A stretch of 64,000 nucleotides of DNA from Terriglobales bacterium (GCA_035543055.1 DATKKJ010000148.1:1-64000); one strand, 5' to 3'. Shown: positions 1-64,000, counted from the first letter of the stretch. A program made the numbers and translations. Notes: generated from the letters alone by a model not told the origin.

Positions 1-1
1 C

Positions 2-2017
2 CCCTTGCGACCTCTGCCGCCCCGACCGGCGCCGCCAGCGCCGGAGAGCAAGGCGCCGGTCACAGACGCCGCGGCGCAGACGGGGTTCGGACCGCTCGCC
101 CCGACCTTCGCGGACGCCAACTTCGAGGGCATGGGGGCGGGGCTGGGCAGCTTCTTTGGGACGAGCGTGCCCCCCGATACCGACGGAGCGGTCGGCCGGA
201 CGCAGTATGTCCAACTGGTCAACACTTCGTTCACGGTGTTCGACAAGACCAGTCACGCCATCGTGGCGGGACCGACGGACACCAAGAACCTGTGGTCCAC
301 ATTGCCGGGACCCAACCCCTGCATTACCAGCAACGATGGCGACGGGATCGTTCTCTACGACCACCTGGCGGACCGGTGGATCATCACCCAATTCGCGAAC
401 TTCAGCGCAGGCAGCGGGCCTTACTACGAGTGCGTGGCCATCTCAAAGTCCGCCGATGCGACCGGGCAGTACTTCCTATACTTTTTCACCTTCATTGACT
501 TCACGCAGACCATCAAACCGTTCCCCGACTATCCGAAAGTCGGGGTTTGGCCGGACGCGTACTACTTCACTTACAACGCCTTTGCCTCGAGTAGCAGTAA
601 CACCTTTGTCGCTGGGTTCCTCTGTGCTCTGGACCGAAGCAACATGCTGGATGGGGCAGGAACCCTGCGCGGGGTGCCCGGGCCGTCCGGAGGCGGCCTT
701 CCGGCAGGCGAGAACCAGGTCTGCTTCACCATCAACGATTTTGCCTTGCTGCCATCAGACCTGGATGGGGCGACCCTTCCTCCGGCCGGTTCGCCCAATT
801 ACTTCCTGGAATGGTTCGACACGTCGCATCTCGGGTTGTGGAAGTTCCACGTGGACTTCAACACACTCACCAATTCGACGTTGAATGGCGTCAATTGGGT
901 CAGCCCGGTCGGACCCGATCCGAATACTGCAGCGCTGAACCCGCCAAACTCCCCAATCCAGATCCCGGTGACGGCGTTCACGCAGACAACGTGCCCACCG
1001 CTGAGCTCGGAGATGTGCGTGCCACAGCTGGGCACGACCCAGAAGTTGGACACGCTCTCCCACACCGTGATGCACCGGCTGGCATACCGGAACTTCGGGA
1101 GTCACGAATCGCTGGTCACCAACCACACGGTGACGGTGAGCGGACACTCGGCGATCCGCTGGTACGAGCTCCGCGACCTGCAAAGCACGCCGCCGACCGT
1201 GTTCCAGAGCGGCACATGGAGCGGGTCGCCCCCGGACAGCAACTGGCGATGGATGGGCAGCGCGGCCATGGACAAGTTCGGCAACCTGGCGATCGGGTAC
1301 AGCGTGTCCAGCGGGTCGATGAACCCGGCCATTCGCTACGCCGCGCGCTCTGCGGGCGATCTCGCCGGAACACTGGCCGATGAAGTCACCCTGGTGTCCG
1401 GCAATGCGTCGGAGCCGACGGGGTTTGGCAGGTGGGGCGACTACAGCGCCCTGACTGTCGATCCTCAAGACGATTGCACGTTCTGGTACACGAATGAGTA
1501 TTACGCCACGCCGCCGGCACCGACCGAATTCGATTGGAGGACGCGCATCGGCAGCTTCAAGCTGGCGCAGTGCCAGAGCACGCCGTCGAACATCTCCGTC
1601 ACGCCCGATTCGGGCAGCGGCAGCGGCGGGACGTTCAGCTTCCTGTACGCGGATACCGGAGGCTTCGCGCTGATTACGGCGGCAGAGGGACTGTTCAATT
1701 CGGGCAACAGCCTTACGAGTTCCTGCGCCTTCCACTACGACCGAGGAGCCAACACCTTCAGGATCTACGACAATACCGGAACGCTTGGCGGGACGACAGC
1801 GACACCTGGGGTCGGCCCATCCCTTTCGAACAACCAATGCACGCTTAGTATTGCGAGCGCCACTGTGGGTTCTGCGGGCAACAGTCTGGTACTGAATGTG
1901 CCCGTGACATTCACCACCCCGGCTTTCAACGGCAACAAGAACATCTACATGAACGTCAGCGACACCAACGGCACCACCACCGGGTTCCAGCAGTTCGGCT
2001 CCTGGACGGTGCAGTAG
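2..2017 (+). CDS. Secreted protein of unknown function, 5' end outside the window
   Basis: The reading frame is open to the left edge and ends at a TAG at 2015-2017. About 670 residues are visible and no signal peptide is seen, so the true start probably lies upstream. The first visible part is rich in Pro and Ala, like a linker. The middle is rich in Gly, Ser, Asp and aromatic residues, with paired cysteines and motifs such as PPDTDGAVG and DRWIITQFA, typical of an extracellular beta-rich fold. The last 130 residues resemble an Ig-like beta-sandwich and end in SWTVQ. I do not recognise a catalytic motif. It converges on the aminotransferase gene, whose stop lies 8 bases away. A surface or secreted role is inference from composition only. 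Confidence 0.7.
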   Translation, partial: PLRPLPPRPAPPAPESKAPVTDAAAQTGFGPLAPTFADANFEGMGAGLGSFFGTSVPPDTDGAVGRTQYVQLVNTSFTVFDKTSHAIVAGPTDTKNLWSTLPGPNPCITSNDGDGIVLYDHLADRWIITQFANFSAGSGPYYECVAISKSADATGQYFLYFFTFIDFTQTIKPFPDYPKVGVWPDAYYFTYNAFASSSSNTFVAGFLCALDRSNMLDGAGTLRGVPGPSGGGLPAGENQVCFTINDFALLPSDLDGATLPPAGSPNYFLEWFDTSHLGLWKFHVDFNTLTNSTLNGVNWVSPVGPDPNTAALNPPNSPIQIPVTAFTQTTCPPLSSEMCVPQLGTTQKLDTLSHTVMHRLAYRNFGSHESLVTNHTVTVSGHSAIRWYELRDLQSTPPTVFQSGTWSGSPPDSNWRWMGSAAMDKFGNLAIGYSVSSGSMNPAIRYAARSAGDLAGTLADEVTLVSGNASEPTGFGRWGDYSALTVDPQDDCTFWYTNEYYATPPAPTEFDWRTRIGSFKLAQCQSTPSNISVTPDSGSGSGGTFSFLYADTGGFALITAAEGLFNSGNSLTSSCAFHYDRGANTFRIYDNTGTLGGTTATPGVGPSLSNNQCTLSIASATVGSAGNSLVLNVPVTFTTPAFNGNKNIYMNVSDTNGTTTGFQQFGSWTVQ

Positions 2018-2025
2018 GAGAGGCT

Positions 2026-3261
2026 TCAGGGGCTGGCGGCGACGGCCATGACCTTTTCGACAGCGCGGGCGGTGTCAGCCATGTCGCGCTCGCTCAAGGT
2101 GGGGTGGACGAGGAACATGAGGCTGGTCTCGCCCAGTTCGCGGGCCACCGGGAGGCGCTCGGCCGGCCGCATCTCGGCCGGAAACGCTTTCTCCAGATAG
2201 ATCTCGCTGCAACTGCCGCTCTGGCAGAAGATGCCCTCGGCGTTGACGGCATCCATGATGCGGTCGCGGTCCCAGCCCGCCGCCAAGCGATCCGGCTCAA
2301 CATACGCATAGAACCTGTAGAAGGCATGCGCGACGTCCACGCCCGGCGCAGGCACGCGCAGCGCCGGAATACTCCTGAAGGCATCGAAGAGGACCTGCGC
2401 ATTGCGACGGCGGAGGCGGAGGAACTCCGGCACCTTGGGCAGCACGGCGCGTCCCAGGGCCGATTGCATCTCGGTCATGCGCCAATTGGTGCCGAAGGAT
2501 TCGTGCAGCCAGCGGAAGCCGGGCGGATGCTGGCGGTTGTAGCAGGCATCGAAACTCTTGCCGTGGTCCTTGAGGGACCAGACCTTGTCGGCGGCCACGG
2601 GGTCGTTGCAGGTGACCATGCCGCCTTCGCCGCCGGTGGTCATGATCTTGTCCTGGCAGAAGGAGAAGGCGGCGATGTCGCCCAGCGAGCCGGTGGGACG
2701 GCCTTTGTAAGACGCGCCGAGCGACTGGGCGCAGTCCTCGATCACCTTGAGGCCGCGCTCGCGGGCCAGCGCCAGGATGGGATCCATGTCGCAGGGCCGG
2801 CCGCCGAGGTGGACAGCGATAAGGGCCCTGGTCCGCGGAGTGAGAGCGGCCCGGGCGGTGGCCGCGGTCAGAGTACCGGAATCGCGGTCCACGTCGGCCA
2901 TGACCGGAGTGGCGCCGCGCATGACGGCGCAGGAAGCCGAGGCAATGAAGGTGCGGCTGGGGACGACCACCTGGTCACCGGGGCCGATGCCCAGCGCGTA
3001 CAGCGCGGCTTCAAGGGCGACGGACCCGTTAGCCAAGGCGACGGCGTGCCGGCATCCGACGAACTCGGCGAACTCGCGCTCGAAGGCGCGGCCCTGCTCG
3101 CCGGTCCAGTAGTTGACCTTGCCGGAGCGCAGGACCGCGGCCGCGGCTTCGACGTCCTCGGGGGCAAAATGCGGCCAGGGCGGCAGCGGAGCGGTGCGCA
3201 CGGGCGCGCCGCCGGCGATGGCGAGGGAAGAGGCCGACTGGGGTTTAACGGAGTGGGGCAC
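2026..3261 (-). CDS. DegT/DnrJ/EryC1/StrS-family sugar aminotransferase
   Basis: PLP-dependent aminotransferase of about 411 residues that would convert a keto-sugar nucleotide to an amino sugar in the cytoplasm. Family features seen are the substrate-loop phrase GDQVVVPSRTFIASA, the PLP ring-contacting Asp176 in VIEDCAQS, and Lys205 in CQDKIMTTGGEGG, the expected Schiff-base lysine. The start is a GTG at 3261. It is the last gene of the long minus-strand polysaccharide region and converges on the gene at the left edge. With the formyltransferase at 16154-16999 it could supply a 4-amino sugar for N-formylation. A PseC-like role with the PseB-like dehydratase at 31795 is the alternative. The exact substrate cannot be read from the sequence. 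Confidence 0.93.
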   Translation of the reverse strand: MPHSVKPQSASSLAIAGGAPVRTAPLPPWPHFAPEDVEAAAAVLRSGKVNYWTGEQGRAFEREFAEFVGCRHAVALANGSVALEAALYALGIGPGDQVVVPSRTFIASASCAVMRGATPVMADVDRDSGTLTAATARAALTPRTRALIAVHLGGRPCDMDPILALARERGLKVIEDCAQSLGASYKGRPTGSLGDIAAFSFCQDKIMTTGGEGGMVTCNDPVAADKVWSLKDHGKSFDACYNRQHPPGFRWLHESFGTNWRMTEMQSALGRAVLPKVPEFLRLRRRNAQVLFDAFRSIPALRVPAPGVDVAHAFYRFYAYVEPDRLAAGWDRDRIMDAVNAEGIFCQSGSCSEIYLEKAFPAEMRPAERLPVARELGETSLMFLVHPTLSERDMADTARAVEKVMAVAASP

Positions 3262-3305
3262 CTGCGGACAATCCTATAACCGAACGGCGGGAGAGCGCCA
3301 CGAGC

Positions 3306-3509
3306 TCAGTACTTCGACACCTTACCGCAGACATAGCTGGCAATCGCGGCAACAAAAAAGAGGAAACTGAGCTGGATGAAGTTGCGCGGCAAGACGCTCA
3401 TCGCGACCATGCTGTCCTTCACCGAGGTCAAGAGCAGGATCCGGGCGATGACCGCGATCGCGAAGAAGACCCAACCCAACCAGTAAGTGGCCCGGACCAT
3501 TCCTTCCAT
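3306..3509 (-). CDS. Small two-helix membrane protein, unknown function
   Basis: A 67-residue protein with two hydrophobic stretches, about residues 9-28 and 45-62, joined by a short basic loop and ending in KVSKY. The start is well supported: GGAGGAAGCA sits directly before the ATG, an excellent ribosome binding site. It lies between the FemAB-like gene and the DegT aminotransferase on the same strand, with about 100 bases upstream and 44 downstream. No family is recognised. Its place in the cluster allows a membrane accessory role in polysaccharide synthesis, but this is a guess. Confidence 0.75.
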   Translation of the reverse strand: MEGMVRATYWLGWVFFAIAVIARILLLTSVKDSMVAMSVLPRNFIQLSFLFFVAAIASYVCGKVSKY

Positions 3510-3614
3510 TGCTTCCTCCGTAAGGCTTTCTGTTACGGATCCGGCTGAGTAACGGTACTCCGGCCTGCGGCGGTTTTCAATGCGCGAATCAGGTCAGTTA
3601 CGGGTACCGGCAGA

Positions 3615-4703
3615 TCAGGCGCGATACGCGGGAAAATAATCCTGGCGCGGAGGCGCACCGCCCTGGGCAAGACGGGCGGCCACCAGACCCTGGTAGCGGA
3701 CAGGATCACAGATCAGGCCGGCGAAGCAGTATTGATGGACCGCCCCGCCGAAGCCTTTCTTGAAGTCGAAGAGGCTGTCGTCGCCGCGGACGCCGCCGCC
3801 CAGATGCAGACGGAGACAACCGCGGGCGCGCGCCCAGTCGATGGCTTCGCGGATCAACAAAGTCGTCGCCTTCGACTTCCGCCCGACATCGTTGGTCGCG
3901 CTGAGGTGATAGTGGGCGTAACGGCGGTCGGCGAAAAAGATGGAGCCGGCGACGGCCTGGTCGCCGCTCCAGGCCAGGGCGACCGCCATCCGGTCCCCGA
4001 CACCATCGGCAAGCGCCTGGTAGTAAGCGGGCGAGAAGTGATAGAAGGTGGCGGCACCGAGACGATCCATGGTGGCCTCGTAGAGACCGCGGAAAAGGGA
4101 AAGCGCCTCGGGCAGAGATGGAGCCGGAGGAGAAGGCGCGACCGCAGCGCTCCAGGTGGTGCGCAGCGCGCGACGGGCCACGGCCAGATTCCAGCGGCGG
4201 TCCTTGCGAAGCGATTCTTCCGACCACTCGGCCAGCACCACGGCCGTCGTCGGGCCGAACGGGTGCAGGATCAACTCGGGACCCACCACCGTTTCGAACT
4301 CCTCATCTTGGGCAAGCAAGGGATGAAGCCGCAGCAGGATGCTGACGACATCATTCGACTTGCACCAATCGGCCAGGGTTGTGAGCCCGGCACGCAACTG
4401 GTCGGGTGTGGCGTGGGCGGAGCGCAACGGGAGGATGCCGCCGTAGCCGTAGGGCGTGATCGCATCCTGACCGGCGGTCCCTGGCGCGAAGGGCAGTTTG
4501 GAGAGAGGGCGCAGCAATAAGGGGAACAGGAAGGCGGTATCGCCCGCCTCGACGTGCAGGGCGACCGCCTTCCCTTCCCCCTCGACTTGGTAGGCGCGGG
4601 TGTAGCCGGGACGGTAGTAGAGGTCAGGCGCCGGAGAGGCGTCTACCAGATCGTTCCACCGCTGAGATTGGACAGGATCCTCTGCGGTGAGCAGGACGGG
4701 CAT
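3615..4703 (-). CDS. FemAB-like / BioF2-type GNAT acyltransferase
   Basis: A 362-residue protein of the FemAB-like, double-GNAT superfamily, which transfers aminoacyl or acyl groups. The C-terminal half carries the typical segments: YYQALADGVGDRMAVAL, an AGSIFF strand, YHLSATND, the helix LIREAIDWARARGC and the LHLGGG turn followed by FKKGFGG. Proteins of this type occur in PEP-CTERM/XrtA-associated exopolysaccharide loci. The deacetylase at 6511-7452 and the asparagine synthase at 17969-19807 are of kinds found in the same loci. The start is 7 bases beyond the stop of the GNAT gene, so the two are co-transcribed. The acyl donor and acceptor are unknown. Modification of an amino sugar or lipid-linked sugar is inferred. 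Confidence 0.85.
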   Translation of the reverse strand: MPVLLTAEDPVQSQRWNDLVDASPAPDLYYRPGYTRAYQVEGEGKAVALHVEAGDTAFLFPLLLRPLSKLPFAPGTAGQDAITPYGYGGILPLRSAHATPDQLRAGLTTLADWCKSNDVVSILLRLHPLLAQDEEFETVVGPELILHPFGPTTAVVLAEWSEESLRKDRRWNLAVARRALRTTWSAAVAPSPPAPSLPEALSLFRGLYEATMDRLGAATFYHFSPAYYQALADGVGDRMAVALAWSGDQAVAGSIFFADRRYAHYHLSATNDVGRKSKATTLLIREAIDWARARGCLRLHLGGGVRGDDSLFDFKKGFGGAVHQYCFAGLICDPVRYQGLVAARLAQGGAPPRQDYFPAYRA

Positions 4704-4709
4704 CCGGAG

Positions 4710-5255
4710 TCACCCGCGGCGGCGCTTGTGCGCTCGCCATTCCCGGTCAAGGAGGGACATCAGCACCAGGCCGTGATAGCGGCCGCTGCGAAACTGCTCG
4801 TCGCGCAGTGCCCCTTCCTGTCGAAATCCCAGCGAGCGGTAGAGTTCGATGGCACGTTTGTTGAAGGCAAGCACGGAGAGGGAGACCTTGTGCAGGTTGA
4901 GCTGCTCGAAACCCCAGTCCACGACAGCCTGGGTGACCTTCCGGCCGAGACCCTTGCCCCAAGAACCTCTGTCGCCGATGACGATGGCGAACTCCGCTTT
5001 GCGCACGCGGTTGTCGATCTTGTAGAGGCCGACGTGGCCGATCGACTTGTCGCTGCACGCGTCGGCGATGGTCCAAAGCACTTCGTCGGCACGATTGCGG
5101 TGGGCGGTCACCCATTCTTCCAGATTCTTCCGGGAGTATCCCGCGGAGAACCCGCCGAGGTACTGAATGACCTCCCAGTCGTTGCGGAACGAGTAGAGGC
5201 TGGCCACATCGCGGGGCTCGAGGGGTCGGAGAACGACGTCGCCGAGACGGATCAT
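4710..5255 (-). CDS. GNAT N-acetyltransferase (RimJ/RimL or PseH-like)
   Basis: A 181-residue single-domain GNAT protein. It opens with LGDVVLRPLEPRDVASLY, the usual beta1-alpha1 of RimJ-like enzymes. It contains the acetyl-CoA loop region GDRGSWGKGLGRKV (the Q/RxxGxG/A motif) and the strand pair LHKVSLSVLAFNKRAIELYRSLGF typical of the family. In a sugar cluster such enzymes often N-acetylate UDP-amino sugars, as PseH does for UDP-4-amino-6-deoxy-AltNAc. Because a PseB-like dehydratase and a NeuB-family synthase lie in the same window, a PseH-like role is plausible but unproved. Its ATG overlaps the stop of the sugar transferase gene by four bases (ATGA), indicating translational coupling. 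Confidence 0.88.
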   Translation of the reverse strand: MIRLGDVVLRPLEPRDVASLYSFRNDWEVIQYLGGFSAGYSRKNLEEWVTAHRNRADEVLWTIADACSDKSIGHVGLYKIDNRVRKAEFAIVIGDRGSWGKGLGRKVTQAVVDWGFEQLNLHKVSLSVLAFNKRAIELYRSLGFRQEGALRDEQFRSGRYHGLVLMSLLDREWRAHKRRRG

Positions 5256-5890
5256 TTCGCGCCCTCGCGAGTCTTGCGGGTCCGCGGGTGCAGGCCGAGA
5301 TCGTCCACCTCGACCACGTCCTGGCCGGAGTGGATGCCGCCACCGCCGAACACCCGAAGGAAGGTCATCAAGAGGATTCTCATGTCGAGTGCGAAGCTGC
5401 GATGGTCAACGTACCACACGTCGAGTTCGAGACGCTTGCTGAACGGGATGTCCTGGCGGCCGTGCACCTGGGCCCAGCCGGTGATGCCGGGGCGGACCTC
5501 ATGGCGGCGGCGTTGCTCGGGGGTGTAGCGCTGCAGGTACTCGGTGAGGAGCGGACGCGGTCCGACCAAGCTCATGTCGCCGCGAACCACATTCCAGAGC
5601 TGTGGGAGTTCGTCGAGACTGAGGCGGCGCAGCCGGCGCCCGAGGGGCGTAAGACGCTCGCCGTCGGGCTGCAGGAGCTCTTCTTCGCTGCGGGCCTGGC
5701 GCATGGTGCGGAATTTCAGGACGGTGAAGGGGCACTCGTGCCAGCCCGGCCGTACCTGGCGGAACAGCACCGGCCTCCCCATACGAAGCCGTACAAGAAC
5801 GGCGACGATGGCGATGAGCGGCGACAGCAGAACCAGGGCCAGAGTTGCGATCAGCAGGTCGAAGAGCCGCTTCATACTCCGGCTAACCAT
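5252..5890 (-). CDS. Initiating sugar transferase (bacterial sugar transferase, PglC/WcaJ-type catalytic domain)
   Basis: About 212 residues. It transfers a sugar-1-phosphate from UDP-sugar to undecaprenyl phosphate at the inner membrane, the first committed step of a repeat unit. Family motifs seen are MKRLFDLLIA at the start, one hydrophobic segment (about residues 12-32), VLFRQVRPG, VLKFRTMR, LRRLSLDELPQLWNV, GDMSLVGPRP and GITGWAQVHGR. It is the short form without the CoA-binding or multi-helix N-terminus of WcaJ. Two starts are possible, ATG at 5890 or ATG at 5875 (MKRLF). I give the longer one. The open frame extends further upstream but that part runs antisense-like through the methyltransferase gene and is not credible. 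Residues after about 185 are a short variable tail. Confidence 0.93.
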   Translation of the reverse strand: MVSRSMKRLFDLLIATLALVLLSPLIAIVAVLVRLRMGRPVLFRQVRPGWHECPFTVLKFRTMRQARSEEELLQPDGERLTPLGRRLRRLSLDELPQLWNVVRGDMSLVGPRPLLTEYLQRYTPEQRRRHEVRPGITGWAQVHGRQDIPFSKRLELDVWYVDHRSFALDMRILLMTFLRVFGGGGIHSGQDVVEVDDLGLHPRTRKTREGAK

Positions 5891-5915
5891 AACCCACGTC
5901 CGACGGAAATGACAG

Positions 5916-6572
5916 TCACCGGGCGGGTCCGGTCTGAGCCACGAGGACAAAGCCGGAGCCATAGGCGCCGCAAGGATGAAGCCGGTAGTCGGTGAACCCG
6001 ACGGCGCGGGCGATCGTGTCCAGTTCCTTGCGGCGATAGAAATAGACCGGGCAGTCGCGCAGGGCGTAGCGGATCTTGCGCAGCGGCATGCGCACCAAGG
6101 ACAAGCCGGGAAAGCTGGCGACCACCACGTGCCGGGCCGCCTGGGACATCTTGCCGAGGAACCCGGCGGGGTCGCTGACGTAATCAAACACTCCGAGGGC
6201 GACCACGGCGTCGTACTGCCGGGAAGCATCGCTTTCCAGGAAATCGCCACGCACGAATTCGCAGCGCTCGCCGCCCTGGTGGGAGGAGGCAAAGGAGCGG
6301 GCGAGTTCGAGCATGCGCTCGGAGAAATCGATGCCCACGACCTTTCCCGCCCCGGCCTGGGCGAATAGCACACTGTTGCGGCCGGAACCGCAGCCCACGT
6401 CGAGCACGGTGAAACCGGCGGGGAGGCCGGCCAGCGCGTCCACGGCCAGTTGGGCGCGGAGGAAAATGGGCCGGCGGAAGATGCGATTCAGCAGGTAGCG
6501 GAACTTGTTCTCATCCGCATACAGCGCGTCGAACTTGTCCGCTTTCTGCTGGAAGTAGCGTTCGACTCTCAC
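5916..6572 (-). CDS. Class I SAM-dependent methyltransferase
   Basis: A 218-residue methyltransferase. The SAM-binding motif I is LDVGCGSGRNSVLFA at about residues 55-69, followed by VVGIDFSERML (motif post-I) and DAVVALGVFDYV (acidic motif II region). The start is a GTG and lies inside the 3' end of the deacetylase gene, giving a 62-base overlap. The N-terminal phrase RYFQQKADKFDALY resembles starts of related methyltransferases, which supports this start. Its neighbours are the sugar transferase (26 bases downstream) and the deacetylase. Methylation of a sugar or a lipid-linked intermediate is inferred; the acceptor is unknown. Confidence 0.88.
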   Translation of the reverse strand: MRVERYFQQKADKFDALYADENKFRYLLNRIFRRPIFLRAQLAVDALAGLPAGFTVLDVGCGSGRNSVLFAQAGAGKVVGIDFSERMLELARSFASSHQGGERCEFVRGDFLESDASRQYDAVVALGVFDYVSDPAGFLGKMSQAARHVVVASFPGLSLVRMPLRKIRYALRDCPVYFYRRKELDTIARAVGFTDYRLHPCGAYGSGFVLVAQTGPAR

Positions 6573-7452
6573 TCAGATCAGCCTCTCTCAGGTACTCCGC
6601 GAACGTGGTAAAGCGGAAATCCTGCAACAGCCGCTCCAGCTTGCCCCGCATGGAAGAACGCCCGAGGTTCTGCTGGAAATTCACGATCCGCGCGCGCAGC
6701 GCCGCCGATGGGCCGGCGGGGTGGAACACTCGCAACAGGTCGAGCCGCTCGTCGTCGAACTCATACGGATGGAAATAGGTGACGAGGGGCGCACCCGATG
6801 CGTTGAGCTTCCTGACCGCACGGCGCAGGAGCGGATACGGCAGGAGGCGCACGTAGCCGCCGCCGGCGACGGGAAGGTTAGTCCCGGCCAGGCGCACCGT
6901 CGCCAGCGGGACCTCCGTGATGGTCAGGCCGTTGGGCAGGCGGTAGCGCAAGATGCGGCGGTCGAAGTCGGCGATGCCGTAGCGGCGGTGGCGCACGGGA
7001 AAGATGCTGGAATCGTATTCGAACCCGTTTTCCGCCAAGACTTCGAGCGCCCACAGGGAGGCGCGGTTGATGGAGAAATAGGCGGCGCGGTAGCCGCGGA
7101 CCGGCGCGCCCAGCGCGTCTTCCACGACCTGCTTCGCGCGCCGGGTATCCTCCTGGAACTGCTCCCGGGTCAGGCGGAAGATCTGCAGGTGCTCGTATCC
7201 GTGAGAACCGATCTCGTGGCCGGCGGTCGCAATGCGTCGGACCAGCTCCGGGTGACTTTCGATCAGGAGGCCGAGCGCGAAGAAGGTGGCGCGGGCGCCG
7301 TGGCGCTGCAACACATCGAGGAGATAATCCACCTCGCGGAAGATGGAATCGCGCGGGGGGATCGACTGGCCGGAGAGATAGCGATGCGAGAGCTGATACC
7401 ACTCCTCCAGATCGATCGACAGGATGTTCGGCGTGCGGGTGGGTTCCGGCAT
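6511..7452 (-). CDS. Polysaccharide deacetylase, XrtA/PEP-CTERM-locus type (NodB fold with DUF3473-like C-terminus)
   Basis: A 313-residue metal-dependent carbohydrate deacetylase. It starts with LSIDLEEWYQL, where the Asp pair carries the catalytic base and metal ligand. The HxxxH metal motif is in GHEIGSHGYEH at about residues 79-89, and ARATFFALG is the usual NodB strand. The C-terminal part, with SSIFPVRHRRYGI, VAGGGYVRLLPYPLLRR and YFHPYEFD, is the hallmark of the deacetylases found next to exosortase systems. It should remove N-acetyl groups from the exopolysaccharide or its precursor. The stop of the glycosyltransferase at 7452 overlaps its start, and the following methyltransferase start is embedded in its 3' end. 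Confidence 0.93.
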   Translation of the reverse strand: MPEPTRTPNILSIDLEEWYQLSHRYLSGQSIPPRDSIFREVDYLLDVLQRHGARATFFALGLLIESHPELVRRIATAGHEIGSHGYEHLQIFRLTREQFQEDTRRAKQVVEDALGAPVRGYRAAYFSINRASLWALEVLAENGFEYDSSIFPVRHRRYGIADFDRRILRYRLPNGLTITEVPLATVRLAGTNLPVAGGGYVRLLPYPLLRRAVRKLNASGAPLVTYFHPYEFDDERLDLLRVFHPAGPSAALRARIVNFQQNLGRSSMRGKLERLLQDFRFTTFAEYLREADLSESRTLLPAESGQVRRAVCG

Positions 7453-8678
7453 CAGCGGACCACCTCGCGGGCGGCGCCGGAGACGGGGCTCGCTGTTTCA
7501 GGCACCGGCAAACCGCGGGTAGAGAGTAGGTCGCGGTAAGCATGCAGGAGCCAGTTCCACACCTGCTGCCGCTGAAAATACCGCAGGACACGCTCGCGTC
7601 CGGCTGTGCCCATCCGTGTTGCCGTCACCGGGTCGAGCAGCAGGCGCTCGATGGCGCCACAGAGCGCCTCCACGTCGCGCGGCGGGACCAGGATCCCGGT
7701 GACGCCGTCGACGATGGAATCGACCGCGCCGGTGGCGGTGGTGGTCACCACCGGCTTCCCCGCTGCCTGGGCTTCCAGCACGGTGGTGGGAAAGCCTTCC
7801 CGGTAGGTGGGAAGAACGAAAACATCCATGATCCCGTAATAGGTCTCAGGATCGTCCACAAAGCCGGTGCAGACGATGTCCTGGCGTTCGCGCAGGATGC
7901 GAAGCTCAGACTCCTCTAAAGGATCGACCGGGTCAGGATCGCCAAGCACCAGCAGCCGAAGGTCCGGCACCCTGGCCTTCAATCTCTCGAACGCCAGCAA
8001 GAGTTCGTGGATCCCCTTGTCGCGGGCAAGGCGGCCGACAAAACCGAGCACCGGCGCATTGGCGGGAATGTCCAGCGAGCGGCGGGCGGCTGCCGATCGG
8101 GCGGCCAGGCCCGCAGTGGGCTCGTAGCGATCGGCATCGATGCCATTGCAACTGCCGTGGGCGATCACCGTACTCTGCTGGGAACGGGTGAGGCCGGCCG
8201 CGAGGGCACTGTGGCGCACGCTGTCGCTCACGCAATACACCCGGTGGCAGCAGCGGCAGGCGATCCAGTCGCTGGCAAAGAGCAGCGCCCGGCGCATGCC
8301 AGTGAAGGTCTCGTAACGCAGGCCGTGCAGGACGTATACGCGGCAGGGAACGCGCGCCAGCACGCCCGCGAGGGCCGCGATCAAGCCCGCCTTGGGAGTC
8401 CCGGCGTTCACAATCAGGGGCCGGTTGCGGCGCAGCCACCAGAACAGGCGCCCCAGCGATAGCAGATCGCCCAAAGGCGAAATGCCACGTTCCCAGGGCA
8501 GCTCCAGGACGCGGACATCCTCGCTCTCAGCCAGATCGGCGAGGGGCCGGCCGCTGCCGGCCGCCACTGTGACCTCGAATCCGTGGCGACGAAGGAACGC
8601 CGGCTGACCGGCGAGCATCAGCAGGCTGAGTGGCGAGGTCACGGCAATCAGGAGCCGTAAGGGACGGGTTTCGGCCAT
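7452..8678 (-). CDS. Glycosyltransferase family 4 (GT-B fold)
   Basis: A 408-residue retaining-type GT4 enzyme. The N-terminal Rossmann half starts with LRLLIAVTSPLSLLML and carries IVNAGTPKAGLI. The C-terminal half starts with PVLGFVGRLARDKGIHELL and contains the nucleotide-sugar motif EGFPTTVLEAQAAGKPVV, with its two glutamates in the EX7E arrangement. The ATG at 8678 shares one base with the stop of the upstream membrane protein gene (TGATG). The reading frame continues upstream to 10175, but that extension is the shadow of the membrane protein and is left out. It should add one sugar to the lipid-linked repeat unit at the cytoplasmic face. Donor and acceptor are unknown. Confidence 0.94.
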   Translation of the reverse strand: MAETRPLRLLIAVTSPLSLLMLAGQPAFLRRHGFEVTVAAGSGRPLADLAESEDVRVLELPWERGISPLGDLLSLGRLFWWLRRNRPLIVNAGTPKAGLIAALAGVLARVPCRVYVLHGLRYETFTGMRRALLFASDWIACRCCHRVYCVSDSVRHSALAAGLTRSQQSTVIAHGSCNGIDADRYEPTAGLAARSAAARRSLDIPANAPVLGFVGRLARDKGIHELLLAFERLKARVPDLRLLVLGDPDPVDPLEESELRILRERQDIVCTGFVDDPETYYGIMDVFVLPTYREGFPTTVLEAQAAGKPVVTTTATGAVDSIVDGVTGILVPPRDVEALCGAIERLLLDPVTATRMGTAGRERVLRYFQRQQVWNWLLHAYRDLLSTRGLPVPETASPVSGAAREVVR

Positions 8679-10081
8679 CAGCGGCGGACTCCAGGAATCG
8701 CTGCCGGCATCATCGGGGCGCGCACCTGGGCCGGGAGCGGGGCAGCCACGGGATCGCCTTCCCATGCGCAACACAGCATGATGAGAAGCGGCAGCATCAT
8801 GACGCGTTGGCGGCTGAGCGTCCCGAAGTTGCCCGAAGCAGCCGAAAAGATGATCAGGAACTCCGCGCAGTACAGGGCAGCCATGAAGATGACCGGGTTG
8901 TGACGCCAGCGACCGAGGGCCGCGAGGAGCTTGCGCCGCCGCATCCAGAACAAGGCCATCAGCGCGACCCCCTCCAGAGAGGCGATCGCCATCTGGGAGC
9001 TGCGGACCTCCCAGGGAAAGGGGCGGAAGGGCAGGAAGGGCGCGAGCGCCAGGCGACTGGCGAGCGACCCGCCGAACGACGACCCGCCTCCTACCTGCAA
9101 CCCTTTCTGAATAGTCTCGAGCCGTGTCATGGCACTCTGGACATCCTCCACCTGGACGAATTGTCTTGCCTGCGAAACCAGGAAGTAGGTCCCGACCAAG
9201 AGGAGCGGGATGGCGAACATCCGGGCCAGCATGCCCAGCAAACCCTGCCGGTTCCGGCTGAGCAGGTAGGGGACCGTGCACGACATGGCCAGCATGGCGG
9301 CGATGTGGGGACGGACGAAGGCGGCTCCCACCATGCCGAAGGTGAAGAGCGCCCAGGACTTGGCATCCATCTTGCTGTAAATCCGCGCATAACCGTATAT
9401 AGCCAGGCTCATGAAGAACAGGATCAGCGAGTCCTTGCCCATGGGAGCGGTCCAGTAGACGATCGAGGGAAGGAGCATCAGCAACGTGGCAGCCAGATAG
9501 CGGTTGCCGTTGGGCAGGGCCGCCAGGAAAGCGCGGTAGTAGAGGAACTGCCCGAAGTAGGAGAGAAGCGCGAAGGCGGCAACGGCCGCGGGAAACGACG
9601 TGCCGATCACCAGCAGCACCAACCCCGTGATGATGCCGGCGAATTCGGTGCTGGTGTAGCGGGTGAAGGGCCAATCGCCCTGGTTGCGCAGCGCGAGGAC
9701 CACCCGCTGTCCCGCGTTGAAGTAACCGATCATGTCGGCGTTGCCGCCGTACACCCTGAAAAAGACGTAGACGACGGCGGCCGCGCCCGCCAACTTCATG
9801 GCGAGGGCAGCCAGCAAAAGCCGCCGCATGAAGCCGTCCCGGCTGGTGGACCGCAGGATCCAAGCCAAGGTCAGAAGGAGCAGGACCGGAGTGAAGAACA
9901 GAGCGGTGCCCGGGTCGAAGTTCTCGGGGAAGAACAGGAGTTGGATCCAGGCGGGCGAGGTCAGCGTGCACATCGCGCCGACCGCGCCGGCGAACAGCTT
10001 GCAGCGCGCCATGGTGGCCTGGAGCCCCGGGGAAACGGGAGCGCCCGTCCACTGCCCCGCGACCGTTGCCGGCGTGGCCAT
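8678..10081 (-). CDS. Polytopic membrane protein, candidate polysaccharide polymerase or transporter
   Basis: About 467 residues with roughly ten predicted membrane segments, among them LLLLTLAWILR, IITGLVLLVIGTSF, AVAAFALLSYFG and FMAALYCAEFLIIF. The start at 10081 is chosen because GGAGGTAGTC precedes the ATG directly, an excellent ribosome binding site that also contains the stop of the upstream gene. A longer start at 10153 would be embedded in that gene. The phrase PSIVYWTAPMGKDSLILFF resembles loops in uncharacterised membrane proteins of exopolysaccharide clusters. A Wzy-like polymerase role is possible but no O-antigen ligase signature is seen, and a separate ligase/polymerase lies at 36638-37981. 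Function unassigned. Confidence 0.85.
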   Translation of the reverse strand: MATPATVAGQWTGAPVSPGLQATMARCKLFAGAVGAMCTLTSPAWIQLLFFPENFDPGTALFFTPVLLLLTLAWILRSTSRDGFMRRLLLAALAMKLAGAAAVVYVFFRVYGGNADMIGYFNAGQRVVLALRNQGDWPFTRYTSTEFAGIITGLVLLVIGTSFPAAVAAFALLSYFGQFLYYRAFLAALPNGNRYLAATLLMLLPSIVYWTAPMGKDSLILFFMSLAIYGYARIYSKMDAKSWALFTFGMVGAAFVRPHIAAMLAMSCTVPYLLSRNRQGLLGMLARMFAIPLLLVGTYFLVSQARQFVQVEDVQSAMTRLETIQKGLQVGGGSSFGGSLASRLALAPFLPFRPFPWEVRSSQMAIASLEGVALMALFWMRRRKLLAALGRWRHNPVIFMAALYCAEFLIIFSAASGNFGTLSRQRVMMLPLLIMLCCAWEGDPVAAPLPAQVRAPMMPAAIPGVRR

Positions 10082-10083
10082 GA

Positions 10084-11184
10084 CTACCTCCGCGCTCCTG
10101 TGGCGAGCGGTTCGTGTGGCTGGCCCAGCACGGATGCGAAGACTTCGTCCCACTGCGACAGCATCTTCTCGACATTGTAATACTGCTCGGCGAACTGCTT
10201 CCCCCGCCAGCCCGCGGTCCGGCGCGCCTCTTCGTCAGACATGAAGCGGTCGAGCATCGCCGTCCACTCCTGCGGCGTCGAGCAAGCCATGTGGAGGCCG
10301 CTGTCGCACATGGCGCGGGCGTAGGCGGGGGTGGCGGAGACGATGGCAGGCATGGCCATGCGCCAGAAGAGCAGGAGCTTGTTCTCCGGCTTGCCGCGGA
10401 TCAACGGATGCTCCAGATCCATGGGGATGAGCGCCAAGTCGCAGGCGGTCATGACGGCGGCCGCCGTCTGTTCATTCCAGGCGTAGAGGTACACGCCGTC
10501 CAGGCTGCCGAAGGTCCGCCGCGCCAGGTCGGTGGCGTGGCGCTTGCCCACCTTGCCGTGCAGATACTCGCCGTATTCCAGGTCGGTGACCAGGTGGAGG
10601 GCGATCCGGCGCCGTCGCTTGATCTCGTCCAGCACACCGCGGATCTGCGAAAAATACGCGAGATTGCCCGGCAACCCCTCCCAAACAAAGTTGAAGACGT
10701 CGCCCGCGGCATAGTCCTGCTTCACCCGAGCAGTGACCGTGGAGTGAAAATCGAGGATGACGTGCACGTTGGAGCAATAGGGACGTATGTCGTCCTGCTG
10801 CTCGGCGGTGGTGCAGATAACGGCATCGGCGCGGCTACACATCCTCTGGATGCCCTTGACGTAATCAAGAAGCAAGTGCCGGTTCTGGCGGACGGCAAAC
10901 TTGGCCGCTCCCCGGAAGACCGCCTTCCAGTCGCTGTTCCCGGCGGCCAAATAGGAATCGATCTGCTGGTAAATGATCTTGGCCGAGCCGCGATACCGCT
11001 GCCAGACGCTGATGTCGCCACCCGGGCTAACAACGACAACGTCGTAATCCCGGCGCGGGTCGGCAATCTCGAAATCCAAGCCACGTTGTTTCGCGTAAAA
11101 GCAGAAGCGCCGCCGGTCCCCGGGATGGGCGAAGGTCGGCTCGAAGGGCACGTAGCCAACTCGAAGATCGCGGGGGATGGTCAC
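10084..11184 (-). CDS. Glycosyltransferase (GT-B fold, family uncertain)
   Basis: A 366-residue protein with a divergent GT4-like layout. YDVVVVSPGGDISVWQRY and ADAVICTTAEQQDDI belong to the N-terminal half; FNFVWEGLPGNL, LHLVTDLEYGEY and ACDLALIPMDLEHPLIRGKPENKLLLF belong to the C-terminal nucleotide-binding half. The last segment stands where GT4 proteins have their EX7E motif; PENKLL replaces the common form. The start is a GTG with AAGGA about a dozen bases upstream. It follows a 103-base gap after the 3,5-epimerase gene and is tightly coupled to the membrane protein downstream. A sugar transfer role in the repeat unit is inferred. Confidence 0.82.
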   Translation of the reverse strand: MTIPRDLRVGYVPFEPTFAHPGDRRRFCFYAKQRGLDFEIADPRRDYDVVVVSPGGDISVWQRYRGSAKIIYQQIDSYLAAGNSDWKAVFRGAAKFAVRQNRHLLLDYVKGIQRMCSRADAVICTTAEQQDDIRPYCSNVHVILDFHSTVTARVKQDYAAGDVFNFVWEGLPGNLAYFSQIRGVLDEIKRRRRIALHLVTDLEYGEYLHGKVGKRHATDLARRTFGSLDGVYLYAWNEQTAAAVMTACDLALIPMDLEHPLIRGKPENKLLLFWRMAMPAIVSATPAYARAMCDSGLHMACSTPQEWTAMLDRFMSDEEARRTAGWRGKQFAEQYYNVEKMLSQWDEVFASVLGQPHEPLATGARR

Positions 11185-11287
11185 GGCCTGGAGAGTTTCC
11201 TTCCCTGGGTCCCAGCGATGGCTCTGATGCAGATCAAGTCTGGTCTAGCTTTGCTCGGGATGGTTTGTAGCAGCATTCTAATCAAAA

Positions 11288-11818
11288 TCATCCACGGAAA
11301 TCCGGGTAGGAGCGATCCGCCTGGGAGATGACCGAGACCGGAAGGGGCCAGGAGATCTGGAACGCGGGATCGTCCCAGCGCACGCCGGAGGCAGACGGAG
11401 CGTGGTACGGGCACGACATCTGGTAGAAGACCTCGCATCCGTCTTCGAGGGTTTGAAACCCGTGGGCGAAACCCTCGGGCACATAGAGCATGTTGTGGGC
11501 GGCGGCGGTGAGTTCGAGGGCGAACCAGCGCTTGAAGGTCGGAGAAGCGGAACGAAGGTCCACGATGACGTCATAGATACGCCCGGCGGTGCAGCGGACG
11601 ATCTTGGCCTCTTCGTGCGGGGCACGCTGGATATGCAACCCGCGAAGAGTCCCCTTCTTCGTGGTCACGGAAAGACTGCACTGGGCGAGGCCGGGATTGA
11701 GGCCGTTGCGCCGGAACTCTTCGCGACACCAGGTGCGGGCGAAAAAGCCGCGTTCGTCGGTGAGGGGGTCGATCTCGATGACGCAGGCCCCTGCCAGCGA
11801 AGTAGGCAGGAACTTCAC
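11288..11818 (-). CDS. rfbC: dTDP-4-dehydrorhamnose 3,5-epimerase family protein (RmlC-like)
   Basis: A 176-residue cupin of the RmlC family, which epimerises C3 and/or C5 of 4-keto-6-deoxy sugar nucleotides. Typical motifs are DERGFFARTWCREEF, QCSLSVTTKKGTLRGLHIQ (the catalytic His lies in RGLH), YDVIVDLR and YVPEGFAHGFQTL. The GTG start overlaps the stop of the C-methyltransferase gene (GTGA), so the two are coupled. Its place directly after rfbF, rfbG and a C-methyltransferase suggests that it works on a CDP-linked 4-keto sugar rather than on dTDP-glucose. No rmlA or rmlB is seen in the window. The symbol names the family, not a proven dTDP substrate. Confidence 0.92.
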   Translation of the reverse strand: MKFLPTSLAGACVIEIDPLTDERGFFARTWCREEFRRNGLNPGLAQCSLSVTTKKGTLRGLHIQRAPHEEAKIVRCTAGRIYDVIVDLRSASPTFKRWFALELTAAAHNMLYVPEGFAHGFQTLEDGCEVFYQMSCPYHAPSASGVRWDDPAFQISWPLPVSVISQADRSYPDFRG

Positions 11819-13050
11819 GCGATCACCTCGACCCGGGGGATGGGCACGACCAGCTTGCCGCCCCAATCCCGCACGTGCGCAAGCTGCGGGACGATCTCGT
11901 CGCGAAGATTCCACGGAAGGATCAGCACGTAGTCGGGCCGGGTCTGGGCGATCTTCTCCGGCCCAAAGACTGGGATGTGGGTGCCTGGAAGAAAGGTTCC
12001 CTGCTTGTACGGGCTGACGTCCACGGTGTAGTCGAGGAAGTCGGTGCGGATGCCGCAGAAGTTCAGCAGGGTGTTCCCTTTCGCCGGGGCGCCGTAACCG
12101 ACAACCCGCTTCCCCTCGCACTTGGCGTGCGCCAAGAACGATAGCAACCCGAACTTGGCGGCATAGGCCTTCTGAGAGAACGAGGTGTAGGTAGCCAGGT
12201 CAGAAAGGCCGGCAGACTTCTCGGCCGCGAGCAGTGCCGCGACCGAGGGCATGACTGCCTTGGTCCGGTCTTCCGCGTGCCGGGCGTAGATACGCAGCGA
12301 GCCGCCATGGGTCGCGAGTTGTTGTACCTCGAAGAGCTCCAGGCCATGCCGCGCGAACAGTTCGCGGACGGTCAGAAAAGAAAAGTACGAGAAGTGCTCG
12401 TGATAGATGGTGTCGAACTGGTTGTCTTCGATCAGGCGCAGGAGGTGGGGGAACTCCATGGTGACGACGCCCGTTCTCTTGAGCAGCAGCTTGAGTCCGG
12501 CGACGAAATCATTCGGCAGCGGAGTATGGGCGAGCACGTTGTTCCCGATGAGGAGGTCGGCCTGCTTTCCCTGCGTCACCAACTCGCGCGCGGTCTGCGT
12601 CCCAAAGAATTTGACGAGAGTGGCCACGCCCTTCTCGCGGGCCACGCGGGCTACGTTCTCCGCCGGCTCGATGCCCAGCACCGGGACGCCCCGCTCCACG
12701 AAATACTGCAGCAGGTAGCCGTCGTTGCTTGCGATCTCGACGACCTGGCTCGAGGCGCCAAGGCCCAATCGCCCGGTGATCATCTCCACGTAGTCCTTCG
12801 CATGTCGCAGCCAGCTCTGGGAATAAGAGGAGAAGTAGAGATAATCGGAGAAGATGTGCTCCGGGAGCTCGAAGGCGTCAACCTGGACGAGGAAGCAACG
12901 GTCGCAGACGCGCGCATGCAGCGGATAGAAGACCTCCGGCTGCGCGAGCTGCTCGGGCTTGAGGTAGGAATTCGCCAGCGGCGAGACGCCGAGATCGAGG
13001 AAGGTGTGGGAGAGCGGCGCGCCGCAGAGGCGGCACTGGAGCGCACTCAT
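11815..13050 (-). CDS. Sugar C-methyltransferase (three-domain, TylC3/TcaB9-like)
   Basis: A 411-residue protein with the three domains of NDP-4-keto-sugar C-methyltransferases. The N-terminal zinc domain has CRLC and CDRC. The central SAM domain has VVEIASNDGYLLQYF, followed by GIEPAENVARVA. The C-terminal domain has VVGYGAPAKGNTLLNFCGI and DYVLILPWNLRDEI. YHEHFSYFS is the conserved stretch holding the general-base His region. It starts at the ATG at 13050, which overlaps the stop of rfbG (ATGA). Its position between rfbG and the 3,5-epimerase gene predicts methylation at C3 of a CDP-4-keto-6-deoxyhexose, giving a branched sugar. Confidence 0.93.
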   Translation of the reverse strand: MSALQCRLCGAPLSHTFLDLGVSPLANSYLKPEQLAQPEVFYPLHARVCDRCFLVQVDAFELPEHIFSDYLYFSSYSQSWLRHAKDYVEMITGRLGLGASSQVVEIASNDGYLLQYFVERGVPVLGIEPAENVARVAREKGVATLVKFFGTQTARELVTQGKQADLLIGNNVLAHTPLPNDFVAGLKLLLKRTGVVTMEFPHLLRLIEDNQFDTIYHEHFSYFSFLTVRELFARHGLELFEVQQLATHGGSLRIYARHAEDRTKAVMPSVAALLAAEKSAGLSDLATYTSFSQKAYAAKFGLLSFLAHAKCEGKRVVGYGAPAKGNTLLNFCGIRTDFLDYTVDVSPYKQGTFLPGTHIPVFGPEKIAQTRPDYVLILPWNLRDEIVPQLAHVRDWGGKLVVPIPRVEVIA

Positions 13051-14129
13051 CGCTCCGCCCCCGTTGGCGCGGGCATGGCTTGATAGGCGCAGATCTGGTC
13101 GAGCGCCAGCCGGCGAACATCGGCGCCGTCGCGATAGGCTTTGTACCACTCGACCGTGGCCTGCAGGGCGCGTTCCAGGTCCCAGCGGGGAGACCACCCC
13201 AACCGGGCGCGAGCCTTGCTGGAGTCGAGCTTGAGCACCTGCGACTCCGGCGGATGTGGCGCGGTGTCGGCCGCCCAGGAGGACCGCTGTCCCCAGAGTT
13301 CTGTCAGGCGCGTGACCACGTTGGACACCGGGACGCAGTCAAGCTCTCCAGGACCGAAGTTCCAGCTCCCAGCGTAGGCCTGGGGCTCCTGCCAGAGCTT
13401 TTCCACGAGAGCAAGATAGCCGCCCAGCGGTTCCAGGACGTGCTGCCAGGGCCGCACCGCCCGGGGATTGCGGATGAGAACCTGCTTACCGGCGAGGAAG
13501 GCGCGGATGGCGTCGGGCACCAGGCGATCCTCGGCGAAGTCGCCACCGCCGATCACGTTGCCGGCACGCGCCGAGGCGACCGCCGTAGTCCGGTGGGCGA
13601 AGAACGAATCGCGGTAGGCCGCAGTCACCAGCTCGGCGCAACCCTTGCTGCTGGAGTACGGGTCCCGGCCGCCCATGGGGTCATCCTCGGTGTAGCCACG
13701 CTCGGAACCCGAATTCTCGTAGCACTTGTCGCTGGTGATGACCAGCACGACGCGCACCTCCGCGCCCTGCCGCGCCGCCTCCAGCACCTGCACCGTGCCC
13801 ATGACGTTGGTGGCATACGTGCCGACCGGATCGGCATAGGAGCGGCGGACCAGCGACTGCGCCGCCATGTGGAGAATGATCTCCGGGCGCTCCTCCCGCA
13901 CCACCGCGGCGAAGCGCCCGGCAGCGCACAGATCCCCGATCACGGACCGCATGCCGCCGCCGACGCGTGCCAGATCGAACAGACTGGGATCGGTGGGCGG
14001 GGGCAGCGCGAAGCCTGCGAGTTGCGCCTCCAGTTCCCGCAGCCACAGCGCCATCCAGCTTCCCTTGAAGCCGGTGTGGCCGGTGAGCAGGACGCGTTTC
14101 CCCTTCCAGAATGCGGGATTCACCGCCAT
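13047..14129 (-). CDS. rfbG: CDP-glucose 4,6-dehydratase
   Basis: A 360-residue extended SDR enzyme that converts CDP-D-glucose to CDP-4-keto-6-deoxy-D-glucose. The nucleotide-binding motif GHTGFKG at residues 17-23 is the form characteristic of RfbG, as is [18 protein letters not shown]. Also seen are [24 protein letters not shown] (catalytic Tyr and Lys), [19 protein letters not shown] and [14 protein letters not shown]. The ATG at 14129 lies ten bases inside the end of rfbF, and the stop overlaps the C-methyltransferase start. The gene pair and order are those of known CDP-deoxysugar clusters. Confidence 0.97.
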
Positions 14130-14887
14130 ACCTTCCACGGGGCCTGCCCGGAGTTCCAGAGTTCCTCGAGGTGGTTCTTGTCGCGGAGCGTGTCCATGGG
14201 CTGCCAGAAACCGCTGTGCTTGTAGGTAGAGAGCTGGCCTTCGCGGGCCAGGCGCTCCAGGGGCTCGCGCTCCCAGATGGTGTGGTCGTCGGCGATGTAG
14301 TCGATGACTTTCGGCTTGAGCACGAAGAATCCGCCGCTGACCCAGCCTTCGCCGCTCGGCTTCTCGCGGAAGCGCACCACGCGCGAGCCGCGCAGTTCGA
14401 GGGCGCCGAAGCGCGCCGGCGGCTCGACCGCAGTGACCGTGACCAGCGTCTTCTGCTTCTTGTGGAAGGCCACCAGCGCCTTGATGTTGATGTCGGCCAG
14501 GCCATCGCCGTAGGTGAAGCAGCAATCGTCCTTGCCGAGGTACTCGCGGACACGCTTCAGGCGGCCGCCGGTCTGGGTCTCGAGCCCGGTGTCCACCACG
14601 GTCACCCGCCAGGGCTCGGCGGTGTTGCGGTGCACTTCCACCCTGTTGCGGGAGACGTCGAAGGTGACATCGGAGGTGTGCAGGAAGTAGTTGGCGAAGT
14701 ATTCCTTGATCTGGAATCCCTTGAAGCCGCAGCAGATGACGAAATCGTGGATGCCGTGGGCGGAGTAGATCTTCATGATGTGCCAGAGGATGGGGCGCCC
14801 ACCGATCTCGATCATGGGCTTGGGGCGCAGCACGGTCTCTTCGCTGATGCGCGTCCCCATTCCCCCGGCCAATATGACGGCTTTCAA
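14120..14887 (-). CDS. rfbF: Glucose-1-phosphate cytidylyltransferase
   Basis: A 255-residue nucleotidyltransferase that makes CDP-glucose from CTP and glucose-1-phosphate. It starts with the signature [19 protein letters not shown] is residues 8-13. It continues with [30 protein letters not shown] (metal-binding Asp) and [18 protein letters not shown], all diagnostic for RfbF. The start is a TTG at 14887, chosen because GGAGG lies seven bases upstream and because the protein then begins exactly at the nucleotide-binding motif. It feeds rfbG directly and overlaps it by ten bases. Confidence 0.97.
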
Positions 14888-14900
14888 ATCCAGTCCTCCC

Positions 14901-16157
14901 TTACGCCAAGTCTTGCAGGAGCGCTTCATAGCGGGCCACGCCGGACTCCAGACTGAAGTGCGGGCGCGTGGCCTCGCGCGCGCGGGCCAGCTCGTCGGCA
15001 TTGACGGCGGAGGCGATACGCGCCGCGGCCTCTTGCAACGCGGCGTCGGTGACGTCTTCCAGCACAATGCCCGAGCCCGCGCGGCGCACCCAGTCGCGCG
15101 CCTCAGGATTACACCCAGCCATCACCGGGCGCACGCCGGCGGCAAAGAACTCCGCCAGCTTGGTCGGCATGGAGCCGCGTTTGGCGATCCCCTCGTTCAT
15201 CAGCAGCAGGCCCCAATCCATCGCGGACAGCCAGCCCGGCATCTCGGCGTGGGCGACTGTGCGAACAGTATACGAATTCTGCGTGAGCGAAAAGTGCGAG
15301 AGCAGTTGCGCCATGGCCTCAGGCTGCTGCGTCAGGCAGAGCAAGTGAGCCTCGGGACGCCGCTCCAGCACTGCCTGAAACAGGCGGAGACAATCTTCCA
15401 CCCGATAGGAGGCATTGATGGAGCCGACCAGGCCGATGACCAGCTTCCCCTCCAGCCGCGCCCGGACCTCCGGCGGAACCACGGACAACTCTCGCGGAGC
15501 GAACATCCCATAGTCGGCGCAGGTGGGGATGGTCACCGCCGCCTTCCCTGCCCTGTTGCCCAGCTTGCCAGTGCGCACGTCATCGGCTTGCAGACCGGTG
15601 AGCGTGGTGACGGCGGCCGCATCCGCCACCAGACGCCGCTCCAGCCGCTTGGCAACGCGATACACGAATGGCCGGACAAACCAGCGGCCTTCGGCGACGC
15701 TCTCGTCGATCCAGTACCCGCGCATGTCGAACACGTACGGGACACCGGTCACTAGGCGCAGGGCCCAGGCAACCGAGGTGGCGACATAGGAACGCGCATG
15801 CACCAAGCGGATGCGCTCGCTCCGGATCAGCCTGCGTCCTGCCCAGAACAGCGCCCAGCAGTTCTGCAAGACCGGCCCGATGCCGCCGGTGTGATAGGGC
15901 AGGTGTGCCCACGTGATCCCGTGCGCTCCCAGCTCGCGCTCCAGTCGCTCGACGGCACCTTCATCCGCGAGGTCCCTTTGCCGCTCCATGGAAAGCAGCG
16001 CATACGGGAACCCGCGGCGGCTGAGGGCGAAGATGTAAGGCAGGACCTGCGACTGTCCCAGGGGCTCGAGGACCCCGTTCAGCGTGATGTACAGGATAGG
16101 AGCGTGCGTGGCGGAAGCGAAGCCCTGCTGCAGCGAATTTGAGGCCACGATATTCAT
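14901..16157 (-). CDS. Glycosyltransferase family 4
   Basis: A 418-residue GT-B glycosyltransferase. [21 protein letters not shown] is the usual N-terminal strand and donor/acceptor loop of GT4 proteins. [15 protein letters not shown] and [12 protein letters not shown] follow in the N-terminal half. The C-terminal domain has [22 protein letters not shown] and the region [19 protein letters not shown] in place of the EX7E motif. The ATG at 16157 overlaps the stop of the formyltransferase gene (ATGA). The longer frame up to 16292 would run inside that gene and is rejected. It lies 13 bases before rfbF, so it probably belongs to the same transcript and may transfer a sugar of the CDP pathway; that link is inference. 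Confidence 0.92.
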
Positions 16158-16999
16158 CTGCGAGCGTGGGCTGCGAAGGGAAATAGCTTGATTCGCTCGT
16201 TGGCCTCGGCGAATTCGCGGCTTTGGAAGTATCCGGGGCGGTAGAACGACCGAAAATTCTTCCACGCAGTCCGCATGGCGGTTCCTGTCCACTCCTGGGT
16301 GTAGAAGGTATGGCCCTCACAAACACTCGGCTGGGCGATGCGCGGTACAGATTCCCCTGCCGCCAGGGCCTGAACCACCCGGACGTACAGGTCTTGCGCA
16401 TGCTCCATCACTTTCCAGTGGAGCTCCGCGAGGCTTTCGGAGCCGTCCAGAGGCGTCTGCTCGGTGGCGACGATGGCTCCACTGTCGATCCCAGAATCCA
16501 GCCACATCACCGTGCTCCCGATCAGGTAGAACCAACGCCGGGCAAGACACCAGTTGGTGCAGTTCGGCCCCCCTTTCACATAAGGGGAAATGCCGGTGTG
16601 CATGTTAATGATTCCCAGGCGCTGGGCCGCCGATTCGATGATCCTCTTCCCGACAAGATTGGTACCGGAAACGATGACGAGATCGGGTTCGTGGCCGGTC
16701 AATGCGGCAAGTGTTTCAGGATCGTTGATATTGCGCACGCGCACAGTCGGCACTTGGGGGAAGCCGCCGTACTCGCGCGCGTAACGGTCCTGAAGGTCCA
16801 ACCACGCTCGGATGAATGGTCTGCCCACGATCCTGCCCTCGATCCGGTTCAGCAGGATACTCAGTCTTTTTCCGGGGGGTGGAGATTTCATAGGGACGTT
16901 GCGGGACAGCACCACGGCGTTGAGCCGGCAGTGTTCAGCCAGCTTGCGGCAGAGCGCGGCCTGGTTCGGCGCGTCGTTGGTGAGAATGACGGCCTTCAC
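16154..16999 (-). CDS. Formyltransferase-family protein (probable sugar N-formyltransferase)
   Basis: A 281-residue protein with the N10-formyltetrahydrofolate transferase fold. The active-site strand is seen as GIINMHTGISPYVKGGPN, with the Asn and His of the family NxH motif, and STVMWLDSGIDSGAIV supplies the conserved Asp. It is shorter than methionyl-tRNA formyltransferase and lacks its tRNA-binding C-terminal domain, which fits the sugar formyltransferases acting on dTDP- or GDP-amino sugars. In this cluster the DegT aminotransferase could make the amino sugar substrate. It is coupled at both ends: its start overlaps the stop of the deacetylase gene, and its stop overlaps the next glycosyltransferase start. 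Confidence 0.9.
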   Translation of the reverse strand: MKAVILTNDAPNQAALCRKLAEHCRLNAVVLSRNVPMKSPPPGKRLSILLNRIEGRIVGRPFIRAWLDLQDRYAREYGGFPQVPTVRVRNINDPETLAALTGHEPDLVIVSGTNLVGKRIIESAAQRLGIINMHTGISPYVKGGPNCTNWCLARRWFYLIGSTVMWLDSGIDSGAIVATEQTPLDGSESLAELHWKVMEHAQDLYVRVVQALAAGESVPRIAQPSVCEGHTFYTQEWTGTAMRTAWKNFRSFYRPGYFQSREFAEANERIKLFPFAAHARR

Positions 17000-17958
17000 A
17001 GGACGCCTCGAGCCCGGTACCCCAAGGCCTGGAATCGCACTTCACAGGCCGATTCGCCGGCCACCGAGATGCGTGGGTATACGCCTCCGTCCCCTCGGGC
17101 GAATTTCTCCTCGACCAACAGTACATGACGCATCCCGTGGCGCTTCAGGATGTCGAGCTGAGAAGGCCGGAAGCTGCCGTTCGGAAAAGCATAAATCTCC
17201 AACGGCAGGTGCAGAACATCCTTGAAGTAAGCGGCACATCGGGCCAGGTCCTGCTCGAAAAACCCGTCGCTTTCATGTCCCATCGAATCGTGCGCGTAGG
17301 AGTGAACTCCGATATCGTGAAATGCGGCCGCCTGGAGGACGGAAGCGCGGTCCATCATCCGGGTGGTCCCATCCGGCTTGACTTCTTGCAGCAGGGGGAC
17401 GATCGACTGCCAAAGTGCTTCACGCTCGCTCCTGGGACGCATCTTCAGGAAATGGCTCAGGGCGGCGCCGAAGGCGGCCTTGGATCGAACGCTCGAGTCG
17501 GGAGGCGATAACGAGAATCCGGGCAGCCGGAAGCTGCGCAGCAGGGCCGGCGATGCCGCCCCCAAGAAGTCGTAAAGCTGAGTGTTCCACAGGGGCGTGC
17601 CGGACTCCACGCATTGGGGAACGATGTTCTGGTTGGCGCGCATCCCGTGCCTGGAGAGAATCGGCATGGCGTACTCCACGAAGTCCTGGTAGCCATCGTC
17701 AAACGACAGCACTACCGCGGGACGGGGCGGATCTTCTCTGAGGCTTGCCATCGAGAAGTGGCGCTTGAGAAAGACGAGCAGATCCGCAAAATCTTCGGGA
17801 GAAATGGGTGGCGAGAAAGGGTTCATCCGAGGCGACACACGGTGCAGGTTGAGAACAGCCAGGAACCTACCCCGTTGGATGCGGCGCACAAGACGTTGCT
17901 CCTGGCCCGCCAGTTCCAGCAATCGGAGGTAGAGACGCTTTATCGCCGTACGATTCAT
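16996..17958 (-). CDS. Polysaccharide deacetylase family protein (NodB fold)
   Basis: A 320-residue protein. The NodB motif 1 is seen as AVVLSFDDGYQDFVEYAMPIL, with the catalytic and metal Asp pair in DDG. A metal histidine motif is seen as GVHSYAHDSMGH, close to the HxxxxH pattern. LNLHRVSPRMNPFSPPISPEDF precedes it, as in many cell-surface deacetylases. No signal peptide is evident. The ATG at 17958 lies ten bases after the asparagine synthase stop. The longer frame to 18030 would run through that gene and is rejected. It is a second deacetylase besides 6511-7452 and differs from it in its C-terminus, so the two likely act on different residues or steps. Confidence 0.9.
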   Translation of the reverse strand: MNRTAIKRLYLRLLELAGQEQRLVRRIQRGRFLAVLNLHRVSPRMNPFSPPISPEDFADLLVFLKRHFSMASLREDPPRPAVVLSFDDGYQDFVEYAMPILSRHGMRANQNIVPQCVESGTPLWNTQLYDFLGAASPALLRSFRLPGFSLSPPDSSVRSKAAFGAALSHFLKMRPRSEREALWQSIVPLLQEVKPDGTTRMMDRASVLQAAAFHDIGVHSYAHDSMGHESDGFFEQDLARCAAYFKDVLHLPLEIYAFPNGSFRPSQLDILKRHGMRHVLLVEEKFARGDGGVYPRISVAGESACEVRFQALGYRARGVL

Positions 17959-17968
17959 GGTGCGCAAA

Positions 17969-19807
17969 TCACGCCCGAGTTTCCTGCGGCGCCACAGTCC
18001 GCCAAGTGCGTGCCCATCGCCAGTAGGCATAAACCACCCACAGCCTGTACGCCGTCATCATGTCCTGAGCGCGCAAACCGCTGAGCATTCGACGCAGCTC
18101 GGCGGCGTCGAGCGGCAGTCCCGGCAGCTCTGCAACCCAGTCCACGGCCTCCTCCAGTTGCGGGCGCAACGGTCCGGCGAGCCATTGCCCTATGGGAAGT
18201 GCGAACCCATGCTTGGCTGCCTGAAGGTGTTCCGGCCCGATGTGCCGGACGAACAGCTCCCGGGTGATGGGCTTGCGCACGCTTCCGCTCACCAGGGCGT
18301 CGTTGGCCAGCCGCCAACTGAATTCCACCAGCCGGTAATCGAGGAAGGGGGAACGAAGCTCAACGCTGTTCGCCATCGACATGCGGTCAGTCTTGACCAG
18401 GATGTCGTCGGGCAGGTAGAGCTGGAAGTCGAGGTAGCGGAGATACTCCAGGACGGTGAGCTTCGGAAGCCGACCAAAGCCGGCAGCCCAGCGCTTGAGG
18501 AATCCCGGCGAGGCGGAGCCCCCCTCGCTGCCCACAGTCATCAGCCGGCGATAGACTTCAAGCGCTACTTGCGAGTTGGAAAGTGCCGGCCGCATCCGCC
18601 GATAACGCGCATAGAGGTGGGCCACGGCGCCTCTCCACCCAGTGCCCCAGAGATAGCGGGTATATCCACCGAAAACCTCGTCGCCGCCATCGCCGGTGAG
18701 CAGCACCGTGGCGCCGCTTCGCGCCAGACGACAAACAGCATACATGGGCACCGAGGATGGGTCGCCGAAGGGTTCGTCAAGAACACTCATAGCGGAGTCG
18801 ACGAGTTCCAGTGCATCCTGGCGCGAGAGCGTCAAAACTCGATGTTGAACCCCAAGCCGCCGGGCGATGGCCCGCGCTGCCTCGGCTTCATCCAACACTT
18901 CATCTTCCAGTCCTATTGTGAAGGTCTGTAAAGAGATGTTGAGTCGCTTGGACAGCATGAATGCGACCAGGCTGGAGTCCACACCACCGGACAGGAGCAC
19001 GCCCACGGGAACATCGCTGACCAGCCGGCAGCGGACCGCGTCCTCCAGCAGGGCAGCGGCCTGCTCGAGGGCGTCGCGGTGCGACTGGCGACGCCGGCTC
19101 TGGGCGCGGAGGACCGCTTCCACCGACCAGTAGGGCCACTCGCGGGTCGAGAGATCAGCCTTGACCTCGAGGATATGGCCCGGACGCACCTTGCGCACGT
19201 CCTCGAAGATGGTGAGCGGCGCGGGGATGTACGTGAGCTGGAAGTAGGCCTCGGTGGCCTCGCGCGAGACGGTGTGCGGCCTGGTATCGGCGCGCAGGAG
19301 GGCCTTGATCTCGGAGGCAAAGGTAAGGCAATCGTCCGCCAGCGAATAATGCAGCGGCTTCTTCCCCAACCGATCGCGGACCAGAAACAGGGAGCGCGTT
19401 GTCGCGTCCCACAGGGCGAACGCGAACATGCCGTTGGCGGCCTGCAGCGTCGGTTCCAGCCCCAGGCTCTCGAAGCAGGCGAGCAACACCTCGGTATCGG
19501 AATGCGTGCGGAAGGAGGCGGCATCACGGTGGATGCGCCGGCACAGCTCGCCGGCGTTGTAGATCTCGCCGTTGTACACGATGGTGAAGCGCCCGCTCTC
19601 GGAGTGCATGGGCTGGTTGGCGGCGGGGGAAAGGTCCTGTATGGCGAGGCGGGAGAACGCCAGCGTCAGCAGCCGTTGCGGGTCCGTCCAATAGCCCTCC
19701 ATGTCCGGGCCGCGGTGGCGCAGGCAGGAGTTCATGCGCCGGGCAACCGCTTGCATCGGTTCCGCGGGCATGGGCTGGCGGTGGAGACGTCCGGCAAAAC
19801 CGCACAT
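17969..19807 (-). CDS. asnB: Asparagine synthase (glutamine-hydrolysing), exopolysaccharide-locus type
   Basis: A 612-residue two-domain amidotransferase. It begins MCGFAG, so Cys2 is exposed as the nucleophile of the class II glutaminase domain. HRGPDMEGYW, YNGEIYNAGEL and SDTEVLLACFE follow. The synthase domain has the pyrophosphatase loop GVLLSGGVDSSLVAFML and TGDGGDEVFGGYTRYL. The length matches AsnB. Such genes recur in PEP-CTERM/XrtA and other exopolysaccharide loci, where they may amidate a uronic acid or other carboxyl group rather than aspartate. The stop of the methyltransferase gene is only four bases upstream. Confidence 0.95.
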   Translation of the reverse strand: MCGFAGRLHRQPMPAEPMQAVARRMNSCLRHRGPDMEGYWTDPQRLLTLAFSRLAIQDLSPAANQPMHSESGRFTIVYNGEIYNAGELCRRIHRDAASFRTHSDTEVLLACFESLGLEPTLQAANGMFAFALWDATTRSLFLVRDRLGKKPLHYSLADDCLTFASEIKALLRADTRPHTVSREATEAYFQLTYIPAPLTIFEDVRKVRPGHILEVKADLSTREWPYWSVEAVLRAQSRRRQSHRDALEQAAALLEDAVRCRLVSDVPVGVLLSGGVDSSLVAFMLSKRLNISLQTFTIGLEDEVLDEAEAARAIARRLGVQHRVLTLSRQDALELVDSAMSVLDEPFGDPSSVPMYAVCRLARSGATVLLTGDGGDEVFGGYTRYLWGTGWRGAVAHLYARYRRMRPALSNSQVALEVYRRLMTVGSEGGSASPGFLKRWAAGFGRLPKLTVLEYLRYLDFQLYLPDDILVKTDRMSMANSVELRSPFLDYRLVEFSWRLANDALVSGSVRKPITRELFVRHIGPEHLQAAKHGFALPIGQWLAGPLRPQLEEAVDWVAELPGLPLDAAELRRMLSGLRAQDMMTAYRLWVVYAYWRWARTWRTVAPQETRA

Positions 19808-19810
19808 CGC

Positions 19811-20818
19811 TCAGGCCTCCACCGCAGCCGACACGGAACTCTTTTCGCCGACCATATTGACGCCGATGTTGGGCAGACGCTTCAAGCCGCCGATCCCCGC
19901 ACTGCCCAGCGCGGCTACCACCTCGGACTCGGTCATGGGCTGATCATAGGCCGGGGAGAGCATGTCGAAGGTGTCGAGCACCGCCCAGCGGTAGCGCTGG
20001 CGCCAGGAGAGGTCGCGCTTCTCCACGTAATTCGCCACCGGGATACAGAAGCGGAAGACTCGCCCCAGCTTGGGGATGCGGAAGAGCAGGTCGGTCAGGG
20101 GGAACAGCACCGGCATGAAGAAGCGCACCAGGAAGAGCAGCAGCTTGGGGTCCATCCGGCGGGTGATGGTGCGGAGCAGGTACTTCGCGTGGAAGCGGGT
20201 CCATCGCCCGCGTTCGTAGACCGTGACCGCGATGCGCCCGCCGGGCTGCAGCACCGGAGCCAGGGCTTGCAGCGAGCGCCCCGGATCGGGGGTGTGCTGG
20301 ATCACTCCGATGCAGTAGCAGCCGTCGAAGGCCCCGCGGCGGAATGGCAGATCGTAGATGCTGGCTTGTACCAGATGAACGTTGGGACGCGAGGCGAGGG
20401 TCTGGCGGGCCGCGTCCACGGCATTACTCAGGTCCACGCCCACCACCTGCGCCGGAGCACGGGACGCGACTTCGAGGAAGCGTCCCGAACCGCAACCCAC
20501 CTCCAGCAGCCACTTGCCCTTCATCCAGTCCGAAGTCCACTCGGTCTCGGAGAAGAAGCGCTGCTCGGACTGGCGAGTGAAGTTGTCGGAATCGATCTGC
20601 TCCAGGCGAAAACGGTTCCACTGCAGGCCGAAGGAGGCGGCGTAGTTCTCGGCCGGGACGAAGCGAGGAATGCCGTTCACGATGGGAAACCGCTGCCCGC
20701 AGGGCGCGCACTCGAGACTTCCCGAGAGGACCTCGCCACCCGCCGATGTCTCCGCAAGACACGCCAGCCGGCTTTGGCAGCGCGGACATGCCAGGACCTC
20801 CAGCAGAGCATGCCGCAT
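19811..20818 (-). CDS. SAM-dependent methyltransferase with N-terminal zinc-ribbon
   Basis: A 335-residue protein. Residues 1-60 form a Trm112-like zinc ribbon with LACPRCQSRL and LECAPCGQRFPIVNGIPRF (four cysteines). The methyltransferase domain follows with WLLEVGCGSGRFLEVASR (SAM motif I), VVGVDLSNAVDAARQTL and YCIGVIQHTPDP. The C-terminal third is basic and hydrophobic, with LLLFLVRFFMPVLFPLTDLLF, suggesting membrane association. It is separated from the flippase gene by 95 bases that are more AT-rich than the surroundings. Substrate unknown; methylation of a lipid-linked glycan is inferred from context. Confidence 0.88.
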   Translation of the reverse strand: MRHALLEVLACPRCQSRLACLAETSAGGEVLSGSLECAPCGQRFPIVNGIPRFVPAENYAASFGLQWNRFRLEQIDSDNFTRQSEQRFFSETEWTSDWMKGKWLLEVGCGSGRFLEVASRAPAQVVGVDLSNAVDAARQTLASRPNVHLVQASIYDLPFRRGAFDGCYCIGVIQHTPDPGRSLQALAPVLQPGGRIAVTVYERGRWTRFHAKYLLRTITRRMDPKLLLFLVRFFMPVLFPLTDLLFRIPKLGRVFRFCIPVANYVEKRDLSWRQRYRWAVLDTFDMLSPAYDQPMTESEVVAALGSAGIGGLKRLPNIGVNMVGEKSSVSAAVEA

Positions 20819-20913
20819 CGCCTATCCCGACCCGCCGGGCGATTTGAGTTTTGGATACGACACCGGTGTTTCCAGAAAATATAACAGTCCGAGAGGGTCT
20901 CGCCAGTACCCGT

Positions 20914-22449
20914 TCAGGAAGCTGCAGAGGGCCGGCGCGCCAGAGTGCGGCAGGCACGGACCATTTCCCCGCCCCCGATGGCCCACAGCAGCGCGCCGCT
21001 GACCAGCACTCCGGCACTCATCCAGGCGATTCCCGAGCGCGCCTGGGTCAAGGCCAGAACGCCGCCGAAAACGCCGAGCGCCAGCAAGATTCGCCCTGAT
21101 TCAAAAGCCAGCGGGAAAAGCCGTTGACCGAAGGCGTAGGCCAGGAGCGCCTCGAGCACATAGGCGGCCAGGGTGGCGTAGGCGGCGCCGTACATCCCCC
21201 AGGTCGGGATCCACCAGAAATTGAGAGCGATGTTGGCGGCGCAGGCAGCGAAGCTCGCGGCCAGCAGGAATCCCGTCCTCTTCTCCTGCATGATGGCCAG
21301 GTGGAAGAGGCCGAAGAGTCCGTGGAAGAGATATCCGCCGATGACCCAGGGGATGACGCGCCCGACGGCGTGGTAGCGCGGGTCGAGCACCAGCCGGGCA
21401 ACGTCCTGCGCGATCAGGCAGCCGAAGCAGGCCACGCCTACGTAGAACAGGATGAGGCCGCTGGAGATCCGCCCGAGCAGCGGCCGGGCAGCGTCGCCGC
21501 CGCGCGCCACGTCGAGGAAGATGGGCGACCAGGCCTGTAGTACTGACGACGTCACCAGGTACATCACCATGCCGAAGGTGTAGGCCACCGAATACAGGCC
21601 GACCTCGGAGACCGGCCGGTAGCGCTCCAGGATAAGGCGGTCGGCGGCAATCAATCCCAGTGCCATGGCCTGGTGCGGCACCACCGGCAAGGAAATAGCG
21701 AAGGTCTCGCGGAGATGCTGCCAGTCCCATCCGCCCAGGAACCAGCGTCCCAACAGCACAGCGGCGAAGGCGCAGGCGACGCCCGCACCCAGAAACCGGC
21801 CCAGCAGCATGCCGACGGCGCCCTGCCTCATCGCTACTACCAGGACGAGTGCGGCCGCCGTGGTGAGCACGAACGTCACCACCGATAGGGCGGCATAAGC
21901 CTTGCTCCGCTCTTCGCAGCGGTAGAGGGTGAGGCGCAGGTCGGAGAAGGCGGAGAAGGCTGCCGTCCCGATGGCCAGAGCCAGATAAGGATAGAACGGG
22001 ACGGAGAAGCGGAAGGCAGCGAGCAGGTAGGGCAGGAACAGCAGCGCCAGGCCGGAAATCCCGGCGATCATTACCGTGGAAGCCCAGGACACGGTGGAGA
22101 CATAGCGGCGCAGTGCCGCCGGATCGCCCAGGTACTGGAAGTAGAAGCGCGTCAGGCCGGTGGCGAAGCCCATCCCGGCGACCAATCCCACCAGGGCCGC
22201 CAGGGTCTCGGCGAGGGCGATGATGCCGTAATCCGCCGGCCCCAGGTATCGCGTGAAGACCAGCACCAGCAGGAAATTGAGCGCCTTGATCCCGAAGGTG
22301 GCGGCGCCATAAATGGCGGCGCCCTTCACCAGGCGGAGACCGACGGCGCGCAGGTCGAGCGAGGGAGCGTTGATCGAGGCTGGATCGAGTGCGTCGGGCA
22401 AGCCGGCTTCGCCCGTGGTGGAGTTGGCGGAGGTTGGGGTCAGCGGCAA
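20914..22449 (-). CDS. Oligosaccharide flippase (Wzx / polysaccharide transport family)
   Basis: A 511-residue membrane protein with about 12-14 hydrophobic segments, as expected for the MOP-superfamily flippases that carry lipid-linked repeat units across the inner membrane. The family opening is seen as GAAIYGAATFGIKALNFLLV and FTRYLGPADYGIIALAETLAA, then YLVTSSVLQAWSPIFLDVA, a typical Wzx phrase. The start is given as a TTG at 22449 with GGGAG about eleven bases upstream. No ATG occurs until inside the first membrane segments, so the start is uncertain by some codons. It is the only flippase in the window and so is the natural partner of the sugar transferase and of the O-antigen ligase/polymerase at 36638. 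Confidence 0.93.
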   Translation of the reverse strand: MPLTPTSANSTTGEAGLPDALDPASINAPSLDLRAVGLRLVKGAAIYGAATFGIKALNFLLVLVFTRYLGPADYGIIALAETLAALVGLVAGMGFATGLTRFYFQYLGDPAALRRYVSTVSWASTVMIAGISGLALLFLPYLLAAFRFSVPFYPYLALAIGTAAFSAFSDLRLTLYRCEERSKAYAALSVVTFVLTTAAALVLVVAMRQGAVGMLLGRFLGAGVACAFAAVLLGRWFLGGWDWQHLRETFAISLPVVPHQAMALGLIAADRLILERYRPVSEVGLYSVAYTFGMVMYLVTSSVLQAWSPIFLDVARGGDAARPLLGRISSGLILFYVGVACFGCLIAQDVARLVLDPRYHAVGRVIPWVIGGYLFHGLFGLFHLAIMQEKRTGFLLAASFAACAANIALNFWWIPTWGMYGAAYATLAAYVLEALLAYAFGQRLFPLAFESGRILLALGVFGGVLALTQARSGIAWMSAGVLVSGALLWAIGGGEMVRACRTLARRPSAAS

Positions 22450-22509
22450 GAGGAAGAGAGCTCCCGCGCAATCGGGCGACGATGGTGAGCTTCAGTCATA
22501 GGCTGGGTA

Positions 22510-23586
22510 TCAAGTTCGCGCGTATAGGAACTCGCGGTACCTGCCCGCACCAGCATACCAAGGTGAAATCGTCTTGCTGAGCAAGCGGAAGCCGTCGATC
22601 GCAAAACTTGACGCTGGTATTTCCACGTGGCCGTGTGTCTGAAACGCCACATCGCTATTCTCGTGATAGAAATAGCCACGAGTGCATCGCGCTATGTGAG
22701 CTAGGTATTCCCGTATCGTCCCAACGTCCATCTCGGAAAGACTACGCGTATTGAAAAGCACATCCACCGACATATCGGGCAGGGTTGGTAAACAATAATT
22801 GGGGTAAAGAACAGCGTCATACCGCCTGGGGTCAGCAAGTACGGTTTGGGGGTCCGATTCACCGTACAGCGCGACCGTTGCTGTTGGGTTGACAGAACAC
22901 AGCCAAAAGGAGGCGATCAGCAGTACTTCGGGGAGGTCAAAATCCAGGTACGTGACGCCGCGATGTTGCAGGGCAAAATGACCGCATTCGCCGTATCCAC
23001 CGCCGATTTCGGCGACAGTCCCGGGCCCACCCAATAACGTGAGTATCCTGGACGTGGTGTAATGATGGCGGAACGTACTTCCCATCACCAAGGTGTCGCC
23101 GATCCAGTAGCCACAAGGGTTTCCGACCGGTGGCGCATTCAGTGCGGTCAGATCGCCTCCAATGAGCTTCCGCCACACCTGATAATCGTGCAGTGCGGCG
23201 TTGGCGAACCCGACCTTCGTATACCACGTGGACAGGGCCTTAGGGTCGCTCCGGTCGGCGATACTCGCAACCGCATCGTTGCGAAACATGTTCTCAAGCA
23301 CTTTCGTTAGCGGCCCTACATCGTCACTTAGCAACTGCAGTTTCTCTGCGATGATAGTGGTCCACTCGCCGGTCGGCTGATAGAAAGGCGCAGCACCGGC
23401 CTGGTCACGTTTCGCTGCGCGATAGGCTTCCCTGACTCGAAAAACGAGTTGGGGATTCGCAGGTTGCCCTCGGTCAGCAAATCCTTTCTTGACCGCAGCC
23501 AGAGAAGCCAGCGGGTCGGAACGAAAGTCAGCCACCTGACTTATGAGCGTCCGTGACTTTCGCAGCAGTGTGTCGGCTATGCTCAT
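22510..23586 (-). CDS. Putative sugar O-methyltransferase
   Basis: A 358-residue protein of the putative sugar O-methyltransferase family found in polysaccharide clusters. Conserved features are YWIGDTLVMGSTFRHHYTTSRI, the SAM-binding turn VAEIGGGYGECGHFAL, YLDFDLPEVLLIASFWL, VLFNTRSLSEMDVGTIREYL and RGYFYHENSD. Base composition is visibly poorer in G and C than in its neighbours: several 60-base lines are near or below half G+C, while flanking lines are around 60 per cent or more. Codon choice is also less biased. This suggests recent acquisition of this single gene within the cluster. No clear ribosome binding site precedes the ATG. Substrate unknown. Confidence 0.9.
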   Translation of the reverse strand: MSIADTLLRKSRTLISQVADFRSDPLASLAAVKKGFADRGQPANPQLVFRVREAYRAAKRDQAGAAPFYQPTGEWTTIIAEKLQLLSDDVGPLTKVLENMFRNDAVASIADRSDPKALSTWYTKVGFANAALHDYQVWRKLIGGDLTALNAPPVGNPCGYWIGDTLVMGSTFRHHYTTSRILTLLGGPGTVAEIGGGYGECGHFALQHRGVTYLDFDLPEVLLIASFWLCSVNPTATVALYGESDPQTVLADPRRYDAVLYPNYCLPTLPDMSVDVLFNTRSLSEMDVGTIREYLAHIARCTRGYFYHENSDVAFQTHGHVEIPASSFAIDGFRLLSKTISPWYAGAGRYREFLYART

Positions 23587-23640
23587 GAGGGAAACTCTAT
23601 CGCAACGGCCCCAGGGCGGTCAGGGGGAAGACTGTCGCCC

Positions 23641-24474
23641 TCAAGACTTCACCCCCCTAGCCAGCAAGGAATCGGACCTCCGCGCTGCTTCGAATCCGCG
23701 AAGGAACTGAACGGAGCCGAACCCGGACTTACGTAGCATGGTTCCGATCTGCGCCCGGTTGTAATAGGCGAGGGTCTCCGTACGCCCTGCGTCGATGGCG
23801 CCGTCGCGGCCGATGAATGTCTTCTGATGGCGGACGATGCCGCGTTTCGGCCAGTATTGCCGTTCGTGCAAGTAATAGGCGAAGCGGTCTTCCGGAGGAA
23901 GTGGATCCCAGGTACGCAGATGGTTCCCGTTGAGAGCAAACATCCTGCGCATCTTCGGCGCCAGGGGATAGAGCTCCAGCAGAACCCTCCCGCCGGTGGC
24001 GAGACCGGCATGTAGCCGCGACAGGACCTTGGCCGGCGCCGCGGCCGAGATGGGCCGGAAGTACTGGAAGGCTCCCGTCAGGCAGACGGCCAGGTCGAAG
24101 GACCTCTGCGGCGCCTCGACCTGCAATACATCCTCGTTGCGAAATTCGACCTGCCGGAGACCCAATTCGGCGACCCAATCCCGGGCAAAGCCGATCCGCG
24201 AGGCGGCGAGGTCGATGCCGAGGCCGTATTCCACCAGCCCTGCCTGTGCCAGAGCCACCAGCAGTCGCCCATTACCGCAGCAGAACTCGAGGACGCGCAA
24301 CTTCCGGCCGCGGGGGGTGAGCTTGCGCCGGATGAACTCCACCTGCGCGGCGGTCTTGCGTAACAGGAGCGCGCGGTACTGCTCCAGTTCCAGCCGGGAG
24401 GGGAAGTTCGCGGGCGCTTCGACCCCCTCATAGTCACAGCGGGAAGCGTGTCCGGACTTCTTCCGTGCGGTCAT
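23641..24474 (-). CDS. Class I SAM-dependent methyltransferase
   Basis: A 277-residue methyltransferase. SAM motif I is seen as LRVLEFCCGNGRLLVALAQAG at about residues 59-79, followed by GLGIDLAASRIGFARDW and the motif II region FDLAVCLTGAFQYF. A C-terminal part with TLAYYNRAQIGTMLRKSGF is typical of small-molecule methyltransferases. The ATG overlaps the stop of the upstream gene (ATGA). Its neighbours are the MptE/GT42-like protein and the low-GC O-methyltransferase, so modification of the same sugar is possible. Confidence 0.87.
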   Translation of the reverse strand: MTARKKSGHASRCDYEGVEAPANFPSRLELEQYRALLLRKTAAQVEFIRRKLTPRGRKLRVLEFCCGNGRLLVALAQAGLVEYGLGIDLAASRIGFARDWVAELGLRQVEFRNEDVLQVEAPQRSFDLAVCLTGAFQYFRPISAAAPAKVLSRLHAGLATGGRVLLELYPLAPKMRRMFALNGNHLRTWDPLPPEDRFAYYLHERQYWPKRGIVRHQKTFIGRDGAIDAGRTETLAYYNRAQIGTMLRKSGFGSVQFLRGFEAARRSDSLLARGVKS

Positions 24475-25421
24475 CGTGCTGCTCTGCCTGCGCCGGCGAG
24501 CTCCAGCAAGGCGCCGGGGACTTCGGCGATGTTCGGCCAGAGCGCCGAAGACCGGTTCTCGACGTAAAGCTCGACGCCGGCCGGATCGAGCACCTGCTGT
24601 TTCAGTTCCGCCACCACTTCATCGATGGGCATGGTCCCCCAGGCGTAGCGGGTCAGGGTGAAGTGCTTACCGGTCCGCGGCATGTACTCGAGCTGGGCCG
24701 TTTCTGGGTACAGCACCGGGTCCTGATAGAAGTATTCCGCTCGCGTGAGGTCCACGCCGCACAGCACGATCTTGCGATACCCCATGCAGACCCCCAGCGT
24801 GATCATGGTACTGAGCGTCCCGGTCACCTTGAGCAGGGCGCCGACATGGTCGCTGCGCGCGAACTCTCCGCGCTCGGCCAGCCGGCGGATCCCCTCCGCC
24901 AGTTCCTGGCGATCGCGTGCGATCAGCCGGATGGTCTCGGCCGAATAGGTCGCGCGACGAAACTCCTCCGGCAGATCGAAGATGTACTGGTGGGCGGGGT
25001 TGGCGATGTCCATCACCACCTTCAGCGTGTCTTCGTAGTCGGCCGCGCGTTCGGTCAGGACCTGGAGGAGGCGCCGGTCGTGCTCGGGATAGAAGTCCGC
25101 CGGATTGCTCTCGAAGAAGTACATCCTGGGCACGAAGGGGTGGATGGGCCAGAAATTGAAGCCCACGGAATCGTGCGCGGCGATGGCGGCCCAGCGCTCG
25201 GCGGTGATCTGGTTGATGGAGGCGCCGCTGCCCAGCACGAACAGGACGTCGCTCCGCTTGACGCTGCCGAGGTCGCAGTCCTGCAGCCGCTTGAAACCTG
25301 CCCGGCGATGGGCCTTCTCATGCAACGGCTGAAACGTCCGCCGGGCCCGCCAATAGTACAAGGGCAGCAGCAGCGAATACGGCAGGTGATCGCGAACCAT
25401 GTGCTTCAGGGAACGGAGCAT
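24471..25421 (-). CDS. MptE-like / GT42-like Rossmann protein, possible glycosyltransferase
   Basis: A 316-residue protein. VLFVLGSGASINQITAERWAAI at about residues 60-81 looks like the nucleotide-binding opening shared by DUF115/MptE-like proteins and GT42 sialyltransferases (family pattern GxGPSL). FNFWPIHPFVPRMYFFE and MGYRKIVLCGVDL fit the same fold, the latter resembling the GxDL strand of DUF115 proteins. No signal peptide is seen. It sits 27 bases downstream of the fusion gene that contains a cytidylyltransferase domain, and a NeuB-family synthase lies nearby. Transfer of a CMP-activated nonulosonate is a testable guess. Family assignment by eye is tentative. Confidence 0.7.
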   Translation of the reverse strand: MLRSLKHMVRDHLPYSLLLPLYYWRARRTFQPLHEKAHRRAGFKRLQDCDLGSVKRSDVLFVLGSGASINQITAERWAAIAAHDSVGFNFWPIHPFVPRMYFFESNPADFYPEHDRRLLQVLTERAADYEDTLKVVMDIANPAHQYIFDLPEEFRRATYSAETIRLIARDRQELAEGIRRLAERGEFARSDHVGALLKVTGTLSTMITLGVCMGYRKIVLCGVDLTRAEYFYQDPVLYPETAQLEYMPRTGKHFTLTRYAWGTMPIDEVVAELKQQVLDPAGVELYVENRSSALWPNIAEVPGALLELAGAGRAAR

Positions 25422-25448
25422 CGTTTTATGGCGTGGACCCTTCCCTTC

Positions 25449-28400
25449 TCATGCCCGGCGGAAGACCGGGGAGACCGGAGGCCCCTCCAGGCGCGTCTCG
25501 ACGTTGCCGGCCGCGATGGCTTCCGCCATCACGCCCAGCGCCGCCCGGTAAGCGCGGAGCGTGTGCTCGACATCCTGGGCGCTATGGCTGGCGCAGAGCA
25601 TGTGGTATCCGGCGCACAGTACCCCGCGCTTGATGACTTCCTGCTGGAAGAGGCTTTTCAGCGCCAGCCACTCGGCGCCGGTATCGTCCTTGAAGTTGAT
25701 GACGGTGCGAGGCGGGTACCCGATACATGCGGTGTAGCGCTCCAGCCCGAGTTTCTGGGCCAGCGTGTTGTACCCGTCGCGCAGCCGCTCGCCCTGCTCC
25801 CAAATGCGGTCGATCGCCTTTCGCTCCCGCAGCGCCCGGATGGTGGCCAGTGCCGCCGCCAGACCCAAGGCATCACCGCCGAAGGTGAAGGAGAAGAACA
25901 CCTCGTCGAAGATCTCCATCACGTCTCTACGCCCGACCACGGCGGCGATGGGATATCCATTCCCCATGGCCTTGCCGAAGCAACCCAGGTCCGGCGTGAC
26001 CTTGAAATATTCCTGCGCGCCCCCGAGCGCCATGCGGAAGCCGGTGATCACCTCGTCGAAGATGAGCAGAGCGCCCTCGCGGTGCGCCAGGTCTTTCACC
26101 TGCTGCAGGAACCCTTCTTGCGGAGCGATGACTCCGGCCGGTTCCATGATCACGGCAGCGACCTGGCCACGATGTTCGGCGAAGATCCGTTCCAGGCTGG
26201 CGAGGTTGTTGTATTCGAAGCCGGCGACCAGCTGCTGGACCGCCGCCGGGACGCCCTTGTTCCGGGTGGTGGCGCCGATGTACCAGTCCTGCCAGCCGTG
26301 ATATCCGCAGAAGGCGACCATGTCGCGGCCGGTGAACCCGCGTGCCGCCCGGACCGCGCCCGCGGTGACGTCGGAGCCGTTCTTAGCGAAGCGCACCATC
26401 TCCGCGCACGGGATCATTTCCACCAGGACCTTAGCAAGCTCGACCTCCAGGGGATGCGGCAGCGAGAATGCATAGCCGCTTTCCATCTGCTGCCCGATCG
26501 CCCGGTTCACGTCGGGATCGGCATGGCCCAGGATCACCGGGCCGAGGGCCATGGAATAGTCGATGTACTCGTTGTCGTCCACGTCCCAGACGTGCGACCC
26601 GCGAGCGCGCGCCAGGTACACTGGCGAAACCCCCTGCACGAACTGCGTCGGCCCCTTGCTGAACGTCTGCGAATACGAAGGGATGAGCCGGCGTGCCTCT
26701 TCTTTCAGGCCTTGGGAGGCGGCGAGCGTGCGGGTTGTGGCAGCCATCGGTTCCTCCGCGATCAGGCTCTTGTAGTACCCCTCGTTGCGGATGATCCCGC
26801 GATTGAGCGCAGCCACTTCCGGGTGTTCCTTGACTGCCTTCAGCAGTTCGCCGAGAGCAAAGCTGACCTTCCCTCCGAGCAACGCGTACAGCGCGCGGGT
26901 GAACTCCAGGTCTGCGCCCTCGTCCACGGTCAGGCGCAGGTCCGGCGGCCCCTCTCCATCCTGGGCGGAGACGTTCTGCACGCGGAAGCGGTCAGAGAGC
27001 TTGATATACGGGGTTACGTGCTCGCGCTCGGGCTCGCGCTTCGCTTCCTTCCAGGCGGTCTCGAGTGCAGCCATGGAAAAGACCTCGGTGTCGAGTCCGT
27101 CCGGAAAGGTGTGGGCCAGAGTGTTCGAAACGTAATCGGCATCGCCGTCCAGATAGGCTCCGACCACGCGGTCGATCACGCCAGGGTCGATGAACGGGCA
27201 ATCCGCGGTGATACGCACGACGGCGCCGGCGCCGTGCGCTCGCGCCGCCTGGTAATAGCGGTCGAGGACGTCGTCCTCACTCCCCCGGAACACCGGGAGC
27301 CGTTCGCCCTGGCAGAACCCGACCACCGCTTCGTCGCTCGCGGAGGTGGTGGTAGCCACCACCACTTCCTGCACCGTCTTGGCCCGGCGCACGCGCTGGG
27401 TGACGTACCACAGCATCGGTCTCCCGGCGACGTCCGCCAGGACCTTGCCGGGCAAACGAGTGGAACCCATGCGGGCCTGCACGATGGCAACGACCTTGGA
27501 CGACCGGCGGTCCGGCGGGCGGATCCTCATCGCCGCACCGGTCGGCGCCGATTCCCGGGCCGCCAGCGCGATGCGCAGCACCCGCTCGCCCTCCCACACG
27601 TCGCAGAGCGGCCGGTCCTTGCCGTCAAGGCAGTTCAGGAAATGCTGCATCTCGTCCACGTACATCTGGTTCAGCTGCCAGTCGGGGGGACTGGTCCAGG
27701 TCTCCCACTGCCCGGTGGCCGAGCGATAGCAACGGACCTGTCCGGTCACGAAGTGCCACCGGATCGTGCCCTGGTCTCCGATCACATGACAGGTCCGGCT
27801 CCTGGCCCGCTGCACGTAGTCAAGATGGATCTCGGAGATAGCGCCGCTGCTGTGCCGAAGGAGGATGGCGGCCACATCCTCGGTATCGATCTCTAGGTGG
27901 CTGAGCTTGCCCGCGAGGCACGACACGCTCTCCACCTCTCCCATCAGCTCGCGGACGTAGTCCAGCTCGTGGATGGCATCGAGGATCACGCCCCCTCCCA
28001 ACTGGCGCCGCGCGCTGTAGCCCTGGCGATAGTCTTCCCAAGGGTGCCACTCGGGCAGGTAGTGCCCGGTCTCGGCCCGGAGGGCCACTACTTTGCCGAC
28101 AGCCCCCTCAGTGATCAGCGCCTTCATTTGCCGGATGCCGGGAATGAATCGCGTATTGAAGCCCGCGAACGTGATCAGGTCCTTCTTCCGGACGAGTTCC
28201 AGCAAGCGGCTTACACCGTCCAGGCTGTCGGAAAGAGGCTTTTCGATGAACAGGTGACAGCCCCGCTCCGCCGCCTCGATCGCCGGAGGGATGTGCATGG
28301 CGGTCGGCGTGGCGATGACGGCCACGTCGGGCTTGAGCGGCCAGGCGTCTTCCAACCGCTCCACGACCGGCACGTGGCATTTCTCCGAGGCCTCGGCGCG

Positions 28401-28553
28401 GCGGTCAGGGCGGGGATCGAAGGCGATCACATCGTCCACGCCCAAGGCTTGGAGGTTACTGATGTGCCGTTTTCCGATGGAACCGCAACCGACGACCAGG
28501 AATCGCCGAGGCCGCTGTGGGGACGGAGGCATGTTTGCATGCGATTCTAGCAA
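25449..28553 (-). CDS. Three-enzyme fusion: Gfo/Idh/MocA oxidoreductase, SpsF-like cytidylyltransferase, class III aminotransferase
   Basis: A single uninterrupted frame of 1034 codons. Residues about 15-335 form an NAD(P)-dependent Gfo/Idh/MocA oxidoreductase (VVGCGSIGKRHI, then FIEKPLSDSL with the EKP motif at 104-106). Residues about 352-600 form an SpsF/NeuA-like cytidylyltransferase (VVAIVQARMGSTRLPGKVL, ADCPFIDPGVID). Residues about 603-1034 form a class III aminotransferase of the glutamate-1-semialdehyde aminomutase type (YHGWQDWYIGATTRNKG, LLIFDEVITGFR, PLP lysine Lys861 in CFGKAMGNGYP). The start is TTG at 28553 with GGAG four bases before it; ATG at 28532 is the alternative. An ATG at 26747 is preceded by GGAGGAACCG, so the aminotransferase might also be made separately. 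Together the parts could oxidise, aminate and CMP-activate a nonulosonate-like sugar. Confidence 0.9.
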   Translation of the reverse strand: MLESHANMPPSPQRPRRFLVVGCGSIGKRHISNLQALGVDDVIAFDPRPDRRAEASEKCHVPVVERLEDAWPLKPDVAVIATPTAMHIPPAIEAAERGCHLFIEKPLSDSLDGVSRLLELVRKKDLITFAGFNTRFIPGIRQMKALITEGAVGKVVALRAETGHYLPEWHPWEDYRQGYSARRQLGGGVILDAIHELDYVRELMGEVESVSCLAGKLSHLEIDTEDVAAILLRHSSGAISEIHLDYVQRARSRTCHVIGDQGTIRWHFVTGQVRCYRSATGQWETWTSPPDWQLNQMYVDEMQHFLNCLDGKDRPLCDVWEGERVLRIALAARESAPTGAAMRIRPPDRRSSKVVAIVQARMGSTRLPGKVLADVAGRPMLWYVTQRVRRAKTVQEVVVATTTSASDEAVVGFCQGERLPVFRGSEDDVLDRYYQAARAHGAGAVVRITADCPFIDPGVIDRVVGAYLDGDADYVSNTLAHTFPDGLDTEVFSMAALETAWKEAKREPEREHVTPYIKLSDRFRVQNVSAQDGEGPPDLRLTVDEGADLEFTRALYALLGGKVSFALGELLKAVKEHPEVAALNRGIIRNEGYYKSLIAEEPMAATTRTLAASQGLKEEARRLIPSYSQTFSKGPTQFVQGVSPVYLARARGSHVWDVDDNEYIDYSMALGPVILGHADPDVNRAIGQQMESGYAFSLPHPLEVELAKVLVEMIPCAEMVRFAKNGSDVTAGAVRAARGFTGRDMVAFCGYHGWQDWYIGATTRNKGVPAAVQQLVAGFEYNNLASLERIFAEHRGQVAAVIMEPAGVIAPQEGFLQQVKDLAHREGALLIFDEVITGFRMALGGAQEYFKVTPDLGCFGKAMGNGYPIAAVVGRRDVMEIFDEVFFSFTFGGDALGLAAALATIRALRERKAIDRIWEQGERLRDGYNTLAQKLGLERYTACIGYPPRTVINFKDDTGAEWLALKSLFQQEVIKRGVLCAGYHMLCASHSAQDVEHTLRAYRAALGVMAEAIAAGNVETRLEGPPVSPVFRRA

Positions 28554-28657
28554 ACTTCTCCACGCCCCCTCCCGCGGCGCGCTTCTGATAACATCCGGCT
28601 AGCATCGATCCAGGTCCCACCGATCCGCACCCGCGTATGGGCCACAATGCGAGCGAC

Positions 28658-29587
28658 ATGATCCTTGTCACCGGCGCCAGCGGTCTGCTGGGCGCGAACT
28701 TCGTGCAAGTGGCCCGGGCCGCTGGCCGGCCGGTCGTGGCCCAGTATCGTCAGCATCCGACCGAGGAGCTGGGCGTGACCTCGATCCGGGCTGATTTGAC
28801 CGATGCCGCTGCGGTCTCGGGGCTGATGGAGAAAGCGCGGCCTGCCTGGGTGGTGCACTGCGCCGCCGCCGCCAACGTCGACTGGTGCGAACAACATCCT
28901 GACGAGGCCCGGCGAATCAACGTGGACGGCTCCCGCATGGTGGCCCGCGAAGCGCGCCGTGCCGGCGCTCGCCTCGTCCACATCTCTACCGATGCCGTCT
29001 TCGACGGCGCCCGCGGCAACTACGCCGAGGACGACACCATCAATCCCGTCAACGAGTACTCGCGCAGCAAAGCGGATGCCGAGGTCGCCGTCCGCGAGGA
29101 GCTGGGAGCGGCGCTCATCGTTCGCACCACCATCTACGGATGGAATTTCCAGCCCAAACAAAGCCTGGGCGAGTGGCTGGTGGCCGAGCTTTCCTCGGGC
29201 CGCAGCGTCATCGGCTTTAGCGACCTGGTTTTCTCCCCGCTCCTGGTGAATCACCTCTCGGAGCTCCTGCTGGAAATGATGGGACGCAGCCTGCAAGGCG
29301 TGTACCACGTGGCCGCCTCCGATTCCTGTACGAAGTATGATTTCGGCAAGCGCATGGCAAGGAAGTTCGGCCTGGACGAATCTCTGGTACGGCCGGGCAC
29401 GACCGAGGACGTGCCGCGTCCTGCCCGCCGGCCCCGGAACCTGTCACTCAACACCGGTAAGATCGCGCGAGCACTGGGGCGGACGATGCCCACGGTGGAT
29501 GAAGGAATTGCCGCCTTCGACGCCCTGCGTGACACCGGTTTTGCAGCACGGATGAAGGACAGAGGACCCGCTCATGCTCAGTCTTGA
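28658..29587 (+). CDS. RmlD-like SDR sugar-nucleotide reductase/epimerase
   Basis: About 309 residues from the ATG at 28658; an in-frame ATG at 28637 would add seven residues. I prefer the later start because the protein then begins MILVTGASGLLGANF, the usual NAD(P)-binding opening. Other family features are VVHCAAAANVDWCEQHPDEA, the phrase STDAVFDGARGNYAEDD and NEYSRSKADAE (YxxxK catalytic pair). VYHVAASDSCTKYDFGKRMA is typical of RmlD-like proteins. The family reduces 4-keto sugar nucleotides. It overlaps the NeuB-family gene by 14 bases and points away from the fusion gene. It might be the ketoreductase missing from the CDP branch, or act in the nonulosonate pathway. Confidence 0.9.
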   Translation: MILVTGASGLLGANFVQVARAAGRPVVAQYRQHPTEELGVTSIRADLTDAAAVSGLMEKARPAWVVHCAAAANVDWCEQHPDEARRINVDGSRMVAREARRAGARLVHISTDAVFDGARGNYAEDDTINPVNEYSRSKADAEVAVREELGAALIVRTTIYGWNFQPKQSLGEWLVAELSSGRSVIGFSDLVFSPLLVNHLSELLLEMMGRSLQGVYHVAASDSCTKYDFGKRMARKFGLDESLVRPGTTEDVPRPARRPRNLSLNTGKIARALGRTMPTVDEGIAAFDALRDTGFAARMKDRGPAHAQS

Positions 29588-30668
29588 CATCGGGCGCCGC
29601 CGCATCGGCGACGACCAGCCCACCTATTTCATCGCCGACATCTCCGCCAATCACGACGGCGACCTGGAGCGGGCGAAGATGCTCATCCAGCTTTGCGCTC
29701 GGGCCGGCGCTGATGCGGCCAAGTTCCAGAACTTCCGCGCACCCAAGATCGTCAGCGAGCAGGGGTTCCGCAGCCTCAGCGCCCAGCTCTCCCATCAGGC
29801 CAAATGGAAGAAGTCGGTTTACCAGGTGTATCAGGAAGCCAGTCTGCCCTGGGAATGGACGCCGGTATTGAAGGCGGAGTGTGACCGCGCCGGGATCGAG
29901 TATTCCTCCACGCCCTACGACTTCGACGCCGTGGACATGCTCGACCCCTACGTCGCGATCTACAAGATCGGTTCCGGCGACATCACCTGGCCGGAGATGC
30001 TGCGCAAGGTGGCGAGCAAGAACAAGCCGGTGCTGCTGGCCTGCGGCGCCTCCGACATCGGTGAAGTAAAGGCGGCGGTGGACACCATCCGTGCCGTCAA
30101 TCCCCGGCTCGGCCTCATGCAGTGCAACACCAATTACACCGCGAGTCTGGAGAACTTCCGCCATATCCATCTCAATGTGCTAAGGACCTTCCGCACCATG
30201 TTCCCCGACTTGGTCCTGGGCCTGTCGGACCACACCCCCGGACATGCCACCGTGTTAGGGGCGGTAGCTCTGGGCGCGCGCGTGGTCGAGAAGCACTTCA
30301 CCGATGACAATGCCCGCGAGGGCCCCGATCACCCCTTCTCCATGACGCCCGCCACCTGGCGGGAGATGGTGGACCGCACCCGTGAGTTGGAGCTGGCCCT
30401 GGGCAGCGCCGAGAAGAAGGTCGCCGGCAACGAACAGGACACGGTGGTGGTGCAGCGCCGCTGCCTCCGCGCTGCCCGCAACCTCGAGCCGGGTACCTTG
30501 CTCACCCGGGATTGCCTCGACGTCCTGCGCCCGGCGCCGCGGGACGCCATCTTTCCTTACGAGATCGACAAAGTGATCGGGATGCGCCTGCGCGCCCGCG
30601 TCGAAGCCGGCCAGCACCTTCGCTGGACCATGCTCGAGGGCGAGCCGAAAGCCGCGGGCCAAAGCTGA
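29574..30668 (+). CDS. N-acetylneuraminate synthase family protein (NeuB/PseI/LegI-like)
   Basis: A 364-residue enzyme of the NeuB family, which condenses phosphoenolpyruvate with a six-carbon sugar to a nonulosonic acid. The TIM-barrel domain opens with YFIADISANHDGDLERA, then GADAAKFQNF, IEYSSTPYDFDAVDML, YKIGSGDITWPEML, KPVLLACGASDIGEV and GLSDHTPGHATVLGAVALGA, all family motifs; VVEKHFTDDNAREGPDH follows with the metal and substrate residues. The C-terminal SAF antifreeze-like domain is at about residues 295-360 (NLEPGTLLTRDCLDVLRP). AGAGGA precedes the ATG at 29574. It shows that the locus makes a sialic-acid-like sugar; which one cannot be told from the sequence. Confidence 0.94.
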   Translation: MLSLDIGRRRIGDDQPTYFIADISANHDGDLERAKMLIQLCARAGADAAKFQNFRAPKIVSEQGFRSLSAQLSHQAKWKKSVYQVYQEASLPWEWTPVLKAECDRAGIEYSSTPYDFDAVDMLDPYVAIYKIGSGDITWPEMLRKVASKNKPVLLACGASDIGEVKAAVDTIRAVNPRLGLMQCNTNYTASLENFRHIHLNVLRTFRTMFPDLVLGLSDHTPGHATVLGAVALGARVVEKHFTDDNAREGPDHPFSMTPATWREMVDRTRELELALGSAEKKVAGNEQDTVVVQRRCLRAARNLEPGTLLTRDCLDVLRPAPRDAIFPYEIDKVIGMRLRARVEAGQHLRWTMLEGEPKAAGQS

Positions 30669-30670
30669 GC

Positions 30671-31798
30671 ATGCGCGTCCTTTATTTCTCGCGGACGCTC
30701 ACCGGCCACGACCGGCGCTTCCTGGCCAAGCTGGCGGAGTCGGAGCACGAGATCTGGTTCCTGGCGCTGGAGGAGCATTCCCCGCTGCCCAGCGACCTGG
30801 CCGCGAAGGTGCGCACCGCCCCCTCTCTCGGCGCGGCGGGCTTCGGGATCAGGCAGCTTCCCGGGCTCGCTCCCCGGTTGCAAGCCTCACTCAGCAAGAT
30901 CCGACCCGACCTGGTGCACGCGGGCCCGGTGCCGTCGTGCGGATACCTGGCAGCGCTTGCCGGCTTCCACCCGCTCCTGCTGCAATCCTGGGGCTCCGAC
31001 ATCCTGGTGGATGCCGATCGTGATGCCGCCCACCAAGAGGCCACCCGGTCGGCCCTGGCGCACGCTGACGCGCTGTTCTGCGATTGCGATGCGGTGCGAG
31101 TGAAGGCACAAAGCCTGGGCGGCCCCACGGGCGACCGCGTGGTGCAGTTCCCATGGGGCGTGGACCTGCAGCGCTTCCGTCCGGGAGCGGCGCCTCAGTC
31201 ACGCCAGCGGCTCGGCTGGCAAGATGCCTTCGTGGTGCTCTCCACCCGCTCCTGGGAACCTCTGTACGGCATCGACGTGCTGGTCGAGGCGTTCCGCCTT
31301 GCGGCGCGGCGCGAACCGCGCCTGCGCTTGCTGCTGGCGGGCAGCGGGAGTCTGGCCCCTGCCGTCGAGGCCCAGATTGCAGCAGGCGGGCTCGAGGGAT
31401 TCACTCATCGTCCCGGCAACATTGACCACGACCAGCTTCCCGATTATTTCCGCGCCGCCGACCTGTTCATGAGTTGCTCCTACAGCGATGGCAGTTCCGT
31501 CTCGATGCTGGAAGCCATGGCCACGGCGCTTCCCGTGCTGCTGACCGATGCCCCGGGGAACCGCGAGTGGGTCGCGGCGGGCGAGAATGGATGGCTTGGC
31601 GCTCCGGGAAACGCAGAATCGTTTGCTACCGGGCTGCTCCGCGCCGTGAAGGCTTCATCCAGGGAACGCGAAGCGATGGGCGCGGCCAACCGCCGGGCCG
31701 TCGAGTCCCGCGCTGACTGGCACCGGAATTTCCCAAAACTGCTGGAAGCTTACTCGCGCCTGGGCAGCGCCAGGACAGAGCGGACGGGCGGCGCCTAG
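30671..31798 (+). CDS. Glycosyltransferase family 4
   Basis: A 375-residue GT-B glycosyltransferase. It begins MRVLYFSRTLTGHDRRFLAKL; LVHAGPVPSCGYLAAL and LLQSWGSDILVDAD are typical N-terminal-domain phrases. VVLSTRSWEPLYGIDVLVEAF opens the C-terminal domain, and SCSYSDGSSVSMLEAMATALPV stands at the EX7E position, with Ser-rich residues before the second Glu. The ATG follows the stop of the NeuB-family gene by two bases, so they are co-transcribed. Transfer of the nonulosonate or an adjacent sugar is inferred from this. The 3' end overlaps the convergent dehydratase gene by four bases. Confidence 0.92.
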   Translation: MRVLYFSRTLTGHDRRFLAKLAESEHEIWFLALEEHSPLPSDLAAKVRTAPSLGAAGFGIRQLPGLAPRLQASLSKIRPDLVHAGPVPSCGYLAALAGFHPLLLQSWGSDILVDADRDAAHQEATRSALAHADALFCDCDAVRVKAQSLGGPTGDRVVQFPWGVDLQRFRPGAAPQSRQRLGWQDAFVVLSTRSWEPLYGIDVLVEAFRLAARREPRLRLLLAGSGSLAPAVEAQIAAGGLEGFTHRPGNIDHDQLPDYFRAADLFMSCSYSDGSSVSMLEAMATALPVLLTDAPGNREWVAAGENGWLGAPGNAESFATGLLRAVKASSREREAMGAANRRAVESRADWHRNFPKLLEAYSRLGSARTERTGGA

Positions 31799-32832
31799 CG
31801 TGCGCCTGGTCGCGTCTCGTGCTGTGCGGCCGTCACCGGCTCCGGTGCAGCCTCTTCACGGATCAACCCCTGGAGCTCGGGGACGCGCAGCCACTGCGTG
31901 TTAGTGTCACTGGCATAGCGGAAGCCGTCTGGTAGAGACTTGCCGTGCCTCCATCCGTTGGTCTCCCACCAGGGATGATTGGGCTTGATCACGTACATGT
32001 TCTCCAACTCGACGGTGTGCCGGGCTTCGTCCTCCGAAACCAGCACCTCGTGGACCTTCTCTCCCGGGCGGATGCCGACGGTGTCGGTCTTGCATCCCGG
32101 CGCCACTGCCTCGACCAGGTCCATGATGTTCATGCTGGGCAGCTTGGGAACGAAGATCTCGCCCCCCTGCATCTGGCGGATGCACTCCAGGACGAAGCGC
32201 ACGCCCTGGTCCAGGGTGATCCAGAAGCGGGTCATGCGCGGATCGGTGACCGTGACCCGGCCGCTGGCTCGTTGCGCCTGGAACACCGGGATCACGCTTC
32301 CCCGGCTGCCGACGACGTTGCCGTAGCGGGAGACGCTGAAATGCGTATCCTGGTCACCGGAGTAAGCATTGGCCTGCACGAACATCTTCTCCGCGCACAG
32401 CTTGGTGGCGCCGTAGAGGTTCACGGGATTCACCGCCTTGTCGGTGCTGACCGCCAGGACCTTCTTCACGCCCTGGTCAAGGGCGGCGTCGATCACGTTC
32501 TTGGCTCCCACCACGTTGGTCTGCACTGCCTCGAAGGGGTTGTACTCGCAGGCCGGAACCTGCTTGAGGGCGGCGGCGTGGATGACCATGTCCACCCCGC
32601 GGAAGGCGCGCTCCATGCGATCGCGATCGCGCACGTCGCCCAGGAAGTAGCGCAGCGGCGAGCCCGGTCCGTCGGGGAAATCGCGCCGCATCTCGTGCTG
32701 CTTGAGCTCGTCGCGGCTGAAGACGATCAGCTTCTTCGGGTGGTGTTCCTTGAGCGCGATCTGCAGCAACTTCTTCCCGAACGATCCCGTGCCGCCGGTG
32801 ATGAGGACTGATTGCCGATCCAGAACGCCCAT
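31795..32832 (-). CDS. pseB: UDP-N-acetylglucosamine 4,6-dehydratase (inverting), PseB-like
   Basis: A 345-residue SDR enzyme. TGGTGSFGKK is the NAD(P) loop (residues 12-21). VFSRDELKQHEMRRDF, HAAALKQVPACEYNPFEA, STDKAVNPVNLYGATK (Asp131, Lys132, Tyr140, Lys144) and RYGNVVGSRGSVIPVF match PseB/FlaA1 closely. The product would be UDP-4-keto-6-deoxy-L-AltNAc, the first intermediate of pseudaminic acid. The ATG at 32832 is preceded by AAGGAG at good spacing; the frame extends upstream but without support. The gene faces the glycosyltransferase at its 3' end and the tyrosine kinase gene at its 5' end. It may feed the NeuB-family enzyme or a separate 6-deoxy-HexNAc residue. Confidence 0.93.
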   Translation of the reverse strand: MGVLDRQSVLITGGTGSFGKKLLQIALKEHHPKKLIVFSRDELKQHEMRRDFPDGPGSPLRYFLGDVRDRDRMERAFRGVDMVIHAAALKQVPACEYNPFEAVQTNVVGAKNVIDAALDQGVKKVLAVSTDKAVNPVNLYGATKLCAEKMFVQANAYSGDQDTHFSVSRYGNVVGSRGSVIPVFQAQRASGRVTVTDPRMTRFWITLDQGVRFVLECIRQMQGGEIFVPKLPSMNIMDLVEAVAPGCKTDTVGIRPGEKVHEVLVSEDEARHTVELENMYVIKPNHPWWETNGWRHGKSLPDGFRYASDTNTQWLRVPELQGLIREEAAPEPVTAAQHETRPGAR

Positions 32833-33095
32833 AATCTCCTTGAAAGGCCTCTCGCCTCGATTCCCTCCCCTTTTGAAACGCCTGGGACCGCCCCGGGAAG
32901 AGAAGTGATGACTTTGGTGCGGCTGATTGTAGTTGATTCTAAAGGACCGGCGCGATGGGGTGGTATGATACGAAGCAATCCGTTCTCCATAGGGTGGCCG
33001 CTGATACAATCGTGTGTAATCCGGTCCAGCGTTCAAAGCCTCGGCCTCTCTGCCTCTGCGCCCAGCGAAGCCCAAGATGGTGAGGAGTAGTACGG
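32833..33095. other. Divergent intergenic region between the pseB-like and wzc-like genes
   Basis: The stretch separates two divergent genes and must hold promoters in both directions. It is more AT-rich in its middle. On the plus strand TATGAT and TACAAT occur as possible -10 elements, but neither has a convincing -35 at 16-18 bases, so I assign no promoter. GAGGAG just before 33096 is the ribosome binding site of the kinase gene. Confidence 0.5.
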
Positions 33096-35342
33096 GTGGA
33101 GTCTGACAAGCTAGTCCGCAGCGCTCAGCCGGCCGAACTCGGGCCTCCCCTGATGCCCTATCCCTACGGTCCCGGCACTCCCGAAGAGGCGTCCCTTGGC
33201 GAGTACTGGCGGATCCTGGTAAAGCGGAAGTGGACCGTCATCGCGACCCTGGTCGTGGTCATGACCCTGGCTACGGTCATCTCGCTGCGGACCACGCCTC
33301 TATACATGGCCGTGGGGAAGATTGCGATCTTCCGCGACAGCAACGACCTGGTCAACTTCAAGGACGTGGGCACCACTACCTCAGACGACTGGGACTACAC
33401 CGTCGCGATGGATACGCAGGTGAAGATCCTGCAAAGCGACTCTATGGCGCTGGCGGTGGGGCGAAATCTCGCCGCTGGCAGCGCCGCCGCCAAGGAGAAC
33501 GTGCAGAACCTGGGGACCATCCCCCTGGGAACGACCGCGAGCCTGGATCCCAAGCAGGAGCAGGCCGCCATCGGCGAGATCCGCTCCAATCTGACCATCA
33601 CCACGATTCCCAACACGCGCATGATCGAGATCCGCTTCCTGAGTCCCGATCCCAATCGCGCGGCGCAGGTCGTCAACACTCTCACCAGCACCTTCATCCA
33701 GGAGAACCTGAAGACCCGCTATGAATCCATCATGCAGGCCTCCGACTGGCTGCAAAAGCAGCTCGCCGACCTGCAGATGAAAGTCGAGGTCTCGCAGGAA
33801 AAGCTGGTGAAGTACCAGAAAGAGAACGACATCCTGGGGATCGACGAGAAGCAGAACATCGTCACCGTCAAGCTGGACGAGTTGAACCGCGACCTGATCG
33901 CAGCCCAGGCCGACCGCATCCAGAAAGAGGCCAACTACAAGCTGGCGCAGAAAGGCAGCGCCGAGCTCAATTCCGGCCAGCCGAACAACCTGCTGGAGAA
34001 GCTGCGCACCCAGGAGTCCGACCTCAAGACGCTGCTGGCGCAGCTCAGCACCCAGTTTGGGCCGTCGTATCCCAAGGTCAGGGAGGTCAAGAACCAGCTG
34101 GCGCAGGTCGAAGCCTCCATCCTGCAGGAGAACAGCAAGGCCTTGGCGCGCATGCAGCGCGATTACCAGACCGCCATGCAACGGGAACAGCTGCTGCGGG
34201 GCGCCCTCGAGGAGCAGAAGGCGGAGGCCAACAAGCTCAACCAGCGGGCCATCCAGTACAACCTGCTGAAGCGCGATGTCGATACCAACCGCCAGCTCTA
34301 CGAAGGCTTGCTGCAGAAGCTCAAAGAGGCGGGGATGGCGGCCGGCCTGAGGTCGAGTAACATCCGCATCATCGATTCCGCGCGTGTTCCCACTTCACCG
34401 GCGACGCCGGACATCCCGCGGAACCTGGCGATCGCACTGCTCATCGGGCTGACCGGCGGCGTGGCCCTGGCCTTCGTGCGCGAATCGCTCGACAACACCA
34501 TCCGCACGCCGGAGCACGTGGCTCAGATCGCCGCCCTGCCTGCGCTAGGCATCATCCCCAGCAGCCTGCGCCTGGCCCCCAAAGCGGGCAACGGCCGGCC
34601 GAACCTGACTTTGGCGGCCGCCACCGCACGGGGCGACGGCATCGAACTGGTCTCGCATTCGCGTCCCAAGTCGGAGATGGCGGAGGCTTACCGCGCCTTG
34701 CGTACTTCCATCCTGCTCTCGTCGCTGGGCGCGCCGCCCAAGGTCATCCTGGTGACCAGCGCGCTGCCGCAGGAGGGCAAGACCACCACCAGCATCAACT
34801 CGGCCATCGTGCTGGCGCAGAAGGGCGCGCGCGTGCTGCTGGTGGACGCCGACCTGCGCCGTCCCGGCATCCATCAGAAGATGGGGCTGAAGCCGAGGGC
34901 CGGCCTGAGCACGCTGCTGGCCGGCAGCGAGACTTTCGACAATCTCGTGATCCCCTCGCCCCAGCTGCCCAATTTGTTCGTGTTGCCGGCGGGACCGGCC
35001 CCGCCCCACCCGGCGGAGCTGCTGGGCTCCGACCTCATGAAGAACTATCTGGCGCAGTGGCGGGAGCGCTTTGACCACATCCTGATCGACACGCCGCCGG
35101 TGCTCAGCGTTACCGACGCGGTCCTGCTCTCGGTGGATGCCGACTCGGTGGTGCTGGTCATCCGCTCGGGACAGACGACCAAGGAAGCCCTGCGCCGCGC
35201 CCGCAGCATATTGACCCAGGTGAACGCGCGCATGATGGGCGTGGTCCTCAACGCGGTCGACCTCCAGTCTCCCGACCTCCACTACTACTACTACGGCACC
35301 AAGTACGGCGGGCAATACTACGAAGAGAACCCGCGCAACTAA
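33096..35342 (+). CDS. Polysaccharide co-polymerase with tyrosine autokinase (Wzc-type BY-kinase)
   Basis: A 748-residue inner-membrane protein that controls chain length and export. The N-terminal Wzz domain has a first membrane helix (about 46-66) after YWRILVKRKW. A long periplasmic coiled-coil and GNVR-like region runs to about 430. The second helix is near 445-465. The cytoplasmic kinase has Walker A in TSALPQEGKTT (Lys562) and Walker A' in VLLVDADLRRPG, and IDTPPVLSVTDAVLL is the Walker B region. The last 22 residues hold seven tyrosines (HYYYYGTKYGGQYYEE), the expected autophosphorylation cluster. The GTG start has GAGGAG upstream. It leads a plus-strand operon with the TPR/CBM-like and ligase genes. 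Confidence 0.95.
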   Translation: MESDKLVRSAQPAELGPPLMPYPYGPGTPEEASLGEYWRILVKRKWTVIATLVVVMTLATVISLRTTPLYMAVGKIAIFRDSNDLVNFKDVGTTTSDDWDYTVAMDTQVKILQSDSMALAVGRNLAAGSAAAKENVQNLGTIPLGTTASLDPKQEQAAIGEIRSNLTITTIPNTRMIEIRFLSPDPNRAAQVVNTLTSTFIQENLKTRYESIMQASDWLQKQLADLQMKVEVSQEKLVKYQKENDILGIDEKQNIVTVKLDELNRDLIAAQADRIQKEANYKLAQKGSAELNSGQPNNLLEKLRTQESDLKTLLAQLSTQFGPSYPKVREVKNQLAQVEASILQENSKALARMQRDYQTAMQREQLLRGALEEQKAEANKLNQRAIQYNLLKRDVDTNRQLYEGLLQKLKEAGMAAGLRSSNIRIIDSARVPTSPATPDIPRNLAIALLIGLTGGVALAFVRESLDNTIRTPEHVAQIAALPALGIIPSSLRLAPKAGNGRPNLTLAAATARGDGIELVSHSRPKSEMAEAYRALRTSILLSSLGAPPKVILVTSALPQEGKTTTSINSAIVLAQKGARVLLVDADLRRPGIHQKMGLKPRAGLSTLLAGSETFDNLVIPSPQLPNLFVLPAGPAPPHPAELLGSDLMKNYLAQWRERFDHILIDTPPVLSVTDAVLLSVDADSVVLVIRSGQTTKEALRRARSILTQVNARMMGVVLNAVDLQSPDLHYYYYGTKYGGQYYEENPRN

Positions 35343-36641
35343 GTGTCCGCTCCGGCAAAGAACTCGCGACCCAGAGAACGAGCGCCCGACGGACAGGAGA
35401 GGGTCCTGCGCTGGCCGCTGGAGGGAGGGCGCCGCCTCCGATTCCTTGCCTGCGGCATCGCCGTGGTCGCGCTGTTCATCGCCTGGGTGGGCGCCGACCT
35501 TGCCGCCAAGCTGCTGGCCACGAGCCTGCGCCCCGAGCGGGTGGCGCTGGCGGCGCATCTCGACCCTTTCAATGCCGCCTATCCACACATCCTGGGGCGC
35601 ATCGCGTTTTACCAGCGCCAGGACCTGCCCGTAGCCATCGAACATTACGGCGCCGCGACACGTCTGAACCGCTACTCGGCACGCTACTGGCTCGACCTGG
35701 CCAACGCGCAGCAGATCATGGCGCAGGCGGAGGAGTCGCGGAAGTCGTTGCAGCAAGCCCTGGCTGCCGATCCCACCAATCCGATGGTGACGCGCGAAGC
35801 CGCCAATTACTACCTGGTGCTAGGTGATACCCAGACCGCCCTCAGGCTGCTGGCCATGACCGTCCGCTACGATCCGCCGAACGCCCGCAGCGCCATTGAC
35901 CTGAGCTGGCGCGCGACCCAGGATGCGCGCGCGGTGATGAACCAAGTCCTGCCGCCGACGGCCGACGCCTACCTTCTTTTCCTGCAGGTGCTGATGGAGC
36001 GCCGCCAGGCCGACGCCGCGCTGCAAGCCTGGGACGGCATCATGGCGCTCAAGCAGAATGTTCCCCTGGATTCCGCTCTCCCTTACATCCAGTACCTGAT
36101 CGACGAAGGCCGGATCGAGCGCGCACACGCTGCCTGGACCCAGATAAGGCGGCGCGAGGGCACGCGCGCCACCGGGGAAAGCCTGGTGGACAACGGAGGC
36201 TTCGAGGACGACATCGTCAACGGCGGTTTCTCCTGGCGCTACCAGAATCAGCCGCATGTCGCGCTGGCCATCGACCAGCGCGATGCCTACCACGGGCGGC
36301 GCTCGTTGCTCATCACCTTCGACGGTGAGGCCGTCCAGGACGCGGGAATCTACCAGTTCATCGCCGTCGAGCCTGACACCGGCTACCGCCTGAGCGCGCG
36401 AGTGAGGACCGACGATCTGGAGGGGGCGGGCGCTCCCCAGCTGCTGGTTGCCGATCGCACCGGCAAACCGTTCTTCCTGTCAGAGCCGTTCGCCGCGAGC
36501 GGCGCCTGGCGTGAAGTCACAGGAGACTTCCGCACCGGCGCCGATACCAAGCTGATGGCGCTCCGTGTGGTGCGGGTGCCGGGCAAAACGCGGATCCGCG
36601 GCAAGGTCTGGCTGGACGATCTTTCGGTGGTGCGCAAGTGA
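35343..36641 (+). CDS. Membrane-anchored TPR protein with C-terminal carbohydrate-binding-like domain
   Basis: A 432-residue protein. One membrane helix lies at about residues 36-58 (LRFLACGIAVVALFIAWVG). TPR-like helices follow from about 70 to 270, with ARYWLDLANAQQIMAQAEES as the clearest repeat. The last 150 residues form a beta-rich domain with LVDNGGFEDDIVNGGFSW, YRLSARVRTDDLEG and GKVWLDDLSVV, the pattern of CBM4_9-like carbohydrate-binding modules. The GTG start directly follows the kinase stop, and its end overlaps the ligase start (GTGA). A role in polymer handling in the periplasm is likely from this coupling; a specific function is not known to me. Confidence 0.85.
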   Translation: MSAPAKNSRPRERAPDGQERVLRWPLEGGRRLRFLACGIAVVALFIAWVGADLAAKLLATSLRPERVALAAHLDPFNAAYPHILGRIAFYQRQDLPVAIEHYGAATRLNRYSARYWLDLANAQQIMAQAEESRKSLQQALAADPTNPMVTREAANYYLVLGDTQTALRLLAMTVRYDPPNARSAIDLSWRATQDARAVMNQVLPPTADAYLLFLQVLMERRQADAALQAWDGIMALKQNVPLDSALPYIQYLIDEGRIERAHAAWTQIRRREGTRATGESLVDNGGFEDDIVNGGFSWRYQNQPHVALAIDQRDAYHGRRSLLITFDGEAVQDAGIYQFIAVEPDTGYRLSARVRTDDLEGAGAPQLLVADRTGKPFFLSEPFAASGAWREVTGDFRTGADTKLMALRVVRVPGKTRIRGKVWLDDLSVVRK

Positions 36642-37981
36642 TCGCTCCAACAGGCGCCGCCGAGATGGCCGCCCCCGCATCCAACATCCGGAGCGTGCGC
36701 GGGCGCTACCTGCACAACGCGCTGGTGTACGGGTTGTGCGCGCTGCTGAGTTTCGGTCCCTTGGCCTTCGGCGCCACCGAATCGTGGTCGGTGGCCGTGC
36801 TTGAGATCGGCACGGCCGTGCTCATATTGCTGTGGATGGGCAAGCAGGCGGGCCTTGGCCGGGTCAAGATCCACCTGATTCCGCTGTACCCGCCGATGGC
36901 GCTGCTGGGCGCGCTGGTCCTGTTCCAGTTGCTTACCGGGCTGACCGCCTACCGCTCCATCACTCTGTCACGCGCCGTGCTCTTCGTGACCTACGCTGCC
37001 ATCCTCTTCCTGGTGAGCCACACTCTGCGTAGCGACCGCGACTTGCGGCTGTTCTCCATCTGGTTCTCGGTCTTCGGCTTCCTGGTCGCGTTGTTCGCCA
37101 TCGTCCAGGGATTCACAGACAAGACGGGCAAGCTCTACTGGGTGCGCCTGCCGCGGAACCCGGGCTGGACCTACGGGCCCTACGTGGACCACAGCCATTA
37201 CGCGGGATTGATGGAGATGCTTCTGCCGCTTCCGCTGGTGCTGGCAGTTCTGGGCGTCGAGCGCGGCCCCAAGCGCGCTCTTCTATGGCTGAGCGCAGGG
37301 ACCATTGCGGCGTCCATCTTCCTCTCTCAGTCCCGCGGTGGAGTGCTGGCAATGCTGCTCGAGCTGGTGTTCCTGGCAACCCTGACCCTGCCCAAAAGCT
37401 CGTTGCGACGGCACCATCGGCGCAACTTCCTGCTGGCCGCGGCGGCGATCTGCTTCCTGGCCTTCGTCGGCTGGTTGGGAGGCGAGGCCTTGCTGCAGCG
37501 CTTCTCGGTCCCGCGGCCGCAGGAGCTGGCGCAGCCGGGCCGTCTCACCATCCTTAAAGACAGTCTTCACCTTTGGGCGCGCAAGCCGCTGACCGGCTGG
37601 GGGTTGGGAACCTACCCCCTGGTCTTCCCCCAGTTCCGCAGCTTTTACACCAGCCTGTTCATCAATCACGCGCACAACGACTACGTCGAACTCATCGCCG
37701 AGACGGGAGTGGTAGGAGCTGCGGCCATCGCCTGGTTCCTGTTCGTCCTCTATCGCGCCGGACTGCGAAAGGCCCGGACCCAGCAGAGCCGCATCATCGA
37801 TGCCATGACCCTGGCGGCGCTGACATCCTGCACCGCCATCGTGGCCCACAGCTTCTGGGATTTCAACCTGCAGATCCCGGCCAATGCCGCGCTCTTCTTC
37901 GCCTTCTGCGGCCTGGCCGCGACCCCCATCATCGCGCCCCGCGTACGGGAGCAAGCGTCCGGCGATCTGCCCCAGCCCTGA
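36638..37981 (+). CDS. O-antigen ligase / Wzy-type polymerase family protein
   Basis: A 447-residue polytopic protein with about 11-12 membrane segments. The family's periplasmic loop is seen in TGWGLGTYPLVFPQFRSF and NHAHNDYVELIAETGVVG, where the conserved His-Asn-Asp-Tyr stretch marks the Wzy_C/O-antigen ligase domain. PYVDHSHYAGLMEMLLPL and SQSRGGVLAMLLELV are further family motifs. It probably polymerises or ligates the lipid-linked repeat units flipped by the protein at 20914-22449. It ends 11 bases before the convergent stop of the next gene. Confidence 0.92.
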   Translation: MIAPTGAAEMAAPASNIRSVRGRYLHNALVYGLCALLSFGPLAFGATESWSVAVLEIGTAVLILLWMGKQAGLGRVKIHLIPLYPPMALLGALVLFQLLTGLTAYRSITLSRAVLFVTYAAILFLVSHTLRSDRDLRLFSIWFSVFGFLVALFAIVQGFTDKTGKLYWVRLPRNPGWTYGPYVDHSHYAGLMEMLLPLPLVLAVLGVERGPKRALLWLSAGTIAASIFLSQSRGGVLAMLLELVFLATLTLPKSSLRRHHRRNFLLAAAAICFLAFVGWLGGEALLQRFSVPRPQELAQPGRLTILKDSLHLWARKPLTGWGLGTYPLVFPQFRSFYTSLFINHAHNDYVELIAETGVVGAAAIAWFLFVLYRAGLRKARTQQSRIIDAMTLAALTSCTAIVAHSFWDFNLQIPANAALFFAFCGLAATPIIAPRVREQASGDLPQP

Positions 37982-37992
37982 GCCGGACGCAT

Positions 37993-39051
37993 TCATTTGT
38001 CCATCAGGATCTTTGCCACCCGCTCCATGTCGCCGGCGGTATAACGCTGGTCGGTGGGTATGGTCAGCACGCAGGAAGCCAGCTCCCTGACCTCCTCGGC
38101 GGCTGAGCCCGGGGCTTCCCACTGGATGGGACAGTAGACCCCGCGGCTGGTCAGATAGGCGCGATGCTCATCGCGCGCCGACTGCGACGGGAACACCAGC
38201 ACGGCGCCGAACGGAGTCGCGTTGGCCGGCCAATCCCTGAACAACGGCTGCGCTGCGCTCCAGCCTTCCAGTGACTTCAGCAGTGCGGCGGTATTCTCGC
38301 GCCGCCGCGTGCGCCATGCGATGGGCACTCCTTGTTCCAGGTACCTGGAACTCCAGGGCGAGATGGTGGAAGGACAGGACCGCTCCAGGCGTCTTTCCCC
38401 GTCCGCTTGCAGATCTCGGTAAGCGGTCTTCACTTCCGCCGGCGCATTTCCCGCCAGATAGTCGGCTTTCCATATCATGGCCGCCAGCTTGAGCGCGCTG
38501 CCGGTCCAGTCGGTCCCTTCGGAGACCGAGAGCAGCGGCAGCTTGTGGGGCGACCATAAAATGCCCCCGTCCGGCACCGGCAGGGTCTTGCGCAGACTGC
38601 AGAAGGCGAAGTCGGCGCGGGATTTCAGCGCCCAGGGCGAGAAGGGGTCGTGGGAATGGTCCTCCACCAGCACGCAGTCGTGTTTGCGCCGCCAAGCCCA
38701 CCAGGCTTTCCCTTCCCGTATCCCGAAGTAGTTCACTGCGATGACCAGATCGCGTGGCCCGGGTTGCAGTGTCTTCCAATCCGGCTCCGCACGGCGCGGC
38801 TCGTCGCGGTACAGGCGCACCGGGAGAGCGGCGCGCCAGCTCTCCACCACATCGTGGCAGAAATACTCCGGCACCCAGATGGCCTGCGCTTTCATGTCCG
38901 CTGCCAGATCGGAGACGGCGTGCCGGCCGAGTGCATACCAGGTGGCGGATGGCGGCCAGCTCAGGCAGGGCTCGCTCGGGAGTCCCATCCAGTGGAATTC
39001 GCTGCCTACCTCCCAGCGGTCGACGACCAAGGTCGCAGTTTTCCTGGTCAT
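37993..39051 (-). CDS. Divergent DegT-fold PLP-dependent protein
   Basis: A 352-residue protein whose central part keeps the DegT/AHBA-synthase layout. NYFGIREGKAWWAWRRKHDC stands where the family has its substrate loop. VLVEDHSHDPFSP carries Asp131 at the PLP-pyridine position, and FAFCSLRKTLPVPDGG carries Lys155 at the Schiff-base position. The overall sequence is far from the aminotransferase at 2026-3261, and the N-terminus with SWPPSATWYALGRHAVSDLA is unusual. The ATG at 39051 has a weak GGGA upstream. The frame continues upstream to 39867 through the kinase gene, which is rejected. A sugar aminotransferase or related transformation is likely; the substrate is unknown. Confidence 0.8.
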   Translation of the reverse strand: MTRKTATLVVDRWEVGSEFHWMGLPSEPCLSWPPSATWYALGRHAVSDLAADMKAQAIWVPEYFCHDVVESWRAALPVRLYRDEPRRAEPDWKTLQPGPRDLVIAVNYFGIREGKAWWAWRRKHDCVLVEDHSHDPFSPWALKSRADFAFCSLRKTLPVPDGGILWSPHKLPLLSVSEGTDWTGSALKLAAMIWKADYLAGNAPAEVKTAYRDLQADGERRLERSCPSTISPWSSRYLEQGVPIAWRTRRRENTAALLKSLEGWSAAQPLFRDWPANATPFGAVLVFPSQSARDEHRAYLTSRGVYCPIQWEAPGSAAEEVRELASCVLTIPTDQRYTAGDMERVAKILMDK

Positions 39052-39113
39052 ATGTCCCTGTGAGAAAGAGCGCCGCCAGCTTACCACCACGTCATTCTTG
39101 CATTGAACGGTGG

Positions 39114-41156
39114 CTAGTCGGCACTGGCGGCAGCCTTGTGCTCCGGATGCCATTGGATGATGGCGTGGCCGTTCACCTGCTGCATGGTCAAGGGATGGAA
39201 TCCAGACTGGTCCCGCAGCATGGCAAGCATCTCGCGGGTGAACCAGATGGCGTTCTCCTCGGCGGCCTCCTGCAGGTGCACCGTGAGATCGATGGTTTCG
39301 TCGTTGATCTCCTCGATGCGCTTGCTCTCGGGGAAGACGACGTCGCCGCAGTTCACGCCGCAATGGAGCCGGAACTTGGAACGGAGCTGGTGCACGCCAT
39401 CGTTGAACCACCCGAGGTTGGAGAGCACGCGCTGGGCCGCGGCCATGGCCTGGTCGGCGGACTCGAACGCCGCCAGGACGTTCTCGGCCATCCAGGAGAA
39501 CTTCCACGCCTTCTGCTCGCCCAGTTCCCGCTCGATGAACTTCCGGTACTCGGAGAACGCGTGTTCGACCACCAGCTTGTCCTCCCCGGCCTTCATCTGG
39601 GAGGCGCCGACCACTCCGATGGAAAGGAACGCAAACCGGCGCTTCTCCTGGAACAGCGCTTTCTTGGCTTCGGCATATTCCCGCAACATGGCGAGCCGAT
39701 CGCCGGAGCGGCGTTCGGTGGAGGCGACGGTGATGGCCACCGGGGCCGCGGTCTTGGCCCGGACCACCCGCGACTTCGCCCAGTGCTCGACCTTCTCCAC
39801 CGGCAGCAGGACGAGCTGCCGGGCGACAAAACCGAGGACGGCGAACCCGAGCAGCACGAAATTCCACCCCTGGTACACGGTGCGGAAGCTGAAGACGCTT
39901 TCCGACAAGCGCAGCGCGGGCGCGACCACGGCGGTCACGAACCTCATCAGGGCAGTCCCCTCGACTACCTGCGGCCGGATCAATCCGCCGCTGATGACGA
40001 AGTACAGCAGGAACGACAGCGGCACGGTCAGGGCCGCGATCGACAGGATGATGCTGAAGGCGCGCACCGCGTAGTAGACGGCCTTGGCGCTTGCTGCCAC
40101 GGGAGGGGCCGGGGCTGCCGCCGTCGTGCCGCTCGAAGGCACCGCCGGGACGGTCGCAGGCGTGGACGCAGCCGCGCCTCTACCACTGACCGGCGAAACT
40201 GTCGCCACCCGTGCCCCCGAGGGGACGGGGACGGCCGTGGGGTAGGCGCTGGTCGCGGCCGACTGGGCCGCCGTTGTGCCGCTTACTCCCCGGATCTCAG
40301 GCGACGACAGATTCTTGGCGCTCAGCGAGGCCAGTATGTTCTTGAGCCGGAATACGACCTCGGCGGCCGCCGGGCGCAGCATCCGGTCTTTTTGCAGGCA
40401 TTGCTGGATCAAGCCGTCCAGCTCCGGAGGGATCTCCGGATTGAGCATCGACACCGGGACGGGGTTGTGCTTCAGGACTTGCGCCATGGTGGCTTGGGCG
40501 GTGGGAGCGTTGAAGGGGATCTCCCCGGTCGCCATTTCGTACATCACGACCCCGAACGAGAAGATGTCGGACCGGGCGTCCACGTCGCCCCCCATCGCCT
40601 GCTCGGGAGACATGTGGCTGACGGTGCCGACCACCAGGCCTTCCTGGGTCTTGAAGATAGCGGTCGCTTCGTTGTCGCCCGCTTGCTCCGATTCCTTGAG
40701 CTTGGCCAGGCCGAAATCGAGGATCTTCACCTGCCCCCGCGGGGTCACCAGCACGTTTTCCGGCTTCATGTCGCGATGCACGACGCCCTTCTCATGGGCC
40801 ACGTTCAACGCATCGCCCACCTGCAAGGCCAGCTCGCACAGCTGGATGAGCGGCATGGGCTTGTTGTTGATGATCTTCTTGAGGGTCTTGCCTTCGACGA
40901 ACTCCATGACGATGTAGCGGGTGTGTTCATGGAGGCCGAAGTGATAGATGGTGACGATCGAGGGGTGCTGCAGCCGCGACGCCAGCCTGGCTTCCCGCAA
41001 GAAGCGGGCTTCGCTCTCCGGATCCTGGGCAGCGATGAGGGTCTTGATGGCTACAGCACGGTCGAGCTCGGTGTCCGTGGCGCGGTACACAACGCCCATG
41101 CCGCCTTCACCGAGCTTGCTGTCGATGCGGTAGGCGCCGATCTTGCTACCAATCAT
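39114..41156 (-). CDS. Membrane Ser/Thr protein kinase with C-terminal degenerate cyclase-like domain
   Basis: About 680 residues. The kinase domain (about 8-270) is complete: GEGGMG loop (16-21), Lys38 in VAIKTL, Glu55, HRD at 127-129, DFG at 147-149 and the activation/APE-like segment GTVSHMSPEQ. A Pro/Ala/Ser/Thr linker runs from about 285 to 345, followed by two or three membrane segments (SIILSIAALTVPLSFLLYF and NFVLLGFAVLGFVARQLVL). The last 170 residues resemble a class III cyclase domain (FLSIGVVGAS, FRLHCGVNCGDVVF), but the first metal Asp is replaced by Ser and the second by Glu. The ATG at 41156 with GGGGA upstream is preferred over the GTG at 41168. It may control the polysaccharide operon that follows upstream on the same strand. 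Confidence 0.9.
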   Translation of the reverse strand: MIGSKIGAYRIDSKLGEGGMGVVYRATDTELDRAVAIKTLIAAQDPESEARFLREARLASRLQHPSIVTIYHFGLHEHTRYIVMEFVEGKTLKKIINNKPMPLIQLCELALQVGDALNVAHEKGVVHRDMKPENVLVTPRGQVKILDFGLAKLKESEQAGDNEATAIFKTQEGLVVGTVSHMSPEQAMGGDVDARSDIFSFGVVMYEMATGEIPFNAPTAQATMAQVLKHNPVPVSMLNPEIPPELDGLIQQCLQKDRMLRPAAAEVVFRLKNILASLSAKNLSSPEIRGVSGTTAAQSAATSAYPTAVPVPSGARVATVSPVSGRGAAASTPATVPAVPSSGTTAAAPAPPVAASAKAVYYAVRAFSIILSIAALTVPLSFLLYFVISGGLIRPQVVEGTALMRFVTAVVAPALRLSESVFSFRTVYQGWNFVLLGFAVLGFVARQLVLLPVEKVEHWAKSRVVRAKTAAPVAITVASTERRSGDRLAMLREYAEAKKALFQEKRRFAFLSIGVVGASQMKAGEDKLVVEHAFSEYRKFIERELGEQKAWKFSWMAENVLAAFESADQAMAAAQRVLSNLGWFNDGVHQLRSKFRLHCGVNCGDVVFPESKRIEEINDETIDLTVHLQEAAEENAIWFTREMLAMLRDQSGFHPLTMQQVNGHAIIQWHPEHKAAASAD

Positions 41157-41241
41157 ATGCGTCCCCACGTAACGAGACGGGCCAGAGATGGGTACTGATT
41201 CGGAGAAGTCTAGCGCATCGCCCCGGGGCGCGCCAGCGCTA

Positions 41242-43767
41242 TTAATCCAGGTGATAGAACTGCGCGATCTCCTTCAAATGCTGCCGGATCAGGCCCTGCT
41301 CGCGGGTCCTCAGCGCGTCGGTGACCGGCCTGGTCACCCCCCGCGGGTCCTGGGCGAGGTCGTAGAAGTACTCGCGATAATTGACCCCATCGGCGATGTA
41401 CAGGTTGCTCCCGTCGCGGCTCAACAGGCCATACACCGGTGCATAGCTCGAGGCCACCAGATACGAATCCCGCAGATAGGGGGTTTGCTCCGCGATCGTC
41501 TCGGTGAACAGGGGTCGCCCGAAGAGCGGGTCGTTCCGCGGCTTCGCGGCCAGCAGGTAATACAGTGTCGGCGTGATATCGGTGAGGAACGCCGGCTTCT
41601 TCGTGTCGTACGCCAGCTTTGCCTTCAGGGCGGGCGGCAGGTGGAAGATCAGGGGCACGCGCAGGATCTCGGGAAAGATGGCGTAGGCGTGTCCCCACCG
41701 CCCCCGCTCTCCCAGCGAGTCGCCGTGGTCGGCGGTCACGATGATCACGCTGTCGTCATACATCCCCGCCTTCTTCAGAGCCCCGATGAACTGCCCGAAG
41801 CAGCGGTCCATGCGCGCCACGCGGGCGGCGTACGGCGGGTTGAAGCCCGGGGGGAAAGTCGCCCCGGGGGGCACCGAACGCCCTTCGCGGTCGATCACGG
41901 AAACGTGGATGTTCTGCGGCTGGGTGTAAACGAACATCGGCCGGCCCGCCGCCCGCGACGGCAACGTCCGGGTCACCTCGTCGAGGGTGCGGCAAAAATC
42001 GTAGTACATGGTGCCGACGGTCGCATCCAGCTCGTGGATCTCCGGCGACGGGCCCAGCACGGTCTGCAGGATCGTGTCCTTGGAGACGTAGGCGTCGTAC
42101 CCCGCCGCGTCCACCAGCTTCTTCAGTGTGTTCATGGGCGGGAAGGGAGTGATGTACTGCTTGTGCAACATCAGGCCGCCCACCCAGATGGAGGGCTCGG
42201 AGAGCCCTGTGCCGCCGTAGCGCGTGAACGCGTTCTCCATCACCACGGCGTCGCGGGCAAAGCGGTCGAGCGCCGGGGTGAAGGTCACCGCCGGGTTGTA
42301 AGCGCCCAGGTAGTCGCTGCGCAGGCTGTCGATCACAAAAAGGAAGATGTTGGGCCGGGGACCGTTCGCCGGCGGGAACCGGTCCACCAGATTGATGTCC
42401 ACCGGCGCGACCCGCCGGGATCGCGAGATGTGCGTGTTCTCCGCCAGGAAAGCGTAGAAGGACGAGCTTGCATCGCCGCCGGCTGCCGTCCCCCGCGTCG
42501 GGCCGGAGATCAGTTCCTCGGTCAGGCGGAAGGACACGTCGTAATTCGCGTATTCGTCCAGCAGGCCCGCGACCTCGCCGGCCGGTTCCCCCGCCGGCTC
42601 TGGCTGCCGCGGTTCGGCCTTCAACAGGATGACGTACGTGACCAGGACGAGGCCGGCCGCCACGTAGTGCATGGTCGCGCTTCCCTTCTCCCGTCCCGCT
42701 GGGGCGATGGCATAGAAAGCCGCGAAGCTGACCGTCCAGACGAAGACCACGACCAATTTCTGCACCAGGTACTCCCAGTCGAGCATCGCGCTTGCCGTTG
42801 CCAGCCAGTAGGTGAGCACCGCCAGGCCGGCGAAGAATCCCACCCGCATCCAGGGCCGCCAGCGGCGCAGAAAGCTCATGGGCCACAGCAGCAGCGCCAG
42901 CCCGCTTTCGGCCGGACCCTCTTCCTCGCGGTAGAGGCTGACGCTCATCCCTGTGCTGAACGCCACCAACGCAACCGCCAGAGCCAAGGCCATGCCGTCC
43001 GCCATCCACCCGCGGAAGGAGAGTGGCGGGAAAACCACAGAGCGGAACACCACCCAAACCAGCGCCACTGCGATCAGCGTCGCCCCCGCAAACTCGGCCT
43101 TACGCTTCTGCGGGAAGAGGGCCGCCACCGCGATCGTCAGGCTGAGCACCACGAAGACCCCCATGAAGAACAGCAGGTGCGAGAGCACGCTCCAGGTCAG
43201 CCCCCAGGCCCACTGTCGCGCCGGGAATCGGACGTTGTGGAGCAGCGCGCTGCGCGTCCACTGCACCGCTGCATACAGCAACGCGAGGAAGAGGGCCGAC
43301 TGCCAGGCAGCGCGGAAGACCCGCCCTTCATCGGCGCTATCCTGCGCGCCGCCCTCCAGGGCTCCGCCTTTCGCCAGCCAGTCGCAGGCCGCGACCCACA
43401 CCAGGGGCACCAGAGCAGCCAGGCTCCACAGCAGGCTCACCCGGTCGTTGCCGAGCTCGGCGAGCAGCGGATGGAGGCAAAGCGCTATCCCCGCGCCCGC
43501 CGCCGACACCAGGAACAGACCGGTCACCGTCCTGGACCGCCCCGTCCGCAGGTCCGCCAGCAGCGTCGGCGCCAGAAGCACCAGCGCAGCCACGTACAGG
43601 TAAGGATGGATGTGGACGACGGTGGTCAGCCAGGGCAGCAGACGGCCGACGTGCACTTGCTGGTAGGTGAAAGGGATGAACGCGAGCAGGCAGTACACCG
43701 ACGTGATCAGCAGGACGGTCGCGTACGTCAGCCGGCCCAGGAAAAACGCGAGCCGTGCCAGTCTCAT
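41242..43767 (-). CDS. Sulfatase / LTA-synthase-fold membrane protein
   Basis: An 841-residue protein. The first 400 residues hold about ten membrane segments. The catalytic domain of the alkaline-phosphatase superfamily begins near residue 480 with NIFLFVIDSLRSDYLGAY (metal Asp). VTADHGDSLGERGRWGHA supplies the second metal Asp-His pair and a later His. At the nucleophile position the sequence reads TGLSEPSIWVGG, where sulfatases have CxPxR or SxPxR; the Arg is missing, so formylglycine-type sulfatase activity is doubtful. Transfer or hydrolysis of a phosphate- or sulfate-linked group on a polysaccharide is the family-based guess. Its ATG overlaps the stop of the TPR gene (ATGA). Confidence 0.88.
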   Translation of the reverse strand: MRLARLAFFLGRLTYATVLLITSVYCLLAFIPFTYQQVHVGRLLPWLTTVVHIHPYLYVAALVLLAPTLLADLRTGRSRTVTGLFLVSAAGAGIALCLHPLLAELGNDRVSLLWSLAALVPLVWVAACDWLAKGGALEGGAQDSADEGRVFRAAWQSALFLALLYAAVQWTRSALLHNVRFPARQWAWGLTWSVLSHLLFFMGVFVVLSLTIAVAALFPQKRKAEFAGATLIAVALVWVVFRSVVFPPLSFRGWMADGMALALAVALVAFSTGMSVSLYREEEGPAESGLALLLWPMSFLRRWRPWMRVGFFAGLAVLTYWLATASAMLDWEYLVQKLVVVFVWTVSFAAFYAIAPAGREKGSATMHYVAAGLVLVTYVILLKAEPRQPEPAGEPAGEVAGLLDEYANYDVSFRLTEELISGPTRGTAAGGDASSSFYAFLAENTHISRSRRVAPVDINLVDRFPPANGPRPNIFLFVIDSLRSDYLGAYNPAVTFTPALDRFARDAVVMENAFTRYGGTGLSEPSIWVGGLMLHKQYITPFPPMNTLKKLVDAAGYDAYVSKDTILQTVLGPSPEIHELDATVGTMYYDFCRTLDEVTRTLPSRAAGRPMFVYTQPQNIHVSVIDREGRSVPPGATFPPGFNPPYAARVARMDRCFGQFIGALKKAGMYDDSVIIVTADHGDSLGERGRWGHAYAIFPEILRVPLIFHLPPALKAKLAYDTKKPAFLTDITPTLYYLLAAKPRNDPLFGRPLFTETIAEQTPYLRDSYLVASSYAPVYGLLSRDGSNLYIADGVNYREYFYDLAQDPRGVTRPVTDALRTREQGLIRQHLKEIAQFYHLD

Positions 43768-44696
43768 TTTTCTGCTGCCAGCGAGTCCCGCTTGGCGCGG
43801 ATCTCAGGGTCGTTCGGCTTCAGCTGGACCAGGCGGTTGTACTGGCGCAGCTCCTCGGCCCGGTCGTTCTGTCCCGAGGCTGCGCGCGCCAGAAGCAGAT
43901 GGAAGTCGGGGTCGCTGTCCGCCAGCTTCGCCCCCTGCTCCAGGACCTTGCGGGCCTCCCCGTACTTGTCCTGGTGGAGGTACACCATGCCGAGAATGAG
44001 CATGGCGTCCGCCTTGTCGGGCGACTTCGCCAGCACTTTCTCCGCGATCTGCTTTGCTTCGTCGTGCCGGTCCTGCCGTACCCGGCAGCGCGCCAATCCC
44101 AGCAGCAGGTCGGTGTATTGCGGAGAGATCGTCAGCCCCTGCTCGTACTGCTGCGCCGCCCGGTCCCACTCCCCGTTCATTTCCAGCGCGTGTGCCAGGT
44201 AAAAAATGGAATCCGTATTCTTAGGATCGAACGACAGGCAGCGCTGGAAGGCCGCGATCGCCTGTTTCTCGTGCCCGTCGCCCTGCTTCCAGTGGGCCTG
44301 GCCGTATTGGGGGCAGGCCTCCACCGGGGTGGGCGCCCGGTCCACGTACTTCTCCCACATCTGTGCCTCGTCAGCGTAGCGCCCGAGGTGGTTGTAGATG
44401 TCGGCCAGCCGCCCGATGTAGATGTGGTTCTCCGGGTATGCCTGGTAGAGCCCGAGGGTCGGCTCCAGCGCCTCCTGGTACTTCTGCTTGCCGAGCAGCG
44501 CCTTGCTCTTGTCTTCGAGCTGCTGCGCCTCGGCTGGGGTCAGGGTCGGCCGCGCGCGCCGGCCGAAGATCCCGTAGCGGCTGAAGATGGCGACGTAGAA
44601 GATGACCAGCAACGCCAGCGGCAGCAGCACACGCCCGACCGGAGAATGCACGAACTTCTGCAATCCCCGGCCCGTGGGTTTTCCCTCGGGGTTCAT
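43764..44696 (-). CDS. TPR protein with N-terminal membrane anchor
   Basis: A 310-residue protein. A single hydrophobic helix at about residues 21-41 (VLLPLALLVIFYVAIFSRYG) follows a short basic N-terminus, so the rest is probably periplasmic. It consists of TPR repeats, for example AIAAFQRCLSFDPKNTDSIFYLAHALEMNGEWDRAAQQYEQ in the middle, with repeats before and after. In synthase-dependent polysaccharide systems a periplasmic TPR protein (AlgK, BcsC or PgaA N-terminus) links synthase and outer-membrane pore. Here the gene lies between the beta-barrel gene and the sulfatase-fold gene and overlaps the latter, which fits such a bridging role. Confidence 0.85.
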   Translation of the reverse strand: MNPEGKPTGRGLQKFVHSPVGRVLLPLALLVIFYVAIFSRYGIFGRRARPTLTPAEAQQLEDKSKALLGKQKYQEALEPTLGLYQAYPENHIYIGRLADIYNHLGRYADEAQMWEKYVDRAPTPVEACPQYGQAHWKQGDGHEKQAIAAFQRCLSFDPKNTDSIFYLAHALEMNGEWDRAAQQYEQGLTISPQYTDLLLGLARCRVRQDRHDEAKQIAEKVLAKSPDKADAMLILGMVYLHQDKYGEARKVLEQGAKLADSDPDFHLLLARAASGQNDRAEELRQYNRLVQLKPNDPEIRAKRDSLAAEK

Positions 44697-44697
44697 T

Positions 44698-45948
44698 TCA
44701 GAACCTATAGTATACGGAGCCCTGCGCTGTGTACCGGTTCCTCTTCCCGAAGGGCAGGTCTTCCGATCCCGCTCCGCCCTTGAGATTGAGGGCCCAGTGT
44801 CCCAGCGTCTTGTCGCCCTCGACCGTCACCCGGGTCGAGTTCTGCCCGATGATGTCCAGCGTCGTCTGCGCCAGGGCCAGGGAACTGCCGTGGCTGTAGC
44901 GCACCTCAACGTAGTCGTGCAAGCCTTCACTTCCGAAAAAGCGCCGCGCCCCCACCTGGACGGTCTTCGACACCCCCAGATCATCCGGCGTCAGGTACAT
45001 GCGCCCGGTGAACAGCCAGTCCCCGAGATACTTCGCGGCCGCCCAGGTGTAGATGTTCGTCCCGGTGGAGAATTGCAGGTGCCGATAGCCCCCCGACAGC
45101 TCCCAGCCATGTCCGATGCTCTGGTAGAGGTCGGCGCCTAAGCGGTATTTCGGATACAGCTCCTGGTCCGGCGAGGTTCCCACGTTCACGTACATGTACG
45201 TCCCCGGCCGGAGGTGGGGATACATGTCGGCCTCGATCTGGTAGCTGGAGATGCCGAAGCGGGCGGCCCGGCTCACTCGGCCGATCAGCGAACCGATCGG
45301 GGTCGGACCCCGGAGTTGCAAGGAATCCTCATGCTGCGTGCCCTGGTGCCGGCTCAGGAAATCGCTGGCGTGGCTGAATTCGGCCTCCCATTTCCACGAC
45401 TCCACGGTGAGCGCACGCCGCCAGCGCAGGGCCTGGGCGTTGGTGGGCTCGAGCTTCAACACCTCGTCCAGGGTATGCAACGATTCCCGGTAGTGGCCCT
45501 GGTTGCGCTGCGCGCGCGCCAGTTGCAGCATCAGGGCGGTGTCTTTCGGGCTGTGCTCCAGGCCGTCCGCCGCCAATTCTTCCGCCCGCGCCGGATGGTC
45601 GCTCCAAAGTTCCACGTTGATCAACGCCGGGAGAGCATCGCTGTGGTGCGGGTGGTTGTCCAACACCTGGGTGAGCTGGCGGCGGGCCTCGTCGTATTGT
45701 CCTTCCCACGACAGCACGGTACCGTAGATGGTGCGCGCATCATTGTCGCCTGGACTCTGGACAAGCCGCTGCTTGAGCAGCTCTAGGGCCTCCTGGCGGT
45801 GCTGCTTTCCCGCGAACGCCAGCTCGCGGGCCCGGGAGAACGTGTACCCTCCCGCCGCCTCCTGTCCGGCCGCGATCGGCGCAGCCATCCCCAAGAGAAT
45901 GGCTGCGATCAGCGCGGCCCGCGGTATTGCTGGCTTTTTTCCTACCAT
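44698..45948 (-). CDS. TPR plus outer-membrane beta-barrel protein, YaiO-like
   Basis: A 416-residue exported protein. A signal peptide (AALIAAILLGMAAPIAAGQE) ends near residue 29. TPR helices cover about 35-170 (DARTIYGTVLSWEGQYDEA and similar repeats). From about 175 the sequence becomes an outer-membrane barrel of alternating strands (SYQIEADMYPHLRPGTYMYVN, YQSIGHGWELSGGYRHLQF), ending in YTAQGSVYYRF with a C-terminal Phe, the usual insertion signal. The layout matches the YaiO family of TPR beta-barrel proteins. GAGGTGAG precedes the ATG. A role as export pore of the polysaccharide made by the GT2 synthase is inferred from synteny. Confidence 0.9.
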   Translation of the reverse strand: MVGKKPAIPRAALIAAILLGMAAPIAAGQEAAGGYTFSRARELAFAGKQHRQEALELLKQRLVQSPGDNDARTIYGTVLSWEGQYDEARRQLTQVLDNHPHHSDALPALINVELWSDHPARAEELAADGLEHSPKDTALMLQLARAQRNQGHYRESLHTLDEVLKLEPTNAQALRWRRALTVESWKWEAEFSHASDFLSRHQGTQHEDSLQLRGPTPIGSLIGRVSRAARFGISSYQIEADMYPHLRPGTYMYVNVGTSPDQELYPKYRLGADLYQSIGHGWELSGGYRHLQFSTGTNIYTWAAAKYLGDWLFTGRMYLTPDDLGVSKTVQVGARRFFGSEGLHDYVEVRYSHGSSLALAQTTLDIIGQNSTRVTVEGDKTLGHWALNLKGGAGSEDLPFGKRNRYTAQGSVYYRF

Positions 45949-45992
45949 CTCACCTCACGCGACCAGCAGTGTATCGCACGGAATCCGCTGAC

Positions 45993-48770
45993 CTACTCCA
46001 TGCCCGCGGTCAAAGCGGAAGCCCGTCCCGCGGGCTCATTCCGCAAACCTTCTCTGGCGCTGGTCTGTAAGAAGGTCTGTTGCAGCGCAGAATAAGCCTT
46101 CTTCAGGTATCTTTCCGGGGCCACGCTGTCCCAGCGCTTCCAGGTGATGCTCTGCGGTTTCTGGATGCGCCCGTCCGTCAACGCGGGCAGCGCCGAGACC
46201 ACCGTCATACGGCCCAGGTCACCGCCAGGCTCGCCCGGCTTCAGTGCGAAGACACTCACCTCCAGCATCGTGCTGGTCGCCACCCGCGCGCCCGTCTTGT
46301 CGCTATAGCCACCGAGCACCAGGTTGGACGACGGATCGGTCACCAAAAGCCTGGACCAGGGGATCCTTACCAGGATCGCCTTGTCCTTCACATCGGCATA
46401 CCACTCGGCCAGCGAATTGTAATCGGAGGCCGCCGGGTTTCCGTTGCCGTAGCGCAGCACACTGAAACTGTAATCCTGGCCCGCGACCACGCCCGCGCCC
46501 TTGTCCAACGGTCGAGATTTCGGCTGCACCGCCATCTCTACGAAAGAACCGCCGTCCTTCAGGAACGACTCGAACCCACGGCGATACACCACCTGCAGAT
46601 CGCCGGAAAGCTCCGCATCGGCCGCCAGGTCGAAAGGATTGTAGTTGTCCGCGGCCAGCAGCCGGGAATGCGCCGGGTCGCCCAGGTAGAGCAGGAAGTT
46701 CGCCCCCGACGCGATATTGACGTTGCCGAAGGGCAGCTTGCGGATCCCAGCCCGGCCCGGCTGGGTGTTGAGGGCCACGGCGAAGGCGGCCTTGTCCCAG
46801 TGGGCCTTGCCGTCGCGCTTTCCGGCGGCGCAGTCCAGGCATTCGAGATTGATGCGCAGATAAAGGTAGCCCTCGTCGGTACCGGCCTGCACGCTGCGGA
46901 TGGTGCGGTCGGCGTCAAAGCCATCGCCCGACGGCTGCGGAGCAGCGCCGGCGTAGAGCTTCTGCTGGGACTCCCAGGCCGCGGCATGGCCGGCAAACAA
47001 CCTCCACTGACGGGGGCGATACCCGGTCAGACCGTAGCGTTCAGCCGGATCCATGTCGTTCAGCCACAGGGGCGCGCGCTCGGGCGACGGTTTGAAGCCG
47101 TGTTTCAGCCAGCCGTCCTTGTACCATTCGTCGATCAGTTCGAAGACCAGGCTGCCGGCGCAGCCTGCTTCGCGAGCGCTGCGCACCAGGCGCGCCAGGA
47201 TCCTGGCCTGCTCTTCCTCGCTGTGCCCACCCTCGTTCCATCCCGTGGACTGGAAGCGCTTGATGCCGATCGAACTGGGCACGCCCAACGCGCTCACCAC
47301 CAGCGGATAGGTCAACCGGCTGCGCAGGTCGCGCAAGTAGCCGTACACCGGGTTCGGACCCTCGCTGTCCCGCGCCCGCTGGAACTGCGGGTTCCGCATC
47401 ACCGTCTCCGGGTAATAAGGGAAGGCGGCGTAGGCAGCGAACAGTCCTGCATAGAGGGCCGGCTTCACCCCCATCTTCCCTTCGGTCGGAAGCGCCGGGT
47501 CCGAGGCGGGCGGATCGACGATGGCCACCGGATGCTGCCAATTGTAGGTCTCGGTCTCATAGGAGACCAGGTAATCGAGCATCTGCACGTACCAGACCTC
47601 GGCGGGGTCGGCGTTGCTGACCGACAGGTACTTGCCGTCGTACCTGTTCTTGCCGGCGTTGATGACATTGGTGTGGACGGCAACCGCCGCGCCCATCTCG
47701 CCACCCAGCAGGAGGGCGCCCACCTGCGAGGACACATCGGTGACATACAGCCCGTTGCCTCGGGCTTTCTTGGGCGGCACGTTGCCGCGGCCGTGCAGAG
47801 CATCCACCACGTAGCGGATCTCGGCCTTCGTGTCTTCCATGAACTTGTCGTCGTAGAGGTCATCGTCCGGAGGCCGGCCCACCCAGACCTGCTGATATAG
47901 CAGCAGCTTTCTGCCCTGGTCCATGTGATGTTTGAAGGCGCGATAGAAGGCCGGCGGCAGCAGCGTGTAGGTGCGAAGCACGTTGGCGTTCAACTGCGCC
48001 GCCTGCTGCACCCAGGCGGCATACATCTCGCCGTCGGTGGGCATCGCCGCTGGGTAGTATCCCGGCGCGGCCGGTCCCAGATCGATCCCGTTCACGTACA
48101 TCTTCTCCCACCCGCCGCGGCCCAGTTGCCACATGGCGCCCTCGGCGGCCCGGTAACGCACCTGGGTCTGGGAGGGACGGCGTACCTCGGGGAGGCCCTC
48201 GGGCACGCGGTCGTTCGCGAACCCCTTCAGACCGTACAGGTCCTCGAAGGCGACCTGGGCCGCCTGGCCGTAGTTCCGGTCGTTCAGCAAGTCGCGGTAG
48301 ATCGCCGCCGCGTCCAGGTTGTTGCCGTCCTGCACCAGGGCTCCGGCAGTCACGATGCGCACATTGGGGTCGCCACCGCGCCGGCCCAGGACTTTTCTCA
48401 GCACGCCGGTCTCGATCTTGCCGCGACCGGTCTCCAAAGCGACGAAGGCGGCGCCCAATTGCGCTTCCTCGGTGCGCGGGTCGATGCGGATGGCGCGATC
48501 GAAGTAAAAACGCGCTTCCTCGTAGCGACGCATCTTCAGGTTGGCCCAACCCAGCATCATGATCACGTCCAGCGAGTTGGGAGCGATGCGGTAGGCCTTC
48601 TGAAACTCATCGAGGGCCCGGCGGTAATCTCCGCGCTGGTACTGGGCGACGCCATTCTCGTAGAAGGGGCGATACTGCGGCTTCCACTTGAACTCCCAGA
48701 AACCCACCACCGTGAAGAACACGGCCATGCCGATCAAAACCCGGTTTGTGAGCCAGAACGTCAGCCTCAT
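45993..48770 (-). CDS. TPR protein fused to a glycosidase-like (clan GH-A-like) domain
   Basis: About 925 residues. One membrane helix (about 10-27) anchors it in the inner membrane. TPR repeats follow at about 30-190 (QRGDYRRALDEFQKAYRIAP). Residues about 230-610 look like a TIM-barrel glycosidase: YVNGIDLGPAAPGY, then QLNANVLRTYTLLP and LLLYQQVWVG recall the start of GH72/GH2-like enzymes, and SLVFELIDEWYKDGW could hold a catalytic Glu. A beta-rich C-terminal part (about 620-880) may be a carbohydrate-binding domain. The ATG at 48770 overlaps the GT2 stop (ATGA). By analogy with PgaB or BcsZ it may trim or modify the nascent chain. Confidence 0.82.
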   Translation of the reverse strand: MRLTFWLTNRVLIGMAVFFTVVGFWEFKWKPQYRPFYENGVAQYQRGDYRRALDEFQKAYRIAPNSLDVIMMLGWANLKMRRYEEARFYFDRAIRIDPRTEEAQLGAAFVALETGRGKIETGVLRKVLGRRGGDPNVRIVTAGALVQDGNNLDAAAIYRDLLNDRNYGQAAQVAFEDLYGLKGFANDRVPEGLPEVRRPSQTQVRYRAAEGAMWQLGRGGWEKMYVNGIDLGPAAPGYYPAAMPTDGEMYAAWVQQAAQLNANVLRTYTLLPPAFYRAFKHHMDQGRKLLLYQQVWVGRPPDDDLYDDKFMEDTKAEIRYVVDALHGRGNVPPKKARGNGLYVTDVSSQVGALLLGGEMGAAVAVHTNVINAGKNRYDGKYLSVSNADPAEVWYVQMLDYLVSYETETYNWQHPVAIVDPPASDPALPTEGKMGVKPALYAGLFAAYAAFPYYPETVMRNPQFQRARDSEGPNPVYGYLRDLRSRLTYPLVVSALGVPSSIGIKRFQSTGWNEGGHSEEEQARILARLVRSAREAGCAGSLVFELIDEWYKDGWLKHGFKPSPERAPLWLNDMDPAERYGLTGYRPRQWRLFAGHAAAWESQQKLYAGAAPQPSGDGFDADRTIRSVQAGTDEGYLYLRINLECLDCAAGKRDGKAHWDKAAFAVALNTQPGRAGIRKLPFGNVNIASGANFLLYLGDPAHSRLLAADNYNPFDLAADAELSGDLQVVYRRGFESFLKDGGSFVEMAVQPKSRPLDKGAGVVAGQDYSFSVLRYGNGNPAASDYNSLAEWYADVKDKAILVRIPWSRLLVTDPSSNLVLGGYSDKTGARVATSTMLEVSVFALKPGEPGGDLGRMTVVSALPALTDGRIQKPQSITWKRWDSVAPERYLKKAYSALQQTFLQTSAREGLRNEPAGRASALTAGME

Positions 48771-50197
48771 TGGTGCGCGGGGGCCATCCGGGACTTCAAT
48801 CCCCGATGCTTGACGAGCTCCCACTCGCGGAGCCCGGTGAAATACTGCAATACGCCTTGCGCCCGGAACAAGGTCACCATCTGCCGGTAACCCAGGTTCT
48901 CCAGCACCGCATACCCCATAAGGATGAGGACGTGGTTCAGGCCGGGATAGCGCTTCAGGGTCGTCTCTTCCAGCAGGACGGAACCCATCGACAGCAAGGT
49001 TCCGTATCCGACGGCCAGGAACATCAGCAGCAGAAAGAGAGAAAAGGGCATGGCGCCGATGAGAAAAGAGAAGGGGATGAGGAAGGTCCCCGCGGCTTCG
49101 ATGACACAGCCCATCGCTTCGACGTAGGCGTGGAAGGGCACGCTGAGCAACCCCAGCAGGCTGTACCGCGGAGAACCGATGACCTGATTATGTTTCATCA
49201 CCGTCTGGGTCAGGCCGAGCTGCCACCGGCGACGCTGCTTCGCCAGCATGGAGATGGTCAGCGGGGCCTCCGTCCAGCAGATCGGGTCGGTGGTGAAGAC
49301 CATCCGGTATTTGAGCTTCTTGGTGCGGAAGTAACGGTGCAGGCTCGCCACCATGTCCACGTCCTCGGTCACGGTGTCGGTGCTGAAACCGTTGACCTTG
49401 ATCACCGCGTCGCGCTGCAACAGGCAAAAGGCGCCCGAAGTGATGAAGGTGGCGTTGAGGGCGTTCCAGCCCGGCCGGCCGAACAGGAACGTGCGGATGT
49501 ATTCCACCACCTGGCAGCGCTCCAGCCAGGTCTTGGGAAGGTCGATCTCGACGACATTGCCTCCCTGCAGGGTGCAGCCGTTGCTGATGCGGACCACCCC
49601 GCCGCTGACGATCGTGTTCTCCTGCGAGTGCATGATGGGCGCCATCAGGCGGAGCAGGGCCTCGCGCTCGATGAGGGTGTCGGCGTCCACGGTGCAGAAA
49701 TAAGGGCTGCGCGCCATATTCAGTCCGACGTTCAGGGCGTCGGACTTGCCCCCGTTCTCCTTGCTGATCACCAGCAGCTCCGGACGGTCGGGGTTGTAAT
49801 AGAACGCGGTGGGCGGCTTGGTCTTCAGCGAGGGGCGGTAGATCAGGTCCATCTTCAGGAGCTGGAAGTGCTCGATCAGCGCGCTAGCCGTGCCATCCGT
49901 GGACCCGTCGTCGACCACGATGATCTCTTTTTCCGGGTAGTTCAGCTCCATCAGGGACTGCACCGTCTGTACGATCCCCGGTTCTTCGTTGTACGCCGGC
50001 ACGATGAGCGTCACCGGGGGCGTGACCGGCGAGTCCAGCAGGTCGGTGTAGCCGGTGCGGGAGGCGAACTTGGCGTGCAGCGACACCGAGTACAACGACA
50101 ACACCATCAAGAAGGTATAGACGGTGTTGGTGACGATGAAGTAGATGAGGATGATGGTGTTGGCGTAGTCGAAGAGGTGGAGGAGGAAGCTCTGCAT
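48767..50197 (-). CDS. Processive glycosyltransferase family 2 (polysaccharide synthase)
   Basis: A 476-residue inner-membrane synthase. One N-terminal membrane segment (about 13-38) is followed by the GT-A domain with all processive GT2 motifs: VVDDGSTDGT (DDG at 96-98), VDADTLIERE (DAD at 171-173), TVTEDVDM (TED at 277-279) and QRRRWQ (321-325). Three or four membrane segments follow. No PilZ domain is present, unlike BcsA. It resembles PgaC, hyaluronan or cellulose synthase-type enzymes; the polymer cannot be told. Its ATG directly follows the stop of the HEAT-repeat gene, and its stop overlaps the next gene. Confidence 0.95.
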   Translation of the reverse strand: MQSFLLHLFDYANTIILIYFIVTNTVYTFLMVLSLYSVSLHAKFASRTGYTDLLDSPVTPPVTLIVPAYNEEPGIVQTVQSLMELNYPEKEIIVVDDGSTDGTASALIEHFQLLKMDLIYRPSLKTKPPTAFYYNPDRPELLVISKENGGKSDALNVGLNMARSPYFCTVDADTLIEREALLRLMAPIMHSQENTIVSGGVVRISNGCTLQGGNVVEIDLPKTWLERCQVVEYIRTFLFGRPGWNALNATFITSGAFCLLQRDAVIKVNGFSTDTVTEDVDMVASLHRYFRTKKLKYRMVFTTDPICWTEAPLTISMLAKQRRRWQLGLTQTVMKHNQVIGSPRYSLLGLLSVPFHAYVEAMGCVIEAAGTFLIPFSFLIGAMPFSLFLLLMFLAVGYGTLLSMGSVLLEETTLKRYPGLNHVLILMGYAVLENLGYRQMVTLFRAQGVLQYFTGLREWELVKHRGLKSRMAPAHQ

Positions 50198-51715
50198 TCA
50201 GTTCGCTCCTCCAGCCTTGAATGCCTGCATGCGGCCGCTCTGCAGCAGGAAGGCGGCGCGGGAGCCCACCGGGCCCGTATCCGTGGACTGGAGATAGGCC
50301 AGCACCTCGGCGAACTCCTGCGTGGGCGCGGCGGCCAGCGCATCCAGCAGCACCAGGCGCAGGGGCTGGGATTCGACACTCAACACCGCGTTGGTGGGGA
50401 GCGAGGTCTTGCCGACGACCACCATCTTCTTGCAGGCGGCGGCCGCGATCTCGGCATCGCTTCCACCGCCGGCCATGGCGGCCAGCATGTCGCGGAACAG
50501 GCCGGTCCGCTGGATCTCGTCGGCCACCTGCTCGCTAGCGTATTGGTCCTGGGAACCGACGAATTGCTGGTAAAGGCGGTTGGTGGCGGCGGGCCCCAGG
50601 GCAGCCAGGGCACGCACGGCGGCTTCGCGCACTCGCCAGCGTTGGTCCCCGACGCGCTGCAGCAGGTCGTCGCTCAGTTCGGCGTAATGGCGGTCGGAGC
50701 AGGCGCGCACCGCGTGCAGACGTACGATGTCATTCTCATCGCGCAACAGCTTTCGCAGGGCGTCGGCGGCGGCCCGGTCGCGGAAATGCTTGATCACCGC
50801 CGAACTCCGGGCGCGCACATCGGGCGAAGGGTCACTCGCCAGGTGCTCCAGAAACAAGGTGTACAACTCGGCGGGAAAATCGTTCTTGTTGAGGATGCCC
50901 CGCTTCCCTTCCCGTGCCGTGATCTCGCGGATGGCGTCCACCAGGTTGAAGCGCAGCTGATCGTCGGGGTGGGTGAGGAAGGGGATGAAGCGGTGGAGGT
51001 CGCTTAGCCCGTAACAGACCAGAGCGGACTTGGCCGAACGCGCCGAGACCGATCCCGGCACGCGCAGGGCCTGTCGGAGCTCCTCGACGATCAAGGGGAC
51101 GGCCTCGGCTCTGCGGTTGCGACCCATCGAAGTGACCGCCACCCGCCGGACCTCGACCGCGGGGTCGAGCAGCGCCTCCGCCAGAAAGGGCTGGGCATAC
51201 TCCGGGGCGAGTCGCCCGAGGTGGTCCACGGCGATCATGCGGGTCACGTAAAGGAGCTTCAGACGGCGCACCGGCGCCAGCCACCCGCCGCGCCCGTGGG
51301 CGGCCAGCTCCATTTTTTCTTGCTGCAGGGACCGCAGCACCATGAGGCTTGCCCGCTTGCGGCCGAACGCCTGTGCCGCCCACTGGTCCACATAGCCCAG
51401 CGCAAAGAACAGTTCTGAGACCCGGCGGGCGTTTTCCGGCGTCACCTGGGACAGCAGCATCTGCTGCACGGCGTCGATCTCCGCCTCGGCATCCGCCTCG
51501 CGCAGGACCTCCCGGGCGTGCTCCACGGAGATGTTGTGGGCGATGAACTCGGCGACCGGCACCTGGTAGCGGTCGCGGGCTGCATCCTTGGCCTCGAAAT
51601 AACGCTTCCGGGCGGCGCGGCGATAGAACACGAAGCACAGGAACACGGTGTTCACGGCGATGACCATGACGATCAGCCAGAGAACAAGCACCCCGAGGTC
51701 TTCGATCAGAAACAA
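50198..51715 (-). CDS. HEAT-repeat protein with N-terminal membrane helix
   Basis: A 505-residue protein. A hydrophobic segment at about residues 8-31 (LGVLVLWLIVMVIAVNTVFLC) is followed by basic residues, so the bulk is probably cytoplasmic. HEAT-like helical repeats run through the protein: EALLDPAVEVRRVAVTSMGR, HLASDPSPDVRARSSAVIKH, RVGDQRWRVREAAVRALAAL. The start is a TTG at 51715; no earlier ATG is available. It is the first gene of the six-gene operon and is immediately followed by the GT2 synthase. A scaffold or regulator of the synthase is a reasonable guess, in place of the c-di-GMP-binding subunit of other systems. Confidence 0.87.
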   Translation of the reverse strand: MFLIEDLGVLVLWLIVMVIAVNTVFLCFVFYRRAARKRYFEAKDAARDRYQVPVAEFIAHNISVEHAREVLREADAEAEIDAVQQMLLSQVTPENARRVSELFFALGYVDQWAAQAFGRKRASLMVLRSLQQEKMELAAHGRGGWLAPVRRLKLLYVTRMIAVDHLGRLAPEYAQPFLAEALLDPAVEVRRVAVTSMGRNRRAEAVPLIVEELRQALRVPGSVSARSAKSALVCYGLSDLHRFIPFLTHPDDQLRFNLVDAIREITAREGKRGILNKNDFPAELYTLFLEHLASDPSPDVRARSSAVIKHFRDRAAADALRKLLRDENDIVRLHAVRACSDRHYAELSDDLLQRVGDQRWRVREAAVRALAALGPAATNRLYQQFVGSQDQYASEQVADEIQRTGLFRDMLAAMAGGGSDAEIAAAACKKMVVVGKTSLPTNAVLSVESQPLRLVLLDALAAAPTQEFAEVLAYLQSTDTGPVGSRAAFLLQSGRMQAFKAGGAN

Positions 51716-51999
51716 GGTTCACCGGTCCTGGCGGTCAACCGCCCACATTCGAGATCGCCGATTCTCCTGGCGATTTCAGGTGCCTCTAGGGAGTGCTTGA
51801 TTTCAGGTAATGGATCGCGGCGCCGACGGGCCGTGATTCCTGTCGGGTAGCGCTTCATTGAGGCGTGACCTGAAACCGGAACGACCTAACCAGGTTCCTG
51901 GGAGGCCCTGTTATTCTCAACAAAGCCGCCAGCGGCGTCAAATACTGCGGCTAGAGGCAGGATGGCGGCAGCGGGCGGGTGGGAAGCCCGGGGGGAACT

Positions 52000-52404
52000 T
52001 TACCAGAGAGGATTGCCTTGCTTGTCGCGGAAGGCGAAAGTGTTCTGCCCGCGGACGATCTCCCGCGCCAGGATCGCATCCTCCCCGCCTTCCAGCTTCA
52101 CCTTCGAACCCACGACTTCGATGTGCTGCCCTTTTTCGAAGAGGATGTCGTATTCCTTCATGAATTTCGACGCCGCCACGTGCACCGTGAGCGCGCCGGC
52201 ACCGGTTTTGAGAACCAGGTGATATCCGATGGTCCCGCTGACCGGGCACTCGAATTCCTTCACTTCTTCGATGGTGCCGCTGATCTTGGTCTCGGTGGCG
52301 GGGTCATATTTCACCTTGGGACGCTTTTCCGTCGCCCAAGCGCTGCCCCACAGAACAACAGCCAGTGTGGCGAAGATCACGTAACGCGCCAGTCGCAGCA
52401 TCAT
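52000..52404 (-). CDS. Small exported protein, unknown function
   Basis: A 134-residue protein with a clear signal peptide (LARYVIFATLAVVLWGSAWA), cleaved near residue 25. The mature part is a compact beta-rich domain with KISGTIEEVKEFECP, HLVLKTGAGALTVHVA and GQHIEVVGSKVKLEGGEDAILAREI, a pattern like OB-fold periplasmic proteins. GAGGTGGATG overlaps the start region and gives a good ribosome binding site. It is separated from the HEAT-repeat gene by 284 bases and is transcribed away from the receptor gene. Function unknown; ligand or metal binding is possible. Confidence 0.85.
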   Translation of the reverse strand: MMLRLARYVIFATLAVVLWGSAWATEKRPKVKYDPATETKISGTIEEVKEFECPVSGTIGYHLVLKTGAGALTVHVAASKFMKEYDILFEKGQHIEVVGSKVKLEGGEDAILAREIVRGQNTFAFRDKQGNPLW

Positions 52405-52862
52405 CCACCTCCTCGATCATTGCCCGGGGGATCGCTACTTCTACGATATCCCCCGAAGATGGCCCTCTTCCGTGACGCAAATCACAACCTCAAGCCCGTT
52501 GACTGGCCGGTGACTACTGCGTCTTTTTTGCTGTTTTTTGAGCTGGAGTAGTGGCAAAATTCAGCCTCCCCCAGGGTTAAGGTTTCGGGTTCAGGTGTCG
52601 GCGTGAGCTCGGCACAGATGCTCCCTCTTGACAGCAAAGTCAAGAGTTCCAGGTTCGGAAGCCTTAGAAAGGAAAGAAGGTAGCCTTTTCAGCGGTGAAG
52701 TGGTATTACTTCGACCGCTTAGTAACCACAGTAGTAACGTCAGGCGACACACTGCCCACACCTTACACGGGAGCACCAATGCGTCTGCACAGCCGCTTCG
52801 TTCCCAGGTCGGCCTATGCGCACCGCTACCCATCGCCAGACGCACGCAGGGGAGGAGAGAAC
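52405..52862. other. 458-base intergenic region upstream of the receptor gene
   Basis: It separates the small exported protein (minus) from the Oar-like receptor (plus). TTGACA occurs at 52628-52633, but no -10 element stands at the right distance. The same bases belong to a perfect inverted repeat, CTTGAC and GTCAAG with a six-base spacer at 52627-52644, which looks like an operator. Two T-runs lie at about 52526-52541. GGGGAGGAGAGAAC ends the region and is the receptor's ribosome binding site. I see no credible gene or RNA in it. Confidence 0.55.
52627..52644. promoter_or_regulatory. Short perfect inverted repeat, operator-like
   Basis: CTTGAC-agcaaa-GTCAAG, two six-base arms with a six-base spacer, about 220 bases before the receptor start. 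Symmetry and spacing are those of a site for a dimeric regulator. A chance occurrence in 458 bases is possible, and no second copy was noticed. Confidence 0.3.
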
Positions 52863-55800
52863 ATGAGCTGGAACACACGTCACGCCCTTCTATTGATTCT
52901 GGTCGTCCTAGGCTGCACCGGGTGGATGCTGGGGGCGTCGCAGAACGCCGTCATCTACGGAACCGTGTACAACGTGGCCAGCAATCCGATGCCGGACGTC
53001 ACGGTGGTGCTGGAGAACAAGGCGCTCGGCATCACGCGAACGACGGTCACCGGCTCCGACGGTTCGTACACCTTCACCGAAGTCCCTCCAGCCGACAACT
53101 ACTCGGTGACAGCGAAGCAGGGCGGCAGGACCCTGGACCAGCGCACCGGGGTCACGGTCAACGTGGGCGACGAGCGCGTGATCCTTCCTCCTTTGACGGA
53201 ACAGCCGGTGGTGGCTGCGGGCGCCCCCGGGGGGGCGAAGCCGGCCCCGCAGCCGACCCGCGGCGCTCCCACCGTGCGCAATGAAACCATCACCACCGCC
53301 ATCAGCGGTGTGGTCACCGGCGATCAGCTGCGTGCCCTTCCACTCTACAACCGCAACTTCCTGGTCCTGGGCCTGATCACCCCCAACGTGCACGACGCGG
53401 AACAGGGCTCGCCTCTGACCGGCGCCTCTTTCAGCGTGGCCGGCGGGCGCACGACGGAGAACAACTTCCTCCTCGACGGATCCGACAACCTGGCCAGCAG
53501 CAGCAACCAAGCTATTCCCTTTCAGGTGAACGACTCGATCCAGGAGTTCCGCGTCATCTCAGGAACGGCAAATGCCGAGTACGGCCGCAACCTCTCCGGC
53601 ACGGTGAACGTGGTCACCAAACGTGCGGTCAATTCGTTCCATGGCAGTGCGTATGGATACTTCGCCAATGAGGCGCTGAACGCGGACACTCCCTTATCGG
53701 TTTACAACGGCGGGACCTTCGACCAGGCCGCCGCGTACGCAGGCAGCTCCACCGTTTCGCCCCAAGCCAGCGGCTCGCTGGCGTACTACACGCCGTTCAG
53801 CTATAACCAGTTCGTCGCCAACGCCCAGTCGCAGGGGTTCTGCACTGATTCCATCGGCAGCGGAGCGGCGGGATCCGTCCCCTGCGCCAACGGCGGTATG
53901 GGTCTGAATACGAGGTTCGAACCAGCTGTCATCCTGAAGAACCACAACTCGTTCTCCCAACCGTTCGACTCGAAACAGTTTGGCGCCAGCGGGGGCGGGG
54001 CGCTGGTCAAGGACAAGTTGTTCGTCTTCGGCAGTTACGAAGGGACGCTGATCGAGAACCGCAATCCGGTCCTGGAGCGCGTACCGTCCAGCTTTGATAA
54101 GGCCGACCACGGATACGGATTCGCGTCAGGGTTGGGGACGGCTGATCCGAACTACGCGCTGGCGCAGAACATCCTCAGCCTGTACCCGGCTTCCACGATC
54201 AATCAGTTGGGCTCGGGGGCGGTGCCCGGCGTGCTTGAGTTCTATCAAGGCGAAACGCCGAACTACACGCACGTGCACAACTTCCTGTTCCGCACCGACT
54301 ACGTCAAATCGGAAAAGACCACCGTTTCCCTGCGCTATGTGGCCCAGTTCCTGAAGCAGCTCCACGACGATACGCTGCCCCAAGTGGGCGCCTATCCTGG
54401 CAATGGCGCCTTCCGCGACGCCGTCAACCAGAATGCCAGCCTGGCCCTCAGTCATAGTTTCACGCCAAAGCTCATCAACGAGCTGCGCCTGGGCTACAGC
54501 CGCTTTGACATCGGGGAATCTCCCCAGGACGCCAGTTTTGATGCCACTACCCTTGGATTGCCGAGCAAGCAGATGCCGACCATCCTGCTGAGCGGCATCG
54601 ATACCCAGAGCAGCGGCGCGGCCCCGGGGACACTGGGTGCGTTCGGACCCTGGCTTGACGTCAGCGGTGGTACCGCGACCATGTTCCCCTGGGCCGACGG
54701 GCGCTTCCCGTTTACCCGCCTGGGCGCGCCTCTCGGAGCTCCCGGCGAACGCCGGGATTCCACCTTCTCCGTTTCTGACAGCGTCAGCTGGTCAATCGGC
54801 CGGCATTCCTTCAAGTTCGGCGGGGAGTTCCGCCACCTGGACAACGACTTCTCCAATGGCGCCTTCAACCGCGGATTCATCTATTCGGGCAACATCGGCG
54901 AATTCACCAACGATAGCGAGAGCTGCAATATCGACATTAATTTCTTCGGCGCCTGCTTTGGGAATGCGTTCATGCGTCCCAGCTTCGACTTTGCCCAATC
55001 CAATCCCTGGTACAGCGGGAAGTTCAGTTCGTATGTGATCGCGGGATATGCGCAGGATACCTGGCGCATCCACAAGAACGTGACCTTGAACTACGGACTG
55101 CGGTACGAATACTTCTCTGTTCCTTACGAGATCAACAACAACATCTGGAACTTTGATCCAACGGCGAACGGGCTGGTGCAGCAGAATGGCACCGGCATCG
55201 TCGACGCGTATGGTAACAGCTGCAGCGCGACGAATCCGCTCTGGGGCGTAATCGACCCCTATCTCAATTACCTGTTTGGTGGTCTGCCCGTCGACAACTG
55301 GGCCACGACCGCGCAAGCTCCCTACTCCACGGCGGGATGCGCAGCCGCCGGCAGCGGCGGCTACAACAAGATTGCCGATAGCAACAAGAAGAATTTCGCG
55401 CCTCGTGTGGGCATCGCCTGGAACGTCCGCGGAGACGCCGTGGCCCGCCCCACCGTCGTCCGCGCCGGCTTCGGCATGTTCTACGACCAGACGCCGCTCA
55501 GCTACTTCTCCCAGATGCTGTACAACAAGCCCTTGGGCGCTCCGAATTCCGTGCTCGGTCAACACTTCCTGGGTACCGACCTGGCCGCCTCTGCGATCTG
55601 CGTCGGGAATGGCGGGGGAACGGGAGCATCCCAGTGCGGCCTCGGCAACACCATCATCGATCCCTCCGTGCAGACAAGCGTAGCGCCGGTGAATCCCTTC
55701 AGCTTCCTCCCTCCTCCCGCTGGAGCAACGTGGAGCTTTTACAGCGCGATGACCCAGCCATTCGCGGTTTCCGCGCGTGATACGGCGCATTCTGGCACTC

Positions 55801-57002
55801 CCTGGGCATACCAGGCCAGCTTCACCGTGCAGCAGCAGATCTCGTCCAAGCTGACCACCGAGGTCGGCTACGTGTACACGCACGCCCGCTCGTTGCCGGT
55901 CATCTACGACCAGAACTACGCAAACGAATGGGGCCACGTGCAGTTCCTTGGGACGGGTCCTGCAATCAGCAGTGTGATGCAGGACAACATGTCCCAGGTC
56001 CCCGTGTACACCATGACCAACCGGGGCAAGTCGTCGTACCACGGGCTGATGGCGCGCGCCCGCCTGCTCGGGTGGCACGGGCTGCGCGTGAACGGCACCT
56101 ACTCCTGGTCGAAATCGCTGGACAATTCTTCCACCGGGGTCTTCCCGACGCTGCCCATGTCACCGCGCGGCATGCTGCTGAGCGGGCAGTACTTTGCCAA
56201 CTCCTCCTACCCGGCGGCGGTAATCCTCTTCGGCAACACAGACATCCTCGGGTTCCCACTACCGGGAGCAGCCCAGAGCGCGTCCCTGGTCTTCCCGAAC
56301 CTGGACTTCAGCCCAGGCGCGCTGACCACCACCGGTGCTCGACCGGTACTGGTCACGCCTTATCTGATTCCGCAGGATCCATTCAACTTCCTGGTCAACG
56401 ACTACGGACGGTCGGATTTCGACACCAAGCACCGCTTTACCTTGGACTATGTCTGGGAAACGAAGTCTTCCTCGAAATGGTGGGATGACTGGAGCTTCAG
56501 CGGGATCTTCACCGCGCAATCCGGGCAGCCGTTCAGCATCTTTGGCGGACCGATCGCGGGGGCGATCGACCAGCGCGCCGAGCTCGGCGTGCCGGCCGGT
56601 GACATCGTCATCACTGACAACCCCAATGGCGCAATCGATCCGTCGCAGTTCATTTTCGTCCTGAACAGCACTGTCTGCCCTTCCTTCATTCCCGCGAACA
56701 ACGCATCGACGTTCATGCCGGCGCCCGGCGTAGCTTGCACCGGACGCTCGGGCCGCAACGCGTTCATCGGACCCAAATACATCAATTTGAACGTAGGGAT
56801 CCAGAAGGGCTTCACTATCTTCGGCGAGGGTAAGAAGCTTTATCTCCGCGCCGAACTGTTCAACCTGCTCGATCGCGCCAACTACTACAACCCGATCAGC
56901 TCGATCAGCGACAACGGGGTGTCAGAGAGCGGAGCGTTCGGACAGATCAAGTCGGCGCACGACCCACGGCAGATCCAGTTGGCCGTGCGCTTTAGCTGGT
57001 AA
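52863..57002 (+). CDS. Oar-like TonB-dependent receptor with N-terminal carboxypeptidase-regulatory domain
   Basis: About 1379 residues. The ATG at 52863 is chosen because GGGGAGGAGAGAAC precedes it and a signal peptide follows at once (HALLLILVVLGCTGWMLGAS); a longer frame from 52695 has neither. Residues about 28-105 form the carboxypeptidase-regulatory beta-sandwich (VIYGTVYNVASNPMPDVTVV, GSYTFTEVPPADNYSV). The plug domain follows with SFSVAGGRTTENNFLLDGSDN and VISGTANAEYGRNLSGTVNVV. The rest is a very large barrel with repeated aromatic strands, ending in QLAVRFSW with an aromatic terminus. Such receptors are numerous in Acidobacteria and are thought to import oligosaccharides or other large nutrients. 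No SusD partner is adjacent. Confidence 0.94.
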   Translation: MSWNTRHALLLILVVLGCTGWMLGASQNAVIYGTVYNVASNPMPDVTVVLENKALGITRTTVTGSDGSYTFTEVPPADNYSVTAKQGGRTLDQRTGVTVNVGDERVILPPLTEQPVVAAGAPGGAKPAPQPTRGAPTVRNETITTAISGVVTGDQLRALPLYNRNFLVLGLITPNVHDAEQGSPLTGASFSVAGGRTTENNFLLDGSDNLASSSNQAIPFQVNDSIQEFRVISGTANAEYGRNLSGTVNVVTKRAVNSFHGSAYGYFANEALNADTPLSVYNGGTFDQAAAYAGSSTVSPQASGSLAYYTPFSYNQFVANAQSQGFCTDSIGSGAAGSVPCANGGMGLNTRFEPAVILKNHNSFSQPFDSKQFGASGGGALVKDKLFVFGSYEGTLIENRNPVLERVPSSFDKADHGYGFASGLGTADPNYALAQNILSLYPASTINQLGSGAVPGVLEFYQGETPNYTHVHNFLFRTDYVKSEKTTVSLRYVAQFLKQLHDDTLPQVGAYPGNGAFRDAVNQNASLALSHSFTPKLINELRLGYSRFDIGESPQDASFDATTLGLPSKQMPTILLSGIDTQSSGAAPGTLGAFGPWLDVSGGTATMFPWADGRFPFTRLGAPLGAPGERRDSTFSVSDSVSWSIGRHSFKFGGEFRHLDNDFSNGAFNRGFIYSGNIGEFTNDSESCNIDINFFGACFGNAFMRPSFDFAQSNPWYSGKFSSYVIAGYAQDTWRIHKNVTLNYGLRYEYFSVPYEINNNIWNFDPTANGLVQQNGTGIVDAYGNSCSATNPLWGVIDPYLNYLFGGLPVDNWATTAQAPYSTAGCAAAGSGGYNKIADSNKKNFAPRVGIAWNVRGDAVARPTVVRAGFGMFYDQTPLSYFSQMLYNKPLGAPNSVLGQHFLGTDLAASAICVGNGGGTGASQCGLGNTIIDPSVQTSVAPVNPFSFLPPPAGATWSFYSAMTQPFAVSARDTAHSGTPWAYQASFTVQQQISSKLTTEVGYVYTHARSLPVIYDQNYANEWGHVQFLGTGPAISSVMQDNMSQVPVYTMTNRGKSSYHGLMARARLLGWHGLRVNGTYSWSKSLDNSSTGVFPTLPMSPRGMLLSGQYFANSSYPAAVILFGNTDILGFPLPGAAQSASLVFPNLDFSPGALTTTGARPVLVTPYLIPQDPFNFLVNDYGRSDFDTKHRFTLDYVWETKSSSKWWDDWSFSGIFTAQSGQPFSIFGGPIAGAIDQRAELGVPAGDIVITDNPNGAIDPSQFIFVLNSTVCPSFIPANNASTFMPAPGVACTGRSGRNAFIGPKYINLNVGIQKGFTIFGEGKKLYLRAELFNLLDRANYYNPISSISDNGVSESGAFGQIKSAHDPRQIQLAVRFSW

Positions 57003-57009
57003 GGGACTC

Positions 57010-57075
57010 GGCCCTCCCCCAGGAGGGCCACTTCCCAGCCGCAGCCTCCCGGTTGGATGCTGCGGCTGGGAAGTG
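57010..57075 (+). terminator. Tandem hairpins after the receptor gene, without a T-run
   Basis: The first hairpin is GGCCCTCC/GGAGGGCC (57010-57017 with 57022-57029, loop four bases). The second has 17-base perfect arms at 57029-57045 and 57059-57075 with a 13-base loop. They start eight bases after the stop codon. No run of T follows, so this could be an atypical terminator or a 3' end stabiliser of the receptor mRNA. Confidence 0.6.
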
Positions 57076-57202
57076 ACAAGGGCCCGCAGACGGTCACGCT
57101 GGGCCTCGGCATCGCCGCCGCGGCGACGCGAGCAGGCGATGGCAAGGAAGGTAAGGTTAGGAAGGTTAGGCGGCGACATGGCCTGATGGGCAGGGTCGGC
57201 GC

Positions 57203-57231
57203 TTGACCGTGGTAGGTGACGGGCATACGAT
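57203..57231 (+). promoter_or_regulatory. Sigma-70-type promoter of the VCBS/PKD protein gene
   Basis: TTGACC at 57203-57208 and TACGAT at 57226-57231 are separated by exactly 17 bases. Five of six bases match the -35 consensus and four of six the -10. Transcription would begin near 57238 and give a leader of about 187 bases. Confidence 0.65.
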
Positions 57232-57424
57232 TTTTCCCTCCCTATCACCACATCTCCCCCACTTGCGCCTTTGTCTCCCAGGAGAGGCGCGCTTTGTTGG
57301 CTGCACCAGGGCCGAGTCAAGCAGTCGGGCCATTCGATTTGAGTTTCTTGAGCACTCGCTTCACCGAGGAGCCGTCGTGCGCGAATCGAGAGAAGCTGGA
57401 CCGTTGTCAGGGAGGAATGCCACC

Positions 57425-60400
57425 ATGAGCCGGAGCCGTCTCATCATCACCACAGTTTTCATCCTTCTCATCGGATTCATTGCTGCGGGACCCGCATGGG
57501 CAAGCGTGACGCCAGCGACCGGCTCCCCGCTCGCGGTCGCCGCCAACGCCACGGCCGCTGTGCTGGCCGACATGGACGGCGATGGCAACCTCGACCTGAT
57601 AGTGGCCGAGGCCGCGGCCCACAAGATAGAGGTATTCCAGGGCAACGGCGATGGCACATTCAATACCACGGCCGTCGTCACCATCGATTCATCCGTGCTG
57701 GGAGCTACGGCGACGCCAGTGGCGCTCGCTACCGGGCTGTTGACCGGCGGCACCCTGCCCGACCTCGCGGCATCGGAACCGGACGGCGGAGTGGTCTGGG
57801 TCTTTCAGAACACCTCCAGCGGACCCGGCAATTTCGGTCTCAGCGCCACCAGTGGCTCGCCTTATTCCCTCCCCGGTGCCAACAATAATCCCCGGGGCCT
57901 GGCGATCGCTGACATCGACTGCGACGGAAACAACGACGTGGTGGTGGCGGACGAGGGCCCCGACAATGTCGTGTACCTGCTGGGCGATAGCACTGCCGCG
58001 TTCACCGCAACCATTACCAGCACGGCGCTCACCAACGGTACTAATCCCGTCGCTCTCGTCATCGGCGACTTCGGGTCTGCTCACGGTGGCGGAGCTTGCA
58101 CCAACGACATCGCGGTCGTCCAGAATGCCACCGACAACGTTCACATCATGACCAATACCACCACGACGCCCGGGACAGTCACCTTTGCCGCGGTGGATGT
58201 CTCTACCGGCGCCAGCTCGGGCCCGGTAGCGATTGCGGCGGGCGTCCTCAAAACCGGCCCCGTCGATCTGGCGATCGCCAACGGCGGCAGCAAGACCGTC
58301 GCTGTACTGGTAAACAACGGGTCAGGGACTTTTTCTGCCGCCGCCGGCAGTCCGTTTGCTATTCCCAGTTCTTCGGTTCCGACCGGGATCGGCATCGGCA
58401 AGTTCCTCAATAACGACGCATTCAATGACGTTGCAGTCTCCGCGGCCAACGGCCTCGATCTCTTCGCCAATTCCGGCTCGGGCGGTGTTCTGACCACACC
58501 GGCGACCGTGGTGGCGGCGGGCACCTCGCCCTCCGGTATCGCTACCGGAGACCTGAACGGTGATTCCTTCGCCGACATCGCGATCCCCAACAATGGCAGC
58601 AGCAACGTGAGTATCTTCCTTTACACTCCGTTCTCCAACATCAGCACCATCGCTGTAAGCCCCAATCCAGTGGAAGGCCAAGCCTACGGCGGCCCCACGG
58701 ACCTGCTCAAGTTCAAGTACGACGGGAACCCGCCGGACACCAGCAACTTCACCGGCACCGTTACCTGGAACGACGGCAGCGGTGGCTCGGATAGCGCGTC
58801 GTTCACCGGGCCCGATGTTTCGAATTTCTTCACCGTGCAAGGGCCGACCCATACCTTCCCCGACGAAGGCACCAGCACGCCTACCATTCTGGTCAACAAC
58901 ACTGCGGACTCTCAGTCGGTCACCAAGAATGGGCCGACCATCACGGTGGACGATGCGCCTCTGAGCGACCCGGGGACCACGCTCGATCCCGTCGCCTCGA
59001 GCACGACGGTCCCGTTCAACACGGGCTCGATCGTCGTGGCAAACTTCAAGGATGGGAACCCTGGCGCGCCTACGAGCGATTACGACATTTCGACCAATTG
59101 GGGTGACGGAAACACCGATAATTGTCCGCATCCCTGCGCTAAAGTAGGCGGCGGCGTAGTCGGCCCCGGCGGCATTACCTACAGCGTCACCGACAGCCAC
59201 AACTATACGAGCGCCGGCAACTTCCTGGTCTCGACCCTGATCACCGATATCGGTGGCAGCACCGTCACCATCAACACCCACGTCAACATCAGCACCATGA
59301 CCGTCGCCCCAGTGGCCGTGGCCGGCACGGAAGGCGCCCAGCTCACGAATCCGACCATTCTGGCTACCATCACTACCACCGATCCCACCCCCAATCTGTC
59401 GGCACAGGTGGATTTCAACTGTCCGACGGCTCCGGTGGGCTGCTCGCTGAGCGGGACCAATATCAGTGTCGTGCCCATTACAGTCGACGGCTGCGCTGCC
59501 CAGTTCTGTGTCGTTACTACAGGGACTACGCACACTTATGCCGACGAAGGCTCGTTCAAGGTCTACGTCCAGGTGACAGACACTAAGCCGCCAGGCGATG
59601 GCAGCATCGGCACGACGACCTCCACAGCCACGATCGGCGATGCGCCGCTCAACCAGATCGCAACCGCGGGCCTGAGCAACCAGGAAGGCACCGGACTATT
59701 CAGTAACAAGATCGTTGGGAACTTCCACGACGCCAACACCGCCGCGCCTGCGGGCGATTTCACGGCCACGGTGGATTGGGGCGACGGAACGGCGACCAGT
59801 CCCGGCGACGGGCATCCGGTAGTCATCACGGCGCTCGGTGGCGGCGACTTCAAAATCGAGAGCACCCACACCTACGCCAACACCGAGGAGACCAACTCCT
59901 ACCAGATCAAGTACAGCGTGCAGGACGTGGGCAGCCCCAACCCCGGCGATCCGGGACGCATCGGAAACCCCGAACTCCCAGCGCCGACCCAGAATGGCGC
60001 CCTCGTCACCTTCACCGACGCGCCGCTGAACAATGTGGCGGCTACCGGGCTGAGTAATCCGGAAGGTACTGGAACCTTCAGCAATGTCATTGTCGCGAAG
60101 TTCCACGATGCCTTCCTGCTTGCTCCCGCGGGCGATTTCACGGCCACGGTGGATTGGGGCGACGGAACGGCGACCAGTCCCGGCGACGGCCAAGCGGTGG
60201 TCATCACGGCGCTCGGTGGCGGTGACTTCAAGATCGAGAGCACGCACACCTACGCCAACACCGAAGACACCAACTCGTACCAGATCAAGTACAGCGTGCA
60301 GGACGTGGGCAGCCCCAACCCCGGCGATCCGGGACGCATCGGTAACCCCGAACTTCCGGCGCCGACCCAGAACGGCGCGCTCGTCACCTTCGCCGACGCG

Positions 60401-61717
60401 CTGTTGACTCCGATCGCGGCGTCGGCCGGTGGCACCCAGAATATCGCCATCCCTGCCGGCACTCTCATCGCCACCTTTGCCGACCAGTTTGCCTTGGCTC
60501 CATTGAGCGACTACGCCCAGAATGCGCCGACATCGGGCGTGATCAGCGTCAACTGGGGTGATGGCAACACGGACGTGGGCATTGGCAGTATCGTGGATAC
60601 GACGAACCTGGCGTGCGCCGCGGAACCCCCGCCTCCGGCAGGCACGAAACTGTTCTGCGTGCTCACCGGAGCTCCTCACACTTACACGAACTTGGGCAAC
60701 TTCACGCTTACCGTGAATGTGAAAGACGTCGGCGGGTCCACCGCCACGATCACTGGCCAAGCGACCGTCAGCGCGGGCAAGCTGACCGATATCCCGATCG
60801 CGCAGCTGTTCCCGCCGAGTAATGTGCTTCAGAACGTCCAAGTCGCGCATTTTGAGGACACCAATCCGGGTGCCGTGCCCGGGGATTTCACCGCCACCAT
60901 CAACTGGGGCGACGGGAACGTTACCAACGCCACTTTCCAACTTTCCCCTGCTTGGCAACCGGGGATCGCTTGTACGGAATCCGTCGACCTCGCACCCTGC
61001 GATCCGACACAGTCTCAGTTCGATGTGCTCGGAAGCCACACCTATGCGGTCGCCAATACCACCTTCCCCATAACGGGGACGGTCACGGGACCGGGTGGGA
61101 TCACGACCTCGTTCTCCACGCAGGTCTTTATCCCCAACGTGGCGATCGCGCAGATCAACGAGCTGATCTCACCGCCTTCGTCCCAGATCAAGCCTGGCCA
61201 GTTTGTGGATCTGCTGGTAACGTTCGTACCCACGCCGGGGGTCAACACTCCAGTGAACCTGATGTGCACGGGATACGATTTCAATCTGAAGACCACTATC
61301 CCGCTGCCGCCAGGATCAACCTGCACCTTGGACAAGAGTACGCTGCCCGATGTCATGCAGACACGTCAGGTGCATGCTCTCTTTGCCACAACGCTTAAGG
61401 TCGTCTGGCAGAATGCCCCGCCTCGTCCGGGGAGCCAGGCCCCATACCAGTTGGCGCTCCTGCTGCCCGTCTTCTTCGGGACATTCGGCATCGTTTGGCT
61501 GACACCGATGTCTCGTCGAGAGAAGCGGCGCACTATGCTCGGCCTTGGCATCGGCGTGATGGTACTGGCGTTGTTGCTGGTGGGATGCGGTGGTGCAGGT
61601 GTGCAGACCGGAAATACAGAAACCCCTCCGGGCACGTACGGCATTGCGGTCACCACGAACGTTCCATCCGGCAACACCTTCGTTCAGGCCGTGGCAACCG
61701 TGAACGTCGTTCAGTAG
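57425..61717 (+). CDS. Large secreted VCBS/FG-GAP and PKD-like repeat protein with hydrophobic C-terminal tail
   Basis: About 1430 residues. The ATG at 57425 has GGAGG nine bases upstream and is followed by a signal peptide (LIITTVFILLIGFIAAGPAWA). Residues about 35-400 hold FG-GAP/VCBS repeats with calcium loops (DMDGDGNLDLIVAE, DIDCDGNNDVVVAD, DLNGDSFADIAIP), a beta-propeller pattern. From about 410 on come PKD- or Ig-like domains marked by WGDG or WNDG. Two of them are near-identical (see repeats). Near the C-terminus are a hydrophobic segment, a basic stop (MSRREKRR), a second hydrophobic segment ending in LLVGCGG, and a short tail with PGTYGIAVTT. It is probably an adhesin-like surface protein. 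A terminator follows. Confidence 0.92.
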   Translation: MSRSRLIITTVFILLIGFIAAGPAWASVTPATGSPLAVAANATAAVLADMDGDGNLDLIVAEAAAHKIEVFQGNGDGTFNTTAVVTIDSSVLGATATPVALATGLLTGGTLPDLAASEPDGGVVWVFQNTSSGPGNFGLSATSGSPYSLPGANNNPRGLAIADIDCDGNNDVVVADEGPDNVVYLLGDSTAAFTATITSTALTNGTNPVALVIGDFGSAHGGGACTNDIAVVQNATDNVHIMTNTTTTPGTVTFAAVDVSTGASSGPVAIAAGVLKTGPVDLAIANGGSKTVAVLVNNGSGTFSAAAGSPFAIPSSSVPTGIGIGKFLNNDAFNDVAVSAANGLDLFANSGSGGVLTTPATVVAAGTSPSGIATGDLNGDSFADIAIPNNGSSNVSIFLYTPFSNISTIAVSPNPVEGQAYGGPTDLLKFKYDGNPPDTSNFTGTVTWNDGSGGSDSASFTGPDVSNFFTVQGPTHTFPDEGTSTPTILVNNTADSQSVTKNGPTITVDDAPLSDPGTTLDPVASSTTVPFNTGSIVVANFKDGNPGAPTSDYDISTNWGDGNTDNCPHPCAKVGGGVVGPGGITYSVTDSHNYTSAGNFLVSTLITDIGGSTVTINTHVNISTMTVAPVAVAGTEGAQLTNPTILATITTTDPTPNLSAQVDFNCPTAPVGCSLSGTNISVVPITVDGCAAQFCVVTTGTTHTYADEGSFKVYVQVTDTKPPGDGSIGTTTSTATIGDAPLNQIATAGLSNQEGTGLFSNKIVGNFHDANTAAPAGDFTATVDWGDGTATSPGDGHPVVITALGGGDFKIESTHTYANTEETNSYQIKYSVQDVGSPNPGDPGRIGNPELPAPTQNGALVTFTDAPLNNVAATGLSNPEGTGTFSNVIVAKFHDAFLLAPAGDFTATVDWGDGTATSPGDGQAVVITALGGGDFKIESTHTYANTEDTNSYQIKYSVQDVGSPNPGDPGRIGNPELPAPTQNGALVTFADALLTPIAASAGGTQNIAIPAGTLIATFADQFALAPLSDYAQNAPTSGVISVNWGDGNTDVGIGSIVDTTNLACAAEPPPPAGTKLFCVLTGAPHTYTNLGNFTLTVNVKDVGGSTATITGQATVSAGKLTDIPIAQLFPPSNVLQNVQVAHFEDTNPGAVPGDFTATINWGDGNVTNATFQLSPAWQPGIACTESVDLAPCDPTQSQFDVLGSHTYAVANTTFPITGTVTGPGGITTSFSTQVFIPNVAIAQINELISPPSSQIKPGQFVDLLVTFVPTPGVNTPVNLMCTGYDFNLKTTIPLPPGSTCTLDKSTLPDVMQTRQVHALFATTLKVVWQNAPPRPGSQAPYQLALLLPVFFGTFGIVWLTPMSRREKRRTMLGLGIGVMVLALLLVGCGGAGVQTGNTETPPGTYGIAVTTNVPSGNTFVQAVATVNVVQ
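59752..60020 (+). repeat. First copy of a 378-base-spaced coding repeat
   Basis: Begins GGGCGATTTCACGGCC and encodes a PKD-like unit with VDWGDGTATSPGDG and the phrase VQDVGSPNPGDPGR. It is nearly identical in DNA to 60130-60398. Confidence 0.9.
60130..60398 (+). repeat. Second copy of the 378-base-spaced coding repeat
   Basis: The offset of 378 bases equals 126 codons, so the frame is kept. Most differences from the first copy are single, largely silent bases, which points to a recent duplication or ongoing gene conversion. Confidence 0.9.
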
Positions 61718-61732
61718 CGAGAGCCTGCCCTC

Positions 61733-61760
61733 AGCCCCGGCAGAAATGCCGGGGCTTTTC
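61733..61760 (+). terminator. Rho-independent terminator of the VCBS/PKD protein gene
   Basis: AGCCCCGGC (61733-61741) pairs perfectly with GCCGGGGCT (61748-61756) around the loop AGAAAT, followed by a T-run (TTTTC). It stands 15 bases after the stop codon. The gene at 61788 converges, so it may also shield that gene. Confidence 0.9.
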
Positions 61761-61787
61761 TTGTTCCGGAAACAACGGGCTGGTTGA

Positions 61788-62024
61788 TTACATCAGCTTG
61801 GAAAGGCGGGCCTCCAGGTCACCCAAGGCATCCTGGAGCAGTTTGACGTAGCGGGGCTCGCGCGCGACCTCGAGTTGCTGCACCACTCGCGCTCGCGCCA
61901 GACGCAGCGACTCGCGCTCCCGCTGGCGGGCGGCTTCATCCGCGGACAGGGGGCGCCCGGTTGGCTTTTCTTCGGCGGATTCCATCTGTGCTGCGACCGA
62001 CTTGCTCTCCCAGCCCCGGGCCAT
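61788..62024 (-). CDS. Small charged protein, unknown function
   Basis: A 78-residue protein, mostly one predicted amphipathic helix rich in Arg, Glu, Ala and Leu (AARQRERESLRLARARVVQQL, then YVKLLQDALGDLEARL). It could form a coiled coil. No family is recognised. TATAAT (62031-62036, minus strand) lies only six bases before the ATG and no Shine-Dalgarno sequence is seen, so the message might be leaderless. Coding is supported by composition and position after a convergent terminator, not by homology. Confidence 0.6.
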   Translation of the reverse strand: MARGWESKSVAAQMESAEEKPTGRPLSADEAARQRERESLRLARARVVQQLEVAREPRYVKLLQDALGDLEARLSKLM

Positions 62025-62030
62025 GAACCC

Positions 62031-62036
62031 ATTATA
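62031..62036 (-). promoter_or_regulatory. Possible -10 element giving a leaderless mRNA
   Basis: A perfect TATAAT on the minus strand, six bases before the ATG of the 78-residue protein. No good -35 is seen at 16-18 bases (CCTCCC stands there). Transcription would begin at or next to the start codon. Confidence 0.35.
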
Positions 62037-62078
62037 GGCTGCAGGCGCGGGCCGGGAGGATGCCCCGAACCTGAGCGG

Positions 62079-62675
62079 TCACTGGACGCGCTGCAGGCGG
62101 GCGATCAGCTTCTGCGCCAGGTTCTCTTCCGATTCCGACCACAACAGGCGGCCGGAGATGCCGCAATCCTTCTCCACCGCCGAAGTGAATCCCACCAGCT
62201 TCTGGACGTTGGCCTTGACCTTCGCCTCCGCCTGCGAGGTCAGCGGGATGTCCTCGAACAGGAACGGGGTATCGAGCCCGCAATCCACCAGCACGTGCCC
62301 GTTCTCGCGGTAGGAGCCTTCATCGAAACTCAACCCTTGGGCGACGAAACTGACTCGCTGCGGGCGGTCGATCCAGACCTTGGGCCGCTCCTCGCTCGGT
62401 GTCCACAGGTCCCAGAGGGCCTCGAACTCGTAGGCGTAGTCCTCGTGCAGGAATTCCGCCGCCAGCTCAATGACCCGCTCCGGCTCTGCCCGGTAGTCGA
62501 AGGTCTCTTCGAAGATGCTGGGCTGGTCCCATCCCACCGGATGCACTTCAACGTGGCCGATCCCGGGGAATTGCGTCGAGTACGGGAACTGTTTCAGCAC
62601 CGCCAGGGTCCGCGGCAGCATCTCGTCTGCCGCGAAGTTAGGGAACCACAGGCTGAGATAGAGCGAGTCGGCCAT
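62079..62675 (-). CDS. Conserved-looking hypothetical protein
   Basis: A 198-residue soluble protein with no signal peptide or membrane segment. It begins MADSLYLSLWFPNF and contains acidic and aromatic-rich stretches (YEFEALWDLWTPSEERPKVWI, FDEGSYRENGHVLVDCGLDTPFLFE). The mixed alpha/beta pattern and third-position GC bias support a real gene. I do not recognise the family. It lies between the small protein gene and tRNA-Glu on the minus strand, with its own upstream region of about 100 bases that also holds the tRNA promoter on the other strand. Confidence 0.8.
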   Translation of the reverse strand: MADSLYLSLWFPNFAADEMLPRTLAVLKQFPYSTQFPGIGHVEVHPVGWDQPSIFEETFDYRAEPERVIELAAEFLHEDYAYEFEALWDLWTPSEERPKVWIDRPQRVSFVAQGLSFDEGSYRENGHVLVDCGLDTPFLFEDIPLTSQAEAKVKANVQKLVGFTSAVEKDCGISGRLLWSESEENLAQKLIARLQRVQ

Positions 62676-62723
62676 GTGTGCTTATTCTACAGACGGTCGG
62701 GTGCGGCCATGGTCGCCGCGGCT

Positions 62724-62753
62724 TTGACACTGTTTCGCGCGCACTGTTAGAGT
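62724..62753 (+). promoter_or_regulatory. Promoter of tRNA-Glu
   Basis: TTGACA at 62724-62729 is a perfect -35. TAGAGT at 62748-62753, 18 bases further, is a fair -10. Transcription would start near 62760, about 23 bases before the mature tRNA. Confidence 0.65.
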
Positions 62754-62782
62754 AGGACTTCACCAGAAACCCCGCCTAGCGC

Positions 62783-62860
62783 GTCCCCGTCGTCTAGCCC
62801 GGCCCAGGACATCGCCCTTTCACGGCGGTAACGCGGGTTCGAATCCCGCCGGGGACGCCA
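62783..62860 (+). tRNA. tRNA-Glu (anticodon TTC)
   Basis: The acceptor stem GTCCCCG (62783-62789) pairs with CGGGGAC (62850-62856), followed by the discriminator G and an encoded CCA. The anticodon loop is CTTTCAC with anticodon TTC between GCC/GGC stem bases. The T-arm is GCGGG-TTCGAAT-CCCGC. The D-arm has TCTAGCCCGGCCCAGGACA, typical of bacterial tRNA-Glu. Confidence 0.97.
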
Positions 62861-62886
62861 ACATTCCTCCCTCACGGACATCCGGG

Positions 62887-64000
62887 TCAGGACCCAAGCG
62901 GCAAGGTGAACGAGAACACCGAACCATGCCCCAGCTGGCTGGTCACGCTGATGGTCCCGCCGTGCAGCTCGACGATCGCCTTGGCGATGGAGAGCCCCAT
63001 GCCGGTTCCCTGGATCGAAATACGCTCGTTCCTCCCGCGATAGAATTTCTCGAAGATCATCGACTGCTCGGCGTCGTCGATGCCGGGCCCATGGTCCGCG
63101 ACCGAGGTCACCAGGTGCGCGTTCTGCAGCTCCGCCGTGATACGGATGGGTGTCTCCGGCGGCGAATACTTCCCTGCATTCTCCAGCAACTGGCTGAGGA
63201 CCTCGGCGATCCTCTTCACGTCCATGCGCGCCGGGGGCAGGTTGGGGGGGACTTTCACCTCGACGTGATGGCGCTCCACGGAATGTCTGGCCTCCTGCAA
63301 CGCCAGGTCGATCGCTTCCCGGATCTGGTGCGGTTCGAACTGGAGCTCGACCTGGTGCGCGTCCAACTGCCCGACCTCCGCGGCCTCGCCGACCAGCCGG
63401 TTGAGCCGGTCACTCTCCTCGTTGATGACCTTGGCCAGGTCCTTCACCTGGGGCTTGTCCAGCTCGACCTCGGACAAGAGAGTCTCGGCCGACGCCTTGA
63501 TCGCGGTCAGGGGGGTGCGAAACTCGTGGGTCACCGAATCCAGCAGCAAGGAGCGGAGGCGGTCGCCTTCGCGGGTCGCCTCCGCCTTGGTCAGGCTTTC
63601 CATGGTGGCGGCGCGCTCGATGGCGATAGCGATCAGGCTTCCGATCGCCTCCTGCGTCTCCCGCGACAGGCTGCAACCCTGGAAGGCAATGGCGCCGATC
63701 GGGCGCACGCCGGTGCGCATGGGCATGAAGCAGAGGCCGCGCTCGCGGTCGACCACCGGCTCCCTGCTGCTGACCGCCTCCAGCTGCTCGGTGGTCACAA
63801 CGGACTGGACGGAGATGTCGGAGAAGTACGTCTTCCGCTTGTTTGCGAGGAAGACGGCGGCGCCGGCTACTCCGAACGAGTCCACGATGAAGTTCGGGAC
63901 CCGGTTGAGCAGGCCGAACACATTCTCGGTGACCAGAAGTTGCTGGCTGAACGCGTACAAGCGCTCCACCTCGCGACGGCGTTCGTGCGATCGCAACGCT
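62887..64000 (-). CDS. KdpD-like sensor histidine kinase, N-terminal part outside the window
   Basis: About 370 C-terminal residues are visible and the frame is open to the right edge, so the gene continues. The first part, RRREVERLYAFSQQLL followed by a GAF-like domain (about 20-140), is the arrangement found after the membrane region of KdpD-type kinases. The phosphoacceptor His is in SVTHEFRTPLTAIKAS. The ATPase domain has the N box in QLLENAGKYSP, G1 in DHGPGID, the F box in FEKFYRGRNE and G2 in GTGMGLSIAKAI. It should autophosphorylate and pass phosphate to a response regulator, which is not in the window. KdpD itself or a related hybrid is equally possible. Confidence 0.9.
   Translation of the reverse strand, partial: ALRSHERRREVERLYAFSQQLLVTENVFGLLNRVPNFIVDSFGVAGAAVFLANKRKTYFSDISVQSVVTTEQLEAVSSREPVVDRERGLCFMPMRTGVRPIGAIAFQGCSLSRETQEAIGSLIAIAIERAATMESLTKAEATREGDRLRSLLLDSVTHEFRTPLTAIKASAETLLSEVELDKPQVKDLAKVINEESDRLNRLVGEAAEVGQLDAHQVELQFEPHQIREAIDLALQEARHSVERHHVEVKVPPNLPPARMDVKRIAEVLSQLLENAGKYSPPETPIRITAELQNAHLVTSVADHGPGIDDAEQSMIFEKFYRGRNERISIQGTGMGLSIAKAIVELHGGTISVTSQLGHGSVFSFTLPLGS

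Follow-up and report, generated by a model that had tools for sequence, protein, structure and literature searches.

The window, by which we mean the whole 64,000-nucleotide stretch of Terriglobales DNA that was analyzed, carries on its minus strand a frame of 1034 codons from a TTG (25449–28553) in which three enzyme domains follow one another. An in-frame ATG at 28532, seven codons inside the TTG, is the likelier start and would give a product of 1027 residues. The first domain is a Gfo/Idh/MocA oxidoreductase (OX; 27531–28505, minus strand; residues 17 to 341; PF01408, PF22725, and PF02894). A short linker (27498–27530, minus strand; residues 342 to 352), into which the OX stop and the start of the following domain fall in split homologues, leads to a cytidylyltransferase of the SpsF-type CTP_transf_3 family (CT; 26781–27497, minus strand; residues 353 to 591; PF02348). 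The frame closes with a class III pyridoxal phosphate (PLP) aminotransferase (AT; 25455–26744, minus strand; residues 604 to 1033), assigned from PF00202, its likeness to PRK06209, and Foldseek.

Downstream on the same strand, after a gap of 27 nt, lies a gene for a 316-residue protein that belongs to no Pfam family (24471–25421), followed with a 4-nt overlap by a SAM-dependent methyltransferase (23641–24474; Methyltransf_25) and then by a putative sugar O-methyltransferase of the NanM type (22510–23586; NCBIfam TIGR04371, over cut-off). Divergent from the fusion, the plus strand encodes an RmlD-like 4-keto-sugar reductase of the SDR type (28637–29587; PF04321; 203 bits with TIGR01214, under the cut-off of 224), a NeuB-family nonulosonate synthase with a SAF domain that overlaps it by 14 nt (29574–30668; PF03102 and PF08666), and a GT4-type glycosyltransferase called by Pfam, whose start is uncertain (30512–31798). 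PseB, the inverting UDP-GlcNAc 4,6-dehydratase, is found at 31795–33075 (minus strand; TIGR03589, 497 bits against a cut-off of 407.75) and is followed by a polysaccharide assembly block on the plus strand (33096–37981) that comprises a Wzz/BY-kinase (33096–35342), a TPR-CBM protein (35343–36641), and a Wzy/O-antigen ligase (36638–37981). This block is syntenic with a Terriglobia locus (L038) and with a genome of the same genus (G265). Elsewhere in the window, we observed a PseC-like DegT aminotransferase far under the PseC cut-off (2026–3261, minus strand), a polyprenyl glycosylphosphotransferase and a polysaccharide deacetylase near the XrtA/PEP-CTERM type (5252–7452, minus strand; TIGR03006, slightly below cut-off), branched deoxy sugar genes in which a CDP-glucose 4,6-dehydratase adjoins a C-methyltransferase (11815–14525, minus strand; Methyltransf_13/14), and a 1504-residue FG-GAP repeat protein (57203–61717, plus strand) next to a 1435-residue outer membrane barrel of the TonB-dependent type (52695–57002).

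Domain searches with Pfam and NCBIfam divided the fusion product cleanly into OX, CT, and AT, in agreement with the original prediction of three enzymes in a single frame and with its fold calls. GFO_IDH_MocA covers residues 17 to 131 and its C-terminal domains extend to 340, CTP_transf_3 covers 355 to 522 (115 bits against a gathering score of 22.6 for PF02348), and Aminotran_3 covers 644 to 934 (177 bits against 30.5 for PF00202), all well over cut-off. OX belongs to the Gfo/Idh/MocA family by its Rossmann and Gfo C-terminal domains, with PF01408, PF02894, and PF22725 over cut-off, and by its EKP motif and catalytic His; CT matched PDB entry 6oew and KdsB structures; and the family nearest to AT is NCBIfam PRK06209, which residues 604 to 1033 match with 443.7 bits, under the equivalog cut-off of 486. 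The motifs that had been called intact (EKP, ARMGSTRLPGK, and Lys861) were borne out by a family alignment of 59 sequences, in which E104-K105-P106, D192, and H195 of OX, D451 and D544 of CT, and the PLP lysine K861 of AT are invariant, and the CT nucleotide-binding motif QARMGSTRLPGK (359 to 370) is conserved. AlphaFold2 run on this alignment returned three compact domains (pLDDT of 90.7, pTM of 0.72).

The openness of the 1034-codon frame is in itself weak evidence, because the opposite strand is also open, over 1143 codons (24465–27896, plus strand). That antisense frame is longer than the fusion and spans both it and its neighbor gene; we regard it as a high-GC shadow frame without independent support, and we accordingly set frame length aside as an argument for the fusion. 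What does argue for a real fusion is the domain homology, a third-position GC content that is even (0.82 to 0.85, in the same frame) across all three domains, OX homology that runs in frame to the natural OX C terminus with CT beginning ~10 residues on, and the confident structural model. It is conceivable that a stop or frameshift was lost through a mistake in sequencing or assembly, such that the true genes are OX plus CT-AT: The genome is a metagenome-assembled genome (MAG) of 255 contigs, and an error within ~10 codons at the junction would be enough. We nevertheless regard this as highly improbable, given the even GC3, the in-frame homology up to the junction, and eight other MAGs with the same architecture. 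The two borders at which a frameshift had been suspected, 27530 and 26747, lie within short linkers and show no shift of frame in the assembled sequence. As far as can be judged from the sequence, the fusion gene is real and intact.

A scan of ~85,000 species genomes yielded the best 80 related loci, to which all locus counts below refer. CT and AT form a single protein in ~60 of the 80 loci, across many phyla, and are separate in ~10. All three domains reside in one protein in eight loci, all from independently assembled Terriglobia/Acidobacteriaceae MAGs (L038–L042, L048, L055, and L058), so that homologues of the fusion are by no means always three genes. The original mention of Acidobacteria is supported as well, since the AT of a same-family genome (G023) is identical to the AT of an MAG that NCBI names Acidobacteriaceae. 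These numbers fit the original expectation that the activities are usually separate or at most paired, and show the triple architecture to be rare, though not unique. Sampling 396 genomes from the phylum and 399 from the class brought up no additional triple fusion; among viral contigs, the scan found a single partial relative, whose CT and AT lie in different frames. One locus (L057) is truncated at a contig end, and another (L089:3698-6815) resembles a ninth Terriglobia triple fusion with a frameshift inside CT, either an assembly error or a pseudogene. In split homologues, the separate OX gene mostly ends within a few nucleotides of where CT begins, and an overlap of 4 nt is frequent. The haloarchaeon Halorussus aquaticus keeps the same order in three adjacent OX, CT, and AT genes; its plasmid (L145) also carries NeuB, DegT, and SDR genes.

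The window's fusion and those of the Terriglobia/Acidobacteriaceae share all three domains and their arrangement, at ~48 to 49% overall identity, with PseB and polysaccharide genes nearby, but they differ in origin, and the Terriglobia loci retain a DegT gene beside PseB. The closest relatives of the window's OX are stand-alone OX genes from deltaproteobacterial MAGs (60%). The window's CT and AT resemble most closely those of loci with a split OX in Desulfobacteraceae, Myxococcota, and Chloroflexota, rather than those of the Terriglobia fusions. A single clade of the nine triple fusions was rejected in both trees (p-AU of 2e-4 for OX and 4e-75 for CT plus AT), and with it a shared origin of the window's fusion and the Terriglobia ones. 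The same junction was thus fused independently at least twice, provided that the trees reflect the history of the genes rather than recombination at this point. This convergence had been overlooked in the original prediction, as had the absence of PseG, NeuC, and a true PseC described below; the fusion itself stands.

The related loci point to the pathway in which these enzymes act. Within the fetched flanks of the 80 loci, we counted PseB in 56, PseC/DegT in 63, PseG in 33, and NeuB/PseI in 51; the module is part of pseudaminic acid operons of the form PseB-PseC-[Gfo or aldo-keto reductase]-CT-AT-PseG-PseI. The link to a nonulosonate pathway that had been drawn from the neighboring NeuB gene thus finds support in operons that hold PseB, PseC, PseG, and PseI. 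A Gfo/Idh/MocA enzyme precedes CT-AT in at least 36 loci; in ~24, this slot belongs to the unrelated aldo-keto reductase family. The module with either redox enzyme occurs in at least 18 phyla plus haloarchaea. That two non-homologous redox enzymes occupy one slot next to an aminotransferase suggests oxidation followed by amination. Compared with the canonical PseB-C-H-G-I-F pathway, PseB is present in the window and PseC, PseG, and PseI in related loci, but an SpsF-type CT fused to AT stands in place of PseF, and redox and amination enzymes are added. We consider the pathway assignment strong as far as nonulosonates in general are concerned and weak for the exact product.

Several described systems resemble the window in part. 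On the Pseudosulfitobacter plasmid pSMR1-1, the annotated order is pseB-pseC-aldo/keto reductase-GNAT-hypothetical-[CT-AT]-pseG-pseI, a Pse-type operon with a CT-AT fusion (WP_089422657.1) of the same families in the same order; there, the redox enzyme is a separate gene and an aldo-keto reductase, and the fusion is annotated merely as an "aminotransferase class III-fold PLP-dependent enzyme." The Pse cluster of Vibrio B9-25K2 encodes an aldo-keto reductase fused to an SpsF-type domain (PMC7371886), a redox-CT joint like that of the window, but with another redox family than Gfo/Idh/MocA and with AT outside the fusion. The same kinds of genes occur in the O-antigen loci of Legionella pneumophila serogroups 6 and 12 (PMC3694923). 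SpsF of Bacillus subtilis is a cytidylyltransferase required for legionaminic acid transfer (PMC7439481); unlike the window's CT, it stands alone, in a pathway without OX or a class III AT. Sinorhizobium RkpLMNO, considered as a characterized counterpart of AT, was discarded as uninformative because its RkpN is a genuine homologue of PseF (PMC7591256). Literature searches retrieved no characterized enzyme of the OX-CT-AT or CT-AT type from a pseudaminic pathway, and literature and PDB searches no function-tested member of the AT subfamily.

The genome of the window comes from an assembly rated 100% complete. In whole-genome searches, the NeuB at 29574–30668 was the only full NeuB; it scores under both equivalogs (236.8 bits against 340.25 for PseI and 267.7 against 399.65 for NeuB_NnaB) and matches only the general PF03102 model. 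The same searches returned no match to PseG, no NeuC, and at best 254.5 bits against the PseC cut-off of 423.5. Two DegT genes were examined as a hidden PseC and rejected: The one at 2026–3261 has its orthologue (84%) in another DegT of G265 that is not the PseC, and a copy on another contig (C74) is 34% identical to the G265 PseC. Among the CTP_transf_3 proteins of the genome, only the fused CT resembles a CMP-nonulosonate synthetase; the other strong one is KdsB. A gene on contig C49 that might have been taken for a second such synthetase is the N-terminal part of KdsB, with the remainder on C31; KdsB is broken across these two contig ends (L156 and L157), which shows that the assembly has breaks.

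In the same-genus genome G265, the matching locus contains PseC, PseG, PseI, and a lone CT, without OX or AT there. Its flanks are conserved, at 80% identity for PseB, 77% for Wzz, and 77 to 84% for the flanking PseB and polysaccharide genes in general, compared to 34% for NeuB. Since the window has the fusion, the RmlD-like gene, and a different NeuB between conserved flanks, the middle of the nonulosonate cluster (22510–33075, against contig C3 of G265; L133 and L134) was, by this comparison, exchanged in the window's lineage. A homologue of the 316-residue neighbor, about 52 to 53% identical, is present in the matching locus of G265. Members of this family are uncommon: within the phylum, 3 of 297 genomes encode one. 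The window's protein carries the segments VLGSGASIN and GVDLTRAEYF, shows sub-threshold similarity to GT42 sialyltransferases and MptE-like/DUF115 proteins, and matches two GT42 sialyltransferase structures weakly (E of about 0.3); its single-sequence model was too poor to use (pLDDT of 35.8). We regard it as a candidate transferase for CMP-nonulosonates, and these proteins possibly form a new transferase family for such sugars.

AT shares its fold and PLP site with glutamate-1-semialdehyde aminomutase (HemL), at about 31 to 34% identity, but has an invariant YHGWQDWYIG segment where HemL has YHGHxD. Its score of 283 bits against an equivalog cut-off of 527.3 (TIGR00713), its context, and the presence of separate class III aminotransferases at other sites of the genome rule it out as the HemL of the heme pathway. 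Its structural neighbors in Foldseek include FumI (TM of 0.91 to 0.92) and GenB4, a sugar C-6' aminotransferase. FumI acts on a CH(NH2)-CH3 group, and FumI and GenB-type class III enzymes handle groups of the methyl-ketone type.

Taken together, we would give an even chance to the fusion being a trifunctional nonulosonate enzyme that oxidizes a hydroxyl, most likely at C8, transaminates the product, and makes the CMP-sugar. With NAD(P), OX would turn a single nonulosonate hydroxyl into a ketone, AT would convert this ketone into an amine with PLP, and CT would join the acid to CMP for a transferase, probably the one encoded by the next gene. C8 is favored because its oxidation would yield a methyl ketone (CH3-CO-), the group handled by the FumI/GenB-type neighbors, and the product would be an 8-amino-8-deoxy pseudaminate-like sugar. 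The intact motifs, the confident folding of all domains, the pseudaminic acid operons around CT-AT, the two redox families in the preceding slot, the OX-CT-AT order in Halorussus aquaticus, the two independent fusions, the single NeuB and single likely CMP-nonulosonate synthetase of the genome, and the structural neighbors of AT favor such an enzyme; its common substrate, the C8 position, the reaction order, and any channeling are our inference. In the Kdo8N pathway of Shewanella, as in our proposal, a keto-deoxy acid is oxidized, aminated, and activated with CMP, with KdnA as the aminotransferase step. This pathway differs from the window in that its enzymes are of other families and unfused, the first being the 8-oxidase KdnB, an iron alcohol dehydrogenase (PMC5125639), and that its sugar has eight carbons. 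An 8-amino-3,5,7,8,9-pentadeoxynonulosonate of the manno type occurs in Flexibacter maritimus (PMC3210612). None of the CT-AT loci could be linked to an organism from which an 8-amino sugar is known, which counts against C8, as does L. pneumophila, where a similar gene set goes with a polymer in non-1 serogroups whose sugar is 5,7-diamino and lacks the 8-amino group (PMC3694923). The NeuB substrate, moreover, is left unexplained by a genome without PseG, NeuC, or an above-cutoff PseC, which also weighs against a trifunctional enzyme of this kind.

These absences speak for an alternative in which AT, and OX with it, acts before condensation: AT would replace PseC on the UDP-4-keto-6-deoxy sugar made by PseB, or OX and RmlD would rework the hexose, and NeuB and CT would follow. 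PseB is indeed present, the missing genes are missing from an assembly rated complete, and the matching locus of G265 does have PseC, PseG, and PseI. We consider this order of events unlikely, however, as class III and DegT aminotransferases are different families, and as CT-AT co-occurs with a PseC/DegT gene in 63 of the 80 loci, so that the ancestral job of the CT-AT family was not that of PseC. Still, given the absence of PseC and PseG, the fusion may provide here an amino group that elsewhere comes from PseC. OX and AT might instead invert a stereocenter via a ketone or imine, adding no amine and giving an epimeric nonulosonate. The relative GenB2 is described as an isomerase of gentamicin biosynthesis, glutamate-1-semialdehyde aminomutase is itself a mutase, and L. 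pneumophila with its similar gene set has been linked to a D-glycero-D-talo sugar (PMC3694923 and PMC3210612). Yet an epimerization carried out by OX alone would not require AT, and nothing we found is specific to inversion; this we judge decidedly unlikely. It is also quite unlikely, in our view, that the fusion is neutral, arising from loss of a stop codon between overlapping, co-translated genes that have no common substrate or channeling. Because split genes frequently overlap by 4 nt or sit a few nucleotides apart, one small indel or stop loss suffices to fuse them; but the fusion arose at least twice, is kept intact in eight related MAGs, and in many phyla most CT-AT pairs are fused.

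We can imagine, as a tentative and on the whole rather unlikely scenario, that the widespread pseudaminic-type branch with a Gfo or aldo-keto reductase and CT-AT makes CMP-activated triamino nonulosonates. The window's genome would then carry a shorter form of this branch that does without PseC and PseG, and the fusion would add the second amino group after condensation.

Gene fusions reveal enzymes that work together. Databases name OX and AT "oxidoreductase" and "glutamate-1-semialdehyde aminomutase"; the fusion connects both with the synthesis of CMP-nonulosonates and with operons in many phyla. It represents a known kind of pathway with a new enzyme arrangement, in which OX, CT, and AT, neighboring genes in most bacteria, are united in one protein. 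It thereby provides a testable proposal for a step behind the amino-rich, sialic acid–like surface sugars of bacteria, and such fusion proteins may serve as single-protein catalysts for producing sugars of this type.
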